From positions 2,852,001 to 2,916,000 of the forward strand of contig NZ_RJJY01000001.1 in assembly GCF_003751085.1 (NCBI RefSeq): a stretch of DNA of 64,000 nucleotides. Reading direction: 5' to 3'. Below the pieces are notes generated by a model. That model had not been told where the DNA came from and ran no database searches. It saw only the letters and a list, made by a program, of their open reading frames with translations. Within the stretch, counting starts at the first letter, position 1, and each line of letters starts with the position of its first letter. Positions 1 to 64,000 of this stretch are shown here, piece after piece. Origin of the DNA: Micromonospora sp. Llam0 (lineage in GTDB: Bacteria > Actinomycetota > Actinomycetes > Mycobacteriales > Micromonosporaceae). Made by a program: the position numbers and the translations under genes.

Positions 1-33
1 GTCGAGCGTGACCTCGGCGATCGCGTCCGACAC
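1..33 (-). CDS. Start of a CDS running off the window edge
   Basis: A GTG at 31-33 (minus strand) opens a frame reading MSDAIAEVTLD before the window ends. It starts 2 nt after the TAG of the upstream ABC ATPase gene, and a purine-rich GGAAGG sits just before it. It is therefore probably the next gene of the same transporter operon. Too little is visible to name a function. Confidence 0.4.
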   Translation of the reverse strand, partial: MSDAIAEVTLD

Positions 34-35
34 GG

Positions 36-1112
36 CTACCTTCCCGCCTCGGACAGCGACAGCCCGGTAGCCGCGTCGAACAGGTGCGCACGGTCCAGGT
101 CGACCGTGACGACCAGGCGCTCGCCCGGCGTACCGGTGACGGTGGGTCGCGCCTTGATCTTGAGGATCTTCGTCCCCACTCGGACGTCGACCACGGTGCG
201 GTCACCGAGCGGTTCGAGTCCGTAGAGCTCCCCCGGCAACGACGCGTCCCCACGCTGCTCGACGGACAGATCCTCGGCGCGCAGGCCCAGTAGCAGCGCA
301 CGACCGTCCTCAGCGGTGGTCCAGCGGGGCCTCGGCAGCGTCCAGCCTTCCGCACCAACCAGACGATCTCCCTCGGCGCGGCAGGCGAGCAGGCTGATCG
401 GCGGGCTCCCGACAAATCCCGCGACCCACTGGTTGGCTGGCCGCTCGTACACCTCGGTCGGCGTTCCGACCTGTTGCACCTTCCCCTCCTTGAGGACCGC
501 GACATGGTCGGCCATGGACAAGGCCTCGACCTGGTCGTTGGTCACGTAGACGAAGGTTGCGCCGAGGCTGCGGTGGATGCGGGTGAGCTCGGTGCGCATC
601 TCGACGCGGAGCTTGAGGTCGAGGTTCGTCAGTGGCTCGTCCATGAGAAACGCGCGCGGGCGACGGACCAGCGCCCGGGCCAGGGCGACACGCTGCATCT
701 CACCGCCCGACAACTGCGCGGGCCGACGCTGCAGCAGACGTTCGATGTGCAGCAGGCTCGACATCTGCTCGACGGCAGCGGCGATCTCGGTCGGAGAACA
801 GCGGCGTGCCCGCAGCGGCGAAGCGATGTTCTCGTACGCCGTGTGTCGCGGGTAGAGGGCGTAGCTCTGGAACACCATGGCCAGGTCGCGTGCGGCCGGG
901 GTGTCACCGGTCGCGTCCCTCCCGTCCAGATGCACCGACCCGGCGTCGAGCTTCTCAAGGCCGGCGATCGCTCGCAGGGTCGTCGTCTTGCCTGCCCCGG
1001 ATGGTCCGAGCACGACGAAGAACGAGCCCTCCGGCACATCCAGCGTCACCCCGTCCAGGGCTCGGACTTTGCCGAAGGACTTGCACAGCCCGTTCACTGC
1101 CACGGTTCCCAT
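36..1112 (-). CDS. CUT1-type ABC transporter ATPase with substituted H-loop
   Basis: A MalK/UgpC-type ATP-binding subunit of 358 residues that would energise import of a solute through the neighbouring permeases at the inner face of the membrane. Visible motifs are Walker A GPSGAGKT (residues 36-43), signature LSGGE (134-138), Walker B with D158/E159 and a C-terminal TOBE-like regulatory region (about 240-358). The residue that should be the H-loop histidine is Asn192 (VTNDQVEA, codon AAC on the minus strand at 537-539); the adjacent paralogue has VTHDQVEA. Its ATG overlaps the stop of that paralogue by 1 nt (TGATG), so the two are translationally coupled. Having two different MalK-type genes in one CUT1 operon is itself uncommon. 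The pair probably forms a heterodimer with one weakened ATP site; this is inferred from sequence only. Confidence 0.9.
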   Translation of the reverse strand: MGTVAVNGLCKSFGKVRALDGVTLDVPEGSFFVVLGPSGAGKTTTLRAIAGLEKLDAGSVHLDGRDATGDTPAARDLAMVFQSYALYPRHTAYENIASPLRARRCSPTEIAAAVEQMSSLLHIERLLQRRPAQLSGGEMQRVALARALVRRPRAFLMDEPLTNLDLKLRVEMRTELTRIHRSLGATFVYVTNDQVEALSMADHVAVLKEGKVQQVGTPTEVYERPANQWVAGFVGSPPISLLACRAEGDRLVGAEGWTLPRPRWTTAEDGRALLLGLRAEDLSVEQRGDASLPGELYGLEPLGDRTVVDVRVGTKILKIKARPTVTGTPGERLVVTVDLDRAHLFDAATGLSLSEAGR

Positions 1113-2179
1113 CAGGCCACCAGCTCTTCCGTGCTCACGTCGTAGACCGCCGGGGTCCCGCCGATATGCCGCAGCCCGACCGATGCGTCAGCGGCGAAAC
1201 GGACAGTCGGTGGCATCCGAACCCGGACGTCACGCTGGCCGCTGTGGTCGACCACGTAGATGATCTCGTCGCCCAGCCACTCCGCCGAGACCACCCGGGC
1301 CGGGACCGAACGGTCCGCACCTGGTTCGGTGACTTCCAGCGCCTCCGGCCGGACGCCGGCGACCAGGCGACGGTCGCGCGGCGGGCCCGGCGGTGGCGGG
1401 AGAACCAGTCCGCCCTGACTGCACAGCTTCCCGTCGACCAGTTCCACCTCGATCAGGTTCATCGGCGGGGAGCCGATGAACGCGGCGCAGAAGAGACTCG
1501 CCGGACGGTCGTAGACTTCCAGCGGCGTGCCGATCTGCTCGACGCGGCCCTTGTTGAGGATGGCGATTCGGTGACCGAGCGACATCGCCTCGACCTGGTC
1601 GTGGGTGACGTAGACCATCGTCGCCCCCAACTCCCCCTGCAGGTGCTTGATCTCCGTACGCATGTCCGCCCTCAGCTCCGCGTCCAGGTTGGTGAGAGGT
1701 TCGTCCATGAGGAACGCACGTGGTCGTCGGACCAGGGCGCGAGCGAGCGCGACGCGCTGCTGCTCCCCGCCGGACAGTTGGCGCGGTCGCCGGTCCAGGA
1801 GTGGACCAAGCCGCATCAGCCGGGCGGCCTCGTCGACCCGCTCGCGCACCTGCGGCTTGGGCAGTCCCTCGGCCCGCAGTGGGAACGCCAGGTTGTCGCG
1901 GGTTCTCAGATGCGGGTAGAGAGCGTAGAACTGGAACACCATGGCGATGTCGCGCTCGGCGGGCGGCAGGTCGTTGACCAGCGTGTCGCCGATAAGGATG
2001 TCGCCCGTCGTCTGCCTCTCCAGGCCGGCTATGGCCCGCAACGTGGTCGTCTTGCCGCAGCCCGAAGGGCCGAGCATCACGAACAGCTCGCCGTCGCCGA
2101 TGGACAGATCCACGTGATCAACCGCGACCGTCCCGTCCGGGTAGCGCTTGTGCAGTGCGGTCACCTCGATACCCGCCAT
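1112..2179 (-). CDS. CUT1-type ABC transporter ATPase (canonical)
   Basis: The second MalK/UgpC-type ATPase of the operon, 355 residues. Walker A GPSGCGKT lies near residue 37, the signature LSGGEQQRVALARAL near 136, Walker B RAFLMDEP near 155, and the canonical H-loop VTHDQVEAM is intact; a TOBE-like tail follows. I chose the ATG at 2177-2179 (MAGIEVTALHKRYPDG) because it overlaps the permease stop as TGATG and begins exactly where the ABC fold begins, although the frame is open further upstream. It couples to both permeases and probably pairs with the H-loop-substituted ATPase downstream. Confidence 0.92.
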   Translation of the reverse strand: MAGIEVTALHKRYPDGTVAVDHVDLSIGDGELFVMLGPSGCGKTTTLRAIAGLERQTTGDILIGDTLVNDLPPAERDIAMVFQFYALYPHLRTRDNLAFPLRAEGLPKPQVRERVDEAARLMRLGPLLDRRPRQLSGGEQQRVALARALVRRPRAFLMDEPLTNLDAELRADMRTEIKHLQGELGATMVYVTHDQVEAMSLGHRIAILNKGRVEQIGTPLEVYDRPASLFCAAFIGSPPMNLIEVELVDGKLCSQGGLVLPPPPGPPRDRRLVAGVRPEALEVTEPGADRSVPARVVSAEWLGDEIIYVVDHSGQRDVRVRMPPTVRFAADASVGLRHIGGTPAVYDVSTEELVA

Positions 2180-3090
2180 CAGCGTCGCACCGCCCCGAGC
2201 GTCACACCGGCGACGAGGTGCTTGCGCACCAGGTAGGCGAAGACGAGCACCGGCAGGGCGAACACCACGGAGGCAGCGGCCACCAGACCCCAGTCCACGG
2301 TGGTGCCACCGATGAGGCCCGCGATGGCGGGTGGGGCCGTACGCACGTCGTCGCTGGAGGTGAGGAAGATGGCGAACACGAACTCGTTCCAGGAGAAGAT
2401 GAGCGCGAAGACCGCCGTCGCGGCGATGCCGGGCACGAGCAGGGGAAGGGTGAATCGCCGGAACGCCTGCAACCTGGTGTAGCCGTCGAGCATGGCGGCA
2501 TCCTCGTACTCCGCGGGTACCTCGTCGACGAACCCCTTCATCATCCAGATGGTGAACGGGAGGTTGAACGCGGCGTAGATGAGGATCAGTCCGAGCTTGG
2601 TGTCGATGAGTCCGACCTGGCGGTACATGAGGAAGATCGGGACAACGACCACCACGGGCGGCATGAAGCGGGTGGACAGGATGAAGAAGAGTTGGTCCTT
2701 CTTGGCCTTCACGGCGAAGCGGGAGTAGGCCCACGCTGCCGGAACCCCCAGCACGGTGGCCAGCACCGTGGAGACCCCGGCGACCACGATGGAGTTGAGG
2801 AACGCGACGGACAAGGCTGAGCGACCGCCGGCGGAGCCGACGAACACGTCCTTGAAGTGGTCCATAGTGACTGTGAAGCCAAGAAACTTGGCTGGGATGG
2901 CGTAGACGTCCCGATTTTCCTTGATGGACGTCTCGATCATCCACAGCACCGGAAAGAGCATCACGACGGCCAGCGCGGTCAGCAGCACGACCTCCAGCAC
3001 GGAGCGGCCTCGGCCGCCGAGGCGGCGCGCTGGGGGCGGGTTGTCCCGGGCAGAGCCTGAGGACACGGCCTCGTCGACGGAGACGGCCAT
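2179..3090 (-). CDS. ABC transporter permease, MalG/UgpE type
   Basis: An inner-membrane permease subunit of 303 residues. After a basic N-terminus come about six hydrophobic segments (the first is VVLLTALAVVMLFPVLWMI). The cytoplasmic EAA loop that docks on the ATPase is seen as EYEDAAMLDGYTRLQAFRRFTLPLL. This matches the MalG side of CUT1 carbohydrate importers. The ATG at 3088-3090 overlaps the stop of the MalF-type permease as TGATG. The frame is open upstream, but those residues are the shadow of the neighbouring permease. The substrate is not decided by the sequence; a sugar, polyol or related small organic compound is most likely. Confidence 0.9.
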   Translation of the reverse strand: MAVSVDEAVSSGSARDNPPPARRLGGRGRSVLEVVLLTALAVVMLFPVLWMIETSIKENRDVYAIPAKFLGFTVTMDHFKDVFVGSAGGRSALSVAFLNSIVVAGVSTVLATVLGVPAAWAYSRFAVKAKKDQLFFILSTRFMPPVVVVVPIFLMYRQVGLIDTKLGLILIYAAFNLPFTIWMMKGFVDEVPAEYEDAAMLDGYTRLQAFRRFTLPLLVPGIAATAVFALIFSWNEFVFAIFLTSSDDVRTAPPAIAGLIGGTTVDWGLVAAASVVFALPVLVFAYLVRKHLVAGVTLGAVRR

Positions 3091-4040
3091 CAGTCCTCCT
3101 TGAGCTTGTTCAGGTAGCGCAGGTAGAGCTGCGTGAGGATGATGACGACGAGGACCATGAGGATCCCGTATGCCGAGGCGGTCCCGGTGTTGAAGCCCAG
3201 GAACGCGACCTTGTAGACGTGGAACGACAACGTCTCGGTGGAGACGCCCGGACCTCCGCTCGTGAGGATGTAGACGAGGTCGAACAGCCGAAACGCCTCG
3301 ATGGCCCTGAACAACACCGCGATGAGGAGCAGCGGCCACACCAGCGGAAGAGTGATATGGCGGAACCGGAACCACTCGGACGCCCGGTCGATCGAGGCGG
3401 CCTCGTACAGGTACTTGGGGACTGCGGTAAGGCCCGCAAGCGCGATGAGCATGATGAACGGCGTCCACTGCCAGGTGTCGACCAGGATGAGGGAGAACAG
3501 TGCGGTTCGCTGCTGGGTCAGCCACTCCACCTGCCCCAGGCCGAGCGAGCCGAGCATGCTGTTGATCACGCCGAACTGCGTGTCGAGCATGAATCGCCAG
3601 AACAGCCCGACCACGACCGGCGACAGCATCATCGGAACCAGGAACAGAGTAGTCAGCAGTCCTCGCCCGTGCGTGCGCCGTGAGATCAGGTACGCGATGG
3701 CGAAACCGAGCACGGTCTGCAGGGTGACCGCACCGAACACGTAGATCAACGTCGTCAAGGCCCTCTGGTGGACCTGCGACGACGTCAGGACGGCGGTGTA
3801 GTTCCCGAACCAGATGAAATGGGCGGGCCCCCCGCGGGTGGCCGAGTAGTCGGTGAACGACAGGTACAACGCCCACAGCAACGGGAACACCGACATCGCG
3901 AGCAGCAGCAGCAGGGCTGGGGCGATGAAGGCCACGGCGAGCCCGCGGTCACTCAGCCGGCGGGACCACCCCGGTGCAGGTGGCGTCGCAGACGTCACCT
4001 GCACCGGGCGGTCGGTCGTCAGAGGGGCGGCGTCACTCAC
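3090..4040 (-). CDS. ABC transporter permease, MalF/UgpA type
   Basis: The first permease of the importer, 316 residues, with a 35-residue polar N-terminus and about six membrane segments (first AVAFIAPALLLLLAMSVFPLL). The EAA loop reads YEAASIDRASEWFRFRHITLPLV. It starts at GTG 4038-4040 and overlaps the binding-protein stop by 4 nt (GTGA), which supports both the start choice and an operon running binding protein, MalF, MalG, ATPase, ATPase. It would form the heterodimeric channel with the MalG-type subunit. Confidence 0.9.
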   Translation of the reverse strand: MSDAAPLTTDRPVQVTSATPPAPGWSRRLSDRGLAVAFIAPALLLLLAMSVFPLLWALYLSFTDYSATRGGPAHFIWFGNYTAVLTSSQVHQRALTTLIYVFGAVTLQTVLGFAIAYLISRRTHGRGLLTTLFLVPMMLSPVVVGLFWRFMLDTQFGVINSMLGSLGLGQVEWLTQQRTALFSLILVDTWQWTPFIMLIALAGLTAVPKYLYEAASIDRASEWFRFRHITLPLVWPLLLIAVLFRAIEAFRLFDLVYILTSGGPGVSTETLSFHVYKVAFLGFNTGTASAYGILMVLVVIILTQLYLRYLNKLKED

Positions 4041-5467
4041 AGTCCGCCGCCACCCTTACGGCCGCTGGAGTCGAGCACGCTCTGCTGCTCCCTGGCGATG
4101 TCGTCGAGCGCCTCCTTCGGCGTCTTCACTCCGTTGAGCGCCGCGTTCACGTTGGTGTTCTCGATGTCGACGAGACGCGCGTACTCAGGCACGTTCCACA
4201 TGTCCCGCATCCGTGGAACCGAGTCGGTGTACACCTGGTTGAACGGCTGGGCGTCGAGGAACTCGGGCGACTGCAGCGCGTCCGTGCGCGATGGCACACC
4301 ACCGGCCGAGGCCCACTTCTTCTGGATCTCAGCCTGCTCGAACCACTTCATGAAGTTCAGGGCCTCCGCCTGGTGCGCCTCGGAGGCGTAGGCCGACACG
4401 TGCATCCCCATGCCGCCGAGGGGCACCAGATCCGTCTTCTGGGTCGGCAGGGTGGCAAACCCCAGCTTGTCGAGAATCTCCTCGCGCGTGGTGCCGAGCG
4501 TCGACTGCTCCGGGTCGAGCAGGCCACCGCTCGCGGCGATCCAGTTGAACGCGATGCATGCCTTGCCCTGGGCGACCGCCGCGTTCACCTCGTCGATGAA
4601 CCAGTTGCCGGAGCCCTTGGCGGTCAGCGGCTTCATCTTGTTGACCAGGACGTCCATCGCCTCGTGCCCCGCCTCGTCGTTGAGGACGCCGTCGATCTTG
4701 CGCTCCTTGGCGTTCCAGAGGTTGCCGCCGTAGACGCCGTTGACCGTGTTGTACGTGACGGCCGCGGCGTCGGAGCCGTTGGCCTGGTGGAAAGCCAGCC
4801 CGCTGACACCAGGGTTGTCCGCCTGGCACTTCTCGGCGACCGAGATCATCTGATCCCAGGTCTCCGGTGGCTCGTCGCCGATCAGATCCTTGCGGTAGAT
4901 CATCGTCCAGGTGTCGCCGAGCAGTGGCAGGCCGTACAGGCTGGCGTTCTCGTCGCGTTGGCCGGTCTCGGCCTGGGGAAACTGGCCGTAGGCCGCCAGG
5001 AGGTACGGGTCGTAGGCCTCGACGTCGATGTTCTCGTTGACGAAGTCGGTGATGTCGAGAATGTTGCCGTTCGTCACGGCCTCGCCGATGTGTTGCGAGT
5101 CCAGGATCGCGATGTCGAAGTCGGTCTTGCGCGCGGCGAACTGGGTGAACATCGCGTCGTGCCAGTTCGCGTTCGGCACGGTGTTGACCTTGATGGTCAC
5201 GTTCGGCCGCTCGGTTGTGTACTCCGCGTTCGCGAAGGCTTCCAGCGCGTGGGCGGGGGGCCAGTCGAACCAGATGAAGCTGAGGGTCAACGGGTCCTCG
5301 GTGAGCGTCGGGATGGTCGCCGGCGCCTTCGGGGCGCCCCCCTGCCCGCCGTCGTCCTGGCCGCCGCCGCAGGCCGCCACCATCGTGGCGACCAGCACGG
5401 CCGCCGCCGCCATCCGCGCCTTTCGCCCGGTGAAGGTTATTTGTCCGATACGCGTCTGATATCGCAT
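4037..5467 (-). CDS. Extracellular solute-binding lipoprotein of ABC importer
   Basis: A family 1-type solute-binding protein that captures ligand outside the cell and delivers it to the adjacent permeases. The ATG at 5465-5467 gives a 476-residue precursor with a basic start (MRYQTRIGQ), a hydrophobic stretch and the lipobox VATMVAACGGG, so it is probably lipid-anchored at the Cys and followed by a Gly/Asp/Gln-rich linker. An in-frame ATG 57 nt upstream would place 19 polar residues before the signal peptide, so I prefer the internal start. The body has aromatic-rich motifs typical of carbohydrate-binding proteins (for example WNAKERKIDG and NWFIDEVNAAVAQGKACIAF). It is the first gene of the importer operon, divergent from the GntR regulator. 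Confidence 0.88.
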   Translation of the reverse strand: MRYQTRIGQITFTGRKARMAAAAVLVATMVAACGGGQDDGGQGGAPKAPATIPTLTEDPLTLSFIWFDWPPAHALEAFANAEYTTERPNVTIKVNTVPNANWHDAMFTQFAARKTDFDIAILDSQHIGEAVTNGNILDITDFVNENIDVEAYDPYLLAAYGQFPQAETGQRDENASLYGLPLLGDTWTMIYRKDLIGDEPPETWDQMISVAEKCQADNPGVSGLAFHQANGSDAAAVTYNTVNGVYGGNLWNAKERKIDGVLNDEAGHEAMDVLVNKMKPLTAKGSGNWFIDEVNAAVAQGKACIAFNWIAASGGLLDPEQSTLGTTREEILDKLGFATLPTQKTDLVPLGGMGMHVSAYASEAHQAEALNFMKWFEQAEIQKKWASAGGVPSRTDALQSPEFLDAQPFNQVYTDSVPRMRDMWNVPEYARLVDIENTNVNAALNGVKTPKEALDDIAREQQSVLDSSGRKGGGGL

Positions 5468-5859
5468 CTTAGTGCCTGCTTTCTGGGTAGGGACTTCTTT
5501 GAGCCCTGCCGCATGCTTCGCCAAGCAGTCGCTGCGTTGTACAGGCGTGTCACCGTGCTGTCGCGGGGGACGACCCGCAGACCGGCGTCACGAGTACGCC
5601 GCGACGTACCGGGGTCATGCAGCCGAGAAGTCCTTCGGTCCTGGTGCGGCCCGGTGGCGAACCGAGCAGGGCGCCGAGCATGCTCATGGAAGCTTCAGGT
5701 GATCGAAGTAGAGCGCTGGCAGGCGGTTCGGCGATGGTGCAGGATTGCCAGCCTCCGTCACCGTTCCTATACGATTCGGGTGGACGGCGTCAGCATGCAG
5801 CAGCGTTGCGACCGATGTCAACAGGTTCGCGGAGACGCGAGAAGGGACCTCACGTCACG
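5468..5859. promoter_or_regulatory. Divergent intergenic region with a half-operator
   Basis: A 392-nt gene-free stretch between the importer operon (minus) and the GntR gene (plus), so it should hold both promoters. The clearest element is ATACGATTCG at 5769-5778. It matches all but one position of ATACGATCCG, the complement of one half of the palindrome at 6632-6656. This suggests that the same regulator also acts here, possibly autoregulating. No convincing -35/-10 pair was seen. A clear RBS (GAAGGGA, 5841-5847) precedes the regulator ATG. Confidence 0.4.
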
Positions 5860-6603
5860 ATGGACGACGAAGCGATGATCGCGCGGGGCCGTGGGGCCAT
5901 GACGGGCGGAGCGCCGCCGGAACGATCTCGCGGCCGGCTTGCCGACGAGGTGTACGACACGCTGCTCGGACAGCTGATGTCGCTACGGATCGAGCCTGGC
6001 TCCCGCGTCACGATCGACGTACTGGCGCGAGAGCTGGGGGTCTCGCAGACGCCGATTCGAGACGCCCTGAACCGCATGGAGGCCGAGGGTCTGGTCGTGC
6101 GTGTGCCCCACGCCGGCTACCGCATTCCACCTCAAATCACCCGGCACCGATTCGAGGACATGCTCGAGATCCGCCTGCTCCTCGAGCCGGCAGCGGCGCG
6201 CAGATCCGCCGAGCGCGCATCCTCAGAGCAGGTGGTCGGTCTGCAACGGATGCTGGAGGAGATGGCAGAGCTGGAGGGGGGTAGCGGGCGCATGGCCTAC
6301 GGTGCCTTCGGGCTGCGCGACGCCGCTTTTCACGATCTCATCGCCCTGAGCGCGGGGAACCAGGTCATCCGCGAAGCGCTCGCTCGCCTGCACACGCACG
6401 TGCACCTGTTCCGGCTTCTCCATGACACCCAGGTCACTCACCTGGCCATGGCCGAGCACGAAGAAGTTCTGGCCGCGATCGCCGCGCGTGACCCCGACGC
6501 CGCCGCCTACGCCATGCGTCGCCACATCCTGCTGTCCGGCGAGCGGTTCCGACGACTGTTCGACGAGGCCAAGGACGCGGACGGGATGGCGGTGAAGGCT
6601 TGA
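5860..6603 (+). CDS. GntR-family transcriptional regulator, FCD subfamily
   Basis: A 247-residue DNA-binding regulator. The N-terminal winged helix (about residues 28-95) contains the GntR signature IDVLARELGVSQTPIRDALNRMEAEGLV. The C-terminal all-helical FCD domain (about 105-235) shows the usual metal/ligand-site pattern DAAFHDL, then AEHEEVLAAI, then MRRHI. I chose the ATG at 5860 because GAAGGGA lies 12 nt upstream; the frame is open further upstream but has no RBS there. Divergence from the importer operon and a related motif before the PfpI gene suggest it represses both and releases DNA on binding a small carboxylate or sugar acid. The effector is not visible from sequence. Confidence 0.9.
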   Translation: MDDEAMIARGRGAMTGGAPPERSRGRLADEVYDTLLGQLMSLRIEPGSRVTIDVLARELGVSQTPIRDALNRMEAEGLVVRVPHAGYRIPPQITRHRFEDMLEIRLLLEPAAARRSAERASSEQVVGLQRMLEEMAELEGGSGRMAYGAFGLRDAAFHDLIALSAGNQVIREALARLHTHVHLFRLLHDTQVTHLAMAEHEEVLAAIAARDPDAAAYAMRRHILLSGERFRRLFDEAKDADGMAVKA

Positions 6604-6631
6604 CGGGCGGGCCGGGCCGGGGAATGCTAGC

Positions 6632-6656
6632 TCAAATCGGATCGGATCGTATTTGA
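6632..6656. promoter_or_regulatory. 25-bp palindromic operator candidate
   Basis: A near-perfect palindrome with outer arms TCAAAT (6632-6637) and ATTTGA (6651-6656) and an inner pair GATC-n-GATC centred at 6644. It lies 37 nt upstream of the GTG of the PfpI-family gene and 29 nt after the GntR regulator stop. Size and symmetry fit a homodimeric GntR/FCD operator. A partial copy lies before the regulator itself (5769-5778). Confidence 0.6.
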
Positions 6657-6692
6657 TCTACCTCACCCGCCCCCAGATGCGAGGAGAAGCAG

Positions 6693-7262
6693 GTGCCCAG
6701 AGCACTGCTCCTGACCGGCGACGCCGCCGAGGAGCTCGACACCATGTATCCCTACTACCGCGTACAGGAGGGCGGCTGGGACGTTGACGTCTCGTCACGG
6801 ACGATGCGTGACGTACAGCTGGTCATCCACGAGTTCGACCCCAACTCCGACGCCTACGTGGAGAAGAATGGCCGGAAGCTGCCGGTCGACGTGCCCTGGG
6901 CGGAGGTCGACGTCGAGCGCTACGACGCCCTCATCATCCCCGGGGGACGTGCCCCCGAGTGGATCCGGGTCGACGCCGACGTCAGGCGCATCACCGAGCA
7001 CTTCTTCGCGCGTGACCTCCCGATCGCGCTGGTGTGCCACGGCGCGCAGGTGCCAGCGGTGTACGGGCTGCTCAAGGGTCGAAGGACGGCGTGCTTCCCG
7101 CCCATCACCGGGGACATGGAGAACGCGGGCGCGACGGTCGTCGACGCTCCCGACGTCGTGGACGGCAACCTCGTCTCCTGCCGCGGATGGCCCGACATGC
7201 CGCAGTTCGGCAGGGCGATGATGGAGCTCTTCTCGAAGTCCGTCAAGCCCGCGTCGGCATGA
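6693..7262 (+). CDS. DJ-1/PfpI-family protein
   Basis: A 189-residue class I glutamine amidotransferase-like protein. The nucleophile-elbow cysteine is Cys115 in ALVCHGAQVP, followed by the histidine expected of PfpI/YhbO-type proteins, and DALIIPGGRAPEWIR is the conserved glycine-rich strand upstream. Members act as glyoxalase/deglycase-like hydrolases, chaperones or peptidases, so the exact reaction is open. GTG at 6693 is supported by GAGGAGAAG immediately upstream. It sits behind the operator at 6632-6656 and 19 nt before the alpha/beta hydrolase, so the two are probably co-transcribed and may process the imported solute. Confidence 0.85.
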   Translation: MPRALLLTGDAAEELDTMYPYYRVQEGGWDVDVSSRTMRDVQLVIHEFDPNSDAYVEKNGRKLPVDVPWAEVDVERYDALIIPGGRAPEWIRVDADVRRITEHFFARDLPIALVCHGAQVPAVYGLLKGRRTACFPPITGDMENAGATVVDAPDVVDGNLVSCRGWPDMPQFGRAMMELFSKSVKPASA

Positions 7263-7281
7263 GCACGCCTGGCCCGCACCG

Positions 7282-8103
7282 GTGACGGCACTTCGGACCG
7301 TCACCGTCGACGGCTCCCCCGTCCACGTCCTGGAGAGCGGCTCCGGGCCCGCAGTGCTGATGCTGCACGGCTCCGGACCCGGCACGACCGGGTCCGGAGC
7401 CTGGGCAACAACGTCGCAGGCGCTGGGCACATCCTGGCACCTGGTGGCTCCTGACCAGGCGGGGTTCGGCCGTACACCCATCCCGGCGGGCTCCCGAGGT
7501 GGGCTCCGGCTGTGGACGGAGCAGGCCGCCGGCCTGATGGATACTCTCGGTATCGAGTCATACTCCGTGGTGGGTCACTCCATGGGCGGTGCCGTGGCGC
7601 TGGCATTGGCGGCCACGCGCCCCCAGCGGGTCACCCATGTCGTGGCAGTTTCGACGATGGGCGCCCCTGGGGCGCCGCTGTCCGCCGAGCTCGACGCTAT
7701 CTGGGCCGCCCCCGCCGGCCCGCTCGGGGCACGAGACATGCTGAGTCGCCTCGTCCTCGACCAAGCGCTCGTGACCGAGTCGGCCGTCGCTGCCCGTGCG
7801 GCTGCGATGCGAGCGGGTGCGGCCGCATTCGCGTCGTTGTTCCCCCCACCTAGGGCGCGGTGGGCCGACGAGCTCACCCTCTCGGCGCAGACGCTGGCCG
7901 AGGTCCACGCGCCCGTGCTGCTCGTCCACGGCGCCGAGGACCGGGTCACCCCGCTCGCGACGGCAGCCCTGCCCCTGCTCGAACACCTGGCCGATGTCCG
8001 TCTGCACGTGCTCGGCCGATGCGGGCACGTGCCGGCGATCGAGCACCCGCTCGAGTTCAGGCAACTGCTGTCGTGCTTCCTCCGGCGCGACCGCTATCAC
8101 TAA
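7282..8103 (+). CDS. Alpha/beta-hydrolase
   Basis: A 273-residue alpha/beta-hydrolase-fold enzyme. The oxyanion region is LMLHGSGPGTTG (about residues 30-41), the nucleophile elbow is VVGHSMGG with Ser100, the acid is in VHGAEDRVTP and the histidine is in GRCGHVPAIEHP near the end. The HGSGPG motif and size resemble carbon-carbon-bond hydrolases of meta-cleavage pathways and haloperoxidase-like esterases, so the substrate cannot be fixed. It begins at GTG 7282, 19 nt after the PfpI-type gene, and probably belongs to the same GntR-controlled unit. Confidence 0.85.
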   Translation: MTALRTVTVDGSPVHVLESGSGPAVLMLHGSGPGTTGSGAWATTSQALGTSWHLVAPDQAGFGRTPIPAGSRGGLRLWTEQAAGLMDTLGIESYSVVGHSMGGAVALALAATRPQRVTHVVAVSTMGAPGAPLSAELDAIWAAPAGPLGARDMLSRLVLDQALVTESAVAARAAAMRAGAAAFASLFPPPRARWADELTLSAQTLAEVHAPVLLVHGAEDRVTPLATAALPLLEHLADVRLHVLGRCGHVPAIEHPLEFRQLLSCFLRRDRYH

Positions 8104-8225
8104 CTTGCTGCGGCAGGACCGCAGCCCGCGTCGAGTGCCGAAGAAGAGTTTCGGTGACGCACCTGGCCGGATGAGCAGCCCGGGTACGTCCTGTGACAGC
8201 CGCGAGGTGGTCCACCGTCCGATAC

Positions 8226-8583
8226 CTACGCAGCCGGTTCCAGTTTCGCCGAACGGGCACCGGCATATCGGTCGACGGCCCACAGCAGAGGGCCACTGAG
8301 CCCGGTGGTGATCAACGCCATGATGATCAGCGCCAGGAACAGACCGGGAGCAAGGATGCCCGCGCTGTAGCCGGCCTGGAGAACGGCGATCTCCGTGAGG
8401 CCACGCGTGTTCATCAGTGCCGCCAGCTTGAGACTCGCGAGTCGCGACTGCGCACCCAGGCGGGCACCCGCATAACTGCCCGCCAGCTTCGAGACGATCG
8501 CAAGGACGGTGGCGATGACGATCGCCTCCCAGGAGACGACGTTCGGCACGCCGGCCGCCAGCGCCGCTCCGGTGAGGGTGAAC
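8226..8583 (-). pseudogene. C-terminal fragment of a cation/proton antiporter (CPA2)
   Basis: The last third of a membrane cation/H+ exchanger, continuing the middle piece at 9967-10455 across the TnpB element. It reads VKFTLTGAALAAGVPN, then membrane helices (EAIVIATVLAIVSKLAGSYAGARLG, LNTRG-like region AALMNTRGLTEIAVL, LFLALIIMALITTGLSGPLL), ending LEPAA. The conserved MNTRG motif is typical of CPA2 antiporters. The piece has no start of its own and is a remnant. Confidence 0.8.
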
Positions 8584-8800
8584 TTGACTTCCTCCCCGCC
8601 CTAAGGGACGGGGATTCCCTGGGTCGCCCCAGGGGGTTCCTGTTTCACCGACGACCGCCCCGTCCGAGAGGAGGACTCCCGGTGAGGTCTTACACCGCCT
8701 CCACAGGCAATCACGGAGAGCCCCTCCGCGAGAATGTTGCGGGCCGCGTTCACGTCCCGGTCATGGGCCTGCCCGCACCGGCAGGTCCACGACCGGACCG
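8584..8800 (-). ncRNA. Candidate omegaRNA (reRNA) of TnpB copy 1
   Basis: In characterised TnpB systems the guide RNA overlaps the 3' end of tnpB and the right end of the element, and the guide is the flanking DNA beyond that end. Here the tnpB tail and right end hold two clear hairpins in RNA sense: CCCTGGGGCGACCCAGGG-type (8618-8635) and CCCCGTCCCTTAGGGCGGGG (about 8592-8611). The predicted guide would start at 8583 and run towards lower coordinates (GTTCACCCTCACCGG...), that is, into the interrupted antiporter gene. The 5' boundary is a guess. Confidence 0.45.
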
Positions 8801-9812
8801 CCAACGGCATCCGCTCGGCCAGTACGCCACACGCGGAGCACAGTCGGGTCGACGGGAACCAGCGGTCCACGACCACCAGATCGCGGCCGTACCAGTCGGT
8901 CTTGTAGGTCAGCATGCTGCGGAACCGCCGCCAGCCCGCATCCGAGACGGCGCGGGCCAGACTGTGATTGGCCATCATGTTGCGGACGGTCAGGTCCTCG
9001 ATCACGATCGTTTGGTTTTCACGAACGAGCCGAGTGGTCAACTTGTGCAGGTGATCGCGGCGGCGGTCGGCGATCCGGGCATGAACCCGGGCCACCGCCA
9101 ACCGGGCCTTGGCCCGGTTCGCCGAACCTCGGGCCTTGCGCGCGAGGTTCCGCTGGGCCCGGGCCAGCCGATCGCGGTCGCGGCGTTCGTGCTTCGGGTT
9201 GGGGATCTTCTCCCCGGTGGACAGGGTGAACAGGCTGTCGAGGCCGGCGTCGACCCCCACCACGGCACCCGACGCCGGGGCCGGTTCGATCCGGTCGTCG
9301 CAGAGCAGGGACACGAACCAGCGGCCCGCCGGGTCCTGCGACACGGTCACCGTCGACGGCGCCGCACCCTCCGGCAACGGTCGGGACCAGACGATGTCCA
9401 ACGGATCGGACATCTTCGCCAGGGTCAGCCGACCGTCGCGCCACCGGAACGCGCTGGCGGTGTACTCCGCCGACCGACGCGACCGCTTCCTCGACTTGAA
9501 CGTCGGATACCGGGCCCGTCTGGCCCAGAAGTTGGTGAACGCGGTCTGCAGGTGCCGCAGCGCCTGCTGCAGAGGGACGCAGGAGACGTCGTTGAGGAAC
9601 GCGAGGTCGTCGGTCTTCTTCCACGCGGTGAGCATCGCCGACGTCGCGTTGTAGGTGATCCGTTGCCGGTGTTGGGTCCACGCCTCGGTGCGGGCGGCCA
9701 GGGCCATGTTGTAGACCAGCCGGACACAGCCGAACGTCCGGGCGAGCTCGGCGGCCTGCCCGGGGGTGGGGTAGAAGCGGTACCTGAACGCCCGCTTCAC
9801 GGTCCGGGACAC
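8601..9812 (-). CDS. tnpB: TnpB RNA-guided nuclease, copy 1
   Basis: A 403-residue OrfB/TnpB protein with an N-terminal OrfB_IS605 domain starting RAFRYRFYPTPGQ. The RuvC-like catalytic triad is complete: Asp188 in VVGVDAG, Glu272 in IVIEDL and Asp353 in DRDVNAARNI. A zinc-ribbon lies between the last two (C325, C328, C344, C346). Family members cut DNA next to a transposon-specific motif under RNA guidance and help retain the element at its site. GTG 9810-9812 starts both this copy and copy 2. The two proteins differ at about eight residues, mostly between positions 40 and 100. Because all catalytic residues are intact, both may be active. Confidence 0.93.
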   Translation of the reverse strand: MSRTVKRAFRYRFYPTPGQAAELARTFGCVRLVYNMALAARTEAWTQHRQRITYNATSAMLTAWKKTDDLAFLNDVSCVPLQQALRHLQTAFTNFWARRARYPTFKSRKRSRRSAEYTASAFRWRDGRLTLAKMSDPLDIVWSRPLPEGAAPSTVTVSQDPAGRWFVSLLCDDRIEPAPASGAVVGVDAGLDSLFTLSTGEKIPNPKHERRDRDRLARAQRNLARKARGSANRAKARLAVARVHARIADRRRDHLHKLTTRLVRENQTIVIEDLTVRNMMANHSLARAVSDAGWRRFRSMLTYKTDWYGRDLVVVDRWFPSTRLCSACGVLAERMPLAVRSWTCRCGQAHDRDVNAARNILAEGLSVIACGGGVRPHRESSSRTGRSSVKQEPPGATQGIPVP

Positions 9813-9966
9813 AGTCCACAGTCTAGCGATTCGGTCGTGAGCCGTGGGGTTGCGTGTGGGGTGGACGCCGATCCGCCTTGGCGGCGGATCGGCTTTGCCT
9901 GCCCTGCTCCGCAGGGGTTCCGTTTCCTCCCCGGCCTGAAGGCCGGAGTATCCACGGAAGGACTCT

Positions 9967-9974
9967 GATGACCG
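9967..9974 (-). other. Insertion-site/TAM candidate next to TnpB copy 1
   Basis: In tnpB orientation the 8 nt immediately before the element are CGGTCATC, identical to those before copy 2 (46159-46166), while bases further out differ completely (CTCC versus TGGT). In both places these bases are part of the host reading frame (antiporter PVI, PaaX SVI). They are therefore target rather than element sequence and are the best candidate for the TnpB target-adjacent motif. Confidence 0.55.
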
Positions 9975-10455
9975 GGAGCAGCAGGCGGCCGAGCCGGCCC
10001 AGTTGGTGGCTCACCCGCGCCCAGGCCCCGTCGCCGGGAAGGGCGAAGCCCACCAGGACAGCCCCGAAGATCTCGGTGAGACCGAGCCCTCTGGTGGTCT
10101 GCGAAGCGGCATAGGCGATGACAGCGACCAAGATCATGGCCGCGTACGGGTACCGGCTCGCCAGCGTTTCGAGTGCCTTGGTCCGGGCGATCCACCGGAC
10201 CGCCAGCACCGCTGGAATACCGCAGAGGAGTACGGTCACCGCTTTGACGGCACCATCCTGTCCGGTGGCGAGACCGATAGCGACGGCCAGCACCACCCAG
10301 GTGACAGCGTCGATGGCCACGGCTGAGGTCATGGCGAGCCGGCCGATCCTGGTGTTCTCCATCCGCCGGTCCCGCAGGATGCCCGCGAGCACCGGGACCG
10401 CCGTGACCGCCAGCGAGACAGCCAGCATCAGTGTCAACGCCGCAGGCGACGCCTC
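9967..10455 (-). pseudogene. Middle fragment of the cation/proton antiporter
   Basis: The central membrane part of the CPA2 exchanger, lying between the IS110 element and TnpB copy 1. It reads ASPAALTLMLAVSLAVTAVPVLAGILRDRRM, a long helical stretch AVAIDAVTWVVLAVAIGLATG with the conserved acidic ion-site region (AIDAVTW), and ends LGRLGRLLLPVI at the TnpB target. The order and strand match the N-terminal piece (11931-12307) and the C-terminal piece (8226-8583), so all three were one gene. The boundary with the IS110 element is uncertain by about 15 bp. Confidence 0.8.
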
Positions 10456-10474
10456 TCTCTCCCCGTTACCTTTT

Positions 10475-10640
10475 TGATCGTCCCCAGCCGGGGACGGCTC
10501 GGTCGCCCGGCTCGGTATGACTGAATGCCCCTGTCGTACGCATGATCCGGGGGGTGTTGTCGCCGAGCCGGGTGGCGTCGGCGGACCGCTGATAGGGACC
10601 CGGCCACCCCGTCCGTGGGGTAGGTCTCTCCGTAACGTGG
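10475..10640 (+). ncRNA. Candidate bridge RNA of the IS110 element
   Basis: IS110-group elements transcribe a structured bridge RNA from the non-coding end upstream of the transposase; it pairs separately with target and donor DNA. The left end here has a matching architecture: a short 5' hairpin (TCCCC 10481-10485 with GGGGA 10490-10494), then a 10-bp perfect stem (CCCGGCTCGG 10506-10515 with CCGAGCCGGG 10562-10571) enclosing a 46-nt loop, then a third hairpin ACCCC-gtccgt-GGGGT near 10605-10622. RNA limits and loop assignment are estimates; transcription is not shown. Confidence 0.5.
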
Positions 10641-10703
10641 ATGCCGGCAGTCCGACGCTATGACCGGCGGCCGAGCCAGGCCATCGCCGTGAGGAGGCAA
10701 GCT

Positions 10704-11909
10704 GTGCACGACGGGTTCGGCGTCTTCATCGGACTCGACGTCGGCAAGGAAGGACACCACGCGGTCGCGTTGAACCGCGACGGCAAACGGCTGCACGACG
10801 CGACCCTGCCCAACACCGAAGCCGGGCTGCGGAAACTGTTCGACAAACTCGCCCGGCACGGCCGGATCCTGGCCGTGGTCGACCAGCCCGCCTCAATCGG
10901 CGCGCTACCCGTCGCGGTCGCCCGCGCCTGCGGCCACCAGGTGGCCTACCTACCCGGTCTGGTCATGCGCCGGCTGGCCGACCTGCACCCCGGCACCGCG
11001 AAGACCGACGCCCGCGACGCGTACGTCATCGCCGACGCCGCCCGTACCCTGCCTCACACCCTGCGTCGGGTCGACACCGGCGATGAGGCCCTGGCAGAGC
11101 TGGAGGTGATGGTCGGCTATGACGACGACCTCGCCGGCGAGGTCACCCGCGTGGGCAACCGCATCCGGGGCCTGCTCACCCAGATCCACCCACCCCTGGA
11201 ACGTGTTCTGGGACCGAAACTGCAGCACCCCGCCGTCCTGGAGGCCATCTCGCGGTGCGGCGGACCCACCGGGCTACGCAGGGCCGGCCGGGCGAAACTC
11301 ACCGAGATCGTCAAGGCCCGCGCGCCACGCATGGGTGCCCGCCTGGTCGAACAGATCTTCACCGCGCTCGACGCGCAGACCGTCGTGGTCCCCGGCACCA
11401 CCGCCGCCGAAACCGTCCTTCCCCGACTCGCCGACAGCCTGCGTGACCTGCTGCGCCAACGCGACCAGGTCGCCGAACAGGTCGAGGGGATGCTTGATGC
11501 GCACCCTCTCGCCCCGGTCCTGACCTCGATGCCCGGCATCGGCGTCAGGACCGCGGCCCGCATTCTGCTCGAAGTCGGCGACGGCAGCTCGTTCCCCACC
11601 GCCGGCCACCTGGCCGCCTACGCCGGTCTGGCCCCGGTCACCCGCCGCTCCGGCACCAGCATCCGTGGTGAACACCCGCCCAAGGGCGGCAACAAGCAGC
11701 TGAAACGCGCGTTCTTCCTGTCCGCGTTCGCCGCCCTGGCAGACCCGCTCAGCCGCGCCTACTACGACCGCAAACGCGCTGAGGGCAAGAAGCACAACGC
11801 CGCCCTTATCTGCCTCGCCCGCCGCCGCGTCGACGTCCTCCACGCCATGCTCCGCACCCAACGGCCATACCAGCCCACACCGGCGGACGAACCCCGCCTC
11901 GCTGCTTGA
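10704..11909 (+). CDS. IS110-family transposase/recombinase
   Basis: A 401-residue recombinase. The N-terminal RuvC-like domain shows Asp12 in FIGLDVGK, Asp60 in AVVDQPAS and the pair Asp102/Asp105 in KTDARDAY. The second acidic position is Glu in IS621 but Asp here. The C-terminal transposase_20 domain contains the helix-hairpin-helix-like SMPGIGVRTAARILLEVGD and the serine-bearing APVTRRSGTS. GTG 10704 is preceded by GAGGAGG (10691-10697), a much better start than the in-frame ATG 63 nt upstream, which would lie in the bridge-RNA region. The gene is full length and may be active. Confidence 0.92.
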   Translation: MHDGFGVFIGLDVGKEGHHAVALNRDGKRLHDATLPNTEAGLRKLFDKLARHGRILAVVDQPASIGALPVAVARACGHQVAYLPGLVMRRLADLHPGTAKTDARDAYVIADAARTLPHTLRRVDTGDEALAELEVMVGYDDDLAGEVTRVGNRIRGLLTQIHPPLERVLGPKLQHPAVLEAISRCGGPTGLRRAGRAKLTEIVKARAPRMGARLVEQIFTALDAQTVVVPGTTAAETVLPRLADSLRDLLRQRDQVAEQVEGMLDAHPLAPVLTSMPGIGVRTAARILLEVGDGSSFPTAGHLAAYAGLAPVTRRSGTSIRGEHPPKGGNKQLKRAFFLSAFAALADPLSRAYYDRKRAEGKKHNAALICLARRRVDVLHAMLRTQRPYQPTPADEPRLAA

Positions 11910-11930
11910 CACAACCCATAGGGACACCCC

Positions 11931-12307
11931 CCCCCACAGGTCGGCGCCGCCCACCGTCAACACCCAGGCCGCGAGCAGTACGCCGGACACCATGGCCGGT
12001 AGGGTGGACCCCGCCGACAACCAGGCCACGGCTCGACCGGAGAGCCGTTCGCCACCCTGCCGAATGCCATGGGCGACGCTCACCAGAAACAGGGCGAGAC
12101 CGAAGTGCCCCAGAAACTCGAGCACCTCCCGCCCCTGCGGTCTCCGGCGCGCCCCAGCCCACCTGTGACGCCCAGCAACAGGCAGACGGTGATCTCAAGG
12201 ACGATCTCCGGCTGCTTGAGCCTCCCCGCCAGCCAGCGCCCCACCGCCGCCGTAACCAGCACGCCGGCCAGAACGAGCGCCAGCGTGCCGGCTATGAGCG
12301 CGTCCAA
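11931..12307 (-). pseudogene. N-terminal fragment of the cation/proton antiporter, frameshifted
   Basis: The start of the CPA2 exchanger. TTG 12305-12307 opens MDALIAGTLALVLAGVLVTAAVGRWLAG, followed by KQPEIVLEITVCLLLGVTGG. The frame then shifts between about 12125 and 12150, and the expected continuation REVLEFLGHFGLALFLVSVAHGIRQGG is found in another frame, running to GGADLWG where the IS110 element interrupts it. The gene thus carries a frameshift as well as two insertions, so it is not functional. Confidence 0.75.
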
Positions 12308-12350
12308 CCGCGCCTCCCTATCGGAGCGTCGACTGTTTCCGACTCACTTC

Positions 12351-13469
12351 TCAGCGCCCGGACGCGAGGGCCGACCGCCACTTCTCGGCCGCGGTCAACG
12401 GGACGGGTGCGGGGCGTTCGACCGCCGTCGTCAGCTCGACCCGCCGGCCCTCGGCAGCCGACCGGAGCAGGGCGGTCATGATGTCGAGTACGTGCAGCCC
12501 CATCTCACCGCTGGCCCGTGGTGGGCGCATCTCGTCGGACCGGACCAGGTCGATCAGGCCGACCCCACGGGAGGCGGCGACGTAGCCCGCCTGCGGTTCG
12601 AGGGAGCGCCAGCCGGGGCCGTCCAGCGCGAGGTGGCGGACCTCGCCGTCGAAGGTGTTCGGATCGGGTACGGCGAGGGTGCCGTCCTCCCCCTGCACCT
12701 CGATCGGCGCGGCCGTGGTCGCGACACCGTCGAAGCTGGTCGTGAGGGTGGTCAGGGCGCCGCCCGCGTGTTCCAGCACCCCGGTCACGTGGGTCGGCAC
12801 CTCGACCGGGATCCGCTGCCCGAGGCGGGGGCCCGAGCCGATGACCCGGACATCGCGCAGTTGGCTGGCCGCCCCGATCACCGCACGGACCGGCCCGAGC
12901 AGGTGGACCAGCGCCGAGATGTAGTACGGCCCCATGTCCATGAGCGGGCCGCCGCCCGGTGCGTAGTAGAAGTCGGGGTCAGGGTGCCAGCGCTCATGTC
13001 CCGGGGTGACCATGACGGCCGACGCGCAGAGCGGGCGCCCGATCAGTCCACCGTCGATCGCCGCCCGGGCGGTCTGCGTACCGGTGCCCAGGACGGTGTC
13101 CGGCGCGCAACCGACGCGGACTCCAGCCGACGCCGCCCGGTCGATGATCGACCGGCCCTGCGGAAACGTGACGGTGAGCGGCTTCTCGACGTAGACGTTG
13201 CGGCCGGCGTCGATCGCCGCGCCGCATATCTCGGCGTGCGCCGCCGGGATCGTGAGGTTGAGCACCGTCGCCACGTCGGGGTGATGGAGCAGTCGCTCGA
13301 CGCTCACCGCCTCGGCACCGGGAATCGCGGCGGCGGCTGCGACGGCTCGGGCCGCGTCCAGGTCGGCCACCGCGACGACCCGCACCGTGGGGTGGTTGGC
13401 GAGCGTGTTCAGGTACGCCCGGGAGATGACCCCGAGACCTACGACGCCGACGCCGTGCGGGTCGCCCAC
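12351..13469 (-). CDS. Gfo/Idh/MocA-family NAD(P)-dependent oxidoreductase
   Basis: A 372-residue predicted sugar or cyclitol dehydrogenase. The N-terminal Rossmann fold opens VGVVGLGVISRAYLNTLA. The family signature is NVYVEKPLTV (Lys-Pro of the active site), and the C-terminal alpha/beta domain contains GGGPLMDMGPYYISALVHLLGP. I chose GTG 13467-13469 because the Rossmann fold starts a few residues later and GGGGGA lies just before it; its first 31 nt overlap the end of the ThuA-like gene. Oxidoreductase plus ThuA-like protein is a recurring pair in actinomycete glycoside and sugar-acid metabolism. The substrate is unknown. Confidence 0.88.
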   Translation of the reverse strand: MGDPHGVGVVGLGVISRAYLNTLANHPTVRVVAVADLDAARAVAAAAAIPGAEAVSVERLLHHPDVATVLNLTIPAAHAEICGAAIDAGRNVYVEKPLTVTFPQGRSIIDRAASAGVRVGCAPDTVLGTGTQTARAAIDGGLIGRPLCASAVMVTPGHERWHPDPDFYYAPGGGPLMDMGPYYISALVHLLGPVRAVIGAASQLRDVRVIGSGPRLGQRIPVEVPTHVTGVLEHAGGALTTLTTSFDGVATTAAPIEVQGEDGTLAVPDPNTFDGEVRHLALDGPGWRSLEPQAGYVAASRGVGLIDLVRSDEMRPPRASGEMGLHVLDIMTALLRSAAEGRRVELTTAVERPAPVPLTAAEKWRSALASGR

Positions 13470-14149
13470 ACCATCCCCCTCTCGATGACGGTTCGGACAC
13501 CCGGGTGCTCCAGCACGTCGAGGCTGTGTCCCGGAGTCGTCACGACGATCCGCCCGGCCCCCCAGTTTCGGGTCCAGATCGCCGGCGAGGTGACCGGCCG
13601 GTGCCACGGGTGCCATGCCTGCCTCGGATGGGTGGTGGTGGCCAGCACGTCGATCAGGTCGTCGTGCAGCACCCAGTACTGCTCGGTGACCAGGTCGAAG
13701 TCGGCGATCCCGGCGGTGATCGGATGTTCCCGACCGAGGTCGGTGATGGTGACCGAGTGGGGCAGGAAGTTGTCCTTCTCCGTGCCGCTGCGTTCACACG
13801 GCTCGATGCCCGGGTGGGTGACGAACTGGCCGCCCACCAGGTGCAGGTAGTCCGAGCAGGCGCGGAACGAGTCGACGATGCCGCCGTGCCAGCCGGTGAG
13901 GCCCGTCCCGGCCGCGATCGCCGAAGCCAGACCTGCCACCTGCTCCCCGGTGATCTGCGACATCGTCACGCACTGCACGATAAGGTCGGTGCCGGCCAGT
14001 TCGGTGGCGTCGGCGTAGATTTCCGTCGACCCTTCCACCCGTACCGTGTATCCGCCGCGTTCGAGGAACGGGATGAACAGCTCCGTCGCCTCGACCGGCC
14101 GGTGCCCTTCCCACCCGCCTCGGACCACAAGGGCTCTCCGCAGCGCCAC
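13439..14149 (-). CDS. ThuA-like domain protein
   Basis: A 236-residue protein of the ThuA (trehalose utilisation-like) family, a class I glutamine-amidotransferase-type fold. Typical motifs are ALVVRGGWEGHRPVEATELFIPFLERGGY at the start, GTGLTGWHGGIVDSFR in the middle, and QYWVLHDDLIDVLATT plus VTSPAIWTRNWGAGRIVVTTPGHS near the end. Family members accompany sugar oxidoreductases and seem to act on glycosides or their 3-keto forms. It is upstream of, and overlaps, the Gfo/Idh/MocA gene, so the two are co-translated. Confidence 0.88.
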   Translation of the reverse strand: MALRRALVVRGGWEGHRPVEATELFIPFLERGGYTVRVEGSTEIYADATELAGTDLIVQCVTMSQITGEQVAGLASAIAAGTGLTGWHGGIVDSFRACSDYLHLVGGQFVTHPGIEPCERSGTEKDNFLPHSVTITDLGREHPITAGIADFDLVTEQYWVLHDDLIDVLATTTHPRQAWHPWHRPVTSPAIWTRNWGAGRIVVTTPGHSLDVLEHPGVRTVIERGMVWATRTASAS

Positions 14150-14496
14150 GCCTGACTCCCTCCCCCGGTCCGTCGCCTGCTGGCCTCCGCTGCCGCCGGC
14201 CGACGCCCGCAGCTTCCGATCATCGACAACCGTACCCGATCAGGGCCGACCGGACCCGCGGCGCGAACTCCCAATCGGCGCGCTCAACCCGACCTCGGCG
14301 CTGCTGGTCCAACGGCAGCACCCAGTCACTGGACCAGGTGGCTGCCGGACGGCGTCAGGGCCATGTTCGCCGAGCGGAGTCGGTCACTCGCAGCAGAACC
14401 GACACGACGAGCCTGCGGGTACGCCACCGTCTTCCTTGGTTCCACGCGGAACCGGTTACTGACGCTTCGGTTGCCCCAGTGGGGCGCAGCGAGTGC
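14150..14496. other. Gene-free stretch between ThuA-like and secreted-protein genes
   Basis: A 347-nt stretch between two minus-strand genes. Its upper part holds the terminator-like hairpins listed separately at 14438-14485; the rest should contain the promoter of the ThuA/oxidoreductase pair. I saw no convincing ORF, repeat or operator in it. Confidence 0.5.
14438..14485 (-). terminator. Two hairpins after the secreted protein gene
   Basis: Just past the stop of the 14497-15543 gene are GCCCC-agt-GGGGC (14473-14485) and GGTTCC-acgc-GGAACC (14438-14453). Both are perfect short stems without a clear T-tract, as is common for GC-rich actinomycete terminators. They lie between that gene and the ThuA-like gene on the same strand. 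Confidence 0.4.
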
Positions 14497-15543
14497 CTAC
14501 TGGCTGGGGACGGTCATGTCGAAGTCGATGATGACCTCTGAACGACCAACCCAGACCAACCTCGCCTCACGGAAGACGTCGCCGCTCGGATGCCAACGGC
14601 TAAGACCAAAGCCGCAGTCGCAGCGCAGTTTGATTGCCTGACCGGGCAGCACTTGCAACTGGTAGGTGTCACCGACGTAATCCACACCAGAGACGTCACC
14701 GGTAACCGCGTTGAAGGCAATCACCGGGCTGTAGCTGGGCAGTTCGTCGACCACAACGTTGCCGCGCACCACGGTCGCGCCGCGCAACGGCTGGTCCAAT
14801 GTGCTGCTGCCGCCCGCCCGCACCGGCACCGTCCGGGCAAGTCGGGCGTTACCGACCCCGCCGGACCACTGGGTCGCGATCTGCGGACCGGAGAACTGTA
14901 GCGCCCAGTCGTACGGTCCGAGCCTACCGACCGTGTAGCGGCCGACGGCGTCAGTGATCGCCACATCCGGGGTGTACTTCGGATGCGGCACCATGGGGAC
15001 CAGCCCGACGTACACGCCGGCCACCGGCCGGCCGGTGGCTGCGGCAGTGACGGTGCCGGTGATCTCGCCCGGCGGATCGAGTCGGATCTGTGGCGCGGAG
15101 GTCACGGCACCGGCCCGGACCCGGATCACGGCGGCACGATGCCGTTGCCCGGTGCCACCATGCGTCCCGACCCATTGCAGCCCGTGCCGCTGCTCGTCGT
15201 ACGGCGGGCTGACGAAGAGCTGGTAGCGGCCCGGTTCGACACCGTCCGCGAGGAGTGTGCCGTCCGCAGCAGCACAGTGACTACCCCGGCCGAGCTGCAG
15301 GTCGCCGAGATCGATCAAGGTGTACCGGTCGCGTTCCATCGGCACGAATCGGACGCACGCGCGGGCGGGCAGGCCGGTGACGGCGTCGCGAACGGTGGTG
15401 CTCACCACTCCCGATTCGGCCGTAGCGCCCCGGTCAGGGGCCTGGTCCGCAGCAGACACGGTGGACGCGCCGGTGGCGAACACGGGTGACACGAGCAGCA
15501 GGACGGCGAACCGGAGACCGGACCGGGTCAACAATCCGTACAT
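14497..15543 (-). CDS. Secreted protein with carboxypeptidase-regulatory-like repeats
   Basis: A 348-residue predicted exported protein. A signal peptide is clear: LLTRSGLRFAVLLLVSPVF then ATGASTVSAADQ, with likely cleavage after VSA. The mature part has at least two beta-sandwich units of the carboxypeptidase-regulatory (transthyretin-like) type. These are seen as STTVRDAVTGLPARACVRFVP...DGVEPGRYQLFVSPP (about residues 48-115) and GEITGTVTAAATGRPVAGVYVGLVP...DAVGRYTVGRLGPY (about 160-215). No catalytic domain is visible. It could be a cell-surface or adhesive protein. The upstream region is AT-richer than its surroundings. Confidence 0.75.
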   Translation of the reverse strand: MYGLLTRSGLRFAVLLLVSPVFATGASTVSAADQAPDRGATAESGVVSTTVRDAVTGLPARACVRFVPMERDRYTLIDLGDLQLGRGSHCAAADGTLLADGVEPGRYQLFVSPPYDEQRHGLQWVGTHGGTGQRHRAAVIRVRAGAVTSAPQIRLDPPGEITGTVTAAATGRPVAGVYVGLVPMVPHPKYTPDVAITDAVGRYTVGRLGPYDWALQFSGPQIATQWSGGVGNARLARTVPVRAGGSSTLDQPLRGATVVRGNVVVDELPSYSPVIAFNAVTGDVSGVDYVGDTYQLQVLPGQAIKLRCDCGFGLSRWHPSGDVFREARLVWVGRSEVIIDFDMTVPSQ

Positions 15544-15644
15544 GATGGACTCCTAGTCACGATGGCGCCCGACCGTACCCGCTGCCACCAGAAGCGCATT
15601 GTCGGATCTAGGAACGAGTTCACCATCCACAACAACCGACACAA

Positions 15645-15667
15645 CGCCTCGGCGGACCGTCGCGAAG
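15645..15667 (+). repeat. Direct repeat, copy A
   Basis: The first copy of a 23-bp imperfect direct repeat whose core is CGCCTCGGCGGACCGTCGCG; copy B at 15919-15941 matches it at 21 of 23 positions. Both lie upstream of the SARP gene. SARP proteins bind direct repeats, but the 274-bp spacing is too long for one binding unit, so each copy would be a separate site or the result of a local duplication. Confidence 0.5.
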
Positions 15668-15918
15668 TGACCTTCGGGCACGCCTGGACCATCGAGTGCG
15701 ACCTCTACTTGAAATACGGCCACCCGTACAGGAATGAAACCACCAGCCAGAAAAGATCATTTATAGTTAATTGACAGCGGTTATCTCCATACTGACGTCC
15801 ACCCATCACGCAAAAGTGCCCGATGCCACACCGCCGGTTGCGATCACGCCATGGAGGCAAGCGATTACAAGTGATAGACTTTCGTGAATCAGCTGGATTT
15901 TCTCATTATTGGCCGTAG

Positions 15919-15941
15919 CGCCTCGTCGGACCGCCGCGAAG
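15919..15941 (+). repeat. Direct repeat, copy B
   Basis: The second copy of the 23-bp repeat (core CGCCTCGTCGGACCGCCGCG), ending 83 nt before the SARP start codon, within normal reach of its promoter. It differs from copy A at two positions. Confidence 0.5.
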
Positions 15942-16024
15942 GAGTGGTCAAGACCATTCACTCCCATGGAATGACGCGTCAATGACACCGCAGAAGAACC
16001 GGAGTGACTACCGGAGGTAACAGC

Positions 16025-18103
16025 GTGCGTGTAGAAATACTGGGGCCCCTTCGCGTCGGCTACCACGGGCAGCACTTCCGCCTACCGGGGCGCCGCAGCC
16101 AGGTGATCATGGCGCTCCTCGCGCTGGAGGCCAACCGCGTCGTACCGATGGATCGGCTCATCGACGCGGTGTGGGAGGACACGCCTCCGTCGACCGCGCG
16201 CGGCCAGGTGCAGATCTGTCTGTCGACCCTGCGCCGGGCCTTTACCGGTCGTGACCTGGCCAGCCCTTTCGAAACGCACCGCTGCGGATATCTGCTCCGG
16301 GTCGCCGACGGTCAACTCGACGTCGACGTGTTCGGCCGGCTTATCGCCGAGGCACGCTCCATCGCGTCCGTCGGTGACCTGGCCGCCGCCGCCGAACGGC
16401 TGCGTGCGGCTCTGGCGCTGTGGACCGGTCCCGCCCTGGCCGGCCTGCCGGGGCGGATTCTCGAGGCAGGCCGGAAACGGCTGGAGGAGTTACGTACCGC
16501 CGCGATCGAGGAGCGGATCCGGCTCGATCTGGCCTTGGGCCGCCACGAAGAGGTGGTCAGTGAGCTGATCTGGCTCATCGAACGCCATCGGCTACGCGAG
16601 CGGCTGTACGCACTTCTGATGCTGGCGTTGTACCGCTCGGGCCGGCAGGCGGAGGCGCTGAACATCTACCACGCCGCGCGGACTGCGTTCGTCGACCTGC
16701 TCGGCATCGAGCCGGGCGACGAGTTGCGCCGCCTCGAACAGGGAATTCTCCGTGGCGAGTCCGACCTCGAACTACCCACGCACCGCGCCGATACCCGCCG
16801 GACGTACCAGCCGGCGGCACCGCGCCCCACGCCACACCAGCTACCGACGGACACAGCAGACTTCGTCGGCCGCCAGGACGAGGTCACCGCCGCCTGCAAC
16901 GCGCTGGCTCCAGGCAGGGCCGACGGACGGGCGGTACCGGTGGTCAGTGTCACCGGCCGTGCCGGCATCGGAAAATCCGCCCTGGCCCTGCACGTGGCAC
17001 ACCGCATGCTTCCCGGCTACCCGGACGGGCAGCTCTACGCGTCGCTCGACCCGGCGCACGGCCGTACGGAGCAGGTCCTGCGGCGCTTCCTCCGCGCGCT
17101 CGGCGTGGACCGGGCCGACATCCCAGCGGAGATCGACGAGCAGACCCAGCTGTACCGGAGCCGACTCGCGGGTCAGCGGATCCTCGTCGTACTCGACGGC
17201 GTCACCGACGAGTCGCAGGTCCAGCCGCTGCTACCCGGTAGCGGCACCTGCGGCGTGCTCGTCACCAGCCGATCCGCGTTGGTGGGCCTGCCCGGCGCGC
17301 ACCGGGTCCGGCCCCGGCTGCTCAGTCCGGCCGACGGGCTGCGGCTGCTCGCCAAGATCGTCGGTCACCGGCGGGTGGACACCGAGGCGGACGCGGCGGA
17401 CGCTCTCGTCACCTTCTGTGGCGGACTGCCCCTCGCCCTGCGTATCGCCGGTGCCCGGCTGACCGCGCGGGAGCACTGGGGCATCGGTCAACTCGTGGCG
17501 CGGATGCGTGACGACACGCGGCTGCTCGACGAGCTGGAGCACGGACCGCTCAGTGTGCGGGCGAGCCTGGCGGGTAGCTACCGGGCCCTGCCCGACGGCC
17601 CCCGCCGGCTGCTGCGCCGGCTCGCGCTGCTGGACTGCGCTCAGCTCCCGGCCTGGGTCGCGGCGGCGCTGCTGGACACCGACCCGAACGTCGCCGAGGA
17701 CCTGCTCGAACAGTTGACCGACGCGCAACTGGTGGACGCGGATCGCGCGCCGGGTGGCGGCCAGCCGCTGTACCGGTTGCCGGCGCTGGTCCGCGTGTTC
17801 GCCGCGGAACGGGCCGATGTCGAGGACACCGCAGTCATCCGGGAGCAGTCGCTGCGCCGGGTCTGGGCCACCTGCCTGTACCTGTCCGGTACGGCGAGCC
17901 AACCGACGGAGGGAGCCGGCACGGACATGCCGTCGCCGACGGTGACCGACGCGGTGGTGGACCGGCTGCGCGCCGATCCGATCAGCTGGCTGGCGGCCGA
18001 ACTGCCCACCCTGATGGCCGCGGTGCACCAGGCCGCCCGGCTCGGCTGGCAGGGCCCGGCCGGTGACGACGTCACCGGTACGCCGCGTACGGCCAGCGGT
18101 TAG
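16025..18103 (+). CDS. SARP-family transcriptional regulator with NB-ARC domain
   Basis: A 692-residue AfsR/SARP-type activator, probably the cluster-situated regulator of the adjacent biosynthetic operon. Domains in order are an OmpR-like winged helix (about 1-90, LGPLRVGYHGQHFRLPGRRSQVIMALL), a bacterial transcriptional activation domain (about 95-240, ending AFVDLLGIEPGDELRRLEQGIL) and an NB-ARC/STAND ATPase (about 285-600). The ATPase has Walker A VTGRAGIGKSALALHVAH, a Walker B-like ILVVLDGV and a GLPLALRIAG motif. There is no C-terminal TPR region, so it is shorter than AfsR. The GTG at 16025 was chosen for the GGAGG seven nt before it; a second GTG 21 nt upstream has no RBS. Confidence 0.92.
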   Translation: MRVEILGPLRVGYHGQHFRLPGRRSQVIMALLALEANRVVPMDRLIDAVWEDTPPSTARGQVQICLSTLRRAFTGRDLASPFETHRCGYLLRVADGQLDVDVFGRLIAEARSIASVGDLAAAAERLRAALALWTGPALAGLPGRILEAGRKRLEELRTAAIEERIRLDLALGRHEEVVSELIWLIERHRLRERLYALLMLALYRSGRQAEALNIYHAARTAFVDLLGIEPGDELRRLEQGILRGESDLELPTHRADTRRTYQPAAPRPTPHQLPTDTADFVGRQDEVTAACNALAPGRADGRAVPVVSVTGRAGIGKSALALHVAHRMLPGYPDGQLYASLDPAHGRTEQVLRRFLRALGVDRADIPAEIDEQTQLYRSRLAGQRILVVLDGVTDESQVQPLLPGSGTCGVLVTSRSALVGLPGAHRVRPRLLSPADGLRLLAKIVGHRRVDTEADAADALVTFCGGLPLALRIAGARLTAREHWGIGQLVARMRDDTRLLDELEHGPLSVRASLAGSYRALPDGPRRLLRRLALLDCAQLPAWVAAALLDTDPNVAEDLLEQLTDAQLVDADRAPGGGQPLYRLPALVRVFAAERADVEDTAVIREQSLRRVWATCLYLSGTASQPTEGAGTDMPSPTVTDAVVDRLRADPISWLAAELPTLMAAVHQAARLGWQGPAGDDVTGTPRTASG

Positions 18104-18235
18104 CCGCACCCGGTATCCGGCGACTATCGATCGGGCATCGACCACTTTCGCTGGGTCGCCGGTCAGTCTCCGCGACCGCCGAGCGGGACAGCGAAGCGAT
18201 ATTCCATCGAAGTCGGTGACTGTTTTGCTGGCCGC

Positions 18236-20083
18236 ATGGCCCTCACCGTCTCCGTGGTCATCCCCAACTACAACTACGCCAAGACCCTCGACGCCTGCCT
18301 GAGCTCGGTGTACGGGCAGACGTACCCGCCGCACGAGGTCATCGTCGTCGACGACCACAGCACGGACGGTTCGCGGGAGATCGCCGCGCGGTTCCCATGC
18401 CGGACCGTCGTCCACCCGGACAACCGGGGCGTCTCCGCCGCCCGCAACACCGGAGCCGCCCTCGCCACCGGCGACGTGCTGTTCTTCCTCGACTCCGACG
18501 AGGCGCTGGAGCCCGACGCCATCGCCAACGCGGTAGCGATCCTGCGCGACGATCCGGCGGTCGGCTGCGTGCACGGGGTCATCGCACCGGAGCCGCTGGT
18601 CGACGACGGGCCGGTCGAGTGGTACCGCACGCTGCACGCGTACTGGTGGCGACGGCGGCACGCCGGCCCGGTCCGGACCGCCTTCTTCGCCCAGGCGGCG
18701 ATCCGCCGCTCGGTGTTCGACGAGGTCGGGCCGTTCGACGAGGAGCTGCGCGACTCCGAGGACCTGGAGTACAGCGACCGGCTCGCCCCGCGTACCCGGA
18801 TCGTGCTCAGCGAACGCGTCGTCGCCCGGCACGACGAGGTCGCCCGGCTCGGTCCGCTGCTGGCCGAGCAGTTCCGCCGCTCCCAGTTGCTCGCCCGGAC
18901 CGTGCTGGCGGCCCGCCGCGAGGGCCGCGCCAGTCTGACCGCGAACCGGCCCGCCGGGATCCTCGCCGTGGCGGGGGCGCTGGGCATGCTCCCGCTGGCC
19001 CTGGTCCATCCGGCTTTCGCCCTCGGTTCGGCGCTGCTGGTCGCCGTCTTCGCGGTCTGTGACATCGGGCTGCTGCGGTTCGTCGCCCGCCACCGTGGTC
19101 GGCGGTTCCTGCCGTTCTTCCTCGGGGTGCATCTGCTGCTGCACGTCGCGCTGGTCGCCGGGGCGGTGCTGGGCTGCGTACGGCTGCTGCTCGGCCACCG
19201 GCCGACGCGCTGGCTCACCCCGCTGGTGCTGGTCTCCGCCGTGGTCGCGCTCGGCTTCACGGTACGCGCCGCCGGCACCGCACCGCTGGTGGCGCTGAGC
19301 CGCCCGGCCGGCCTGCCGCTGCTGCTGGCGGCGACCGCCACGAACCTGGCCGGGCTGCTGATCGGCATGGTGGCGTGGCGGGTCCTGGTCCCGGTCCGCG
19401 GCCTCCCGGCGGCCCGGATCTTCTTCCTCGGCCAGCTCGGCAAGTACCTGCCCGGACGGGTCTGGGGCGTGGTCACCCACGTGGACCTGGGCCGGCAGGC
19501 CGGGGCACCCGCCGAACGCATGATCACCGCCTACCTGGTCAGCATCGGGCTCACCATCCTCGCCGGGGCCGGGGTGGGACTGCTCGCCGCGCCGGGGCCC
19601 TGGATCCTGCTGCCCCTGGTCGGATTCGTCGCCCTGCTGGTCCGCCCGGCGCTGCTCGACCGGCCCGTCGCCCTGGTCGCCCGGCTCGTCCGACGCCCGG
19701 TCACCCCGCTGCCGCGAGCGGCGGTCCGCGCCGCGCTGGCGCTGGCGCTGCTGTCCTGGCTCGTCTCCGGCCTGCACCTGTGGGCGCTGGCGGTGGCGCT
19801 CGGCGCGCCGGCCGACCGCTCGGCTGCGGTCGCCGTCGGCGCGTTCGCGCTGGCCACCGTGGCCGGCAGCCTGTCGATCGTCGCACCCGACGGCTGGGGT
19901 GTCCGCGAGTTCGCGCTCGCCGCCGCGCTGGCCACCGTCCTGCCCTGGGGGGTGGCCGGCACGGTCGCCCTGGCCAGCCGGTTGGTCTGCGTCGTCGTCG
20001 AGATCGGCACCTCCCTCGCCGTACTCGGCCTGGCCCGTTTCCTGCATCGAGGAGAGTCTCATGTCCACGCTGTTCACCCTTGA
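18236..20083 (+). CDS. GT2 glycosyltransferase fused to a flippase-like membrane domain
   Basis: A 615-residue two-part membrane protein. Residues 1-220 are a family 2 glycosyltransferase (VSVVIPNYNYAKTL, VIVVDDHSTDGS, NRGVSAARNTG, FLDSDEAL), and membrane helices follow (about 240-320). Residues 330-610 form a polytopic LPG-synthase-TM/UPF0104-type domain containing FFLGQLGKYLPGRVWG and SIVAPDGWGVREFAL, as in AglD-like and flippase-like proteins. A natural reading is transfer of a sugar from a polyprenyl-phosphate or nucleotide donor at the membrane, coupled to lipid-linked transport. The N-terminal half is a paralogue of the GT2 at 23347-24348. It is the first gene of a tightly packed operon; its end overlaps the aminotransferase start by 23 nt. 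Confidence 0.85.
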   Translation: MALTVSVVIPNYNYAKTLDACLSSVYGQTYPPHEVIVVDDHSTDGSREIAARFPCRTVVHPDNRGVSAARNTGAALATGDVLFFLDSDEALEPDAIANAVAILRDDPAVGCVHGVIAPEPLVDDGPVEWYRTLHAYWWRRRHAGPVRTAFFAQAAIRRSVFDEVGPFDEELRDSEDLEYSDRLAPRTRIVLSERVVARHDEVARLGPLLAEQFRRSQLLARTVLAARREGRASLTANRPAGILAVAGALGMLPLALVHPAFALGSALLVAVFAVCDIGLLRFVARHRGRRFLPFFLGVHLLLHVALVAGAVLGCVRLLLGHRPTRWLTPLVLVSAVVALGFTVRAAGTAPLVALSRPAGLPLLLAATATNLAGLLIGMVAWRVLVPVRGLPAARIFFLGQLGKYLPGRVWGVVTHVDLGRQAGAPAERMITAYLVSIGLTILAGAGVGLLAAPGPWILLPLVGFVALLVRPALLDRPVALVARLVRRPVTPLPRAAVRAALALALLSWLVSGLHLWALAVALGAPADRSAAVAVGAFALATVAGSLSIVAPDGWGVREFALAAALATVLPWGVAGTVALASRLVCVVVEIGTSLAVLGLARFLHRGESHVHAVHP

Positions 20084-21470
20084 CGACGCCGAGCGACTCG
20101 GCGTCGGCGAGGTCCACGACCTGTACCGACGGCACGTGAACAAGTCCCAGGTGTCGCTGATGACCTCGTTCGGGTTCGGCCGCGAACTGGTCGACCGCGC
20201 CGAGGGCGCCTACCTCTACCAGCGTGACGGCCGCCGGATCCTCGACATCACCGGCGGGGTCGGCGTGCTCAACCACGGTCACAACCACCCGCGGATCCTG
20301 GCCGCCCGACGACGGTACACCGACCGGCACCGGATGGAGGTGCACAAGACCTACTTCTCTCCGTACCTGGCCGCGCTGTCCCACAACCTCGCCCAACTGC
20401 TCCCCGGCGACCTGAACATGTCGTTCCTGCCGAACTCCGGCGCCGAGGCGGTGGAGGGGGCGGTCAAGCTCGCGTACAAGTACCACGACGGGCGCCGCGC
20501 GACGGTGCTGCGCGCCGACATCAGCTTCCACGGCAAGCTGCTGGGCTCCGGCGGCCTGACCGGGCAGAGCCAGTACGCCTTCCCCACCATCCCCGGTATC
20601 GACACCTTCACCTACGGCGATCTGGAGTCGGTGCGCGCCGCCGTCGCCCGCCACCGGGGCGACGTCTACGCCATCCTCATCGAGCCGTTCAGCGCGTCGA
20701 CGATCCGCTGGTGCTCGGCCGAGTTCCTCTACGGCCTACGCCAGCTCTGCACCGAGCAGGACATCGTCCTGATCTTCGACGAGATCTACACCGGCTGGGG
20801 CAAGACCGGCAGCCTGTTCTACTTCATGCGTCACGAAGGGCTGATCCCCGACGTGCTGACCACGTCGAAGTCGTTCGGTGGCGGCAAGTCGTCGATCTCC
20901 GCGTTCGTCGCCCGGGAACCGCTGTACCGCAAGGCCTACGACAACCTCGGCGACGCGTTGCTGCAGAGCACCAGCACCACCTACTACGGCTTCGGCGAGG
21001 AGTGCGCCACCGCGCTGGAGGCGGTCAACGTCGCGGTCGGCGACGACTACCCGGCCCTGGCCCGCGACCTGGAACGGGTCCTGCGTCCCGGCCTGGCGCG
21101 GATCGCCAAGCAGTACCCGGACATCGTCAGCCAGGTGGCCGGCGCCGGTGCGCTGTGGGGGGTCTTCATCGACGGCGGCCCACGGATCCTCGACCTCGTC
21201 GCCAAGCTGGCCCCCGGCGGCATCGCCAAGGACCCACGGTTCAGGACGAAGCTGGTCACCTGCGCCGTGATCAACGCGCTCTATCACGACCACGACGTGT
21301 TCGCCTACTACACCCTCAACGGCCGCAACCCGCTGATCTTCGCACCGAGTCTGGTGACCGTGCCGGCGGACGTCGAACGCGCCGTGGACAGCCTGGACCG
21401 CACCCTCGCCCAGGGGCTCGGCCGGCTGGTCACCCGGTTCGTCCGGGAGAAGGTGAGCACGCTGTGGTGA
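20061..21470 (+). CDS. Class III PLP-dependent aminotransferase
   Basis: A 469-residue stand-alone aminotransferase of the ornithine/glutamate-semialdehyde type. It shows NSGAEAVEGAVKLAYKYH, the acidic PLP-binding LIFDEIYTGWGKTGS and the Schiff-base Lys270 in TTSKSFGGGKSS. ATG 20061 is preceded by GAGGAGA and lies inside the end of the GT2-flippase gene. Context (epimerase, UbiA, two GT2 genes) suggests it aminates a sugar or a carbonyl intermediate of this pathway. It is distinct from, and not closely similar to, the aminotransferase domain inside the PKS-NRPS. Confidence 0.88.
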   Translation: MSTLFTLDDAERLGVGEVHDLYRRHVNKSQVSLMTSFGFGRELVDRAEGAYLYQRDGRRILDITGGVGVLNHGHNHPRILAARRRYTDRHRMEVHKTYFSPYLAALSHNLAQLLPGDLNMSFLPNSGAEAVEGAVKLAYKYHDGRRATVLRADISFHGKLLGSGGLTGQSQYAFPTIPGIDTFTYGDLESVRAAVARHRGDVYAILIEPFSASTIRWCSAEFLYGLRQLCTEQDIVLIFDEIYTGWGKTGSLFYFMRHEGLIPDVLTTSKSFGGGKSSISAFVAREPLYRKAYDNLGDALLQSTSTTYYGFGEECATALEAVNVAVGDDYPALARDLERVLRPGLARIAKQYPDIVSQVAGAGALWGVFIDGGPRILDLVAKLAPGGIAKDPRFRTKLVTCAVINALYHDHDVFAYYTLNGRNPLIFAPSLVTVPADVERAVDSLDRTLAQGLGRLVTRFVREKVSTLW

Positions 21471-22498
21471 GCCGGACCGTCGTCGTCACCGGAGCCGCCG
21501 GCATGCTCGGCTCCCACCTGGCCGCCCGGCTGCGCGCCGACGGTCACCACGTCCGTGGCGTCGATCTGCGCCCCGGGGTCGACGTCGCGGTCTCCGGCGA
21601 CGTGCGGGATCCGGCCGCGATGTCCCGGGCGGTGGCGGGTGCCGACGCCGTCGTGCACTGCGCGTCGGCGCTGCCCAGCTACCCGGTCGCCGAGATCCGG
21701 TCGATCGTCGTCGATGGCGCGCGGACCGTGCTGTCCGCCGCGGTCCGCGCCGGGGTGGCCCGGGTGGTGCACATCTCGTCGACCGCCGTCTACGGTCTGC
21801 CCCGGACCGTACCCACGACGGAGGAGCACCCCCGGGAGCCGGTCGACGCCTACAGCGCCGCGAAGACGGCCGCCGAGGAGTACGCCGAGCGGCTGCGCGC
21901 CGACGGCGCCTGCCTGCCGATCGTGCGGCCCAAGACATTCCTCGGCCCGGGCCGGATGGGGCTGTTCTCCATGCTGTTCGAGTGGGCCGAGGAAGGCCGC
22001 AACTTCCCGGTCATCGGCCGCGGCGACGTGCGCATCCAGATGCTCGCCCTGTCCGACCTCGTCGACGCGGTGACCGCCGTGCTGGACGCACCCGACACGG
22101 TGGCGAACGACACCTACAACATCGGCGCGGCCTCCTTCGGCACCTTGCGCGAGGACTTCCAAGCCGTACTCGACGCCGCCGGTTACGGCAGACGGGTGGT
22201 CTCGGTGCCGAGCCGCCCGGCGCTCGCGCTGCTCGGCACGCTCGAACGGCTGCGGTTGTCCCCGGTGTACGGACGTCTGCTGCACAAGCTCACCGCCGAC
22301 TCGTACGTCTGTATCGACAAGGCCCGGGACCGGCTCGGCTTCACCCCCCTCATGTCCAACCAGGACGCCATCCTCGACACCTACGCCTGGTGGCGTGACC
22401 AACGCAAGGAGCCCCGTGATGCTGCCCAGAACACCGGACGCACCAGCCGCGATCCCTGGAAGCAGGGGGCACTCGCCGCCGCCAAGGTCTTCTTCTGA
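21467..22498 (+). CDS. NAD-dependent epimerase/dehydratase
   Basis: A 343-residue extended SDR. The cofactor motif VVVTGAAGMLGSHLAARL is at the N-terminus, DVRDPAAM and ADAVVHCAS follow, and the catalytic Ser and Tyr-x3-Lys are in HISSTAVYG and DAYSAAKTAAEEYAERL. It probably oxidises, epimerises or reduces a nucleotide- or lipid-linked sugar. GTG 21467 overlaps the aminotransferase stop by 4 nt (GTGA), which fixes the start and the operon link. In many actinomycetes such an enzyme sits beside a UbiA-type polyprenyl-phosphate sugar transferase, as here. Confidence 0.87.
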   Translation: MSRTVVVTGAAGMLGSHLAARLRADGHHVRGVDLRPGVDVAVSGDVRDPAAMSRAVAGADAVVHCASALPSYPVAEIRSIVVDGARTVLSAAVRAGVARVVHISSTAVYGLPRTVPTTEEHPREPVDAYSAAKTAAEEYAERLRADGACLPIVRPKTFLGPGRMGLFSMLFEWAEEGRNFPVIGRGDVRIQMLALSDLVDAVTAVLDAPDTVANDTYNIGAASFGTLREDFQAVLDAAGYGRRVVSVPSRPALALLGTLERLRLSPVYGRLLHKLTADSYVCIDKARDRLGFTPLMSNQDAILDTYAWWRDQRKEPRDAAQNTGRTSRDPWKQGALAAAKVFF

Positions 22499-23354
22499 CC
22501 GTCCGGCCCGCACCAGCCTCGCCCGCGACCTGTTCGTGCTGCTGCGGCCCGGACAGTGGCCGAAGAACCTGGTGGTCCTGCTCGCGCTGCTGGACCCCGC
22601 GCTGATGGACTGGCGGGCCGCGGGCCGCCTCGGCGTCGCGGTCGGCGCGTTCGTCATCGCCGCCTCGGCCGTCTACGTGCTCAACGACATCGCCGACCGC
22701 GAACGCGACCGGGCCAGCCGGACCAAACGGCACCGGCCGATCGCGGCCGGACGGGTCACCCCCCGGACGGCGGCGCTGCTCGGAGTACTGCTGCTGGGCG
22801 TCCTCGCGGTGATCGTCGGCGACGCGCTGACCACCTGGTGGCCGCTGCTGGTGTACCTGCCGTTGAACCTCGCGTACAGCTTCGGCCTCAAGCACGTACC
22901 GCTGGTGGACCTGTTCGTCGTCGCCGCCGGCTTCGTGCTGCGGCTGGTGCAGGGCTACACGACGGTCGGGGCGCGGCCGCCCGGCTGGCTGGTGCTGTGC
23001 GTGCTGTCGGTGTGCCTGCTGCTCGTCCTCGGCAAACGCCGCCACGAGCTGCTCGCCGGCGAGGCCGCCCACCGGCCGTCGCTGGCCGGCTACAACCAGC
23101 ACCTGGTCGATGCGCTGCTGGTGCTGACCGCCGCCGCCACCCTCGTCACCTACCTGGCGTACGCCGCCACGGTCAGCGCCACCGGACTGCTGACCGTCCC
23201 GTGCGCGCTGTTCGCCCTCTTCCGCTACCTGCAGGTCGTGTTCGTCGACTCAGGTGGCGGCAACCCTGTCTCGGTGCTGCTGCGCGACCGGGTGCTGCTG
23301 GTCAACGCCGCGCTGTGGCTGCTGCTGCTGGAAGGGAGCCAGTTGCATGGATGA
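22419..23354 (+). CDS. UbiA-family prenyltransferase, polyprenyl-phosphate phosphoribosyltransferase-like
   Basis: An integral membrane transferase of about 311 residues. The Mg-diphosphate motif is NDIADRERDR, the second acidic region is GLKHVPLVDLFVVAAGFVLRL, and around eight to nine hydrophobic helices are visible. The opening LLRPGQWPKNLVVLLAL is typical of the decaprenyl-phosphate phosphoribosyltransferase (Rv3806c-like) branch. The likely reaction is transfer of a sugar phosphate to a polyprenyl phosphate. ATG 22419 follows AAGGAG by 7 nt; GTG 22416 and an in-frame ATG at 22395 are alternatives. It overlaps the epimerase gene by 80 nt in another frame. Confidence 0.85.
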   Translation: MLPRTPDAPAAIPGSRGHSPPPRSSSDRPARTSLARDLFVLLRPGQWPKNLVVLLALLDPALMDWRAAGRLGVAVGAFVIAASAVYVLNDIADRERDRASRTKRHRPIAAGRVTPRTAALLGVLLLGVLAVIVGDALTTWWPLLVYLPLNLAYSFGLKHVPLVDLFVVAAGFVLRLVQGYTTVGARPPGWLVLCVLSVCLLLVLGKRRHELLAGEAAHRPSLAGYNQHLVDALLVLTAAATLVTYLAYAATVSATGLLTVPCALFALFRYLQVVFVDSGGGNPVSVLLRDRVLLVNAALWLLLLEGSQLHG

Positions 23355-24348
23355 GCCGAAGGTGTCGGTCGTCGTCCCGATGTACAACGACAGCCGGACC
23401 ATCGACCTGTGTCTGGCGTCGGTGTCGACCCAGACCTACCCGGCGCACGAGATCATCGTGGTCGACGACGCCAGCACCGACGACAGCGCCGTACGTGCCG
23501 CCCGGCACTCCTGCACCCTCGTGCGGGCCGAGCGCAACGGCGGGCCCGGCGCCGCCCGCAACCTCGGCGTACGGCACGCCAAGGGCGACATCGTCTTCTT
23601 CATCGACGCGGACATGATCATGTATCCGGACGCGATCGGAAACGCGGTCACGTTGCTGTCCGGCCCGCGGGGGTACGGCGCGGTGTTCGGCGTACCGGAC
23701 AAGGTGCCGTTGTTCGTCGAAGGGCCGGTCGGGCAGTACCGCATCCTCCAGTACCACTACTGGCGGGTCAGCGCGCAGGGGGAGGTCAGCGGTGGCTTCT
23801 ACGCGCTCGGGGCGGTGACCCGCGCGGCGTTCGACGCCGCCGGCTGGTTCAACCCGGCGCTGCGGCAGACCGAGGAGATCGACCACGCGGAGCGGCTGTC
23901 CCGGCGGTACCCGATGCTGCTCACCGCCCGCGTCAGCGGGCGGCTCTCCGACGAGAGTCACCTGATACCCCTGCTGCGCAAGGCGTTTCGCCGCGCCCGG
24001 CTGCGGGTGCCGTTCTACCTGCGCCGCGGCCGGGCCATGCAGGGCATGGAGACCGGTGGCCGGGCCGCCGCGGCGGTGCTGGCCCTGCTCACGATGCTCA
24101 GTCTGCCGGCGGCGGTGGGGTACCCGCCGGTGCTGGTCGGTACCGCGCTGCTGCTGGCCGCGTTCGTCGCCGTCGACGCCGGCCAGTACGCGTTCGTCCG
24201 CCGCGAGCGGAGCTGGCCCTTCCTGGTCTTCTTCACCACGGTGCACCTGCTGGTCAACGCCACCGTCTCCGGTGGGCTCGCCGTCGGTGTCCTCACCTGG
24301 CTCACCAGCCGACAGTTCCGTCACATGTACGAAAGGACCGCGCCGTGA
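23347..24348 (+). CDS. GT2 glycosyltransferase with C-terminal membrane helices
   Basis: A 333-residue family 2 glycosyltransferase. It has VSVVVPMYNDSRTI, IIVVDDASTDDS, NGGPGAARNLG, the metal-site FFIDADMIMYP and the acceptor-side ETGR-like TEEIDHAERL. Three or four hydrophobic helices follow residue 235. The overall plan and motifs parallel the first half of the 18236-20083 protein, so the two arose by duplication and one gained a flippase-like domain. It begins at ATG 23347, 8 nt inside the UbiA gene, and ends overlapping the EEP gene by 4 nt. Confidence 0.87.
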   Translation: MDEPKVSVVVPMYNDSRTIDLCLASVSTQTYPAHEIIVVDDASTDDSAVRAARHSCTLVRAERNGGPGAARNLGVRHAKGDIVFFIDADMIMYPDAIGNAVTLLSGPRGYGAVFGVPDKVPLFVEGPVGQYRILQYHYWRVSAQGEVSGGFYALGAVTRAAFDAAGWFNPALRQTEEIDHAERLSRRYPMLLTARVSGRLSDESHLIPLLRKAFRRARLRVPFYLRRGRAMQGMETGGRAAAAVLALLTMLSLPAAVGYPPVLVGTALLLAAFVAVDAGQYAFVRRERSWPFLVFFTTVHLLVNATVSGGLAVGVLTWLTSRQFRHMYERTAP

Positions 24349-25550
24349 CGATCGACGACATCGCCGGATCCCCTGCCCCGGCCACCGGCCCTCCGCTCAC
24401 CGGCCGGAGCGAGCCACGGTGGCGGCGCGTGGCTCGGGCCCTGCGCCGTTGGTACGGCTGGCTGCTGATCGCGGTGGCGGTGCTGTGGCTGGGCTACAAC
24501 GTCGTACGTCGCGCCGCCACCGGCAGATGGCACTGGTCGATCCTGCTCGACGCGGTGCCGCCGGTGTTCCTCGTCGCCGTGCCGCTGCTGCTGCTCGGGC
24601 TCAGCGCCGCCGCCTGCGGCCCGCGTCGGCGGTGGGCCGCCGCCCTGGCTCTGGCCGGGCTGCTGCCCGGCATCGACCAGTCCGGCGTCAACCTGCACGC
24701 GCTGCGGCCCGGCGACCGACCCGTCCCGGCCAGCGCGGTGCATGTGGTGAGTTGGAACACCAACTACTGGGGCATGAGCAACGACGACCCGCAGGCGCAG
24801 CTCAGGTTTCTGAAACGGCTCGACGCCGACGTGTACCTGTTGCAGGAGCATGTGATCTGGGTGCCCGGCACCGGCGAGATCGGCTATCACCCGATCCGGG
24901 ACGACGCCAGGTTGCAGGCGGAGTTCCCCGGCTACCACATCGTGCGCCGCAGTGAACTCGTCACCATCTCCCGGTTCCCGGTCGTGGCCACGCCGGTCTT
25001 CGGCCCGGCCGCGCAGCTGCCCCCGGACGCACCGTTCAACCAGGTGTTCAGCCGGGACAAGGTGCTGCGCACCGACCTGCGCGTGGGGGACAGCACCGTT
25101 TCGGTCTACAACGTGCACGTCACCGTGCCCACCGCCATCGACCTGAGCATCCTGCGGCCCCAGGTCGACCCGGACGCGTACTTCCGTCGCAAGTTCGACT
25201 GGCGGCAGGCCGAGGTGCAGGGTCTGGTCGACGATCTGCAGGCCAACCCGAACCCGTCGATCATCTCCGGCGACTTCAACGCCACCTCGTCGATGGGGAC
25301 GCTCGACCCGCTGCGGGCGGTGGCCGAGGACGCCACCACGGCAAGCCGCCACCTGCTGCCGATGAGCTGGCGGTTCAACGCCCCGATGACCTTCCAGTGG
25401 GACAACCCCCTCGCCGGCCTGCCGCTGCCGTTCTGGCGGATCGACTGGACGTTCACCGCAGGTCCGGTCACGGTGCACCGGTACGAACTGGCGTCCGCGG
25501 AGTACCTGTCCGACCACCGGCCGCAGCATCTGTGGTTCTCGGTAGGTTGA
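24345..25550 (+). CDS. Membrane-anchored endonuclease/exonuclease/phosphatase-family hydrolase
   Basis: A 401-residue EEP-fold protein. After a Pro-rich start there are three hydrophobic segments (about residues 38-125; for example GWLLIAVAVLWLGYNVV), then an extracytoplasmic EEP domain. Catalytic signatures are VSWNTNYWG, DADVYLLQEH, a YNVHVTVP strand, the key IISGDFNATSS and C-terminal EYLSDHRPQ. Such domains hydrolyse phosphodiesters; in this operon a phospho-lipid-linked sugar is a reasonable but unproven substrate. GTG 24345 overlaps the GT2 stop (GTGA). It is the last gene of the sugar module, with 201 nt before the exporter. Confidence 0.85.
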   Translation: MTIDDIAGSPAPATGPPLTGRSEPRWRRVARALRRWYGWLLIAVAVLWLGYNVVRRAATGRWHWSILLDAVPPVFLVAVPLLLLGLSAAACGPRRRWAAALALAGLLPGIDQSGVNLHALRPGDRPVPASAVHVVSWNTNYWGMSNDDPQAQLRFLKRLDADVYLLQEHVIWVPGTGEIGYHPIRDDARLQAEFPGYHIVRRSELVTISRFPVVATPVFGPAAQLPPDAPFNQVFSRDKVLRTDLRVGDSTVSVYNVHVTVPTAIDLSILRPQVDPDAYFRRKFDWRQAEVQGLVDDLQANPNPSIISGDFNATSSMGTLDPLRAVAEDATTASRHLLPMSWRFNAPMTFQWDNPLAGLPLPFWRIDWTFTAGPVTVHRYELASAEYLSDHRPQHLWFSVG

Positions 25551-25751
25551 CGGGTCGCGCCCTGCTTCTAGGGAAAGTAGATGTTGATCAGATCGATGAC
25601 GTCCCATACTCTGACGGGCGGTAGTCATCACGTAACGACGAGCCAATGGCGACCGCCGTCCCTGGGGGCACAGATTGCCGCACCCTTCCTGCTCCGCCGA
25701 TCACCCCCCACGACCGAGGCCGCCGGCGCCTGACGTACCCGCCGGCCGATC
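25551..25751. promoter_or_regulatory. Gap between the sugar module and the exporter/PKS-NRPS genes
   Basis: Two hundred nucleotides without a gene, the only sizeable gap inside the cluster after the SARP gene. It may hold a second promoter for the exporter and assembly-line genes. I saw no certain promoter or terminator hairpin. Confidence 0.35.
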
Positions 25752-27053
25752 GTGACCGTCACGGACCAGGACCCGGGGCGTACCGGCAGCGGGATGCGGC
25801 ACTTCCGGTTCCTGGTGGTCGGCAACGCGGTCTCGGCGTACGGCACCTATCTGGACATGATCGCGCTGAGCCTGTTCGCGTACTCGCTTACCGGCAGCGC
25901 CACCCACACCGGGCTGTTCATGGCGTTGCGCCTGGCGACCAGTGTCCTCACCGGATTCGGCGCCGGCAGTCTGGTGTCCCGGCTCGACCGCAAGCGGCTC
26001 ATGGTGACCTCCGACGTCAGCCAGGCGGTCGCCCTGGTCGTGCTGGTCATCGCGCCGACCACGGCCCAGGCGGGCCTGTTGTACGCCGTCGCGGTCGTCA
26101 CCGGCGCCGGGGCGACCGTCACCAGCGTCGCGCTGCGCAGCAGCATCCCCGAGATCGTCGGGCAGGACCAGCGGGTCCGGGCCAACGCACTGCTCGCCAC
26201 CGGCCGGTCGCTGGCGATGGTCGCCGGGTTCGCCTCGGCCGGAGTGCTCATCTCCACGGTCGGCTACACCGGTGCGTTCCTCATCGACGCCGGGGCGTTC
26301 CTCTTCTCGGCCGCGGTCCTGGCCCGGCTGCCGATCACCACCCGCAGCCGACAGCCGGTATCCGCGACAGGCACCGAAACGGACCCCGGGCCGGGCACCG
26401 CGGCAGGCCCCGAGCCGGACGACGCGCGGCGGCGGCCCGGGATCCTCGCCGCGCAGTTGACGGCCCTGCGCTACCTGCGGCTGACCCCGGTCCTGCTCGC
26501 GCTGATCAGTCTGCGCGCCGTCGACGCCTTCGGCTCGGCCTCGCACAACGTCGGCCTGCCGGTGCTGTCCACCATGCTGGACCCGCAGCATCCGGCCGCG
26601 TTCATGTCCCAGTTCTGGGCCACCTGGGCGATCGGCAACATCATCGCGCAACGCGGGGTCGCCCGCTGGGCCAGACGCACCGGCCGGACCATCAACGAGC
26701 GCGCGTTCGCCGCCGGCGCGGCGCTCATGTCGGTGGCCTTCATCCTCACCTTCACCGCGCCGCCGCTGCCGCTGGCCGTCCTGGTCGCCACCGTCGCCGG
26801 CGTCGCCGACGGCTTCACCGAGATCGCCTACACCACCCGGCTGCAGGCCACCCCGGACGATCAACGCGGGTACGTCTTCGGGTTCTCGGCGACCGCGGAG
26901 AACCTCGGCTTCGGCGTCGGCATGGTGGCCTGCTCCTTTCTGCTGGAACAGTTCAGTCCGTTGACCGTGGTCACTCTGTTCCACGGGCTGGCGGTGCTGC
27001 TGGCAGTGGCGTTCCTGGCCACGCTGTGGGCGCGCCGGCGGACGACGACATGA
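25752..27053 (+). CDS. MFS transporter, probable product exporter
   Basis: A 433-residue major-facilitator protein of the EntS/MFS_3 type with about twelve hydrophobic helices and a polar, Pro/Ala-rich central loop (about residues 200-230). Motif A-like SRLDRKRLM lies between helices 2 and 3, and GYVFGFSATAENLGFGVG is in the C-terminal half. It ends 4 nt inside the PKS-NRPS start, so the two are translationally coupled and export of the assembled product is the likely role. GTG 25752 lacks a good RBS; an in-frame ATG at 25794 is an alternative start that would drop 14 polar residues. Confidence 0.85.
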   Translation: MTVTDQDPGRTGSGMRHFRFLVVGNAVSAYGTYLDMIALSLFAYSLTGSATHTGLFMALRLATSVLTGFGAGSLVSRLDRKRLMVTSDVSQAVALVVLVIAPTTAQAGLLYAVAVVTGAGATVTSVALRSSIPEIVGQDQRVRANALLATGRSLAMVAGFASAGVLISTVGYTGAFLIDAGAFLFSAAVLARLPITTRSRQPVSATGTETDPGPGTAAGPEPDDARRRPGILAAQLTALRYLRLTPVLLALISLRAVDAFGSASHNVGLPVLSTMLDPQHPAAFMSQFWATWAIGNIIAQRGVARWARRTGRTINERAFAAGAALMSVAFILTFTAPPLPLAVLVATVAGVADGFTEIAYTTRLQATPDDQRGYVFGFSATAENLGFGVGMVACSFLLEQFSPLTVVTLFHGLAVLLAVAFLATLWARRRTTT

Positions 27054-30000
27054 GCGCCCCGACGCGCGGTGGCACCGACGACCGGCGGATCGCCATCATC
27101 GGCATGGCGTTGCGGCTACCCGGCGCGGACACCCCGCAGGCGTACTGGCACAACATCCGCGACGGCGTGACCAGCGTACGCAGGTTCAGCCCCACCGAGT
27201 TGACCAACGCCGGGGTACCGGAGCAACTGCGCGAGTCACCCGATTTCGTCGCCGTCAGCGGAGTGCTCGACGACATCGACTCGTTCGACGCCGAATTCTT
27301 CGCAATGAGCGCGCAGGAGGCGCGCACCGTCGACCCGCAGCACCGGCTGTTCCTGCAGACCTGCTACCACGCACTGGAGAACGGCGGATACGCGGCGACT
27401 CGACCCGGCACGCGGGTGGGTGTCTTCGCCGGTGTCGGATACCACCTCTATCCCCTCAACACCTACCTGCGCAACAACCTGGCCAACGCCCGCTGGGACG
27501 GTGACTTCGCCCCCGCTTTCCAGGTGGCGGTGGGAAACTACAGCGACTTCGCCGCCACCCGGGTCGCGTACCGGCTCGGCCTGACCGGCCCGGCGGTCAC
27601 CGTACAGAGTGGCTGCTCGACCGCGCTGGTGGCCGTCCACCTGGCCGGACAGGCGTTGCTCGCCGGCGACGCCGACCTGGCCCTGGCCGGCGCGTCGGCG
27701 GTGCACACCCCGCAGATCCTGGGCTACCGCCACGTCAAGGGCACCATCCTGTCCCGGTCCGGCCGGTGCCGCGCGTTCGACGCGTCGTCCGACGGCACCG
27801 TCGGCGGCAACGGGGTCGCGGCGGTGCTGCTCAAGCGGTACGACCGCGCGGTCGCCGACGGGGACACCATCCACGCGGAGATCCTGGGCGGCGGGGTCAA
27901 CAACGACGGTGCCGCGAAGACCAGCTACGCCGCGCCCAGCGCCGCCGGGCAGCGCGACGCCATCCTGCGGGCGCTCGACGTGGCCGGGGTCTCCCCCGAG
28001 ACGATCGGCTACCTGGAGACCCACGGCACCGGCACCTACAAGGGCGACCCGATCGAGTTCGACGCCATGACCTCGGCCTACCGCCGGCACACCGACCGGA
28101 CCGGCTACTGCGCGATCGGCTCAGCCAAGCCGGCCATCGGGCACCTGGATGCCTGTGCCGGCATGGCCAGCCTGATCAAGACGGTGCTGGTGCTGCGGCA
28201 CGCGACGATCCCGCCGTTGGTCGGGTTCGAGCGCCCCAACCCGGCGTTGGACCTGGCGGCCAGCCCGTTCGTCATCCCCGCCGAGGCTCGTGCCTGGCCC
28301 GACCTGCCCGGGCCCCGCCGGGCGGGAGTGACCGCGCTCGCGGTCGGTGGCACCAACGCCCACCTGATCCTGGAGGCACCACCACCGGCGCGACCGGCGC
28401 CGGCGGCGACGGCACGCCTCGGCCCGGCGCATCACGAGGCGGAAGAATCCGGGGCGGCACAGCCTGCGACGGCCGGCCCGGTGCCGGTGCCGGTGTCGGC
28501 GCACCACCCGGACAGTCTGCGTACGCTCGCCCGCCGGATGCGCGACCACCTGCGGGCCGACCCCGGTCTCGACCCGGCCGACCTGGCCACCACCGCCGCG
28601 CTCGGCCGGCCACACCTGCCGTACCGACTCGTCGTGACCGGCGCGACGACGGCGGCGCTCGCCGACGCCCTGGACGACTACCTCGCCGCTGCGGGGCGGC
28701 AACGCCCGGCGCGGGTGGCTACCGGCTCGGTGCCGGGCGCCGGCGTCGCCGCCGGTGGGCTCGGCGGGGTGGCGCCGGTGGTGCTGTACGGCGGGCAGGG
28801 CGCCTCGTACCCGGGCATGGCCGCAGCGCTCTACCGGCGGTACCCGCAGATGCGGGCGGTGCTCGACGCCTGCGAGTCGTACCAGCTTCGCACCGGCGGG
28901 CTGTCGGTGCTGACCCCGCTGCTCGCCACCGACGCCGGTGATGACCGGATCTGGCCGGCCGACGTAGCGCAGCCTGCGCTGTTCGCGTTCCAGGCCGCGC
29001 TGACCCGGCTGTGGCGCTCGCTCGGAGTGGCGCCGCGACTCGTCGCCGGCCACAGCATCGGCGAGTACGCGGCCCTGGCCGCGGCCGGCGCACTGTCGAT
29101 CGAGGACGGACTGCGACTCACCGGGATACGTGGGCGGCTGATGCGGCAGCACATCACGCCCGGCGGGATGGTCGCGGTCTTCGCCGACCGTGCCGTGGTC
29201 GACGAGGTGCTCGCCACCGACGGGCGGCTCGACCTCGCCGCGATCAACGCGGCCGGGCAGCACGTCGTCGCCGGACCGGTCGAGGCGCTCGACGCCGGCT
29301 GCGGGGTGCTGGACCGTCTCGGGTTGCGCTGGCACCGGCTCGCCGTCGACCGCGCCTTCCACTCGGCGCTGCTCGACCCGATCCTCCCCCAGCTGGGCGA
29401 GGCATTCGAGTCGGTCCCGTGGGCGCCCCTGGACACGCCGCTGGTCAGCAGCGTGGACGGCACCGTGCTGCCGGTCGGGCACCGGCCGGACCCGGCGTAC
29501 CTGGTGCGACAGACCCGGATGCCGGTCCGGTTCGACCTGGTCACCGCCAGGATCGCCGCCGAGACAGCCGAGACGTCGGCCGCCGCCGAGCCGGCCGGTG
29601 TGCCGGTGCTGGAGCTCGGTCCACAACCGAACCTGGTCGGGCTGCTGCGCTCGGCTCTGCCCGGATCGCCGGTGCTCGCCGCACAGCGCCGGGGCGCGGA
29701 ACTCGATCAGGTCATCGACAGCTGCGCCCGGCTGCACGTGCACGGGGTCGACCTGGACTGGGCCGCCCTGCTCGGTCCTGACCGCGCACGCCGGGTGCCG
29801 CTGCCGGCGTATCCGTTCCAGCGGCGAGTCCACTGGACCGGACCGCCGCTGGTACGAACCGAACCTGGAGGGTCGATGGTCGACGTTGACACCGTCCGCG
29901 AGGCTGGCTCCGCGATCTCCGCCGGTCCGACCGCGCCGGACCTCGCGCCGGTGGTCGAGCGGGTACGCGAGATCAGTGCCCGGCACCTCGGCTGCGCGCC

Positions 30001-33000
30001 GGACGACATCGTCGTCGACCGGCCGTTCGTCGAGATGGGCGCCGACTCGCTCGCCATGATCAACGCGCTGCGGGAGTTCGAAGGAGAGTTCGGTGTCCGA
30101 CTCGCCATGCGCGAACTGTTCGAGGAGGCGGACACCCCGGGCAAACTGTCCCGGCTGATCCTGTCCCGTCAGGCCGCAGCCCCGCACCAGGCCCAGGCCC
30201 CAGCCCCGGCCCCGGCCGTCCCGTCAGTACCGCCATCGCCCGTACCAGCTGCGGCTCCGGCGGCACCGGACGTCGACGTGCACGGGCCCAGGGTGGTCGT
30301 GGCGCCCGACAGCGGTCAGGTCGGTGCGGTCGCCAGCGACCGCGGCCGGGCCCATCTGGACGACCTGCGGCGACGGTTCGTGGCGAAGACCCGGCGGTCG
30401 AAGGAGATCGCCCAGCGCCACCGTGGTGTGCTCGCCGACAGCAGGGCGGTCGTCGGCTTCCGCAGCGCCACGAAGGAGATGCTGTACCCGATCGCCGGCC
30501 ACCGCGCCAAGGGCGCATGGCTGGAGGATGTGGACGGCAACCGGTACGTCGACATCACCATGGGCTTCGGGGTGCTGCTGTTCGGCCACGAGCCGGACTT
30601 CGTCGCCGACGCGGTCCGGGAGCATCTGTCCCGAGGCGTCCAACTCGGACCGCGCAGCGTCGACACGGGCGAGGCCGCGCGGCTGTTGAGCGAGCTGACC
30701 GGGATGCCCCGGGTGGCGTTCGCCAACTCGGGCACCGAGGCGAACTCGGCCGCGATCCGGCTCGCCCGGGCCGCCACCGGACGCGACAAGATCGTCATGT
30801 TCCACGGGTCGTACCACGGACACGCCGACAACGTGCTCGGCCGCTCGGTCGGGACGGGAGCGGACCGGACCACCGTCCCGGTCAGCACCGGCATCCCGGC
30901 CAGCGCCGTCGCGGACCTGGTCGTGCTCGACTACGGCGTACCGGAAAGTCTGCGGGTGATCGAGGCGCTCGGTGAACAGTTGGCCGCCGTCGTGGTCGAG
31001 CCGGTGCAGAGCCGGCACCCGTCGCTGCAGCCGGCGGAGTTCCTGCGCCGGCTCCGCGACATCACCCGGCGGTACGGCATCGTGCTGTTGTTCGACGAGA
31101 TGCTCACCGGGTTCCGGCCCCATCCGCGCGGCGCCCAGGGCCTGTTCAACGTGACCCCGGACCTCGCCACGTACGGCAAGCTGCTCGGCGGCGGCTTCCC
31201 GATCGGGGCGATCGCCGGACGCGCCGACATCATGGACGGCGTCGACGGCGGTTTCTGGCGCTACGGCGACGACAGCCGCCCGCAGCGGGAAACGACCTTC
31301 TTCGGCGGCACCTACATCCAGCATCCGGTGTCCATGGCCGCCGCGCGCGCGGTGCTGACCCGGTTGACCGAGCACAGCCCACGACTGCAGCAGGAGCTCA
31401 ACGCCCGGACCGATCGGCTCGTCGGCACGCTGAACGACTTCTTCGCCGAGGAGGAGTACCCGCTGCGGCTGAATCACGTCGGCTCGCAGTTCCGCTTCGA
31501 GCACCGCGCCGACCTCGAGCTCTTCTACCACCACCTGCTACTCAAGGGGGTGTACGTCTGGGAGTGGCGCAACTTCTTCCTCTCCACCGCGCACACCGAT
31601 GACGACGTCGACCTGGTGATCGACGCGGTACGTGCCTCGCTACGCGAGATGCGCGCCGGCGGGCTGCTCCCCCGTCCGGCCGGCACCGCCGTACCCACGG
31701 CAAGACCGAACGGCACCGCCCGAACCGAACCGACGGTACGGACCGAACCGGCGGTGCGCGCCGAGCCGGCAGCGAGTGCCGCAGCGGCGGGCAGCCTCGA
31801 ACCGGCGAGCGGACCGGGACGACCGGCACCGGACTTCAGCGTGTACTTCTTCGGGGACTATCCGCCCGGCTCGGGGGCTGCCGACCCGTACGAGCTGATC
31901 GTCGACACGGCCCGCTTCGCCGACCGGCACGGATTCCACGCGCTGTGGATTCCCGAGCGCCACTTCCATTCCTTCGGCGGGGTGTTCCCCAACCCGGTGG
32001 TGCTGGCCGCCGCGCTGGCCCGCGAGACGAGCCGGATCCGGCTGCACGCCGGATCGGTGGTCCTGCCGCTGCACGACCCGATCCGGGTCGCCGAGGACTG
32101 GTCCATGGTCGACCGGCTGTCCGGCGGGCGGGTCGGCATCGGCTGCGCGCCCGGATGGCACGCGGGCGACTTCGTCCTCGCCCCGGAACACTTCGGTACC
32201 CACCGCGACGTGATGTACCGCCACCTCGACCAGGTACGCCGGCTGTGGCGTGGCGAGGCCGTCGAACGGCGCAGCGGCACCGGCGAACCGGTCGAGATCC
32301 GCACCCTGCCCCGCCCGGTGCAGGCGATGCCGCCGATGTTCGTCGCCGTGGTGGGCAACCCGGAGTCGTACCAGCGGGCCGCCGAGCACGACCTCGGCAT
32401 CGTGACCAACCTGATGAGCCAGTCGGTGGAGCAGTTGGCCGACAACATCCGACGCTACCGTAAGACCCGCGCCGCGCACGGGCTCGACCCGCACGGCGGC
32501 CGGGTGGTCGTGCTCGTGCACACCTACCTCGGTGCGGACTCGGCCCGGGCGCGGGCCGAGGCGTTCGCGCCGCTGAAGGCGTACCTGCGCTCCTCGCTGT
32601 CGCTGTTCGGGCAGCTGACCAACAGTCTCGGATTCCAGGTGGACCTCGACACCGCCGACGCCGACGACCTGGACTACGTGTTCCAGCGCGCCTACCACCG
32701 GTACTGCGAGGCACGGGCGCTGATCGGATCGCCGGACGATGGCGCGCGGCTGATCGACGCGCTCACCGCCGCCGGCGTCGACGAGGTGGCCGCGCTGGTC
32801 GACTTCGGCGCATCCCCCGACCAGGTGCGGGCCGGGCTGCCGCAGCTGGACCGGCTACGGGCCAGCTACCAGGCGCCGGCCGACACGCCAGCGGGCAGGC
32901 AGGCGGCGACCGGCAGCCCCGTGGCCGTCCGCGACGCCGGACCGGACCGGACCGGACCGGCGTCGCGCGGGCAGGCGCGGATGTGGTTCCTCGAACGGCT

Positions 33001-36000
33001 GCATCCGGGCCAGGGCACCTACAACGAGGCGGTCACCGTACGGCTCGACGGTCCGCTGGACGTGTCGGCGCTGCGGGCCGCGCTGGACCGGCTGGTGGTC
33101 CGCCACGCGGCGCTGCGTACCGTGTTCCGGGAGCGCGACGGCGAGCCGGTCCAGGTCATTCTCGGCCGGGGCACAGCGGAGCTCACCGTTGAGGAGCACG
33201 CCGGGCGTGCCGAGAGCGACACCGTACGGCAGGTGCTGGCCGAGGAGAGCCGGCGCGGGTTCGACCTCGCACAGGGTCCGCTGCTGGTGACCCGGCTGCT
33301 GCGCTGGTCGCCCGAGCGGCACGTACTGGTGCTGTCCTTGCACCACATCGTGGTCGACGCCGCGTCGGTGCGGGTGCTGGCCGGGGATCTCTCCGCCTTG
33401 TACCGGGCCGCACTCGACGGCCGGCCCGCCGACCTGCCGGAGCTGCCGGTGGACTGCCTGGACCTGGCCCGGCGGGAGGCGGATGCCGGCAGCGGGTCGC
33501 CCGGTGAGCCGGCCGGTCTGGCCTACTGGCGGGGGCGACTGGCCGGGGAGCTGCCGGTGCTGGACCTGCCGACCGACCGACCACGCCCGACGGTACGCGG
33601 TGGCACCGGCGCGTCGGTCCGGCGCCGGCTCGACCCGCAGCTGTCCGGGCTGCTGAGCCGGCTCAGCGGCGCGCACCGGGCCACGCTGTTCATGACGGTG
33701 CTCGCCGGGTACGCGGCCACGCTGCGCCGGTTCACCCGCAGCGATCAGCTGGTCGTCGGAACACCGGTGTCGGTCCGGCCATCCGGCGCCGAAGCAGTGG
33801 TGGGGTTCTTCCTCAACACGGTGGCCCTGCGGCTGGACCTGTCCGGCGACCCGACCTTCGCCCACCTGCTCAAGCAGGTCCGCGACACCGCCCTGGACGC
33901 GTACGACCATGCCGACGTGCCGTTCGACGCCGTCGTCGGCGCGGTCAGCCCGGACCGGGACACCAGCCGGACGCCGGTCTTCCAGACCATCGTGGAGTTC
34001 GACAACGGCGGCGACCCGCTCCCACTCGACCTGCCCGGGGTGACCGCCCGCACCCTGGCGCACCGGTCCGAACGGGCGGTGACCGACCTGGCCCTGTACG
34101 TGACCAACCACGCCGACGGGATCGACTGCCGGTTGGAGTACGGCACCGACCTGTTCGCGGCGGACAGCGCCGAGCGGCTGCTGTCGTATCTGGTCGCGAT
34201 CCTGGCTGCCGCCGTCGACCAGCCCGACACGCCGATCTCAGCGCTGGTCGGCGTCCTCGACGCCGACCGGGAGACGCTGGCCCGCTGGGGCGTTGGACGG
34301 CAGCGTGACCTGCCGCCCGGTGGCGTGCCCGACGCGGTGCTGCAGTGGGCGCACCGCACCCCGCAGGCGGTCGCGGTGATCGGTGGCGGTACGGTGCTGA
34401 CCTACCGGCAACTCGACGAGCAGGCCACCGCTTTGACCCAGCGGCTGGCCCGGCACGGGATCGCCGCAGGCGACATCGTGGCGCTGTGGCTGCCCCGGTC
34501 GCCGCAGTTCGTCGTCGCCGCCCTGGCGGTGCTGCGCGCCGGAGCCGCGTACCTGCCGTTGGATCCGTCCCTCGACGGCCGGCAGGTGCGTTTCATGGTC
34601 TCGGACAGCGCGGCCCGGGTGGTGCTGGCCACCGGGGGTGACACCGCGCCGGACCTGCCCGACGGGGTCCGCCTGCTGCACGTCGACGAGTCCGGCGATG
34701 GTGATCCCGTCGGCGGATACGGCGACGATCCCAGCCGCGCGGCGGACGTTCCGGATCCGGCGTGCTACGTCATGTACACCTCCGGTTCCACCGGCAGGCC
34801 GAAGGGTGTGGTCATCACCCACCGCAGCGTGCTGAACCTGTGCCAGTGGTACCGCGACGAGCTGGAGCTGACCGCCGCCGACCGTGGTGCCGTGGTGTGT
34901 GGGCAGAGCTTCGACGCCTCGGTGCTGGAGATCTGGCCGCCGCTGCAGGTCGGCGCGAGCCTGACGATCGCCGACGATGCCGTACGGCTGGACTCGATGG
35001 CGCTGGCGCGCTGGATGCGTACCGCCGGGGTGAGCGTCGCGATGCTGCCCACGCCGCTCGGGGAAGGGTTGCTCTCGCTGCCTGTCGCGGCCCAGCCCCG
35101 GCTGCGCCACCTCACCGTCGGCGGCCAGCAACTGCGGGTACGCCCACAGCCCGGGGTGCCGTACGTGGTACGCAACGTGTACGGACCGACCGAGACGACG
35201 GTCATCGCCACGTCCGAGGTGGTGGCGTCGGCGTCCGCCGGGTCCGACGGTCCGATTCCGATCGGCCGGCCGCTGGACAACGTCCGCGTCGAGATCCGCG
35301 ACGAATGGGGCAACCTGGCTCCGGTCGGCGCCGTCGGGGAGCTGTTCATCGGCGGTGCCGGAGTGGGTCGTGGCTACCTGAACCGGCCCGAGTTGACCGC
35401 TCAGCGGTTCGTCGACGACCCGGCCGGCGGTGCCGGTTCCCGCCGCTACCGCACCGGGGACCTGGTGCGGTGGACCGCCGACGGGGTGCTGGTGTTCCTC
35501 GGCCGTACCGACGACCAGGTCAAGATCCGGGGGAACCGGGTCGAACCAGGCGAGGCGTCGGCGGTGCTACGCGGGCTGGATCTGGTCGCCGACGGCATCG
35601 TGGTGGCCCGCCGGGACCGCCGCGACGAGCCGTACCTCGCCGGGTACGCCGTGCCCGCGCCGGGTGTGGCATCCGACGGGCTGGCCGACCGGGTCGTCGC
35701 CGCGATGGCCCGCGAACTGCCCGATGTGCTGATCCCCCGGGTGTGGGCGGTGCTGCCGGCGCTGCCGCAGACCGGCAACAACAAGGTCGACCACGCCGGG
35801 TTGCCGGAGCCGACCATCCGTACCGGCGTGCCCGCGCCATCGGTGGCCCGACCGGTTCCCCGGCCGCCGACACCGCAGCCGGCGGCCCACCCGCCGACAC
35901 CGCAGGCAACGGCCCCGCGCGACGGTGGGACCGGTGACGCGCTGACCGGGACGGTGCGGGCGCTGTGGGCCGCCGAACTCGACCTGGATCCGGAACGCAT

Positions 36001-36208
36001 CGACCACGGCGCGTCGTTCTTCGCCCTCGGCGGGCATTCGATCAACGCGATGCGCCTGCTCAACCGGGTACGCGAGGCCACCGGAGCGGACTATCCGGCG
36101 TTGGAGTTCTTCCGCGCCCCGACCATCACGGCGATGGTGGGCCGGCTACGCGGGCACGTCACGTCCGCCGACGACGGGCCCACCCGCCGGGTACGGGGCA
36201 CGCTGTGA
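27050..36208 (+). CDS. Hybrid PKS-NRPS: KS-AT-ACP-AMT-LLM-C-A-PCP
   Basis: A 3052-residue assembly-line enzyme. Domains: ketosynthase (about 12-440; Cys189 in QSGCSTA, His325, His365), malonyl-type acyltransferase (577-885; Ser669 in GHSIGEY, AFHS), ACP (969-1041; Ser1000 in GADSLAM), class III aminotransferase (1094-1534; PLP Lys1377 in ATYGKLLGGG), luciferase-like FMN monooxygenase (1595-1941), condensation (1969-2397; His2098-His2099-x3-Asp2103 then Ala, not Gly), adenylation (2421-2921) and PCP (2962-3034; Ser2997 in GGHSINAM). Predicted chemistry: extend an acyl starter by malonate, turn the beta-keto into an amine, hydroxylate the alpha carbon, then condense with an amino acid. This is the microginin-type MicA/McnA order without a fatty-acyl ligase. 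My reading of the A-domain code is D-A-L-M-T-G-V-V-I-K, nearest a known tyrosine code. ATG 27050 overlaps the exporter stop. Confidence 0.93.
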   Translation: MSAPTRGGTDDRRIAIIGMALRLPGADTPQAYWHNIRDGVTSVRRFSPTELTNAGVPEQLRESPDFVAVSGVLDDIDSFDAEFFAMSAQEARTVDPQHRLFLQTCYHALENGGYAATRPGTRVGVFAGVGYHLYPLNTYLRNNLANARWDGDFAPAFQVAVGNYSDFAATRVAYRLGLTGPAVTVQSGCSTALVAVHLAGQALLAGDADLALAGASAVHTPQILGYRHVKGTILSRSGRCRAFDASSDGTVGGNGVAAVLLKRYDRAVADGDTIHAEILGGGVNNDGAAKTSYAAPSAAGQRDAILRALDVAGVSPETIGYLETHGTGTYKGDPIEFDAMTSAYRRHTDRTGYCAIGSAKPAIGHLDACAGMASLIKTVLVLRHATIPPLVGFERPNPALDLAASPFVIPAEARAWPDLPGPRRAGVTALAVGGTNAHLILEAPPPARPAPAATARLGPAHHEAEESGAAQPATAGPVPVPVSAHHPDSLRTLARRMRDHLRADPGLDPADLATTAALGRPHLPYRLVVTGATTAALADALDDYLAAAGRQRPARVATGSVPGAGVAAGGLGGVAPVVLYGGQGASYPGMAAALYRRYPQMRAVLDACESYQLRTGGLSVLTPLLATDAGDDRIWPADVAQPALFAFQAALTRLWRSLGVAPRLVAGHSIGEYAALAAAGALSIEDGLRLTGIRGRLMRQHITPGGMVAVFADRAVVDEVLATDGRLDLAAINAAGQHVVAGPVEALDAGCGVLDRLGLRWHRLAVDRAFHSALLDPILPQLGEAFESVPWAPLDTPLVSSVDGTVLPVGHRPDPAYLVRQTRMPVRFDLVTARIAAETAETSAAAEPAGVPVLELGPQPNLVGLLRSALPGSPVLAAQRRGAELDQVIDSCARLHVHGVDLDWAALLGPDRARRVPLPAYPFQRRVHWTGPPLVRTEPGGSMVDVDTVREAGSAISAGPTAPDLAPVVERVREISARHLGCAPDDIVVDRPFVEMGADSLAMINALREFEGEFGVRLAMRELFEEADTPGKLSRLILSRQAAAPHQAQAPAPAPAVPSVPPSPVPAAAPAAPDVDVHGPRVVVAPDSGQVGAVASDRGRAHLDDLRRRFVAKTRRSKEIAQRHRGVLADSRAVVGFRSATKEMLYPIAGHRAKGAWLEDVDGNRYVDITMGFGVLLFGHEPDFVADAVREHLSRGVQLGPRSVDTGEAARLLSELTGMPRVAFANSGTEANSAAIRLARAATGRDKIVMFHGSYHGHADNVLGRSVGTGADRTTVPVSTGIPASAVADLVVLDYGVPESLRVIEALGEQLAAVVVEPVQSRHPSLQPAEFLRRLRDITRRYGIVLLFDEMLTGFRPHPRGAQGLFNVTPDLATYGKLLGGGFPIGAIAGRADIMDGVDGGFWRYGDDSRPQRETTFFGGTYIQHPVSMAAARAVLTRLTEHSPRLQQELNARTDRLVGTLNDFFAEEEYPLRLNHVGSQFRFEHRADLELFYHHLLLKGVYVWEWRNFFLSTAHTDDDVDLVIDAVRASLREMRAGGLLPRPAGTAVPTARPNGTARTEPTVRTEPAVRAEPAASAAAAGSLEPASGPGRPAPDFSVYFFGDYPPGSGAADPYELIVDTARFADRHGFHALWIPERHFHSFGGVFPNPVVLAAALARETSRIRLHAGSVVLPLHDPIRVAEDWSMVDRLSGGRVGIGCAPGWHAGDFVLAPEHFGTHRDVMYRHLDQVRRLWRGEAVERRSGTGEPVEIRTLPRPVQAMPPMFVAVVGNPESYQRAAEHDLGIVTNLMSQSVEQLADNIRRYRKTRAAHGLDPHGGRVVVLVHTYLGADSARARAEAFAPLKAYLRSSLSLFGQLTNSLGFQVDLDTADADDLDYVFQRAYHRYCEARALIGSPDDGARLIDALTAAGVDEVAALVDFGASPDQVRAGLPQLDRLRASYQAPADTPAGRQAATGSPVAVRDAGPDRTGPASRGQARMWFLERLHPGQGTYNEAVTVRLDGPLDVSALRAALDRLVVRHAALRTVFRERDGEPVQVILGRGTAELTVEEHAGRAESDTVRQVLAEESRRGFDLAQGPLLVTRLLRWSPERHVLVLSLHHIVVDAASVRVLAGDLSALYRAALDGRPADLPELPVDCLDLARREADAGSGSPGEPAGLAYWRGRLAGELPVLDLPTDRPRPTVRGGTGASVRRRLDPQLSGLLSRLSGAHRATLFMTVLAGYAATLRRFTRSDQLVVGTPVSVRPSGAEAVVGFFLNTVALRLDLSGDPTFAHLLKQVRDTALDAYDHADVPFDAVVGAVSPDRDTSRTPVFQTIVEFDNGGDPLPLDLPGVTARTLAHRSERAVTDLALYVTNHADGIDCRLEYGTDLFAADSAERLLSYLVAILAAAVDQPDTPISALVGVLDADRETLARWGVGRQRDLPPGGVPDAVLQWAHRTPQAVAVIGGGTVLTYRQLDEQATALTQRLARHGIAAGDIVALWLPRSPQFVVAALAVLRAGAAYLPLDPSLDGRQVRFMVSDSAARVVLATGGDTAPDLPDGVRLLHVDESGDGDPVGGYGDDPSRAADVPDPACYVMYTSGSTGRPKGVVITHRSVLNLCQWYRDELELTAADRGAVVCGQSFDASVLEIWPPLQVGASLTIADDAVRLDSMALARWMRTAGVSVAMLPTPLGEGLLSLPVAAQPRLRHLTVGGQQLRVRPQPGVPYVVRNVYGPTETTVIATSEVVASASAGSDGPIPIGRPLDNVRVEIRDEWGNLAPVGAVGELFIGGAGVGRGYLNRPELTAQRFVDDPAGGAGSRRYRTGDLVRWTADGVLVFLGRTDDQVKIRGNRVEPGEASAVLRGLDLVADGIVVARRDRRDEPYLAGYAVPAPGVASDGLADRVVAAMARELPDVLIPRVWAVLPALPQTGNNKVDHAGLPEPTIRTGVPAPSVARPVPRPPTPQPAAHPPTPQATAPRDGGTGDALTGTVRALWAAELDLDPERIDHGASFFALGGHSINAMRLLNRVREATGADYPALEFFRAPTITAMVGRLRGHVTSADDGPTRRVRGTL

Positions 36209-37692
36209 CCTTCGACGAGCTGCTGGAGTACGTCGCCGTGCACGACGTGCGGCTCACCGGCACCGGCGACGCCCTGCACTACGACGCCCCGGCCGCCGCG
36301 ATGGGTCCGCAGCTGGTCACGGCGCTGCGGTCGTACAAGGGCGAACTGTTGCGGTGGCTGGCCGCACCGGCTGATCAGCGGGAGGTGACCCGGGCGCCGC
36401 TGTCGGCCCAGCAGGAGAGGGTGATGGAGGTCGCCGGGCGTAGCACGCACCCGGCCAGCTGGAACGTCGGGTTGCGGCTGGAACTGGTCGGCGCCCTCGA
36501 CGTCGCCGCGCTCGACGCCGCGCTCGACGGCCTCGTCGCCCGGCACCATGCGTTGCGCGCCCGGCTGATCCGCGACGGTGGCACCTGGACCCAGCGGATC
36601 CTCGCCCACCGGTCGGTCCCGCTGCCCGTCGACGAGCTGGCCGCGCTGGCGCCGGACGCGGCGCGGCGGCGGGCCGAGACCCTCTGCCGGGAGGTGGTGT
36701 CGCCGGTGTTCGCGCTGGCGGACGAGGCACCGGTGCGGTTCACGCTGATCCGGCTGTCGCCCGACGAGTCCTGGCTGGTGCTGGTCCTGCATCACGTCGC
36801 CTGCGACGGTCGGGCGGTCACCGTACTGCTGCGCGAGCTGGCGGACGGGTACCGCACCGCCCGGGACGCAGGTGCGCCGGACTTCGGTCCACCCGCCGCC
36901 CAGTGCACCGACTACGCACGCTGGCAGCAGGGCCAGTGGGACGAGCCGACCCGCCGCCGGCGGCTGGCCTACTGGGCGGAGCACCTGGGCGACGGGCCGC
37001 TGGCGCTGGATCTGCCGTTCGACCGCCCCGTACCGCAGCAGCCGAGTGGGCAGGCCGCCACCTGTCGGTTCGAGATCCCGGGACAGGTTCGGCTCGCCGT
37101 CGAGGTGCTCGCCCGCGAGCTGGGCGCCACGGTGACCGCGGTCGCCGCTGCGGCGTTGGCACTGCTGCTCGCCCGGCTCAGCGGACAACCCGACGTGGCC
37201 CTGTCGATGCCGTACGCCAACCGGTCACCCCGGGCGTACGAGGACACCGTCACCGTGCTGGCGACGGCGTTGCCGGTACGGATCCGTACGGCCGCCGCCG
37301 CGACGTTCGCCCACCTGGTCTGCCAGGCCGCCGACGGCCTGTTCGCCGGCATCGACAATCTGCTGCCCACGGCCTGGATCTACCAGCAGCTGCCCGCGCC
37401 GGACAAGGGCGCAGTGCCGTCCGGGATGACAGTGAGCTTCGCCTTTCAGAGTACGTTCGACACCCGGATCGAGCTGCCGGAGTTGGCGGTCCGGGTGCAC
37501 GAGGTGCCGACCGGGGTCGGGCGGGCGGCGCTGCTGATCGTCCTGATGCCGGGCCCGGACGGGATAGACGGCTATCTGGAGTACCCGGTGGACCGACTCG
37601 ACGACGACACCGTCCGCCGCTGGATGACGAGGTACGTCGACCTGCTCGCCTCGGCGTGTGCCGGCCCGAACCGCCTACTTGCCGACCTCTGA
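36205..37692 (+). CDS. Free-standing NRPS condensation domain with TubC docking domain
   Basis: A 495-residue NRPS protein. Residues 1-53 match a TubC-type N-terminal docking domain (FDELLEYVAVHDVRLTGTGDAL to YKGELLRWL), which would dock on the C-terminus of the preceding megasynthase. Residues 62-490 form a condensation domain with intact HHVACDG and the latch region MPYANRSPRAYEDTVT. No adenylation, carrier or thioesterase domain follows. It overlaps the PKS-NRPS stop by 4 nt (GTGA). A terminal C domain could release the chain by joining it to a free amine, for example an amino sugar or amino acid, instead of hydrolysing it; that role is inferred. Confidence 0.9.
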   Translation: MTFDELLEYVAVHDVRLTGTGDALHYDAPAAAMGPQLVTALRSYKGELLRWLAAPADQREVTRAPLSAQQERVMEVAGRSTHPASWNVGLRLELVGALDVAALDAALDGLVARHHALRARLIRDGGTWTQRILAHRSVPLPVDELAALAPDAARRRAETLCREVVSPVFALADEAPVRFTLIRLSPDESWLVLVLHHVACDGRAVTVLLRELADGYRTARDAGAPDFGPPAAQCTDYARWQQGQWDEPTRRRRLAYWAEHLGDGPLALDLPFDRPVPQQPSGQAATCRFEIPGQVRLAVEVLARELGATVTAVAAAALALLLARLSGQPDVALSMPYANRSPRAYEDTVTVLATALPVRIRTAAAATFAHLVCQAADGLFAGIDNLLPTAWIYQQLPAPDKGAVPSGMTVSFAFQSTFDTRIELPELAVRVHEVPTGVGRAALLIVLMPGPDGIDGYLEYPVDRLDDDTVRRWMTRYVDLLASACAGPNRLLADL

Positions 37693-37731
37693 CCGCCGGA
37701 GTCGTCCACCAAGCCGCCGGAGTCGTCCGCC
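37693..37731 (+). repeat. 21-bp-period direct repeat after the C-domain stop codon
   Basis: CCGCCGGAGTCGTCCACC (37693-37710) and CCGCCGGAGTCGTCCGCC (37714-37731) follow directly after the TGA at 37690-37692. The period is 21 bp, and read in the same frame as the C-domain gene it gives a Pro/Glu/Ser-rich linker-like peptide (PPESSTKPPESSAEG). The high third-position GC of this stretch ends near 37755. Confidence 0.6.
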
Positions 37732-37777
37732 GAGGGCCGCGACGAAGGGTCCGCACTGAACGATCGTGTTCGATTCC

Positions 37778-37805
37778 TTGACACTCCGGATGCGCTCGCT
37801 AACAC
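37778..37805 (+). promoter_or_regulatory. Candidate promoter for the GH5 gene
   Basis: A consensus -35 TTGACA (37778-37783) and a TAACAC -10-like hexamer (37800-37805) are separated by 16 nt, about 170 nt upstream of the GH5 start codon. A perfect TTGACA is rare in DNA this GC-rich, but nothing else confirms it. Confidence 0.35.
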
Positions 37806-37973
37806 TTGGCCGAAACACGAACGTAACGCACCGAACACGTGGCTTCCTGCCGGCTCCGACGCGCCTGATCTGCCCCGTGTGGTGTTAACGCACACATCGC
37901 CAGTTTGACCGGAGAGACAGCGGTGCCGGCGGTAGCCGTCCGGCCCGATGTCCGTACCCAGGGAGGCCAGATC

Positions 37974-39458
37974 TTGTCAGGATCATCGTCGAACACCCGG
38001 TCGTTGCGTCGACTGTCGATCACCCTGGTGGCCGTGGTGACGGCGATGGTCGGCACCGTCGTCACCACGTCGTCGCCAGCCACCGCCGCCACCAGCCAGT
38101 TCCGCGGCATGAACTGGGCGGTGCTGGGTGACAACTTCAGCACCGGTCCGCTCGTCGTGCACGGGCTCAGCTCATCCGACAGCAACGCGACGGTGCGGGC
38201 GAAGGCCAACGCGCTCTACGACGACATGGCTGCCGCCATGGGCGTCAACACCGTCCGGCTGCCCATCAACACCCACACGGTCGGGACGGCGTGGTGGGAG
38301 GCCTACCGAGGCGCCATCGACGCCGCCACCGAACGCGGGTTCAAGGTCATCCTCGCCTACTGGGAGGACGGCGCCGCCTCCGGCGGAAGGATCACGAACC
38401 TGGCCGCGTGGAACGCGATGTGGTCCACGGTGACCCACACGTACGGCGCGAACCCCAACGTCTACTTCGAGCCGATGAACGAGCCGCACGGCTACAGCTC
38501 GACACAGTGGCGCGACGTCGCGGCCAACTGGCTCAGCTACCACTACTCGGCGGTACCCAGCCAGGTGCTCATCGGCGGCACCGGCCTCAGCCAGGACCTG
38601 CGGGACGTCTGCAACGACAGCCGATTCAGCGCGACGCTGTTCTCCTTCCACCACTACGCCTTCTTCTACGGCGAGATGACCTACGACGCCTTCCGCAGCC
38701 ACATCCAGACCCGCCTCGGCAACTGCGCCTCCCGGGCGGTCGCCACCGAGTTCGGCGCGCCCATGAACGACGGCCGCAACTACGCCGACCCGAACAGCAC
38801 CGACAACTTCGTCCGCCACATCCGCGCCATGGCCCAGGTCATGCGCGACAACCAGATGGGCGGCACCTACTGGCCGGCCCTCGGCGGAAAGACCGGCAGC
38901 ATCGGGTACGACTGGTACTCGATGTTCGCGCTCAGCGGCAGCGGCACCGCCCTGAACCTGACCGTCCGCAACCCGTCCGGCGCCGACCGGATCCGCTACG
39001 GGTGGGGCGACACCATCAGCACGCCTCCGCCGCCGACGGACCCGTTCTACCGGGTCGATGCCCGCCACAGCGGCAAGGCCATGGACGTCCAGCAGCCGAA
39101 CACCGACAACGGTGCGCGGGTCGGCCAGTACGCGTACAACGGCAACCCGTGGCAGCAGTGGCAGTTCCAGGATGCCGGCAGCGGCTACTGGCGCATCATC
39201 AGCCGGCACAGCGGAAAGTGCCTCGACGTGGTGAGCGCCTCCACCGCCGACGGTGCCGAGCTCATCCAGTACACCTGTGGCACCGGCACCAACCAGCAGT
39301 TCCAGATGGTCACCAACGGCAGCTACTTCCAGCTGCGGGCGCGGCACAGCGGCAAGTGTGTGGACGTGCCGGCCGCGTCGACCGCAGACGGCGTCGTCCT
39401 CAAGCAGTGGTCGTGCCACACCGGCACCAACCAGCAGTGGTCGCGCACGCCCGTCTGA
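37974..39458 (+). CDS. Secreted GH5-type glycoside hydrolase with ricin B carbohydrate-binding module
   Basis: An exported beta-glycanase-like enzyme of about 494 residues. A signal peptide (SLRRLSITLVAVVTAMVGTVVTT, cleavage near SPATAA) precedes a GH5-like (beta/alpha)8 domain (about 45-340). The probable acid/base is in VYFEPMNEPHGYS and the probable nucleophile in AVATEFGAPMND. A Pro/Thr linker (TPPPPTDP) leads to a ricin-type beta-trefoil (about 358-494) with three repeats bearing HSGK-DV and QQW motifs. TTG 37974 follows GGGAGG (37961-37966) and gives a normal signal peptide; upstream GTG and TTG alternatives would make it unusually long. The substrate is probably a beta-glucan or mannan. 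Confidence 0.87.
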   Translation: MSGSSSNTRSLRRLSITLVAVVTAMVGTVVTTSSPATAATSQFRGMNWAVLGDNFSTGPLVVHGLSSSDSNATVRAKANALYDDMAAAMGVNTVRLPINTHTVGTAWWEAYRGAIDAATERGFKVILAYWEDGAASGGRITNLAAWNAMWSTVTHTYGANPNVYFEPMNEPHGYSSTQWRDVAANWLSYHYSAVPSQVLIGGTGLSQDLRDVCNDSRFSATLFSFHHYAFFYGEMTYDAFRSHIQTRLGNCASRAVATEFGAPMNDGRNYADPNSTDNFVRHIRAMAQVMRDNQMGGTYWPALGGKTGSIGYDWYSMFALSGSGTALNLTVRNPSGADRIRYGWGDTISTPPPPTDPFYRVDARHSGKAMDVQQPNTDNGARVGQYAYNGNPWQQWQFQDAGSGYWRIISRHSGKCLDVVSASTADGAELIQYTCGTGTNQQFQMVTNGSYFQLRARHSGKCVDVPAASTADGVVLKQWSCHTGTNQQWSRTPV

Positions 39459-39478
39459 CGGTCGCTAACCTGCTGGTC

Positions 39479-40258
39479 ATGCGGACATCCGGCGACCGGC
39501 TCGACCTGGCCGTCGACCCGGCCAGGTCGACCGGGCGCATGCTGCTCGCCGACGGCGTCGAGCAGTCGTACGTGGATGTCGCCGATCCCACGTACCTGCG
39601 CTTCGAGTACGTCCGCCGGATGGCCGCCGTGACCGATCTCGCCGCGCCGGGCGGTGCCCCGCTGGACGTGCTGCACCTCGGCGGCGGTGCGCTGACACTG
39701 CCACGCTACGTCGCCGCCACCCGGCCCGGCTCGGTGCAGACCGTCGTCGAGCGGGATCCCGAAGTGGTCGCGCTGGTGGCGCGGGAGCTGCCGCCCCGGC
39801 CGGCCGACGTCGAGGTCATGGTCGCCGACGCGCGGAAGGCGGTCACCGCCGCGCCCGCCGACGCGTACGACCTGGTGCTCGCCGACATCTACCAGGCGGC
39901 CCGGATGCCGCCGCATGTCACCACCGTCGGGTTCGCCGCCGAGGTGGCCCGGGTGCTGCGACCGGACGGCATCTACCTGGTCAACGTCACCGACCTGCCG
40001 CCGCTGGCCGGCACCCGGATGCAGGTGGCCACCCTGCGGGAAGTCTTCGCCGACGTCTGCGCCGTCGCCGACCGGCGGATGCTGCGCGGCCGGCGGTACG
40101 GCAACGTGGTGCTCACCGCGACGCGGCAACCGGACCGCCTGCCGGTGCCGCGCCTGGCGGTACGGGCACTACGGGACCCGGTAGCCGGCGGGGTGCTGCA
40201 CGGGCCGGCGCTGGACAGGTTCGTCGCCGGCGCCCGGCCCCGCACCGACGAAGCGTAG
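39479..40258 (+). CDS. Spermidine-synthase-like methyltransferase-fold protein
   Basis: A 259-residue Rossmann-fold protein resembling polyamine aminopropyltransferases. It has the nucleotide-binding LDVLHLGGGALTLPRYVAA, the acidic QTVVERDPEVVALV, VEVMVADARKAV and DLVLADIYQ. It lacks the membrane segments of long spermidine synthases. In actinomycetes such proteins are often annotated as fused or orphan spermidine synthases with unproven activity. It starts 20 nt after the GH5 gene stop on the same strand, but a functional link is not evident. Confidence 0.8.
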   Translation: MRTSGDRLDLAVDPARSTGRMLLADGVEQSYVDVADPTYLRFEYVRRMAAVTDLAAPGGAPLDVLHLGGGALTLPRYVAATRPGSVQTVVERDPEVVALVARELPPRPADVEVMVADARKAVTAAPADAYDLVLADIYQAARMPPHVTTVGFAAEVARVLRPDGIYLVNVTDLPPLAGTRMQVATLREVFADVCAVADRRMLRGRRYGNVVLTATRQPDRLPVPRLAVRALRDPVAGGVLHGPALDRFVAGARPRTDEA

Positions 40259-40286
40259 CGGTCAGCTCCGCCGGCGGCGGGCGTTG

Positions 40287-40907
40287 CTAGGACAGCAGCG
40301 AGTCGCCGTACTTCGACACCACGACCAGGACCAGCGCGAGAATCCAGATCGTCACCGCCATGACGTCCAGGTCGGCGTCGATGAACTGCCGGGCCGACCG
40401 TTGCGCGCGCGGTGGCAGGTAGAGGTTGCCGTCGCGGACGTTGACGTGGGTCAGGGTGACGAACACCAGGGTGGTGGACACGGTCACCAGCAGGCACCAC
40501 GGACAGAGCGCGCCGATGACGAACATGGACTGGTAGAACAGCCAGTACGCGAAGATCACGCCCAGGGTGTAGACGACCTGCGCCGTGAACATGAACCAGC
40601 GCGGGAACCGGACGCCGCCCAGGGCAGCCACCGAAATGGTGATCACCACCGGTTCCGCGACCAGCCCGAGGAAGGCGTTCGGGAAGCCGAACAGCTGTGC
40701 CTGCCACGAGCCGCCCACCGTGCCGCAGCTGATCACCGCGTTGATGTTGCACGAGAGCCGCGCGGCGGGATCGGCGGCCAGGCGCACCGCGTCGACCGAC
40801 AGCACGAACGAGGCGAGCAGGCTCAGGCACGCCGAGAACAGCATCGTGCCGTAGATCCAGCCGGTCGAGTGGCGTACCGCGCGCAGCCGGGTCAGCGTCA
40901 CGGTCAC
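40287..40907 (-). CDS. Vitamin K epoxide reductase (VKOR) family protein
   Basis: A 206-residue inner-membrane thiol oxidase of the VKOR family. It shows the loop cysteines (RLSCNINAVISCGTVGGSW), the active-site CPWC in VIGALCPWCLLV and at least four to five membrane helices. It would pass electrons from a periplasmic DsbA-type protein to menaquinone. GTG 40905-40907 overlaps the stop of the DsbA-like gene by 4 nt, so the two form a coupled disulfide-forming pair. Confidence 0.9.
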   Translation of the reverse strand: MTVTLTRLRAVRHSTGWIYGTMLFSACLSLLASFVLSVDAVRLAADPAARLSCNINAVISCGTVGGSWQAQLFGFPNAFLGLVAEPVVITISVAALGGVRFPRWFMFTAQVVYTLGVIFAYWLFYQSMFVIGALCPWCLLVTVSTTLVFVTLTHVNVRDGNLYLPPRAQRSARQFIDADLDVMAVTIWILALVLVVVSKYGDSLLS

Positions 40908-41674
40908 TGCGGCCCCGTCGCTGCCGCGGTGAGGGCCCGGGTCAGCGGACCGACGGTGTACAGGTCGCCGTCGAACTTCGTGCCGTCGATACGCACGGTC
41001 GGGGTGCCGGAGATGCCGGCGGCGAACGCCTGCTCGGTGGCCTCGGCGACCCACCGGACGAACCGTCGGTCGTCGAAGGTGTCGACGACCGACGCGGGCA
41101 CGCCGACGGCGCGGGCCAGCTCGGCGATCTCGTTGTCGGAGAGTCCGCTGGTGCCCTCGGCCGGCTGCTGCTCGAACAACGCCTGGTGGAACGCGAGCAA
41201 CTGGTCCGGCGCGCGGTCCGCGACGGTCGCCACCGCGTTCGCGGCCCGGGTGGGATACTCACCGCCCGCCGACGCCTCGTCCAGGAACGACAGCGGGTGC
41301 AGCTCCAGACGGACGGCGCCCTGTCGGACCAGCCTGGCGACCTCTCCGCCGTTGGTGCGTTCAAAGCGCCCGCAGAACGGGCACATGTAGTCCAGGAAGA
41401 CCTCGACCGTCACCTCGGCCGCCGGATCTCCGACGGCCAACGCGCCCGCCTCGGTGGCCGGGGCCGGACGACGCAGCACCTGTGCAGCCGCCGCGTCGCC
41501 GCCCCGGTCCTGTCCCGCCGCGTCGACCAGGGTCACCGCGATCGCCACTATCAGAGCGGCGATCACCACGCCGCCACCCGCGTACGCCCATCGACGTCGA
41601 CGTCCACGCCGCTCGGCGATCACGGCCCGCGCCTCGCGCAGCGCGCGAGCCTTGTCCCGGCTCTGCTTACCCAC
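40904..41674 (-). CDS. DsbA-like thioredoxin-fold protein, membrane-anchored
   Basis: A 256-residue extracytoplasmic thiol-disulfide oxidoreductase. After a cytoplasmic Arg/Lys-rich start (GKQSRDKARALREAR) one membrane helix anchors it (YAGGGVVIAALIVAIAVTLV), and a thioredoxin_4 domain follows with CPFC in FLDYMCPFCGRFE and the cis-Pro region GISGTPTVRIDG. GTG 41674 was chosen for the upstream AGGAGCAGGA; the frame is open for 18 more codons. Its partner is the VKOR protein encoded immediately downstream. Confidence 0.9.
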   Translation of the reverse strand: MGKQSRDKARALREARAVIAERRGRRRRWAYAGGGVVIAALIVAIAVTLVDAAGQDRGGDAAAAQVLRRPAPATEAGALAVGDPAAEVTVEVFLDYMCPFCGRFERTNGGEVARLVRQGAVRLELHPLSFLDEASAGGEYPTRAANAVATVADRAPDQLLAFHQALFEQQPAEGTSGLSDNEIAELARAVGVPASVVDTFDDRRFVRWVAEATEQAFAAGISGTPTVRIDGTKFDGDLYTVGPLTRALTAAATGPQ

Positions 41675-41889
41675 TGTCCTGCTCCTGCGGTCGCAACGGA
41701 CGGCGGAGCAGCGGTTCGCGGCCGACACCGCCGTACTGGTCGATGTCAGTCACTCTCCCCCCCGCAGGCGCTGGCCGACGCTGGCGAAGGTCACCTTCGA
41801 ACCGGGCCATTGGTCCTACGACCGGGCTCGGTGTCGGTCAGGACCAAAGTCTCTGGTCCACGCGCGCCGCGGTACCGCAGAGTGATCGG

Positions 41890-43437
41890 GTGCCTCGCAA
41901 TCACCAGGACACGGAAGTCCGTACGCCCGCCGCAACGCACGATTCGGCGGGCAATCCCTTGATCATTCAGGGCGGAATGGGCGTCGGCGTCTCCGGATGG
42001 CGGCTGGCCCGGGCGGTGGCCCACACCGGTCAGCTGGGGGTGGTCTCCGGGGTCGCGTTGGATGCGTTGCTCGCTCGCCGGCTGCAGGACGGCGACCGGG
42101 ACGGGCGAATCCGGCGGACGCTGGCCCGATTTCCCGCCCCCGCACTGGTACAGCGCGTCGTGGAACGCTACTTCGTGCCGGGCGGGCGACCGGACGGGAC
42201 GTCGTACCGGCCGGTGCCTCGGCTTGGGCTACGGCCCCGCCGCGACGGGCTGGAGCTCGCGGTGCTGGGTAACTTCGTCGAGGTGCTGCTCGCCAAGGAC
42301 GGCCACCATGGACCGGTCGGGGTGAACTACCTGGAGAAGACCCAGATGGCTACACCCGCAGCGGTGTACGGCGCGATGCTCGCCGGGGTCGACTACGTGC
42401 TGATGGGTGCCGGACTGCCGACCGAGATTCCACGTCTGCTCCACGCCCTGGCCGAGCACCGCTGCGTCCGGCTGCCGGTGTCGGTCCAGGAGGCAGCGCC
42501 CGGCCAACAGTTCCACGCCTCGTTCGACCCGCAGGATCTGCTGGGTGTCGCACCTGCGGCGGTGCGGCGCCCGCGGCTGCTCGCGATCGTGTCGTCCGCC
42601 ACGCTCGCGCTCTACCTGGCCCGCGACGACGCCACCCGACCGGACGGCTTCGTGGTCGAGTCGCCGGTTGCCGGCGGGCACAGCGCCCGGCCTCGCGGAG
42701 CGCTGCGGTTGACTGCCGACGGGGAGCCGGTGTACGGACCGCGCGACCGTGTCGATTTGCCGAAGATTGCCGCCCTGGGGCTGCCGTTCTGGACCGCCGG
42801 CGGGCAGTGCGGCCCCGCCGGCCTGTCCGCGGCGCACGCCTCCGGCGCCGTGGGCGTGCAGGTCGGGTCCGCGTTCGCCCTGTGCCGCGAGTCCGGCCTG
42901 GACGACAGGCTACGTCGGCGGCTGCTACACGATGCCATGCGCGGCGCCCTGGTGGTGCGCAACCGTGCCGGGGTGTCACCCACCGGCTTCCCGTTCAAGG
43001 TGGCGCATCTGCCAGGTACGGCCGCGGATGAGAGGGTCTACGCCGACCGGCCGCGCCGGTGCGACCTCGGCTACCTCCGGAGCCCGTACCAGCGGCCGGA
43101 CGGCAAGGTCGGCTTCCGCTGTCCCGCTGAACCCGTCGACGAGTACCTCCGCAAGGGCGGCGTCGTGCAGGACACCGTCGGGAGCCGCTGTCTGTGCAAC
43201 GGTCTCGTCGCCTCGGTGGGCCTGGGACAGCGACGACCCGACGGCTATCACGAACCCCCGCTACTCACTCTCGGGCAGGATCTGGCGTTCCTGCCGGCAC
43301 TGATCGGTACCGGCGACGACTACAGCGCCGCCGATGTCGTGAACTACGTGCTCGGCACGTCGGTCGCGGGTTCATCCGATGCCTCGGGTGGACATCCGGG
43401 GCCCTCGACGGCGACCCGACCTGCTCCCGATCGATGA
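41890..43437 (+). CDS. Nitronate monooxygenase-like FMN protein
   Basis: A protein of about 515 residues with a TIM-barrel NMO/2-nitropropane-dioxygenase-like fold. It shows PLIIQGGMGVGVSGWRLARAVAHTGQLGVVSG at the start, GVDYVLMGAGLPTEIP, FVVESPVAGGHSARPRG and the FMN-phosphate region GLPFWTAGGQCGPAGLSAAHASGAVGVQVGSAFA. The histidine in AGGHS fits the family catalytic base. The long C-terminal part (about 360-515) contains several Cys (CDLGY, FRCPAE, SRCLCNGL), as in the long actinobacterial subfamily. GTG 41890 is the most upstream sensible start but has only a weak RBS. Confidence 0.82.
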   Translation: MPRNHQDTEVRTPAATHDSAGNPLIIQGGMGVGVSGWRLARAVAHTGQLGVVSGVALDALLARRLQDGDRDGRIRRTLARFPAPALVQRVVERYFVPGGRPDGTSYRPVPRLGLRPRRDGLELAVLGNFVEVLLAKDGHHGPVGVNYLEKTQMATPAAVYGAMLAGVDYVLMGAGLPTEIPRLLHALAEHRCVRLPVSVQEAAPGQQFHASFDPQDLLGVAPAAVRRPRLLAIVSSATLALYLARDDATRPDGFVVESPVAGGHSARPRGALRLTADGEPVYGPRDRVDLPKIAALGLPFWTAGGQCGPAGLSAAHASGAVGVQVGSAFALCRESGLDDRLRRRLLHDAMRGALVVRNRAGVSPTGFPFKVAHLPGTAADERVYADRPRRCDLGYLRSPYQRPDGKVGFRCPAEPVDEYLRKGGVVQDTVGSRCLCNGLVASVGLGQRRPDGYHEPPLLTLGQDLAFLPALIGTGDDYSAADVVNYVLGTSVAGSSDASGGHPGPSTATRPAPDR

Positions 43438-43593
43438 GCAGCACCATGGCCGGAGCGGGTGCGACCCGGTCAAGAGCGCGGCAGTACGTCCCACCTACCT
43501 GTGCTGCTACTACGCGCCCTGCAGGCCGTCGGTTTCGCGTCAGTGGCGCAGAGTACGTCGGCATCCTGGAGATCTGCGGCTCCGCTCTGGTGC

Positions 43594-44436
43594 TCACGGC
43601 CGCCGTGACCGGTTGACGACTTTGCGGGCGACCGCCCCGTACATGGCGATGTCCTTGTCCGCTACTCCTGGGTCCTGTGAGCCGTCCGGGCGCCACTTGT
43701 GAACCTGGACCAGGCCCGGCTCGACCAGCTCCAAGCCGTCGAAGAACGCCAGCGCCGCGGCACGATGGCGGAAGACGAGGGTCTCTCCCAGCCGGTTGTA
43801 CTCCTGTTGGACCTCGGCCAACGGAATCGGGTCGAACTCATCGGTCGCGATGGACATCGCCAGGTAGCTGCCCGCTGGGAGCACGTCCAGGACCTGCCGT
43901 ACGACCTGTTGCGCTACCGCGTCGTCCTCAATGAAGTGCACGACCGCGATCAGCAGCAACCCCACCGGCTGGTTCAGGTCGAGAGTCCGCAGGAGTTCCG
44001 GCGCGGAGATGATCGCCTGAGGGTCGCGCATGTCGGCCGCGACGTAGGCCGTGCGCCCCTGTGCCGTCCCCACCATCAGAGCCCGCGCGTGCGTGAGCAC
44101 CAGCGGATCGTTGTCGGTGTACACGACCCGTGCGGTCGGGTCGACCGACTGCACGACCTCATGGAGATTCGGTGAGGTCGGCAGTCCGGTGCCGATGTCG
44201 AGAAACTGCCGGATCCCGTGCTCGGCCGCGAGGAAGCGCGCCACCCGGTGCATGAACTGCCGGTTGGCCTGCATGTGGGCGCGCAACGCGGGCCATATCC
44301 GCAGCGAGTTCTCGCCGGCCTCGCGGTCAGCGGCGAAGTTGTCCTTGCCGCCGAGGATGTAGTCGTAGATCCGTGCGCCGTGCGCCCGATCGGTGCGCAG
44401 ATCGACCTCTCGGGCATCTTCGCCGCGATGTTCCAC
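43594..44436 (-). CDS. SAM-dependent methyltransferase, DUF574/Methyltransf_19 type
   Basis: A 280-residue member of the actinomycete-specific S-adenosyl-methyltransferase family. It has the hallmark ARIYDYILGGKDNFAADRE, motif I FLDIGTGLPTSPNLHEV, the acidic VVYTDNDPLV and AYVAADMRDP. Function is unproven for most members, which are abundant in streptomycetes and relatives. GTG 44434-44436 follows GGAGG with 5-nt spacing; the frame is open further upstream, but those residues are low-complexity and unlike the family. Confidence 0.9.
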   Translation of the reverse strand: MEHRGEDAREVDLRTDRAHGARIYDYILGGKDNFAADREAGENSLRIWPALRAHMQANRQFMHRVARFLAAEHGIRQFLDIGTGLPTSPNLHEVVQSVDPTARVVYTDNDPLVLTHARALMVGTAQGRTAYVAADMRDPQAIISAPELLRTLDLNQPVGLLLIAVVHFIEDDAVAQQVVRQVLDVLPAGSYLAMSIATDEFDPIPLAEVQQEYNRLGETLVFRHRAAALAFFDGLELVEPGLVQVHKWRPDGSQDPGVADKDIAMYGAVARKVVNRSRRP

Positions 44437-44668
44437 CAAGGCCTCCGTAAACGATGTCGTCCTCGCGCAGGCGACCCTACACGGGTCGGCCCTCACCTCC
44501 TGTGTAGACATGTCGACGCGAAGATCGCCACCACCGCCGCCCGTGCCCGGTGCGCGACCGCCCCGGCCTTGCCCGACGGCGTGAAACAAGCCAATCGGCG
44601 CAGGCTCAGGCGGGCCGGCAGCTGAGGGCCGGCCCGCCGAACCGGTTGGCCCGTCCGGATCGGTGGGA

Positions 44669-44774
44669 TCAGATCCCGGCGCAGGTGACGGCGGCGCCGC
44701 TGCCGTTTCCAGTGCCCTGGAATCCGAAACTGGTGCTCTGACCGGCGGCCAGCCGGCCGTTGTAGCTCTGGTTC
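44669..44774 (-). pseudogene. C-terminal tail of a CBM2 (cellulose-binding) protein
   Basis: Directly beside the right end of TnpB copy 2, the minus strand reads NQSYNGRLAAGQSTSFGFQG followed by TGNGSGAAVTCAGI and a stop (TGA at 44669-44671). This is the standard ending of a family 2 carbohydrate-binding module, including the final Cys. About 36 residues remain and no upstream part exists in the window, so it is the broken end of a secreted cellulase- or chitinase-type gene. Confidence 0.75.
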
Positions 44775-44990
44775 TTGACAATCCTCCCCGCCCTAAGGGA
44801 CGGGGATTCCCTGGGTCGCCCCAGGGGGTTCCTGTTTCACCGACGACCGCCCCGTCCGAGAGGAGGACTCCCGGTGAGGTCTTACACCGCCTCCACAGGC
44901 AATCACGGAGAGCCCCTCCGCGAGAATGTTCCGTGCCGCGTTCACGTCCCGGTCATGGGCCTGCCCGCACCGGCAGGTCCACGACCGCAC
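44775..44990 (-). ncRNA. Candidate omegaRNA (reRNA) of TnpB copy 2
   Basis: The same hairpins as copy 1 are found at the tnpB 3' end and element right end. The guide would be read from the flank starting at 44774 towards lower coordinates, i.e. GAACCAGAGCTAC..., inside the CBM2 tail. Guide sequences of the two copies would therefore differ. Transcription is not shown and the 5' limit is a guess. Confidence 0.42.
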
Positions 44991-46004
44991 GGCCAACGGC
45001 ATCCGCTCGGCCAGTACGCCACACGCGGAGCACAGTCGGGTCGACGGGAACCAGCGGTCCACGACCACCAGGTCCCGGCCGTACCAGTCGGTCTTGTAGG
45101 TCAGCATGCTGCGGAACCGCCGCCAGCCCGCATCCGAGACGGCGCGGGCCAGACTGTGATTGGCCATCATGTTGCGGACGGTCAGGTCCTCGATCACGAT
45201 CGTTTGGTTTTCACGAACGAGCCGAGTGGTCAACTTGTGCAGGTGATCGCGGCGGCGGTCGGCGATCCGGGCATGAACCCGGGCCACCGCCAACCGGGCC
45301 TTGGCCCGGTTCGCCGAACCTCGGGCCTTACGCGCGAGGTTCCGCTGGGCCCGGGCCAGCCGATCGCGGTCGCGGCGTTCGTGCCTCGGGTTGGGGATCT
45401 TCTCCCCGGTGGACAGGGTGAACAGGCTGTCGAGCCCGGCGTCGACCCCCACCACGGCACCCGACGCCGGGGCCGGTTCGATCCGGTCGTCGCAGAGCAG
45501 GGACACGAACCAGCGGCCCGCCGGGTCCTGCGACACCGTCACCGTCGACGGCGCCGCACCCTCCGGCAACGGTCGGGACCAGACGATGTCCAACGGATCG
45601 GACATCTTCGCCAGGGTCAGCCGACCGTCGCGCCAGCGAAACGCACTGGCGGTGTACTCCGCCGACCGACGCGACCGCTTCCTCGACTTGAACGTCGGAT
45701 ACCGGGCCCGTTTCGCCCAGAAGTTGGTGAACGCGGTCTGCAGGTGCCGCAGCGCCTGCTGCAGAGGGACGCAGGAGACGTCGTTGAGGAACGCGAGGTC
45801 GTCGGTCTTCTTCCACCCGGTCAGCATCGCCGACGTCGCGTTGTAGGTGACCCGTTCCCGACGCAGGGTCCACGCCTCGCTGCGGGCGGCCAGGGCCATG
45901 TTGTAGACCAGCCGGACACAGCCGAACGTCCGGGCGAGCTCGGCCGCCTGCCCGGGGGTGGGGTAGAAGCGGTACCTGAACGCCCGCTTCACGGTCCTGG
46001 ACAC
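44793..46004 (-). CDS. tnpB: TnpB RNA-guided nuclease, copy 2
   Basis: A 403-residue TnpB with the same complete RuvC triad (VVGVDAG, IVIEDL, DRDVNAARNI) and zinc-ribbon as copy 1. Differences from copy 1 cluster near the N-terminus (SEAWTLRRERVTYN versus TEAWTQHRQRITYN; LTGWKK versus LTAWKK; FWAKRA versus FWARRA), with one more at PNPRHER. GTG 46002-46004 corresponds exactly to the copy 1 start; an open frame upstream runs into element and paaX sequence and is not coding here. Confidence 0.93.
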   Translation of the reverse strand: MSRTVKRAFRYRFYPTPGQAAELARTFGCVRLVYNMALAARSEAWTLRRERVTYNATSAMLTGWKKTDDLAFLNDVSCVPLQQALRHLQTAFTNFWAKRARYPTFKSRKRSRRSAEYTASAFRWRDGRLTLAKMSDPLDIVWSRPLPEGAAPSTVTVSQDPAGRWFVSLLCDDRIEPAPASGAVVGVDAGLDSLFTLSTGEKIPNPRHERRDRDRLARAQRNLARKARGSANRAKARLAVARVHARIADRRRDHLHKLTTRLVRENQTIVIEDLTVRNMMANHSLARAVSDAGWRRFRSMLTYKTDWYGRDLVVVDRWFPSTRLCSACGVLAERMPLAVRSWTCRCGQAHDRDVNAARNILAEGLSVIACGGGVRPHRESSSRTGRSSVKQEPPGATQGIPVP

Positions 46005-46158
46005 AGTCCACAGTCTAGCGATTCGGTCGTGAGCCGTGGGGTGGCGTGTGGGGTGGACGCCGATCCGCCCTGGCGGCGGATCGGCTTTCCCTGCCCTGCT
46101 CCGCAGGAGTTCCGTTTCCTCCCCGGCCGCAACGCCGGAGTATCCACGGAAGGAATCC

Positions 46159-46722
46159 GATGACCGACCACCGGGCACCGGGCACGTGGTGCAGCGACTC
46201 GTCCAGTGCCCGCTTCACCGGCTCGGCGTCGGATCCGGGCCGGATCCAGACGCTGTCGTACAGGCCCACGAAGCGCAGCGCGCTCAACGCTCTGCGTACC
46301 GCGTGACGGGACGCCTGGCCCGGGCTCGGGATCGAGAAGGACACCATCAGCCACTGGCCGGACCACTGGGGCGGGCGGGCGCCGAAGTTCAGGAAGTGCC
46401 GCATCCGCGAACGGTGCCGGGCGATCGCGGCGGGCGTGAGGTGGTAGACCGGTGGCCGCCCGGTCCCCCGGGTCGCGATGAGTCCCCGCTTGACCAGCCG
46501 GGACAACGCCGCACGGGCGCTGGACTCGCTGACCCCGAACTCAGCCAGGATCGCGATGACCGCCGCCGACGGCAGACCCGCGTCCGATGAGTCGAGATAC
46601 TCACCGAGCAGGGTCGCCAGCAGATGCTGCGGGCTGGAGCCGACCTGCGCGCGGGGGATTCGAAGGTCGTCGGCGGGTTCCTCGGCGTTCACCTCACCAG
46701 ACTGCACCCGCCGGGCCGGCAC
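46159..46722 (-). pseudogene. Truncated PaaX-family transcriptional regulator
   Basis: The N-terminal 188 residues of a PaaX-like repressor, cut at ARWSVI by TnpB copy 2. It has a winged-helix (LPSAAVIAILAEFGVSESSARAALSRLVKRGLIAT), the domain linker HLTPAAIARHRSRMRHFLNFG and the start of the ligand-binding part (WLMVSFSIP, LYDSVWIRPG). PaaX proteins are usually about 260-320 residues and need the lost C-terminal region. It is the last gene of the operon that starts at 53835, 11 nt after the VOC gene. GTG 46692 is an alternative start. The first 8 nt outside the element (46159-46166) are the shared CGGTCATC target. Confidence 0.85.
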
Positions 46723-46733
46723 CGCCTCGCCGG

Positions 46734-47069
46734 TCAGGCCCGTCGTTCGTAGACGACGACGGGGACGCCGCCTGGGTCGACGACCACCGACCGCCGCTCG
46801 TGCGGGCCCGGCACGGGCTCCCCGACCGACGCGCCGGCGGCGGCCAACTCGGCGACGCAGCTGTCGAGGTCGTCGACTTCGACGCTGAGCAGGGTGCGGC
46901 CGACGACGGGCTGCTGTGATCCGTCGGCCAGGCCGATGGTCACCGTCCCGTCGGTGAGCGCGACGTAGCGGTCACCGTCGCGGAACCGCACCGTCAGTCC
47001 GAGCCGGGTGTAGAAGTCGACTTGGGCGGCCAGGTCCCCGGCCGGAACGATAACGTGGCCGATCCTCAT
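46734..47069 (-). CDS. VOC-family (glyoxalase-like) protein
   Basis: A 111-residue protein with one vicinal-oxygen-chelate fold: MRIGHVIVPAGDLAAQVDFYTRLGLTVRF at the start, LLSVEVDDLDSCVAELAAAGASV in the middle and the C-terminal VVVDPGGVPVVVYE. Metal ligands would be His5, a central acidic residue and a C-terminal Glu. It could be a lyase, isomerase or dioxygenase-like enzyme of the catabolic pathway, or a small binding protein. Its ATG at 47067-47069 overlaps the LLM stop by 4 nt. Confidence 0.8.
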   Translation of the reverse strand: MRIGHVIVPAGDLAAQVDFYTRLGLTVRFRDGDRYVALTDGTVTIGLADGSQQPVVGRTLLSVEVDDLDSCVAELAAAGASVGEPVPGPHERRSVVVDPGGVPVVVYERRA

Positions 47070-48049
47070 CGCCGGAACCTCGGCATCACCTCGTGGGCGA
47101 ACCGTTCGACGATCTCGACGGAGCGCTCGATCGGCAACCCGAGCCACTGGGCGCGGAAGACGAAGTGGTTGAAGCCGGCGGTGGCGAAGTCGGAGATCTT
47201 CGCGGCGATGTCGTCGGGAGAGCCGAAGAAGAGCGCCTTCTCCTTGATCGCCTCCCACTGGGACTCGAAGTAGTCCATGCCGTACTGGACGTACTCGCCG
47301 TAGGACCGCCGGACCGCGTCGCCGGCGATCGCGTGTGCGGCGTCGGCGGAGTCCGCGACGCACAGGTCCCGGTGGATCGGGAAGACCGCGTCCTGTTCGT
47401 CGAAACCAGCCGCGCGACGCTGTTCCCGGTATTCGGTCAGGTTTCCGATCGCCCAGTTGCGCCGCACGTTGGACGGGGCGAGCCACGGCAGGCCCTGCCG
47501 GGCGATCCGGGCGATGCCGGTCGGGCCGTTGGCGCCGACCCAGACCGGCGGGTGCGGGCGCTGCCGCGGCAGTACGCTGCACCGCACCCCGTCCAGGGTG
47601 AAGTGCCGCCCCTCGTGGTGGACGGGCTCACCGGTCCACAACCGCTGCATCACCGCCAGCGCCTCGGTCATCCGCGACACCCGGGTACGCCGGTCGATGC
47701 CGAACGAGGCGAACTCGGCGTCGCGGTAGCCGGAGCCGATGCCCAGGACGAACCGGCCGCCGGACATCTGGTCGATGGTGGCAATCTCCTCGGCCCAGTG
47801 CACCGGATGTCCGAGGGGCAGGATGAGGATGCCGGTACCGATCTGCATGCTGCCGGAATGCTCCACGAGCCGGCTCAGCAGCGGCATCGGCTGGGGTGTG
47901 GCCAGCGACGACAGATAGTGGTGGATGCCGAACACGGAGTCGTAGCCGAGGTCGCGAATGTGCTGGACGTACTCGACCGTCTCACCGATCCGCCGCTGCA
48001 GGTCGTCGCCGAGATCGTACTGGTGGTCGAGAAGGATGCCGAACTTCAC
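47066..48049 (-). CDS. LLM-class (luciferase-like) flavin/F420 oxidoreductase
   Basis: A 327-residue TIM-barrel luciferase-like enzyme that would use FMN or F420 to oxygenate or reduce a pathway intermediate. Motifs are LGYDSVFGIHHY, IGTGILILPLGHPVHWAEEIATIDQMSGGRFVLGIGSGYRDAEF and LFFGSPDDIAAKISDF. The best internal match in this window is the LLM at 49045-50037, with the same DLGDDLQRR/PHGDDLGAH start and SLATPQPM/NLATPQPI segment, so these two are paralogues. Eight nt separate it from the crotonase gene upstream. Confidence 0.88.
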   Translation of the reverse strand: MKFGILLDHQYDLGDDLQRRIGETVEYVQHIRDLGYDSVFGIHHYLSSLATPQPMPLLSRLVEHSGSMQIGTGILILPLGHPVHWAEEIATIDQMSGGRFVLGIGSGYRDAEFASFGIDRRTRVSRMTEALAVMQRLWTGEPVHHEGRHFTLDGVRCSVLPRQRPHPPVWVGANGPTGIARIARQGLPWLAPSNVRRNWAIGNLTEYREQRRAAGFDEQDAVFPIHRDLCVADSADAAHAIAGDAVRRSYGEYVQYGMDYFESQWEAIKEKALFFGSPDDIAAKISDFATAGFNHFVFRAQWLGLPIERSVEIVERFAHEVMPRFRR

Positions 48050-48057
48050 GGTAGCGC

Positions 48058-49029
48058 CTACTTCTCGCGCGACCGGGTGTCGCTGAGCCGGAAGTACGGT
48101 GCGACCAGCCGGTCCCGGTCGGCCAGCGCCTGGCCGATGCCCTTCTCCCGGCGCTCCTTGAGGAAGTTCCAGTCCCCGTCGTCGAAGCTGACGTTGGTTG
48201 CCCAGCCGTGCCCGACCCAGCCGGTCATCGCGCCGAGGCCCTTGCCCCGGGCCTCCATGACCAGCTGCATCATCGACTTGCCCATCATCAGCGAGTCCAG
48301 CGGCATGACCGCGATCGCGTCGGCGTAGTCGTCGACCCAGCGCTGCAGTTCGTCACGTTCGACGACCTTGGTGACCAGGCCCTTGCGTTCGCCCTCTTCG
48401 GCGCCGATGGCCCGCATGGTCAGCATGACGTCCTTCATCGTGGTCAGGCCGACCTTCTCGATCCAGTGGTACATGTCCTGCGGGGCGGGACCGAGGTAGC
48501 GGAACGCCGGATGGGTGAACCGGGCGTCGGGGCTGGCGATGACGATGTCGGCCGACAGCGCGATCTGGAAGTGGCCGCCGTAGCAGTACCCCTGCACCTG
48601 GCAGATGGTCGCCTTGAGCGACTCGATGATCGGGCGGGTGAATCCGGAGCTGAGCACGTTGCGGTCGGGCAGGATGCGTTGCCGTTGCGCCGGCCGCCGC
48701 CGTGACACCTTGTCGGTGCCGGTCCGGTAGCCGATGTAGTGCCCGAGTTCGGCGGCGTCGGCGCCGGTGCCGAAGTGTTCGCCTTCGCCCTTGAACACGA
48801 TGACCTTGACCCGGTCGTCGGTCTCGGCCTCGCGGACCAGATCGCCGACGCGTTCGAAGGCGGCCACCGGAATGGCGTTGAGCCGCTCGGGACGGTCGAA
48901 GGTGATGGTGGCGACCGACCGCTGCTCGTCGACGTCGTACCGGACGTACTTCGCCAGGACCTCGGGGTCGACCTCCATGTTCTCGACGTCCCACTGGTGT
49001 TCCAGAAGTTCGGCTTCGGTCTTCTTCAC
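48058..49029 (-). CDS. Enoyl-CoA hydratase/isomerase (crotonase) family protein
   Basis: A 323-residue crotonase-fold enzyme. The CoA-binding and oxyanion regions are visible (FDRPERLNAIPVAAFERV, GEGEHFGTGADAAEL, QGYCYGGHFQIALSADIVIAS). It is longer than a standard 260-residue hydratase owing to an N-terminal 35-residue extension and an Arg-rich insert (KVSRRRPAQRQR). The classical catalytic Glu pair is not obvious, so hydratase, isomerase or C-C hydrolase activity are all possible. It lies in the same operon between two LLM genes. Confidence 0.87.
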   Translation of the reverse strand: MKKTEAELLEHQWDVENMEVDPEVLAKYVRYDVDEQRSVATITFDRPERLNAIPVAAFERVGDLVREAETDDRVKVIVFKGEGEHFGTGADAAELGHYIGYRTGTDKVSRRRPAQRQRILPDRNVLSSGFTRPIIESLKATICQVQGYCYGGHFQIALSADIVIASPDARFTHPAFRYLGPAPQDMYHWIEKVGLTTMKDVMLTMRAIGAEEGERKGLVTKVVERDELQRWVDDYADAIAVMPLDSLMMGKSMMQLVMEARGKGLGAMTGWVGHGWATNVSFDDGDWNFLKERREKGIGQALADRDRLVAPYFRLSDTRSREK

Positions 49030-49044
49030 GGCGGGTTCCTTAGG

Positions 49045-50037
49045 TCAGCTGGTACGGAAGGCGGGCATCACCTCGGCGGCGAACAGCCGCAGCGAGGCGC
49101 GCAGTTTCCCGGTCGGCATACCGAGCCAGCCGGGGCGGAAGATGACGTGGTCGAAGCCCAGCTCCCGCAGGGCGGAGATCCGTTCGATGAGCAGTTCCGG
49201 CGAGCCCAGCAGCAGTGTGTTGCGGACCAGTTCGTCGAATCGGTCCCGCTGCCAGCGCAGCGCCGGGTACTCGGCGTAGGTGGCGTACTCCCGCCGGGCG
49301 TGCGGCAGCGCCTCGGTGACGGCCTGCTCGGTGCTCCGCGCGCAGTACAGCTCGACCCCGACCGGGCGCTGCACCGTCGTCGGGTCCCGGCCGTACTCGG
49401 CCAACGCCTCCTCGTAGACGGCCCGATGCTCGGGCAGGAAGCGCCGGCTCGGTGAGTTGCCCGGCGCGTACCAGGCGTCGCCGAGTCGGGCGGCCCGGCG
49501 GACCGCTTTCCGGCCGCCGGCGCCGATCCAGATCGGCGGGCCGCCCGGGGTCAGCGGCGCGACGCCGATGGTCGCGTCGGTCTGCGGGTAGAACTCGCCG
49601 TCCTGGGTGACCGCTCGTCCGGTCCACAGCGCGCGGATCAGCCGGATGCTCTCGTCGAAGCGCCGGAACCGGGTCTGCGGGTCGATTCCGAACGCGGCGA
49701 GCTCGTTTTCCCGGTAGCCGGCGCCGACGCCGAGGACCACCCGTCCGCCGGAGAGGTGGTCCAGGGTCGCGAACTCCTCCGCGACGTGTACGGGATGGAA
49801 CATCGGCAGCAGCAGAATGCCGGTGCCGAGCAGCATGTCGCCGGAGCGCGGGATGAGGCTGGCCAGCATGGAGATCGGCTGCGGGGTGGCCAGGTTCGAC
49901 TGGAAGTGGTTGATCGTCCACACCGAGTCGTAGCCCAGTTCAGCGGCGAGTTCGACGGTGCCGAACAGTTCGGCCAGGTGCGCGCCGAGGTCGTCGCCGT
50001 GCGGATACTGGTGCGAGGCCATGATGCCGAACTTCAT
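49045..50037 (-). CDS. LLM-class (luciferase-like) flavin/F420 oxidoreductase
   Basis: A 330-residue LLM enzyme with MKFGIMASHQYPHGDDLGAH, LGYDSVWTINHFQSNLATPQP, DHLSGGRVVLGVGAGYRENELAAFGID and LLLGSPELLIERISALRELGFDHVIFRPGW. ATG 50035-50037 overlaps the acyl-CoA ligase stop by 4 nt, fixing the start. It is a close paralogue of the 47066-48049 enzyme. The reaction is unknown; members of this class in degradative clusters act as Baeyer-Villiger-like or epoxidising oxygenases or as F420-dependent reductases. Confidence 0.88.
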   Translation of the reverse strand: MKFGIMASHQYPHGDDLGAHLAELFGTVELAAELGYDSVWTINHFQSNLATPQPISMLASLIPRSGDMLLGTGILLLPMFHPVHVAEEFATLDHLSGGRVVLGVGAGYRENELAAFGIDPQTRFRRFDESIRLIRALWTGRAVTQDGEFYPQTDATIGVAPLTPGGPPIWIGAGGRKAVRRAARLGDAWYAPGNSPSRRFLPEHRAVYEEALAEYGRDPTTVQRPVGVELYCARSTEQAVTEALPHARREYATYAEYPALRWQRDRFDELVRNTLLLGSPELLIERISALRELGFDHVIFRPGWLGMPTGKLRASLRLFAAEVMPAFRTS

Positions 50038-51683
50038 CCGGACGCACCTGCCTGCGTGGCACCCGCCTGCGTCGTGGCCGGTGTGGCTCGGCTGATCTTG
50101 CCGGTGGCGCTGCGTTCCAGCGCGGTCACGAACTCGATCCGCCGGGGCGTCTTGAAGTGGGCGAGCCGGTCCCGGGCGTATGCGACGAGGCGCTGGGAGA
50201 GTTCGCTGTCGGTCACCGCGTCGTCGGGCCTGCGCACCACGAGGGCCACCGGTATCTCGCCGAGCCGGTCGTCCGGCCGGCCGAGCACCCGCACGTCGTC
50301 GACCAGCGGATGCCGGCGCAGCTCGTCCTCGATCTCCTCGGGCCAGACCTGGAAACCACCGCATTTGATCATGTCCCGTTTCCGGCCGACCAGGAACAGT
50401 ACCCCGTCGTCGTCGACGTAGCCGATGTCACCGGTGTGCACCCAGCCGTCCCGGACCAGCTCGCGGGAGGCGGCGTCGTCGTCGACGTAGCCCTTGGTCA
50501 ACGCGGAGCGGACCACCACCTCGCCCGGTCGGCCGCCCGGCAGTGCGGCACCGGTGTCGTCCCGGATCTCCAACTCCACCCCCGGGTAGACCCGTCCGGC
50601 GGAGCCGGGCTTCCAGCGGCCGGCCTTCATGTCCCGGCCGGTCCAGCCGGCGATGTGCCCGGCCTCGGTCGATCCGTAGTTGACCAGGATCGGCACCTGG
50701 TACCGCTCCTCGAAGGCGCGGCGCAGCGACCACGAGATGGCCTGACCGGCCACCAGGACGGACTTGACCCCGTCGAACGGCAGGTCCCGTTCGGCGTGCA
50801 CGATGTCGTAGACCATCGTGGGCAGGAAGAAGAAGTTGTCGAACCGGAACCGGTCCATCAGCTCGGCGAGCCGGTCGACGCCGAACCTCTCCCAGACCAC
50901 CGCCGCACGCCCGACGAAGAACGCGAACAGCAGCGAGTGCTGACCGCCGCTGTGGAACAGCGGCAGGGCGATCAGGTTCGGCCTGGCCGCCGCCGTGGCG
51001 GTGCCTTCGGCGTCGGTGCCGGTGGCGACGCGGGCCAGCCGCATCAGCGAGTCACGGGTCCCGCCGTGGGTGACGCTGACCGCCTTCGGCCGGCCGGTCG
51101 TCCCGCCGGTGAACAGCACGCAGGCCTCGGCCTGCGGGTCGACGTCGACCGCCGGCACCCGGACCTGCCGACGCCACGGCAGCGGCTCGACGTCCGCTTC
51201 CCCGACGCCGTTGGGCGCGCAGGGCCGCTCCCCGACGCCACCGGTCGCGGAGGGCGGCTGCGCGACGAGGCGGATCGGGACCCCGGTGCCGGTGCTGGCG
51301 AGTTCGGCGACCACGTCCGGGCTGCGCCCGTCGACGAGCAGCAGCCGAGGGCTGGTCTTGGCCAGCGACTCGGCGAGTTCAGCCGCGTTGTACAGACTGC
51401 TGACGGTGACCGGGACCGCGCCGATCTTCCAGCAGCCGAAGAGAAAGAAGACGATGTCCGGGCCGTTGGTCAGGTAGCAGGCGACCCGGTCGCCGGGGCC
51501 CACGCCCTCGGCCCGCAGCGCGACGGCCACCCCGCCGGCGAGCAGGTCGATCTCGTCGAACGTCCACGACCGGCCGTCCTCGCCGTACAGGCCGACGGCG
51601 TCGGCGCGGTCGACGCTACGACGTTGCAGGACACGGGCCAGATTGTCGGCGTCCGGCGGCGTGGTCACCGGGTCGGCGTTCAT
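50034..51683 (-). CDS. Acyl-CoA synthetase (AMP-binding)
   Basis: A 549-residue ANL-superfamily ligase that would activate a carboxylic acid via an acyl adenylate to its CoA ester. Core motifs are the P-loop LFTGGTTGRPKAVS, LVNYGSTEAGH, the hinge region WVHTGDIGYVDDDGVLFLVGRKRDMIKCGGFQVWPEEIE and the catalytic lysine region ERSATGKISRATP. The usual first residues TSGTTG are FTGGTTG here. It overlaps both neighbouring LLM genes by 4 nt. Confidence 0.88.
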   Translation of the reverse strand: MNADPVTTPPDADNLARVLQRRSVDRADAVGLYGEDGRSWTFDEIDLLAGGVAVALRAEGVGPGDRVACYLTNGPDIVFFLFGCWKIGAVPVTVSSLYNAAELAESLAKTSPRLLLVDGRSPDVVAELASTGTGVPIRLVAQPPSATGGVGERPCAPNGVGEADVEPLPWRRQVRVPAVDVDPQAEACVLFTGGTTGRPKAVSVTHGGTRDSLMRLARVATGTDAEGTATAAARPNLIALPLFHSGGQHSLLFAFFVGRAAVVWERFGVDRLAELMDRFRFDNFFFLPTMVYDIVHAERDLPFDGVKSVLVAGQAISWSLRRAFEERYQVPILVNYGSTEAGHIAGWTGRDMKAGRWKPGSAGRVYPGVELEIRDDTGAALPGGRPGEVVVRSALTKGYVDDDAASRELVRDGWVHTGDIGYVDDDGVLFLVGRKRDMIKCGGFQVWPEEIEDELRRHPLVDDVRVLGRPDDRLGEIPVALVVRRPDDAVTDSELSQRLVAYARDRLAHFKTPRRIEFVTALERSATGKISRATPATTQAGATQAGASG

Positions 51684-52711
51684 CGGGCAACCTCCGGCGC
51701 GGCTGGCGACGCGGGCGGCGACGCGGGTCGTGACCCGGCGAGCCGGGGGACGACCTCCGCGCCGAAGCGGGCGAGCTGCTCCATCGCCTCGGCCTGGCTG
51801 GCGCCGACGAACTGGTGCCGCAGCGAGACCTCGGTGATGCCGAGTTCGGTCTCCCAGCGCCGCAGCTTGTCGACGATCTCGTCCGCCGAGCCGACCAGGC
51901 AGTCCTGCGCGAGGTACCGGTCGATGTCCAGGGACTGGGCGTCGTCCCAGGACCGGTAACCGGCGTACTGACGCTGCAGGTGCGGTCGGACGGCCGTGAC
52001 CGCGGCGGGGTAGCTGTCGCCGATGAACGCCTCCCGACTCATCGGATACTCACGGTCGAGGGTGAAGCCGCGGTCGGCGAGTTCGCCCCGGTAGACGCCG
52101 AGCAGGCGGGCGAGCTCCGCGTCGGTGCCCTTGGGACCGATGAGCCAGGGAGCGTCCAGTCGGGCGGCGCGGCGGACCGCCGGCTCGGCGAACGCGCCGA
52201 TCCACAGCGGCGGGCCGCCGGGCTGCACCGGGCGCAGCGCCAGCGACGCGCCGGGGACCTCGCCCCAGCTGCCGGCGATGTCGATCGTCTCGCCGTTCCA
52301 CAGCGACCGCAGGATCGGGACGTACTCACGTAGTCGACGCAGCCGGTCGGTCCACTCCACGCCGAACGCGGCGGTCTCCCGTTTGCGGTAGCCGGCGCCG
52401 AGGCCCACCGTCAACCGTCCCCGGCAGAGCACGTCGAGGGAGGCGAGATCCTCGGCGAGCGCGACCGGGTTCAGCAGCGGCGCCAGCAGCACCCCGAAGC
52501 CGATGCGTACCCGGGTGGTCGCCCGGGCGAGGTAGCCGGCCAGCGGCACCGGCTGGACGAACGCCGACCTGGCGAGGAAGTGGTGGCCGAGGTAGACGGC
52601 GTGGAAGCCGGCCGCCTCGGCGGCGGCGGCCTGGTCCAGCACCTGATCGATGCCGTCGGAGGCGCTGGTCGACGGATCGAACTGGGCGCTGAGGAAACAA
52701 CTGATCCTCAT
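51680..52711 (-). CDS. LLM-class (luciferase-like) flavin/F420 oxidoreductase
   Basis: A 343-residue LLM enzyme with MRISCFLSAQFDPST, AVYLGHHFLARSAFVQPVPLAGYLARATTRVRIG, LDVLCRGRLTVGLGAGYRKRETAAFGVEW and PWLIGPKGTDAEL. It diverges from the other three LLM proteins of this cluster, so a different substrate or step is likely. ATG 52709-52711 overlaps the preceding LLM stop by 4 nt; a longer upstream reading is the shadow of that gene. Confidence 0.87.
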   Translation of the reverse strand: MRISCFLSAQFDPSTSASDGIDQVLDQAAAAEAAGFHAVYLGHHFLARSAFVQPVPLAGYLARATTRVRIGFGVLLAPLLNPVALAEDLASLDVLCRGRLTVGLGAGYRKRETAAFGVEWTDRLRRLREYVPILRSLWNGETIDIAGSWGEVPGASLALRPVQPGGPPLWIGAFAEPAVRRAARLDAPWLIGPKGTDAELARLLGVYRGELADRGFTLDREYPMSREAFIGDSYPAAVTAVRPHLQRQYAGYRSWDDAQSLDIDRYLAQDCLVGSADEIVDKLRRWETELGITEVSLRHQFVGASQAEAMEQLARFGAEVVPRLAGSRPASPPASPAAPEVAR

Positions 52712-53835
52712 CCGATGACCGCCTGGGTGGCTGAGGTCGTCAGCACCTCGTCGGTCCGGTGGTGGCCGTCGGTCCGGCGGCCCGCCTGATCCGCCGCGCG
52801 GAAGTGCGGGATCACCTTGGTGGCGAACTCCTCCATGGACTTCAGCGCGCTCCGCCGGTCGAGCGACGGGATCCGCAGCCAGCCGATGTAGTGGTTGATG
52901 CCGAGCTGCTCGCGCAGCATCTCGATGGTCTCGATGACGCGCTGCGCGGAGCCGAAGTTGCCACCGTGGGTCAGGGTCTGCTCCAGGGTCAGCAGTTCGA
53001 TGTTCTTGGCGACCGCCGCGTAGTAGGACCGCTCCTGTTCGATCGCCTCCTCCGAACCCGGGATCACCTTCCCGACTGACTTGTAGTAGTTCATCGCGGC
53101 CGAGGCGGCTTCGCGCAGGCCGTCCTCGCCGTCGCCGCACCACACCTGTTGCATGAAGGGCAGTTCGTAGGTGGCGATGTCGAAACCGTTGGCCTGCATG
53201 CTCTGCCGGTAGAGGCTGAAGTTCTTCTGCATGATGCCCAACGGCGTGAAGTTCGGTGAGGTGATGATCGGTTCGCCGACCGCGCCGCGCTCCCGGAAGC
53301 TGTCCGGGGAGACCGTGCCCTGCAGGATCGGCGGACCGCCGGGGGTGAACGGCCGGGGGTAGGTCGTGACGTCGTCGAAGTGGTAGATCTCGCCGTGGTA
53401 GGAGAACTTCTCCTGGGTCAGCGCCAACCGCAGCACGTCCAGGGTCTCCTGGTAGCGCTGCTTCGACTCGGCCAGGGCGATCCCGAAGCCGGCGAACTCG
53501 GCCGGCTGGTAGCCCCGACCGACCCCGATGGTCACCCGACCGCCGCTGAGCACGTCGAGCGCCGCGATGTCCTCGGCCAGCCGCAGCGGGTGGTGCAGGG
53601 GAAGCACCAGCACGGCGGTGCCGATCGTGATCCGCTTGGTCCGCTCGGCGACGGCCATGCCGAAGTTGACCGGGCTGCCGAGGATGCCGTACTTCGAGAA
53701 GTGGTGCTCGGCCAGCCAGATCGAGTCGAAGCCGAGTTCGTCGGCCAGCTGGATCTCGTCGAGAGTCTCTCGCAGCACCTGATGGTCCGATGCCCCGTCG
53801 GCCACCGGGAACAGGTTCATGATTCCGAACTTCAC
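52708..53835 (-). CDS. LLM-class (luciferase-like) flavin/F420 oxidoreductase, first gene of operon
   Basis: A 375-residue LLM enzyme: KFGIMNLFPVADGASDHQVL, FDSIWLAEHHFSKYGILGSPVNFGMAVAERTKRITIG, LSGGRVTIGVGRGYQPAEFAGFGI and ITSPNFTPLGIMQKNFSLYR. The HHFSKYG pattern is typical of the larger alkanal-monooxygenase-like LLM group. GTG 53833-53835 follows GGAG by 5-6 nt. It is the first gene of an operon of eight coupled genes running to paaX, and the 21-bp box at 53851-53871 lies just before it. Confidence 0.87.
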   Translation of the reverse strand: MKFGIMNLFPVADGASDHQVLRETLDEIQLADELGFDSIWLAEHHFSKYGILGSPVNFGMAVAERTKRITIGTAVLVLPLHHPLRLAEDIAALDVLSGGRVTIGVGRGYQPAEFAGFGIALAESKQRYQETLDVLRLALTQEKFSYHGEIYHFDDVTTYPRPFTPGGPPILQGTVSPDSFRERGAVGEPIITSPNFTPLGIMQKNFSLYRQSMQANGFDIATYELPFMQQVWCGDGEDGLREAASAAMNYYKSVGKVIPGSEEAIEQERSYYAAVAKNIELLTLEQTLTHGGNFGSAQRVIETIEMLREQLGINHYIGWLRIPSLDRRSALKSMEEFATKVIPHFRAADQAGRRTDGHHRTDEVLTTSATQAVIG

Positions 53836-53850
53836 GACCACTCCTCGTTT

Positions 53851-53871
53851 ATTCCGACCAGCCGGTATGTT
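53851..53871. promoter_or_regulatory. 21-bp conserved box A upstream of the LLM/ligase operon
   Basis: The sequence ATTCCGACCA-G-CCGGTATGTT occurs 15 nt upstream of the LLM start codon. It recurs with a single change (central G to T) at 57750-57770. The ACC/GGT core is partly palindromic, as in TetR-type operators of actinobacterial fatty-acid and steroid regulons. Its position over the probable transcription start suggests repression. Confidence 0.6.
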
Positions 53872-53915
53872 ACCGCTGCGTTTCTGGCACTGCAAGGTCT
53901 GCGCAGGTCAGCGCA

Positions 53916-54977
53916 CTAGTCCGTAGGTTGTCCCGGGCCCGTCCGACGCGCTTCGATCCGCAGCGCGCCGGCCCGGTGACGGTGCCACCGGCCACGGCCG
54001 GCCCGGGCGTCGAGCACCAACGCCCGACGCAGGAACAGATGCGGATCCGCTTCCATGGTGATGCCCATCCCGCCGTGCACCTGGATCCCCCGTTCGGCGG
54101 CGAAGACCGCCGCCTTCCCCGCCGCGGCCTTCGCGGCGTGCACCTGGATCCCGGCGTCCGGGCGGCGGTTGTCGACGGCCCAGGCGGCGTAGAGCGTCAG
54201 GTCCCACGCCGCCTTGCGCGCGGTGGCGGCCTCGGCCAGCTGGAACGCGACCCCCTGGAACGACCCGATCACCCGGCCGAACTGCACCCGGGTACGGGCC
54301 TGCTCGGCGGCCAGCTCGATCGCGCCCTGCGCGACGCCGCACAGCTCGGCGGCGACCACCAGCGTCGCCCGCCACAACCCGGTGCCGACCGGGTCGACCC
54401 GGTGCGGGGTGGACAGCGCCACGTCCGACAGCGGCACCGACGGGTCGAACGACCGCCGTTCGGTGACCCCAGCCTGCTCGGCGAGCGCGGCAGCGTCGGC
54501 GACCCAGACCCCGTCGGGACCGGCGACGACGAACCCGTCCGCCTGAACGGCGTACGGCACCAGGGTCCGCACCAGCGGATCCGGCACCGACCGGTCCGGC
54601 CAACCGGCCGTGGACGGCACGTCGACCGCCGGGGTGAGCACCCGGCGGCCGTCGAGGATCTCGTCGGGCAGCGGCGACGACCGCCGGTCGTCGCCGCAGA
54701 GCAGCTGTACGGCGCCCGCGTGGGCCGCGAACCGGCTCGGAACCAGCTGCTCACCGAGCACCTCGACGGCGACGAGCAGGTCGATCAGAGCCGACCCGAC
54801 CCCGCCGGCCGACTCCGGCACGCCGAGCAGCCCGAAGTCGCGCAGCAGCGGCCCGTCGGCGGCACAGGGCCGCCAACCGCCCGACAGCGCGGCGCGCGCC
54901 GCGCCGGCCTGCGCCTTGGCCAGGGCCGCGACGGTTGCGCCGATCTCCTGCTGCTCCTGGGTGAATGTCGCGTGCAC
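53916..54977 (-). CDS. Acyl-CoA dehydrogenase family protein (beta-type partner)
   Basis: A 353-residue flavoprotein of the acyl-CoA dehydrogenase family. It has a short N-terminal helical part (FTQEQQEIGATVAALAKAQ), FGLLGVPESAGGVGSALIDLLVAVEVLGEQLV, then the C-terminal helical domain RTRVQFGRVIGSFQGVAFQLAE and QVHGGMGITMEADPHLFLRRALV. The central beta-domain is shorter and less conserved than usual, as in non-catalytic or half-site subunits of the alpha2-beta2 FadE-type enzymes that act on steroid or polycyclic CoA esters. GTG 54977 is supported by GGAG 7 nt upstream. It follows the second dehydrogenase by 13 nt. Confidence 0.87.
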   Translation of the reverse strand: MHATFTQEQQEIGATVAALAKAQAGAARAALSGGWRPCAADGPLLRDFGLLGVPESAGGVGSALIDLLVAVEVLGEQLVPSRFAAHAGAVQLLCGDDRRSSPLPDEILDGRRVLTPAVDVPSTAGWPDRSVPDPLVRTLVPYAVQADGFVVAGPDGVWVADAAALAEQAGVTERRSFDPSVPLSDVALSTPHRVDPVGTGLWRATLVVAAELCGVAQGAIELAAEQARTRVQFGRVIGSFQGVAFQLAEAATARKAAWDLTLYAAWAVDNRRPDAGIQVHAAKAAAGKAAVFAAERGIQVHGGMGITMEADPHLFLRRALVLDARAGRGRWHRHRAGALRIEARRTGPGQPTD

Positions 54978-54990
54978 GCGGTCACTCCGC

Positions 54991-56142
54991 TCAACGTGAG
55001 CGGGGCAGGTGCAGCACCCGCTCCGCGAGAATCGACTTCTGGACTTCCTCCGTGCCGCCCTCGATCGTGTGGGCGCGGGCACGCAGGTAGCGGTGCATCC
55101 GGGCGGCGGCGCCGGCACCGTCGAGCAGCACCCCGCCGGCGTCGTCGAGCTGCACCGCGAGCCGGTTCGCGTGCTGCACCACGCCGGCCCACAGGCTCTT
55201 CAACGCCGATGTCTCCGGGCCGGGGACGCCACCGGCACGGCTCTCCGCCAGCATCCGCATCGATCCGATCCGGACCGCCTCGGCGTCGCACTGCAACGCG
55301 CCGACCGTGTCGACGACGGCGCTGTCGTCGGCCAGTCCCCGCGCTATCGCCAGATCGACGACCCGGTCCACCGCCTGGCGGGCCCACACCCACAGGTTCA
55401 GCGCCATGCTGCCGCGTTCGAAGGCGAGCGTGGTGAGCGCGACCTTCCAGCCGTTACCGACCCCGCCGAGCACGTCGGAGTCGGGGACGAACACGTCGTC
55501 GATGAACATCTCGTTGAACTCGGTGTCCCCGTTGATCATCACCAGCGGACGGACGGTGAACCGGTCCATCGGGGCCAGGAAGTAGGTGATGCCCCGGTGC
55601 CGGGGTTCCTCGGGGTCGGTTCGCGCCAGCAGCAGACACCGGGAGGCGTTGTGCGCGTTGGAGGTCCAGATCTTGGTGCCGTTGATCAGCCAGCCGCCGT
55701 CGACCCGGGTCGCGGCCGTCCGCAGACTCGCCAGGTCGGAGCCGGAGCCGGGCTCGCTGAAGCCCTGGCACCAGTACACCTCGCCGCGCAGGATGCCCGG
55801 CAGGTACCGGGCCTGCTGCTCGTCGCCGCCGTGCGCGATGATCGTCGGACCGGCCAGCATCATGCCGACGCCGTTGAGCGGGTACGGCGCGCCCCGGACC
55901 GCGGCCTCCTCGTTGAAGATCGCCTGTGCCAACGAGTCCATTCCCCGGCCGCCGTGCTCGACCGGCCAGGACAACCCGGCCCAGTTGCCGGCGCAGAGCC
56001 GCTCCTGCCACACCCGTGACCAGTGCTCACGCTCGGTCTGGGACAGCTCCTCCTGATCGGGCACGTCGCGCAACGCCTGGTCGAGCCAACTGCCGGCCGC
56101 GCGCCGGAACGCGAGGTCGCTGTCGCTGTCATCGAAGTCCAC
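54991..56142 (-). CDS. Acyl-CoA dehydrogenase (alpha-type partner)
   Basis: A 383-residue acyl-CoA dehydrogenase. It shows WPVEHGGRGMDSLAQAIFNEE, the flavin-contacting WCQGFSEPGSGSDLASLRTAA and WLINGTKIWTSNAHNAS, and the C-terminal HTIEGGTEEVQKSILAERVL. It would introduce a double bond alpha-beta to a thioester. Its pairing with a second, divergent dehydrogenase gene 13 nt downstream is the arrangement of heteromeric FadE enzymes. GTG 56140-56142 follows GGGGAG; a longer start in the same frame adds only ten unsupported residues. Confidence 0.9.
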   Translation of the reverse strand: MDFDDSDSDLAFRRAAGSWLDQALRDVPDQEELSQTEREHWSRVWQERLCAGNWAGLSWPVEHGGRGMDSLAQAIFNEEAAVRGAPYPLNGVGMMLAGPTIIAHGGDEQQARYLPGILRGEVYWCQGFSEPGSGSDLASLRTAATRVDGGWLINGTKIWTSNAHNASRCLLLARTDPEEPRHRGITYFLAPMDRFTVRPLVMINGDTEFNEMFIDDVFVPDSDVLGGVGNGWKVALTTLAFERGSMALNLWVWARQAVDRVVDLAIARGLADDSAVVDTVGALQCDAEAVRIGSMRMLAESRAGGVPGPETSALKSLWAGVVQHANRLAVQLDDAGGVLLDGAGAAARMHRYLRARAHTIEGGTEEVQKSILAERVLHLPRSR

Positions 56143-56181
56143 GCCGGGCTCCCCTGTCGTCGGGCACCTCACACGTCGCGG

Positions 56182-57732
56182 TCACGCCGACACCTCCGGG
56201 GCACGGGTGAGCCGTGCCTTGTAGAGCTTGCCGTTGGGGTCGCGGGGCAACGCCTCGCGGACGACGTACGAATGCGGACGTTTCGGCTTCGCCAGCCGTC
56301 CGGCGAGATAGGTACGGATCTGCGCGAGCGCCGTTTCGGCGTCGGGCGCGCGCTCGGTCAGCACGACGTGCGCCTGCGGCACCTCGCCGAACTCCGGATC
56401 GGGTACGCCGACGACCCCGGCGTCGGCGATCCAGTCGTGGCCGAGCAACGCGGCCTCGATCTCGGCCGGGTAGACGTTGACCCCGCCGACCAGGATCAGC
56501 TCGGCGGCCCGGCCGGTGATGTACAGGAAGCCGTCGGCGTCGACGTGGCCGACGTCCCAGACGGTCATCAGGCCGTCGCGGCGGGCGCCGTCGGTCTTGC
56601 CCGGGTCGTTGTGGTACTCGACCCGGTCGGAACCCTGACGCATGTACACGATGCCGGTCTGGCCGACCGGCACCTCGTTGCCGGCCTCGTCGAGGATCCG
56701 CAGCGTCGAGATGGAGGCCGGGCGACCGACCGTGCCCGGGTGGGCGAGCCACTCGTGCGGGCGGGCGATGGTGGTGCCGACCTCGGTCGAGCCGTAGTAC
56801 TCGTAGACCACCGGGCCGAACCAGTCGAGGATGCGCTGCTTGACCTCGCGCGGGCACGGCGCGGCACCGTGCAGGACGTAGCGCAGCGAGGAGATGTCGT
56901 AGCTGTCGCGAACCTGTTGGGGCAGTTGCAGCAGCCGGTAGAAGTGGGTCGGCACCATGCTGGTGCCGGTGACCCGCCGGTCGTGGACCCGACGTAGGAA
57001 ACCCTCCGGCGTCCAGCCGTCCATCAGCACCATCGTGCCGCCGGCGTGCAGAGCGCCCATCGCGGGGGTGATGTTCGCGGAGTGGTACAGCGGGGCCGAG
57101 ACGAGCCAGGACCCGAACGCGGGGCGTTCCATCCCGAACTCCTGGAACAGCCACCGGTAGGTGGACGCGCCGGTGTCGGCGTCGACTCCGGCCAGGGGCC
57201 GTTTCACCCCCTTCGGGCGGCCGGTGGTGCCCGAGGTGTACATCATCAGCGACCCGGCCGGCGTCTGCTCCGGGCTGAGAGTCGACATGCCGTCGGTGAG
57301 CTGCGACAACGGACGGACGCGATCGGTGGTGGGGGATCCGTCGACGTACACCTGGGTCCCGGGCACGCCGACGGCGGCCGCGGCGGCGACGACCGGCTCC
57401 ACCCGCGCGGAGCAGACGACCACCTTGGCGCCGCTGTCGGCGAGGATGTAGGCGATCTCCGGCTCGGTCAGGTGGTAGTTGAGCGTCACCAGGTAGAGCC
57501 CCGACTGCATCGCCGCCAGGTAGAGCGCGGCCATGCCGGCGCTGTTGGTCATCACCGCCGCGACCGTGTCACCGGCCCGCAGGCCCGCACGGGTACGCAG
57601 GCCGTGCGAGATCCGGTTCACCTCGGCGTACAGCTCGCCGTAGGAGATCTGCCGATCGTCGGCAGTCACGATCGCGCACAGGTCCGGCTCGGCGGCTGCC
57701 CAGAGCCGGAAGCCGGTCCGCTCGTCGCTCAT
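56182..57732 (-). CDS. Acyl-CoA synthetase (AMP-binding)
   Basis: A 516-residue ANL ligase with P-loop MMYTSGTTGRPKGVKRPL, VYEYYGSTEVGTT, hinge DVGHVDADGFLYITGRAAELILVGGVNVYPAEIE and catalytic-lysine region LPRDPNGKLYKARLT. ATG 57730-57732 gives a normal start (MSDERTGFRLWAAAEPD); the open frame further upstream lies in the divergent hydrolase gene. It is the first gene of a unit with the two dehydrogenases, behind the 21-bp box at 57750-57770. Confidence 0.9.
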   Translation of the reverse strand: MSDERTGFRLWAAAEPDLCAIVTADDRQISYGELYAEVNRISHGLRTRAGLRAGDTVAAVMTNSAGMAALYLAAMQSGLYLVTLNYHLTEPEIAYILADSGAKVVVCSARVEPVVAAAAAVGVPGTQVYVDGSPTTDRVRPLSQLTDGMSTLSPEQTPAGSLMMYTSGTTGRPKGVKRPLAGVDADTGASTYRWLFQEFGMERPAFGSWLVSAPLYHSANITPAMGALHAGGTMVLMDGWTPEGFLRRVHDRRVTGTSMVPTHFYRLLQLPQQVRDSYDISSLRYVLHGAAPCPREVKQRILDWFGPVVYEYYGSTEVGTTIARPHEWLAHPGTVGRPASISTLRILDEAGNEVPVGQTGIVYMRQGSDRVEYHNDPGKTDGARRDGLMTVWDVGHVDADGFLYITGRAAELILVGGVNVYPAEIEAALLGHDWIADAGVVGVPDPEFGEVPQAHVVLTERAPDAETALAQIRTYLAGRLAKPKRPHSYVVREALPRDPNGKLYKARLTRAPEVSA

Positions 57733-57749
57733 CGGACTCCTTGAGTTAG

Positions 57750-57770
57750 ATTCCGACCATCCGGTATGTT
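57750..57770. promoter_or_regulatory. 21-bp conserved box B in a divergent promoter
   Basis: ATTCCGACCA-T-CCGGTATGTT, differing from box A (53851-53871) at one position. It lies between the divergent acyl-CoA ligase (start 57732, minus) and metallo-hydrolase (start 57802, plus), so one bound regulator could control both. It ties these genes to the LLM operon as one regulon. Confidence 0.6.
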
Positions 57771-57801
57771 GTTGTTTCCACAGTAAGGGAGGCGTCTGAC
57801 G

Positions 57802-58791
57802 ATGTCCAGACCCGTGAACGACACGCACGCCGCCAGCTATCACGCCCGACAGATACCCGCTCCGGCCGAGGTCACCGACGGAGTCTGGGCGATCCCGGTC
57901 CCGCTGCGCGGCAGCGCACTGCGCTACGTCACCGTCTTCCTGGTCGACACCGGCGACGGCGCCGTCCTCATCGACGCCGGCTACGACCACCCGAGCTGCT
58001 GGCAGTCGTTCACCGGGTCGGTCGCCGCGATCGGCCACCGGATCGAGACGATCTCCACCGTCCTGCTCACCCACAACCACCCGGACCACATCGGCTTCGC
58101 CGCCCGGGTACGGGCGCTGTCCGGTGCCTCGGTGGTCATGGGGCGGGCCGACGACTTCGCCACCATGCGCCGCAGCAGGGGCGGCTTCCTCACCCAGCTG
58201 CGCACCGCCCTCACGGCGACCGGCGCCCCGCCCGACGTGGTCGAGGCGATGTACGCCGACGCGGTCGCGGTCACCGCGCACCACGAGGACCTGCGGATCG
58301 ACCTGGCCGTGGCCGACGAGACCGAGTTCCGGTTCGGCGACGCGACCATCCGCGCCGTACCGGCCCCGGGGCACACCTACGGGCACACCGTCTACGTCGA
58401 CACCCGCGGCCTGGTCTTCACCGGCGACACGATGATGCCCGAGGGCCCCACCCAGCTCGCGATCGTCAGCCGCGCCGACGACGACCCGGCGGCCGACCTG
58501 TTCCGGACGCTGGAACGCATCCGTGACCTCGGCGCGACGATCGCCTGCCCGGCCCACCAGTTCCCGTACCGCGACGTCGCGGCCCGCGCCGACGAGCTGA
58601 CCGCCTTCCACCGTGCCGAGGTCGCCGCCGTCGACGCTCTGGCCGGGACCGACGGAAAGGCCACCGCCTGGGACGTCGCCCGGCGGATGCGATGGCGCAG
58701 GCCCTGGGACGAACTCGGCCGGGGCACCCAACGGTTCTCCCTCGTCCATGCCCAGGCGCTGCTGCGGCACACCGCGGGCGTCCACCGGTAG
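57802..58791 (+). CDS. Metallo-beta-lactamase-fold hydrolase
   Basis: A 329-residue MBL-fold enzyme. The di-metal motif is His91-x-His93-x-Asp95-His96 in LTHNHPDHIG; further ligands are in VPAPGHTYGHTVY, GLVFTGDTMM and PAHQFPY. The C-terminal helical tail (about 260-329) resembles that of hydroxyacylglutathione-hydrolase/RNase Z-like relatives that cleave thioesters or lactones. In this setting CoA-thioester or lactone hydrolysis is plausible. ATG 57802 follows GGGAGGCG. It is the only plus-strand gene of the catabolic cluster and converges on the ligase at 58795. Confidence 0.87.
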   Translation: MSRPVNDTHAASYHARQIPAPAEVTDGVWAIPVPLRGSALRYVTVFLVDTGDGAVLIDAGYDHPSCWQSFTGSVAAIGHRIETISTVLLTHNHPDHIGFAARVRALSGASVVMGRADDFATMRRSRGGFLTQLRTALTATGAPPDVVEAMYADAVAVTAHHEDLRIDLAVADETEFRFGDATIRAVPAPGHTYGHTVYVDTRGLVFTGDTMMPEGPTQLAIVSRADDDPAADLFRTLERIRDLGATIACPAHQFPYRDVAARADELTAFHRAEVAAVDALAGTDGKATAWDVARRMRWRRPWDELGRGTQRFSLVHAQALLRHTAGVHR

Positions 58792-58794
58792 TCG

Positions 58795-60378
58795 TCAGTC
58801 GCGTCGCGGCCGGTCGTACGTCCAGTCCGGGCGCGCCGACGACCGCAGCTCCCGCAGACTGCGCTTCAGCACCTTGCCGGAGGGATTCGTCGGAAACTCG
58901 TCCACCACGTAGATCTCCTTCGGCACCTTGAAGCCGCCGAGGCGCTGCCGGGCGTGCGCGATCAGCGACTCGGCTTCCAGGCCGGGCCGGCCGATCACGA
59001 ACGCCACCGGGACCTCCAGCCACACCGGATGCGGCGCCGCCACCACCGACGCGGCCAGCACCAGCGGGTGGTCGGCCAGCACGTTCTCGATCTCGGCGCT
59101 GGACATGTTCTCCCCACCGCTGCGGATCATGTCCTTGAGCCGGTCCCGGATGTACAGGTAGCCGTCGGCGTCGAAGCGACCGATGTCGCCGGTGTGGAAC
59201 CATCCGTCGCGCCACGCCGCTCCGGTCGCCTGCGGATCGTCGAGATAGCCGGGGCTCACCTTCGGGCCGCGCGCGATCACCTCGCCGTCGTCACCGACCA
59301 GCACGTCGTTGCCGTCCGCGTCGACCACCCGCACCTGGACCCACGACACGGGCAGACCGACCGACCCCTGCTTGGACCGCATGTGCGCCTCGTCCAGATA
59401 CGTCAGGGCGCTGCACGTCTCGGTCAGACCGTAACCCTCGATCAGCCGGGCGTCCGGGAAGAGCTCCCGCGCCACGGCGAACAACGCCGACGTGACCTGC
59501 GAGTAGATGACCCACCGCACCGAGGACAGGTCGGCGGCGGCGACGTCGGCCGCACGGCGGACCATGTCGAGCATCGTCGCCGCCATCACCATGCCGGTGA
59601 TCCGCTCGGTCTCGATCGCCCGCAGCACCGCCGCCGGCTCGAACCGCCGGTGCAGCACCATCGTGCCGCCGACATGCCAGATACCGAAGCCCGGCAGGTC
59701 GGTGCCGCCAACGTGGTACAGCGGTGCGAAGTTGAGGATCCGGTCGCTCGACCGCAGCCCGAGCTCGACGATCTGGGCGTGCATGTTCATGTTCACGTTG
59801 CCGTGGGTGAGCAGCACTCCCTTGGGCAGCCCGGTCGTGCCGGAGGTGTAGACGATCCGGTGCAGGGCCGCGTCGTCGAGATCGGCGTCGGTGACCCGGG
59901 CACCCCGGTGGGCCTCGATCACCGCCCGCACGTCGACCCAGCCGTCGGCGATCGGTTCCAGCGCGAACCGGCGTACGGCAGCCGCCGGGCCGGCGCCCGC
60001 CCCGGTCAGGGCGGCCTCCGTCAAGGCGGCGTCGGTCAGCGCGGCGAACTCCGGGACCGTGGCGACCGCCTCGACCCGCGCGTGCCGCAGCAGCTGGGCC
60101 AGCTCCCCTGCGGTGAGCCGGTAGTTCAGTGGCACGAAGACCGCGCCGAGCTTCGACAACGCCAGCGACAGCAGCAGAAACTCGGGCACGTTGTTCGAGA
60201 TGATCGCCACTCGGGCGTCGCGGCGGATCCCCTCGGCCGCCAGACCCGCGGCCAGGGCCTCGACGTCGGCGGCGAGCTGGCGGTGGGTCCACCGCCGGTC
60301 CTCGAAGACCAGCGCGTCGGCGTCGGCGAACCGCCGGGCGTTGCCGGCCAGCATCGCGGCGACGTTCGCCGTACTCAT
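58795..60378 (-). CDS. Acyl-CoA synthetase (AMP-binding)
   Basis: A 527-residue ANL ligase with P-loop IVYTSGTTGLPKGVLLTHGN, LIEGYGLTETCSALTYL, hinge WFHTGDIGRFDADGYLYIRDRLKDMIRSGGENMSSAEIENV and catalytic lysine in FPTNPSGKVLKRSLREL. ATG 60376-60378 overlaps the stop of the next ligase by 4 nt. Having two adjacent ligases of the same subgroup suggests activation of successive intermediates, such as a side chain and a ring-derived acid. Confidence 0.9.
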   Translation of the reverse strand: MSTANVAAMLAGNARRFADADALVFEDRRWTHRQLAADVEALAAGLAAEGIRRDARVAIISNNVPEFLLLSLALSKLGAVFVPLNYRLTAGELAQLLRHARVEAVATVPEFAALTDAALTEAALTGAGAGPAAAVRRFALEPIADGWVDVRAVIEAHRGARVTDADLDDAALHRIVYTSGTTGLPKGVLLTHGNVNMNMHAQIVELGLRSSDRILNFAPLYHVGGTDLPGFGIWHVGGTMVLHRRFEPAAVLRAIETERITGMVMAATMLDMVRRAADVAAADLSSVRWVIYSQVTSALFAVARELFPDARLIEGYGLTETCSALTYLDEAHMRSKQGSVGLPVSWVQVRVVDADGNDVLVGDDGEVIARGPKVSPGYLDDPQATGAAWRDGWFHTGDIGRFDADGYLYIRDRLKDMIRSGGENMSSAEIENVLADHPLVLAASVVAAPHPVWLEVPVAFVIGRPGLEAESLIAHARQRLGGFKVPKEIYVVDEFPTNPSGKVLKRSLRELRSSARPDWTYDRPRRD

Positions 60379-61898
60379 CCGGTCACCGCCGTCTCCCGCA
60401 GCTGCTTCTTGAGCACCTTGCCGGAGTCGTTGCGCGGCAACGACGTCACGATCTGCACGTACTTCGGCACCTTGTACCGGGCCAGTTCGGCCCGGCAGTG
60501 CTCGCGGATCCCCTCCGCCGTGGTGGTCGCGTCGGCGCGCAGGATCACGTACGCCTTCGGGACCTCGTCCCAGGTCGGGTCCGGCACCCCGACGACGGCG
60601 ACCTCGCTGACATCGGGATGCCCGGCGATGACCCGTTCGACCTCAGCGCTGGCGATGTTCTCCCCACCGGACTTGATCAGGTCGGCGCGGCGGTCGACGA
60701 ACCACAGGTAGCCGTCGGCGTCGATCCGCCCGACGTCACCGGTCAGGAACCAACCGTCCCGGCGGGTCCGCCGGTTCGCCTCGTCGTCGTTCCAGTAGCC
60801 GGGTGAGATCTTCTCGCCCCGGATGATGATCTCCCCCTCGACACCGGGCGGCACCGGCTGGAAGTGCTCATCGACGATCCGGATGTGCACCCCCGGAAAC
60901 GGCGCGCCGAGCGCGCCGACCTTGCTCTGTTCGTGGGCGGCGTCCAGGTAGCAGACGCCGTTGCACAGCTCGGTCATGCCGAAGGTGTCCACCAGCCGTA
61001 CGTGCGGCAGCCGGCGTTTCACCTCGCGCCGCACGCTGGGCGCGACCCCGGCGAAGAGCAGGTAACGCAGCGACCCGAGGTCCGACTGGTCGTCGCGGTC
61101 GAGCAGGCCGAAGAGGATCTGCGCGGCCAGGACCATGCCGGTGATCCGCTCCCGGGCCACGGTCCGGGCGATGTCGGTGGCCTTGAACGTCGGGGTCAGC
61201 ACCATCGTCGCGCCCGCCACGAACGTCGCCAGACCAGGTGCCTCCAGACCGCTGACGTGGAACAGCGGCGCCGAGACGAGGATCCGGTCGGCTGCGGTGA
61301 GCTCCAGTTCGAGCACCTGCGCCAGGTGGTTCGCCGTCAGGTTGCCGCAGGTGTGGATCACGCCCTTGGGCCGTGCGGTGGTGCCGGAGGTGTAGAGCAG
61401 CCGGTGCACGTCGGTGGTGGTCTTCTCGGCGTCCGGCACCCGCACGCCGGGCGGCTGCGCGGCGAGCAGATCGGCCAGCCGACGGGCGTCGGCGACGGCC
61501 CGGGCACCGTTGGCCACGACGGTCCGCAGCCCGGTCGTAGCCACCAAGGTGGCGGCGGTGTCGGCGAAATCGTCGTCGTAGATCAGCCCGGTGACGCCGG
61601 CCTGGTCGATGACGTACGCCTGCTCGTGGGGGTGCAGCCGCCAGTTGAGCGGAACCGAGACCGCACCGAGACGGCTCAGCGCCAGCAGCTCGATGACGTA
61701 GGTGGCGGTGTTGCGGCCGAGCACCCCGACCAGGTCACCGTCGGCGATGCCGGCGTCGCGCAGTGCCGCCGCGTGCCGGTCGACGTCGGCGTCCAGTTCG
61801 GCGTACGTCCAGCGGGAATCCCCGTCGACCAGTGCCTCCCGGTCGGCGCGGCGCAGCGCCTGCCGGCGCAGCGTTTCGGTGAAGTTGCTGGTCGCCAT
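60375..61898 (-). CDS. Acyl-CoA synthetase (AMP-binding)
   Basis: A 507-residue ANL ligase with LLYTSGTTARPKGVIHTCGN, VDTFGMTELCNGVCYLDAAH, hinge WFLTGDVGRIDADGYLWFVDRRADLIKSGGENIASAEVERV and RNDSGKVLKKQLRETAV. It is a paralogue of the 58795-60378 ligase (shared ALxYLDEAH/VCYLDAAH region). The ATG at 61896-61898 overlaps the VOC stop (TGATG). The open frame upstream is not part of the protein. Confidence 0.9.
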   Translation of the reverse strand: MATSNFTETLRRQALRRADREALVDGDSRWTYAELDADVDRHAAALRDAGIADGDLVGVLGRNTATYVIELLALSRLGAVSVPLNWRLHPHEQAYVIDQAGVTGLIYDDDFADTAATLVATTGLRTVVANGARAVADARRLADLLAAQPPGVRVPDAEKTTTDVHRLLYTSGTTARPKGVIHTCGNLTANHLAQVLELELTAADRILVSAPLFHVSGLEAPGLATFVAGATMVLTPTFKATDIARTVARERITGMVLAAQILFGLLDRDDQSDLGSLRYLLFAGVAPSVRREVKRRLPHVRLVDTFGMTELCNGVCYLDAAHEQSKVGALGAPFPGVHIRIVDEHFQPVPPGVEGEIIIRGEKISPGYWNDDEANRRTRRDGWFLTGDVGRIDADGYLWFVDRRADLIKSGGENIASAEVERVIAGHPDVSEVAVVGVPDPTWDEVPKAYVILRADATTTAEGIREHCRAELARYKVPKYVQIVTSLPRNDSGKVLKKQLRETAVTG

Positions 61899-62392
61899 CA
61901 GTTGCCGCCCTCCCGCCGCCGGGCCAGGATCTCCTCCCGGGACGGCAGCGCCACGAACTCCAGCAGGTTGCCGTCGAGGTCGCGGGCCGCGAAGGCGGTG
62001 ATCGGCCCGTAGTTGTCGAGCAGGACCTGGTTCGGCGGGCTCAGACACTGCGCGCCCAGCTCGACCAGTCGTACGTGCAGTTCGTCCATCTCCGCCAGCG
62101 GCACCGCGAAGCTGAGCAGGAAGGTGCCCAGCTCCAGGTGTCCACCGGTCGCCGTCCGGGTCGCGGTGCCGTTCCACTCGATCAGTTCCAGCTGACCGAT
62201 CTGGCTCGGCCCCTGCAGGTACTGGACCCGGCCGGTGGTGCCGGCGGGCAGGCCCAGCGACACCTCGATGCCGGGGCCGGCGACGTCGGCCCGCAGCGTC
62301 CGGCGGTAGCCCAGCGCCTTCTCGTAGAAGTCCGCGGCGCGGTCGACGTCGGAGACGGTCACGGCCACGTGGTGTACCTCGCTCACCGGCAT
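61898..62392 (-). CDS. VOC-family (glyoxalase-like) protein
   Basis: A 164-residue vicinal-oxygen-chelate protein. The first half-module is VHHVAVTVSDVDRAADFYEKALGYRRTL and the second holds LLSFAVPLAEMDELHVRLVELGAQ and FAARDLDGNLLEFVAL. Candidate metal ligands are His9, a central Glu and the C-terminal Glu of LLEFV. It resembles methylmalonyl-CoA epimerase-like and extradiol-dioxygenase-like VOC proteins; which activity applies cannot be told. It is translationally coupled to the following ligase. Confidence 0.83.
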   Translation of the reverse strand: MPVSEVHHVAVTVSDVDRAADFYEKALGYRRTLRADVAGPGIEVSLGLPAGTTGRVQYLQGPSQIGQLELIEWNGTATRTATGGHLELGTFLLSFAVPLAEMDELHVRLVELGAQCLSPPNQVLLDNYGPITAFAARDLDGNLLEFVALPSREEILARRREGGN

Positions 62393-62416
62393 GGTGGCTC
62401 CCTTCCTTGACGCGGC

Positions 62417-63337
62417 TCAGGCGGTTGGACCGGCTGGTCCGGACAGGGCCCGCTGGATCAGCGTGACCTCGTCGGCGCCGCTGTCCGGGACGATGAAGTC
62501 GTCGAGCCGGCAGATCTCGTCGATCGACGCGCTGATGTCGTCGGGCGAGACCGGCTCGGCCCCGCCGTACCAGCCGGGGGTGACGCCGAGGAAGATCCGC
62601 CCGACCCGGCCGCCGCCGACGGTGAGGATGTGCCGGTTGAGCTGGCACTGCCCGGAGGCGAGGTAGGTCGCCACCGCGGCGACGTGCCGGGGGTCGAACC
62701 GGTCGGTCAGCTCACCGAGAAGATTCTCGGTCATCCGGGTCGCGGCGGTCGGTGCGATCGCGTTCACCAGGATGCCCCGGCGGGCTCCTTCCAGCGCGAG
62801 CACGTTCATCAGCCCGATCAGGCCGGCCTTGGCGGCCCCGTAGTTGGCCTGGCCGAAGTTGCCGAACAGCCCGGACGAGGAGCTGGTCAGCACGATCCGC
62901 CCGTACCCCCGCTCGGCCATCTGCCGCCACGCGGGCCGCAGCACATGGAACGCACCGGCGAGGTGCACGTCGAGGACCGCGGTGACGTCCTCCTCGCGCA
63001 TCTTGGCCAGCGTGCCGTCCCGCAGGATGCCGGCGTTGTGGATCACCGCGTCGATCCGGCCGTACTCTCCAACGGCCCGGGCGACGAGGTCGGCGCCGCC
63101 GGCGGCGGTGGCGACCGAGTCGGTCGACGCGACCGCGACACCGCCGGCGGCGCGGATCTCCTCGACCACCCGCTGCGCCGCACCGGAGGAACCCGAGCCG
63201 TCCACCGCCCCGCCGAGGTCGTTGACGACGACGCGGGCACCGCGTTCGGCCAGCAGCAGGGCGTGCGCCCGGCCGATCCCGTTGCCGGCGCCGGTGACGA
63301 CGACGACCTGCCCGTCGAGGCGCACCTCGGCGCTCAC
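62417..63337 (-). CDS. Short-chain dehydrogenase/reductase
   Basis: A 306-residue SDR of the multifunctional-enzyme type-2 (3-hydroxyacyl-CoA dehydrogenase) style. It has cofactor motif VVVTGAGNGIGRAHALLLAERG, the MFE-2-like VVNDLGGAVDGSGSS, NAG, and catalytic Ser plus Tyr-x3-Lys in VLTSSSSGLFGNFGQANYGAAKAG. The C-terminal 50 residues extend beyond a classical SDR. It would oxidise a 3-hydroxyacyl-CoA before thiolysis by the gene immediately upstream. GTG 63335-63337 overlaps the thiolase stop by 4 nt. Confidence 0.9.
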   Translation of the reverse strand: MSAEVRLDGQVVVVTGAGNGIGRAHALLLAERGARVVVNDLGGAVDGSGSSGAAQRVVEEIRAAGGVAVASTDSVATAAGGADLVARAVGEYGRIDAVIHNAGILRDGTLAKMREEDVTAVLDVHLAGAFHVLRPAWRQMAERGYGRIVLTSSSSGLFGNFGQANYGAAKAGLIGLMNVLALEGARRGILVNAIAPTAATRMTENLLGELTDRFDPRHVAAVATYLASGQCQLNRHILTVGGGRVGRIFLGVTPGWYGGAEPVSPDDISASIDEICRLDDFIVPDSGADEVTLIQRALSGPAGPTA

Positions 63338-64000
63338 CGCTGGCTCCCCAGCACCGCGACGAACGCCACGCAGGAACCGGGCTGCCCGCCGAGGTTCTGC
63401 GCGAGAGCCAACCGGGCGTCGGGCACCTGGCGGGCGCCGGCCGCACCCCGCAGCTGGGTGAAGCACTCGAACATCATCCGCAGCCCGGTGGCGCCGATCG
63501 GGTGGCCGAACGACTTGAGACCGCCGTCGGTGTTGACCGGCAACGCGCCGCCGAGGTCGTACCGGCCGTCGAGGATGTCCCGCCAGGCCTTGCCCCGCTC
63601 GGAGAAGCCTAGGTCCTCCATCAGCACCACCTCCGTCGGAGTGAAACAGTCGTGCACCTCGGCCAGCGAGATCTGTGTCGCCGGGTCGGTGACGCCCGCC
63701 TGGTCGTAGGCCTGTCGCGCCGCCCGCACCACCTCCGGGAAGGTGGTGAAGTCGTAGCCGTCGGTGGCCAGGCCCGCGCCCGAGCCGGCGACGAACCCCA
63801 TCCCGCGCAGGAACACCGGCTTGTCGGTGTAGCGGTAGGCGTCCTCGGCGCGGACCAGGATGGCCGCGGCGGCACCGTCGGACACGCCCGAGCAGTCCAG
63901 CACGCCGAGCTGACCGGCGATACGTGGCGCGTTCTCGACGGTCTCGGCGGAGACGGCCTTACGGAACTGGGCGCGTTCGTTCAACGCGCCGTTCGCGTGG
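63334..64000 (-). CDS. Thiolase / SCP2-type lipid-transfer protein, C-terminal part
   Basis: The frame is open to the window edge, so the N-terminus is missing. The visible 220 or so residues include GVSDGAAAAILVRAEDA, ISLAEVHDCFTPTEVVLMEDLGF, NTDGGLKSFGHPIGATGLRMMFE and QNLGGQPGSCVAFVAVLG. The GHPIGATG histidine and the NLGG..GSC-VAF cysteine position are the C-terminal active-site elements of the SCP-x-type thiolases used in steroid and branched-chain degradation. It would perform the final retro-Claisen step with the adjacent SDR. Confidence 0.9.
   Translation of the reverse strand, partial: HANGALNERAQFRKAVSAETVENAPRIAGQLGVLDCSGVSDGAAAAILVRAEDAYRYTDKPVFLRGMGFVAGSGAGLATDGYDFTTFPEVVRAARQAYDQAGVTDPATQISLAEVHDCFTPTEVVLMEDLGFSERGKAWRDILDGRYDLGGALPVNTDGGLKSFGHPIGATGLRMMFECFTQLRGAAGARQVPDARLALAQNLGGQPGSCVAFVAVLGSQR

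Follow-up and report, generated by a model that had tools for sequence, protein, structure and literature searches.

A PKS-NRPS operon of Micromonospora sp. Llam0 predicted to make a short, amine-capped, bestatin-like peptide

The stretch of Micromonospora sp. Llam0 DNA analyzed here (64,000 nucleotides, hereafter the window) carries at 25575-37692 what is probably a self-contained synthesis-and-export operon making a short, amine-capped, bestatin-like peptide. This conserved unit consists of an MFS exporter, a PKS-NRPS synthase and a stand-alone condensation protein, and adjoining genes overlap by 4 bases each (Table 1). The prediction that the synthase product carries an alpha-hydroxy-beta-amino acyl unit is well supported by the sequence.

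Table 1. Features of the synthase unit and its surroundings. Residue ranges are Pfam matches; catalytic positions are assigned from known motifs.
Feature	Position	Strand	Remarks
Neighboring seven-gene unit, predicted to be separate and not part of the synthase operon	16004..25550	+
Leader, start of conserved unit	25575..25751	+	promoter-like pair TTGATC...CATACT, by eye
MFS exporter	25752..27053	+	PF07690, 3.8e-31; ATGA overlap with synthase
PKS-NRPS, 3,052 aa	27050..36208	+
Ketosynthase (KS)	27083..28228	+	ketoacyl-synt 12-266, C-terminal part 275-393; C189, H325, H365; no loader ahead
Acyltransferase (AT)	28784..29566	+	Acyl_transf_1 579-839; GHSIGE, RAFH; S669, H771
Acyl carrier domain (ACP)	29897..30154	+	around S1000, limits approximate; one of two PP-binding stretches
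Class III beta-aminotransferase (AMT)	30488..31564	+	Aminotran_3 1147-1505; PLP lysine K1377
MupA/Atu3671-type FMN luciferase-like monooxygenase (LLM)	31838..32785	+	Bac_luciferase 1597-1912
Condensation domain (C)	32957..34279	+	Condensation 1970-2410; HHIVVDA; H2099, D2103
Adenylation domain (A)	34343..35785	+	AMP-binding 2432-2777, C-terminal part 2839-2912; nine-residue code DALMTGVVI; K2912
Peptidyl carrier domain (PCP)	35951..36145	+	best PP-binding stretch, 2968-3032; S2997
C-terminal tail RVRGTL of synthase, predicted docking strand	36188..36205	+
Stand-alone condensation protein, putative release function	36205..37692	+	GTGA overlap with synthase
TubC-type docking domain, a1-b1-b2-a2-a3	36211..36363	+	PF18563, 28.2 bits (cut-off 26); Y26, D27
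Condensation domain of stand-alone protein	36391..37686	+	HHVACDG intact

Results

Limits and conservation of the unit

The limits of the unit were drawn from six genomes: DNA similarity to G001, G003, G006 and G016 begins at 25575-25580, and it stops at 37688-37693 in the last three of these. In the aligned leaders, TTGATC is found in five of six rows and CATAC[CT] in all six; a consensus promoter scan returned no site in the leader, and neither a terminator nor a consensus promoter was detected at either end of the unit at the scan thresholds. The MFS gene adjoins the synthase gene in all five synthase-bearing relatives, and of 53 related loci, 23 have an MFS homolog, which is partial in one case. 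Among 21 hand-picked family loci, the KS match lies 71-228 bases past the MFS match in 15 and 4.1-4.9 kb away in four, the MFS match being absent from the remaining two.

Pfam analysis of 40 window ORFs revealed no decarboxylase. Gene clustering (359 genes from part of the window, five relatives and 31 loci, identified with a crude gene caller that missed known genes in some loci) yielded no more than four families that recur in over five loci: those of the synthase, the MFS protein, the KS-AT-ACP protein and the C protein. No acyl-supply gene common to many loci emerged from this clustering, and nothing found in the sequence fixes the starter.

A single-polypeptide synthase

The mechanical ORF of the synthase opens at 25646, and its initial 468 codons mostly overlie the MFS gene in another frame. 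The database copy of the protein (P0001) has 3,052 residues, which places the start at 27050. Pfam analysis bore out the domain order originally predicted for this one polypeptide, KS-AT-ACP-AMT-LLM-C-A-PCP, with E-values for the main domains of 1.4e-28 to 2.1e-90; of its two PP-binding stretches, we assign the one other than the PCP to the ACP, centered on Ser1000. Catalytic residues, predicted to be intact, are indeed present, though the C motif of the module, HHIVVDA, has an A in place of the usual final G, as it does in the Streptomyces protein P0036. The AT had been called malonyl-specific, and it contains the two motifs that we take to be malonyl-type. The A-domain code can be read only as that of a 'neutral, hydrophobic' residue, and nothing finer. 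Upstream of the KS, a Pfam search of the synthase and neighboring ORFs detected no adenylation or carrier domain; the MFS gene is directly upstream.

The predicted alpha-hydroxy-beta-amino acyl unit

The LLM scores 451.1 bits against the TIGR04020 (MupA/Atu3671) profile, whose curated cut-off is 244.45. Its nearest solved relative is puwainaphycin PuwE (6KET, 394 bits), and that of the aminotransferase is mycosubtilin MycA (6KFM, 437 bits); the roles of these enzymes are described in passages of PMC4219810 and PMC3870968, respectively. Neither domain appears dead: the window sequence deviates at none of the 55 columns conserved at 97% or more in the LLM alignment (138 rows, window included), and its sole departure from the 101 columns conserved at 98.5% or more among 168 AMT rows is at an alignment-edge column. 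In a quick tree of 119 of the 141 LLM rows collected, which leaves out MupA itself and other reductases, the synthase LLM clusters with LLMs of assembly lines and is separated from stand-alone ones; three of the four stand-alone LLMs of the window sit beyond a branch of 5.2. Within the limits of such a tree, the domain thus falls inside the natural-product group. Taken together, the domain order, the malonyl-type AT, the beta-aminotransferase and the assembly-line LLM lead us to predict an alpha-hydroxy-beta-amino acyl unit, as was originally proposed for the AMT-LLM pair. A preprint (PMC13252402, in part) ties such an AMT-monooxygenase pair to a 3-amino-2-hydroxy unit demonstrated by NMR.

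The stand-alone condensation protein

The docking-plus-condensation protein at 36205-37692 had escaped the original prediction. The structure model of its docking domain has a pLDDT of 90, and the top fold hits of the protein are elongation C domains. Tails of the RVRGTL type terminate 21 of the 25 listed homologs that end in a PCP, against none of the 93 that end in a C domain, a pattern framed after 17 tails had been viewed and in which many PCP-ending rows are close kin; the split loci L007, L012 and L021 end instead in EEGTL.

According to sections of PMC6195595, Kj12C is a stand-alone C that uses a free amine as acceptor of the chain; its strand b2 is bound by the final five residues of the partner protein. 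The counterparts here are V-R-G-T-L and Y26-D27, matched by position and not by computed alignment; so matched, they agree with the Kj12 pattern at the glycine, at the hydrophobic residues on either end and at one salt bridge, the second Kj12 salt bridge having no counterpart. In being separate and in having an N-terminal docking domain and an intact HHxxxDG, the protein resembles an RXP-type terminal C, and by analogy it may serve in amine release.

Proposed pathway

We infer that an acyl thioester of general metabolism would prime the KS directly, since there is no loading domain. The AT would put malonyl on the ACP for condensation by the KS, the aminotransferase would convert the beta-ketone to a beta-amine and the LLM would then hydroxylate the alpha carbon, giving, to judge from studied relatives, a 3-amino-2-hydroxy acyl unit whose amine is free. 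Once the C-A-PCP module had appended a single residue of neutral, hydrophobic character, transfer to the separate condensation protein would follow, this protein being recruited because the RVRGTL tail is predicted to pair with strand b2 of the TubC-type docking domain. Joining to a free small-molecule amine would release a short, amine-capped, bestatin-like peptide, for export by the MFS protein. The labels 'lipo- or aryl-peptide' and 'aminopeptidase inhibitor' are likewise ones that we infer for this product.

Discussion

The original prediction placed the synthase in a SARP-controlled operon with sugar-lipid genes. The upstream block (SARP, GT2-TM, class III AMT, epimerase, UbiA, GT2 and endo/exonuclease-phosphatase) does abut the synthase unit within about 25 bases (limits 25552 and 25575-25580), and the two are adjacent and co-oriented in the window and in G005. 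The block carries its own aminotransferase, and G006 (39%) and G016 (31%) have weaker homologs of the SARP upstream, as might be expected if all these genes formed one pathway in which the aminotransferase/epimerase/UbiA block made the amine acceptor or a decoration. Such a pathway is nevertheless very improbable, given that the two parts are separable across relatives: G002, of the same genus, has the seven-gene block without AMT-LLM synthase or MFS ortholog, whereas in G001, G003 and G006 (same genus) and G016 the synthase unit is present but the 20 kb preceding it lack the block. The synthase unit has, moreover, its own conserved leader and distinct limits. One operon is therefore not supported, and the block is better regarded as a different unit.

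Two further alternatives concern the chemistry. The actinomycete relatives L043-L049 keep the LLM where no AMT is detected, so the two need not pair, and the LLM might catalyze another reaction, for example oxidation on to an alpha-keto-beta-amino acyl unit, or none; its retention of every highly conserved column and the AMT-LLM order shared with PuwE and with Planktothrix and Microcystis loci make this decidedly unlikely. Release without an outside amine, although doubtful, deserves more weight: the stand-alone C might cyclize the chain through attack of the beta-amine or alpha-hydroxyl on the aminoacyl thioester, or form an ester, or only permit hydrolysis. Clustering revealed no amine-forming gene common to many loci, and the fold hits include C domains of other roles, namely the enacyloxin chain-release C 6cgo (chain release being taken from its title), SgcC5 (4znm), CmnI (9uay) and HtmB2-CT (8z0q). 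Against this, a separate last protein made of a docking domain plus C matches Kj12C, which is reported to use a free amine, and we retain amine capping as the preferred reading.

The combination in its SARP and sugar-lipid setting had been considered unfamiliar; the synthase is in fact one member of a large actinomycete family. A sample of 392 genomes from what we take to be the genus Streptomyces includes 73 with an LLM at E <= 1e-100, not all with the synthase architecture, and in the open-access literature, subscription papers lying outside this scope, no product is named for that architecture among the matches listed. Bestatin, with its single added residue, leaves the terminal C unexplained. 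P0036 is named S. olivoreticuli, and two overlapping samples of 392 and 394 genomes contained no match above 86% identity. Bestatin is produced by S. olivoreticuli, as stated in a passage of PMC10675184, and a genome paper on strain ATCC 31159 appears by title in the reference list of PMC12472026. It is a quite tentative idea, and rather unlikely to hold in full, that the family represents a widespread class, not so far recognized as one, of bestatin-like inhibitors with an amine cap, built by a microginin-type warhead module that delivers its chain to an amine-capping C of the rhabdopeptide type, and that P0036 may be, or be near, the bestatin synthetase. The inhibitor head should be of a known, metal-binding kind. 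Bestatin and amastatin exemplify the class of short aminopeptidase inhibitors; if the proposed pathway is right, such compounds are made by an assembly-line family that is common in Streptomyces and relatives, and the release domain offers a route to altering the end group. The link between tail motif and separate C protein provides a directly testable docking rule.

Comparison with known systems

Microginin synthetases share the order KS-AT-ACP-AMT-LLM-C-A-PCP; AMT-LLM follows KS-AT-ACP in Planktothrix L024 and Microcystis L026, which we take to be microginin loci, going by species. Microginin has a FAAL and ACP loader that the present synthase lacks, and two or more NRPS modules plus a thioesterase, whereas here one module is followed by a docked C protein. 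The AMT-plus-monooxygenase likeness to microginin that was originally proposed stands. Mycosubtilin MycA also has an embedded beta-aminotransferase, but it has a fatty-acyl loader and no alpha-hydroxylase, unlike the synthase here. For microginin, part of a review (PMC12250027) describes a PKS module, an aminotransferase and then NRPS leading to 3-amino-2-hydroxydecanoyl, the monooxygenase being unnamed there. PuwE resembles our synthase in having AMT and monooxygenase between PKS and NRPS module, but belongs, according to sections of PMC4219810, to an extended assembly line for a cyclic lipopeptide, one that includes FAAL and a methylating PKS. Streptomyces lines of the form KS-AT-ACP / AMT-LLM-C-A-PCP-C (for example P0024 and P0036) contain the same domains, with an MFS neighbor in many loci, and occupy the neighboring LLM clade in the quick tree; a similar S. 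griseus protein, G0PR31, is tabulated in PMC3870968. Rhabdopeptide/xenortide Kj12ABC of Xenorhabdus shares the separate terminal C protein and the docking domain, and its recruitment by a short C-terminal strand and its free-amine release (PMC6195595, in part) are what we predict here; it has no PKS or warhead part.

The synthase and its predicted warhead domains

The PKS-NRPS gene encodes 3,052 residues arranged as KS, AT, ACP, class III aminotransferase (AMT), LLM monooxygenase, C, A and PCP. This order, together with catalytic residues in place (judged by their motifs), had been seen in the sequence by the original prediction, and was confirmed by translating 27050-36208 and by a domain search. 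A longer mechanical ORF from 25646 was rejected since its first part overlies the MFS gene in another frame; the database copy (P0001) also has 3,052 residues, in contrast to that ORF.

Coordinates of features within the window
Feature	Position	Strand	Content
Transposase genes	8601-9812, 10641-11909, 44793-46178		OrfB/IS605-type and IS110-type; flank the region on both sides
SARP/sugar block	16004-25550		Seven genes: SARP, GT2-TM, class III aminotransferase, epimerase, UbiA, GT2, endo/exonuclease-phosphatase
Synthase unit	25575-37692		MFS exporter, synthase, C protein
Leader element	25664-25680		GGGGGCACA..TTGCCG
Synthase	27050-36208	+	PKS-NRPS
C protein	36205-37692		Stand-alone condensation protein
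Apparent catabolic cluster	46015-62648	-	PaaX-type regulator, enoyl-CoA hydratase, AMP ligases, acyl-CoA dehydrogenases, four stand-alone LLMs

The LLM scores 451 bits against TIGR04020 (MupA/Atu3671 FMN-dependent LLM; cut-off 244), and its best solved-structure match is PuwE (6KET, 394 bits; next best 91 bits). For the AMT, the best is the mycosubtilin aminotransferase (437 bits), with glutamate-1-semialdehyde aminomutases behind (213). A catalytically dead LLM or AMT was looked for, but both keep their most conserved columns (138 and 168 aligned rows, including the window itself and near-duplicates). In published work, the MycA AMT domain is reported to take its amino group from Gln and to act on a beta-ketothioester carried by an ACP (PMC3870968), the 3-amino-2-hydroxy pattern of puwainaphycins is assigned to AMT plus monooxygenase (PMC4219810), and a 2026 preprint ties a similar pair to an NMR-placed unit (PMC13252402).

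A quick tree of 119 of the 141 LLM rows collected, comprising neither MupA nor a broader reductase set and accompanied by a long-branch warning, places the window LLM in a 12-row Micromonosporaceae clade (SH-aLRT 100), nested in a 48-row, mostly Streptomyces, actinomycete clade (SH-aLRT 99). The synthase is a member of the TIGR04020 LLM family as well as of this actinomycete family; a placement outside natural-product monooxygenases was not seen in this tree. LLMs of the cyanobacterial AMT-LLM lines group separately. Of the four stand-alone LLMs in the window, three sit past a branch of 5.2; the minus-strand genes around these LLMs appear to serve catabolism and to have no connection with the synthase. 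Taken together, profile and structure matches, conserved columns and tree support well the predicted alpha-hydroxy-beta-amino acyl warhead.

Two variant lines were observed. Loci of Mycobacterium persicum (L036) and M. attenuatum (L037) have a KS-ACP-AMT-LLM-C-A line with a long LLM branch. Eight actinomycete loci (L043-L049, L051) keep the LLM before C-A-PCP, no AMT being found with the window AMT domain; their products might be alpha-hydroxy acids devoid of the beta-amine.

Two adjacent units

The original prediction placed the synthase within one SARP-controlled operon with sugar-lipid genes. The full AMT-LLM stretch is present in five of seven genomes of the genus (G000, the window's own, G001, G003, G005 and G006) and, among 61 genomes searched, in a single relative from another genus (G016); MFS, synthase and C protein adjoin in all five synthase-bearing relatives. 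The seven-gene block, whose order is kept in G002 and G005, lies within 20 kb upstream of the synthase unit in G005 alone among these five, SARP homologs also occurring upstream in G006 (39%) and G016 (31%). G002 carries the block at 83-96% identity, order unchanged, yet this genome has neither AMT-LLM nor an MFS ortholog; in the 60 kb read there was also no MFS or C protein match, and the synthase matched only a 33% aminotransferase. G004 has neither unit.

DNA similarity with G002 ends at 25552, 2 bases past the last stop of the block, while that of the synthase unit begins at 25575-25580 in G001, G003, G006 and G016 (in two pieces in G016) and ends at 37688-37693 in the latter three, continuing downstream in G001 and G005. 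Six genomes share a conserved synthase-unit leader; TTGATC occurs in five of them and CATAC[CT] in all six, a pair spotted by eye; a consensus promoter scan of this leader found none. Because block and synthase occur apart, have distinct limits, and the synthase unit has its own conserved leader, SARP control of the synthase, though conceivable, is unsupported, and two units replace the single operon. The leader element is invariant across six genomes except at two positions, and could be an operator. The block's UbiA is closest to decaprenyl-phosphate phosphoribosyltransferase (178.5 bits, below the cut-off of 234), and its product is possibly a polyprenyl-linked amino sugar.

A condensation protein predicted to dock

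The C protein gene overlaps the synthase stop through GTGA. The protein combines a C domain bearing HHVACDG with a docking domain of the TubC type (PF18563, scored on a longer frame at 28.2 bits for a cut-off of 26); 16 of the 23 homologs found (P0121-P0136) contain these two Pfam families and nothing else. In a structure model (17 related sequences; mean pLDDT 90, pTM 0.87), its N-terminus runs a1-b1-b2-a2-a3, the element order of the docking domains of the rhabdopeptide synthetase Kj12. According to PMC6195595, which also describes that order, the last five residues of the Kj12 partner, L-R-G-E-I in our reading, form a strand alongside b2, with R1565-E28 and E1567-R24 pairs; L1564 and I1568 are buried, and a glycine stacks on Y27. 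The last five residues of the window synthase are V-R-G-T-L and, matched by position, the C protein has Y26 (nearly invariant in 17 aligned rows) and D27 (invariant) at the corresponding site; unlike in Kj12, the E1567-R24 pair has no counterpart.

Among the 120 synthase homologs listed, many of them close kin, the terminal pattern RV[RQEKT]G[TASVRE][LV], defined after 17 of these tails had been seen, occurs in 21 of 25 ending in a PCP and in none of 93 ending in a C domain (two end otherwise), the rows being sorted by their own terminal domain only. The four PCP-ending exceptions are three near tails, RVRGAI twice and RVAGTL, and one unlike tail; split loci L007, L012 and L021 have EEGTL instead.

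Comparison with known systems

The sequence itself shows the domains with their residues and order, the overlaps between genes, the limits of the unit and a correlation of tail with architecture. By analogy with relatives, malonyl extension would be followed by beta-transamination, alpha-hydroxylation and addition of one hydrophobic residue, after which the docked C protein would release the chain onto a free amine and the product would be exported. That it may inhibit aminopeptidases is argued from bestatin and from microginins (PMC12250027). The likeness to microginin synthetase concerns the working of the warhead module; the window unit lacks the loader, the later modules and the thioesterase of that system and is therefore not a microginin synthetase. 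The release onto a free amine is the interesting, if predicted, part of the unit: as far as sequence and model can say, the end of the unit would work like rhabdopeptide release.
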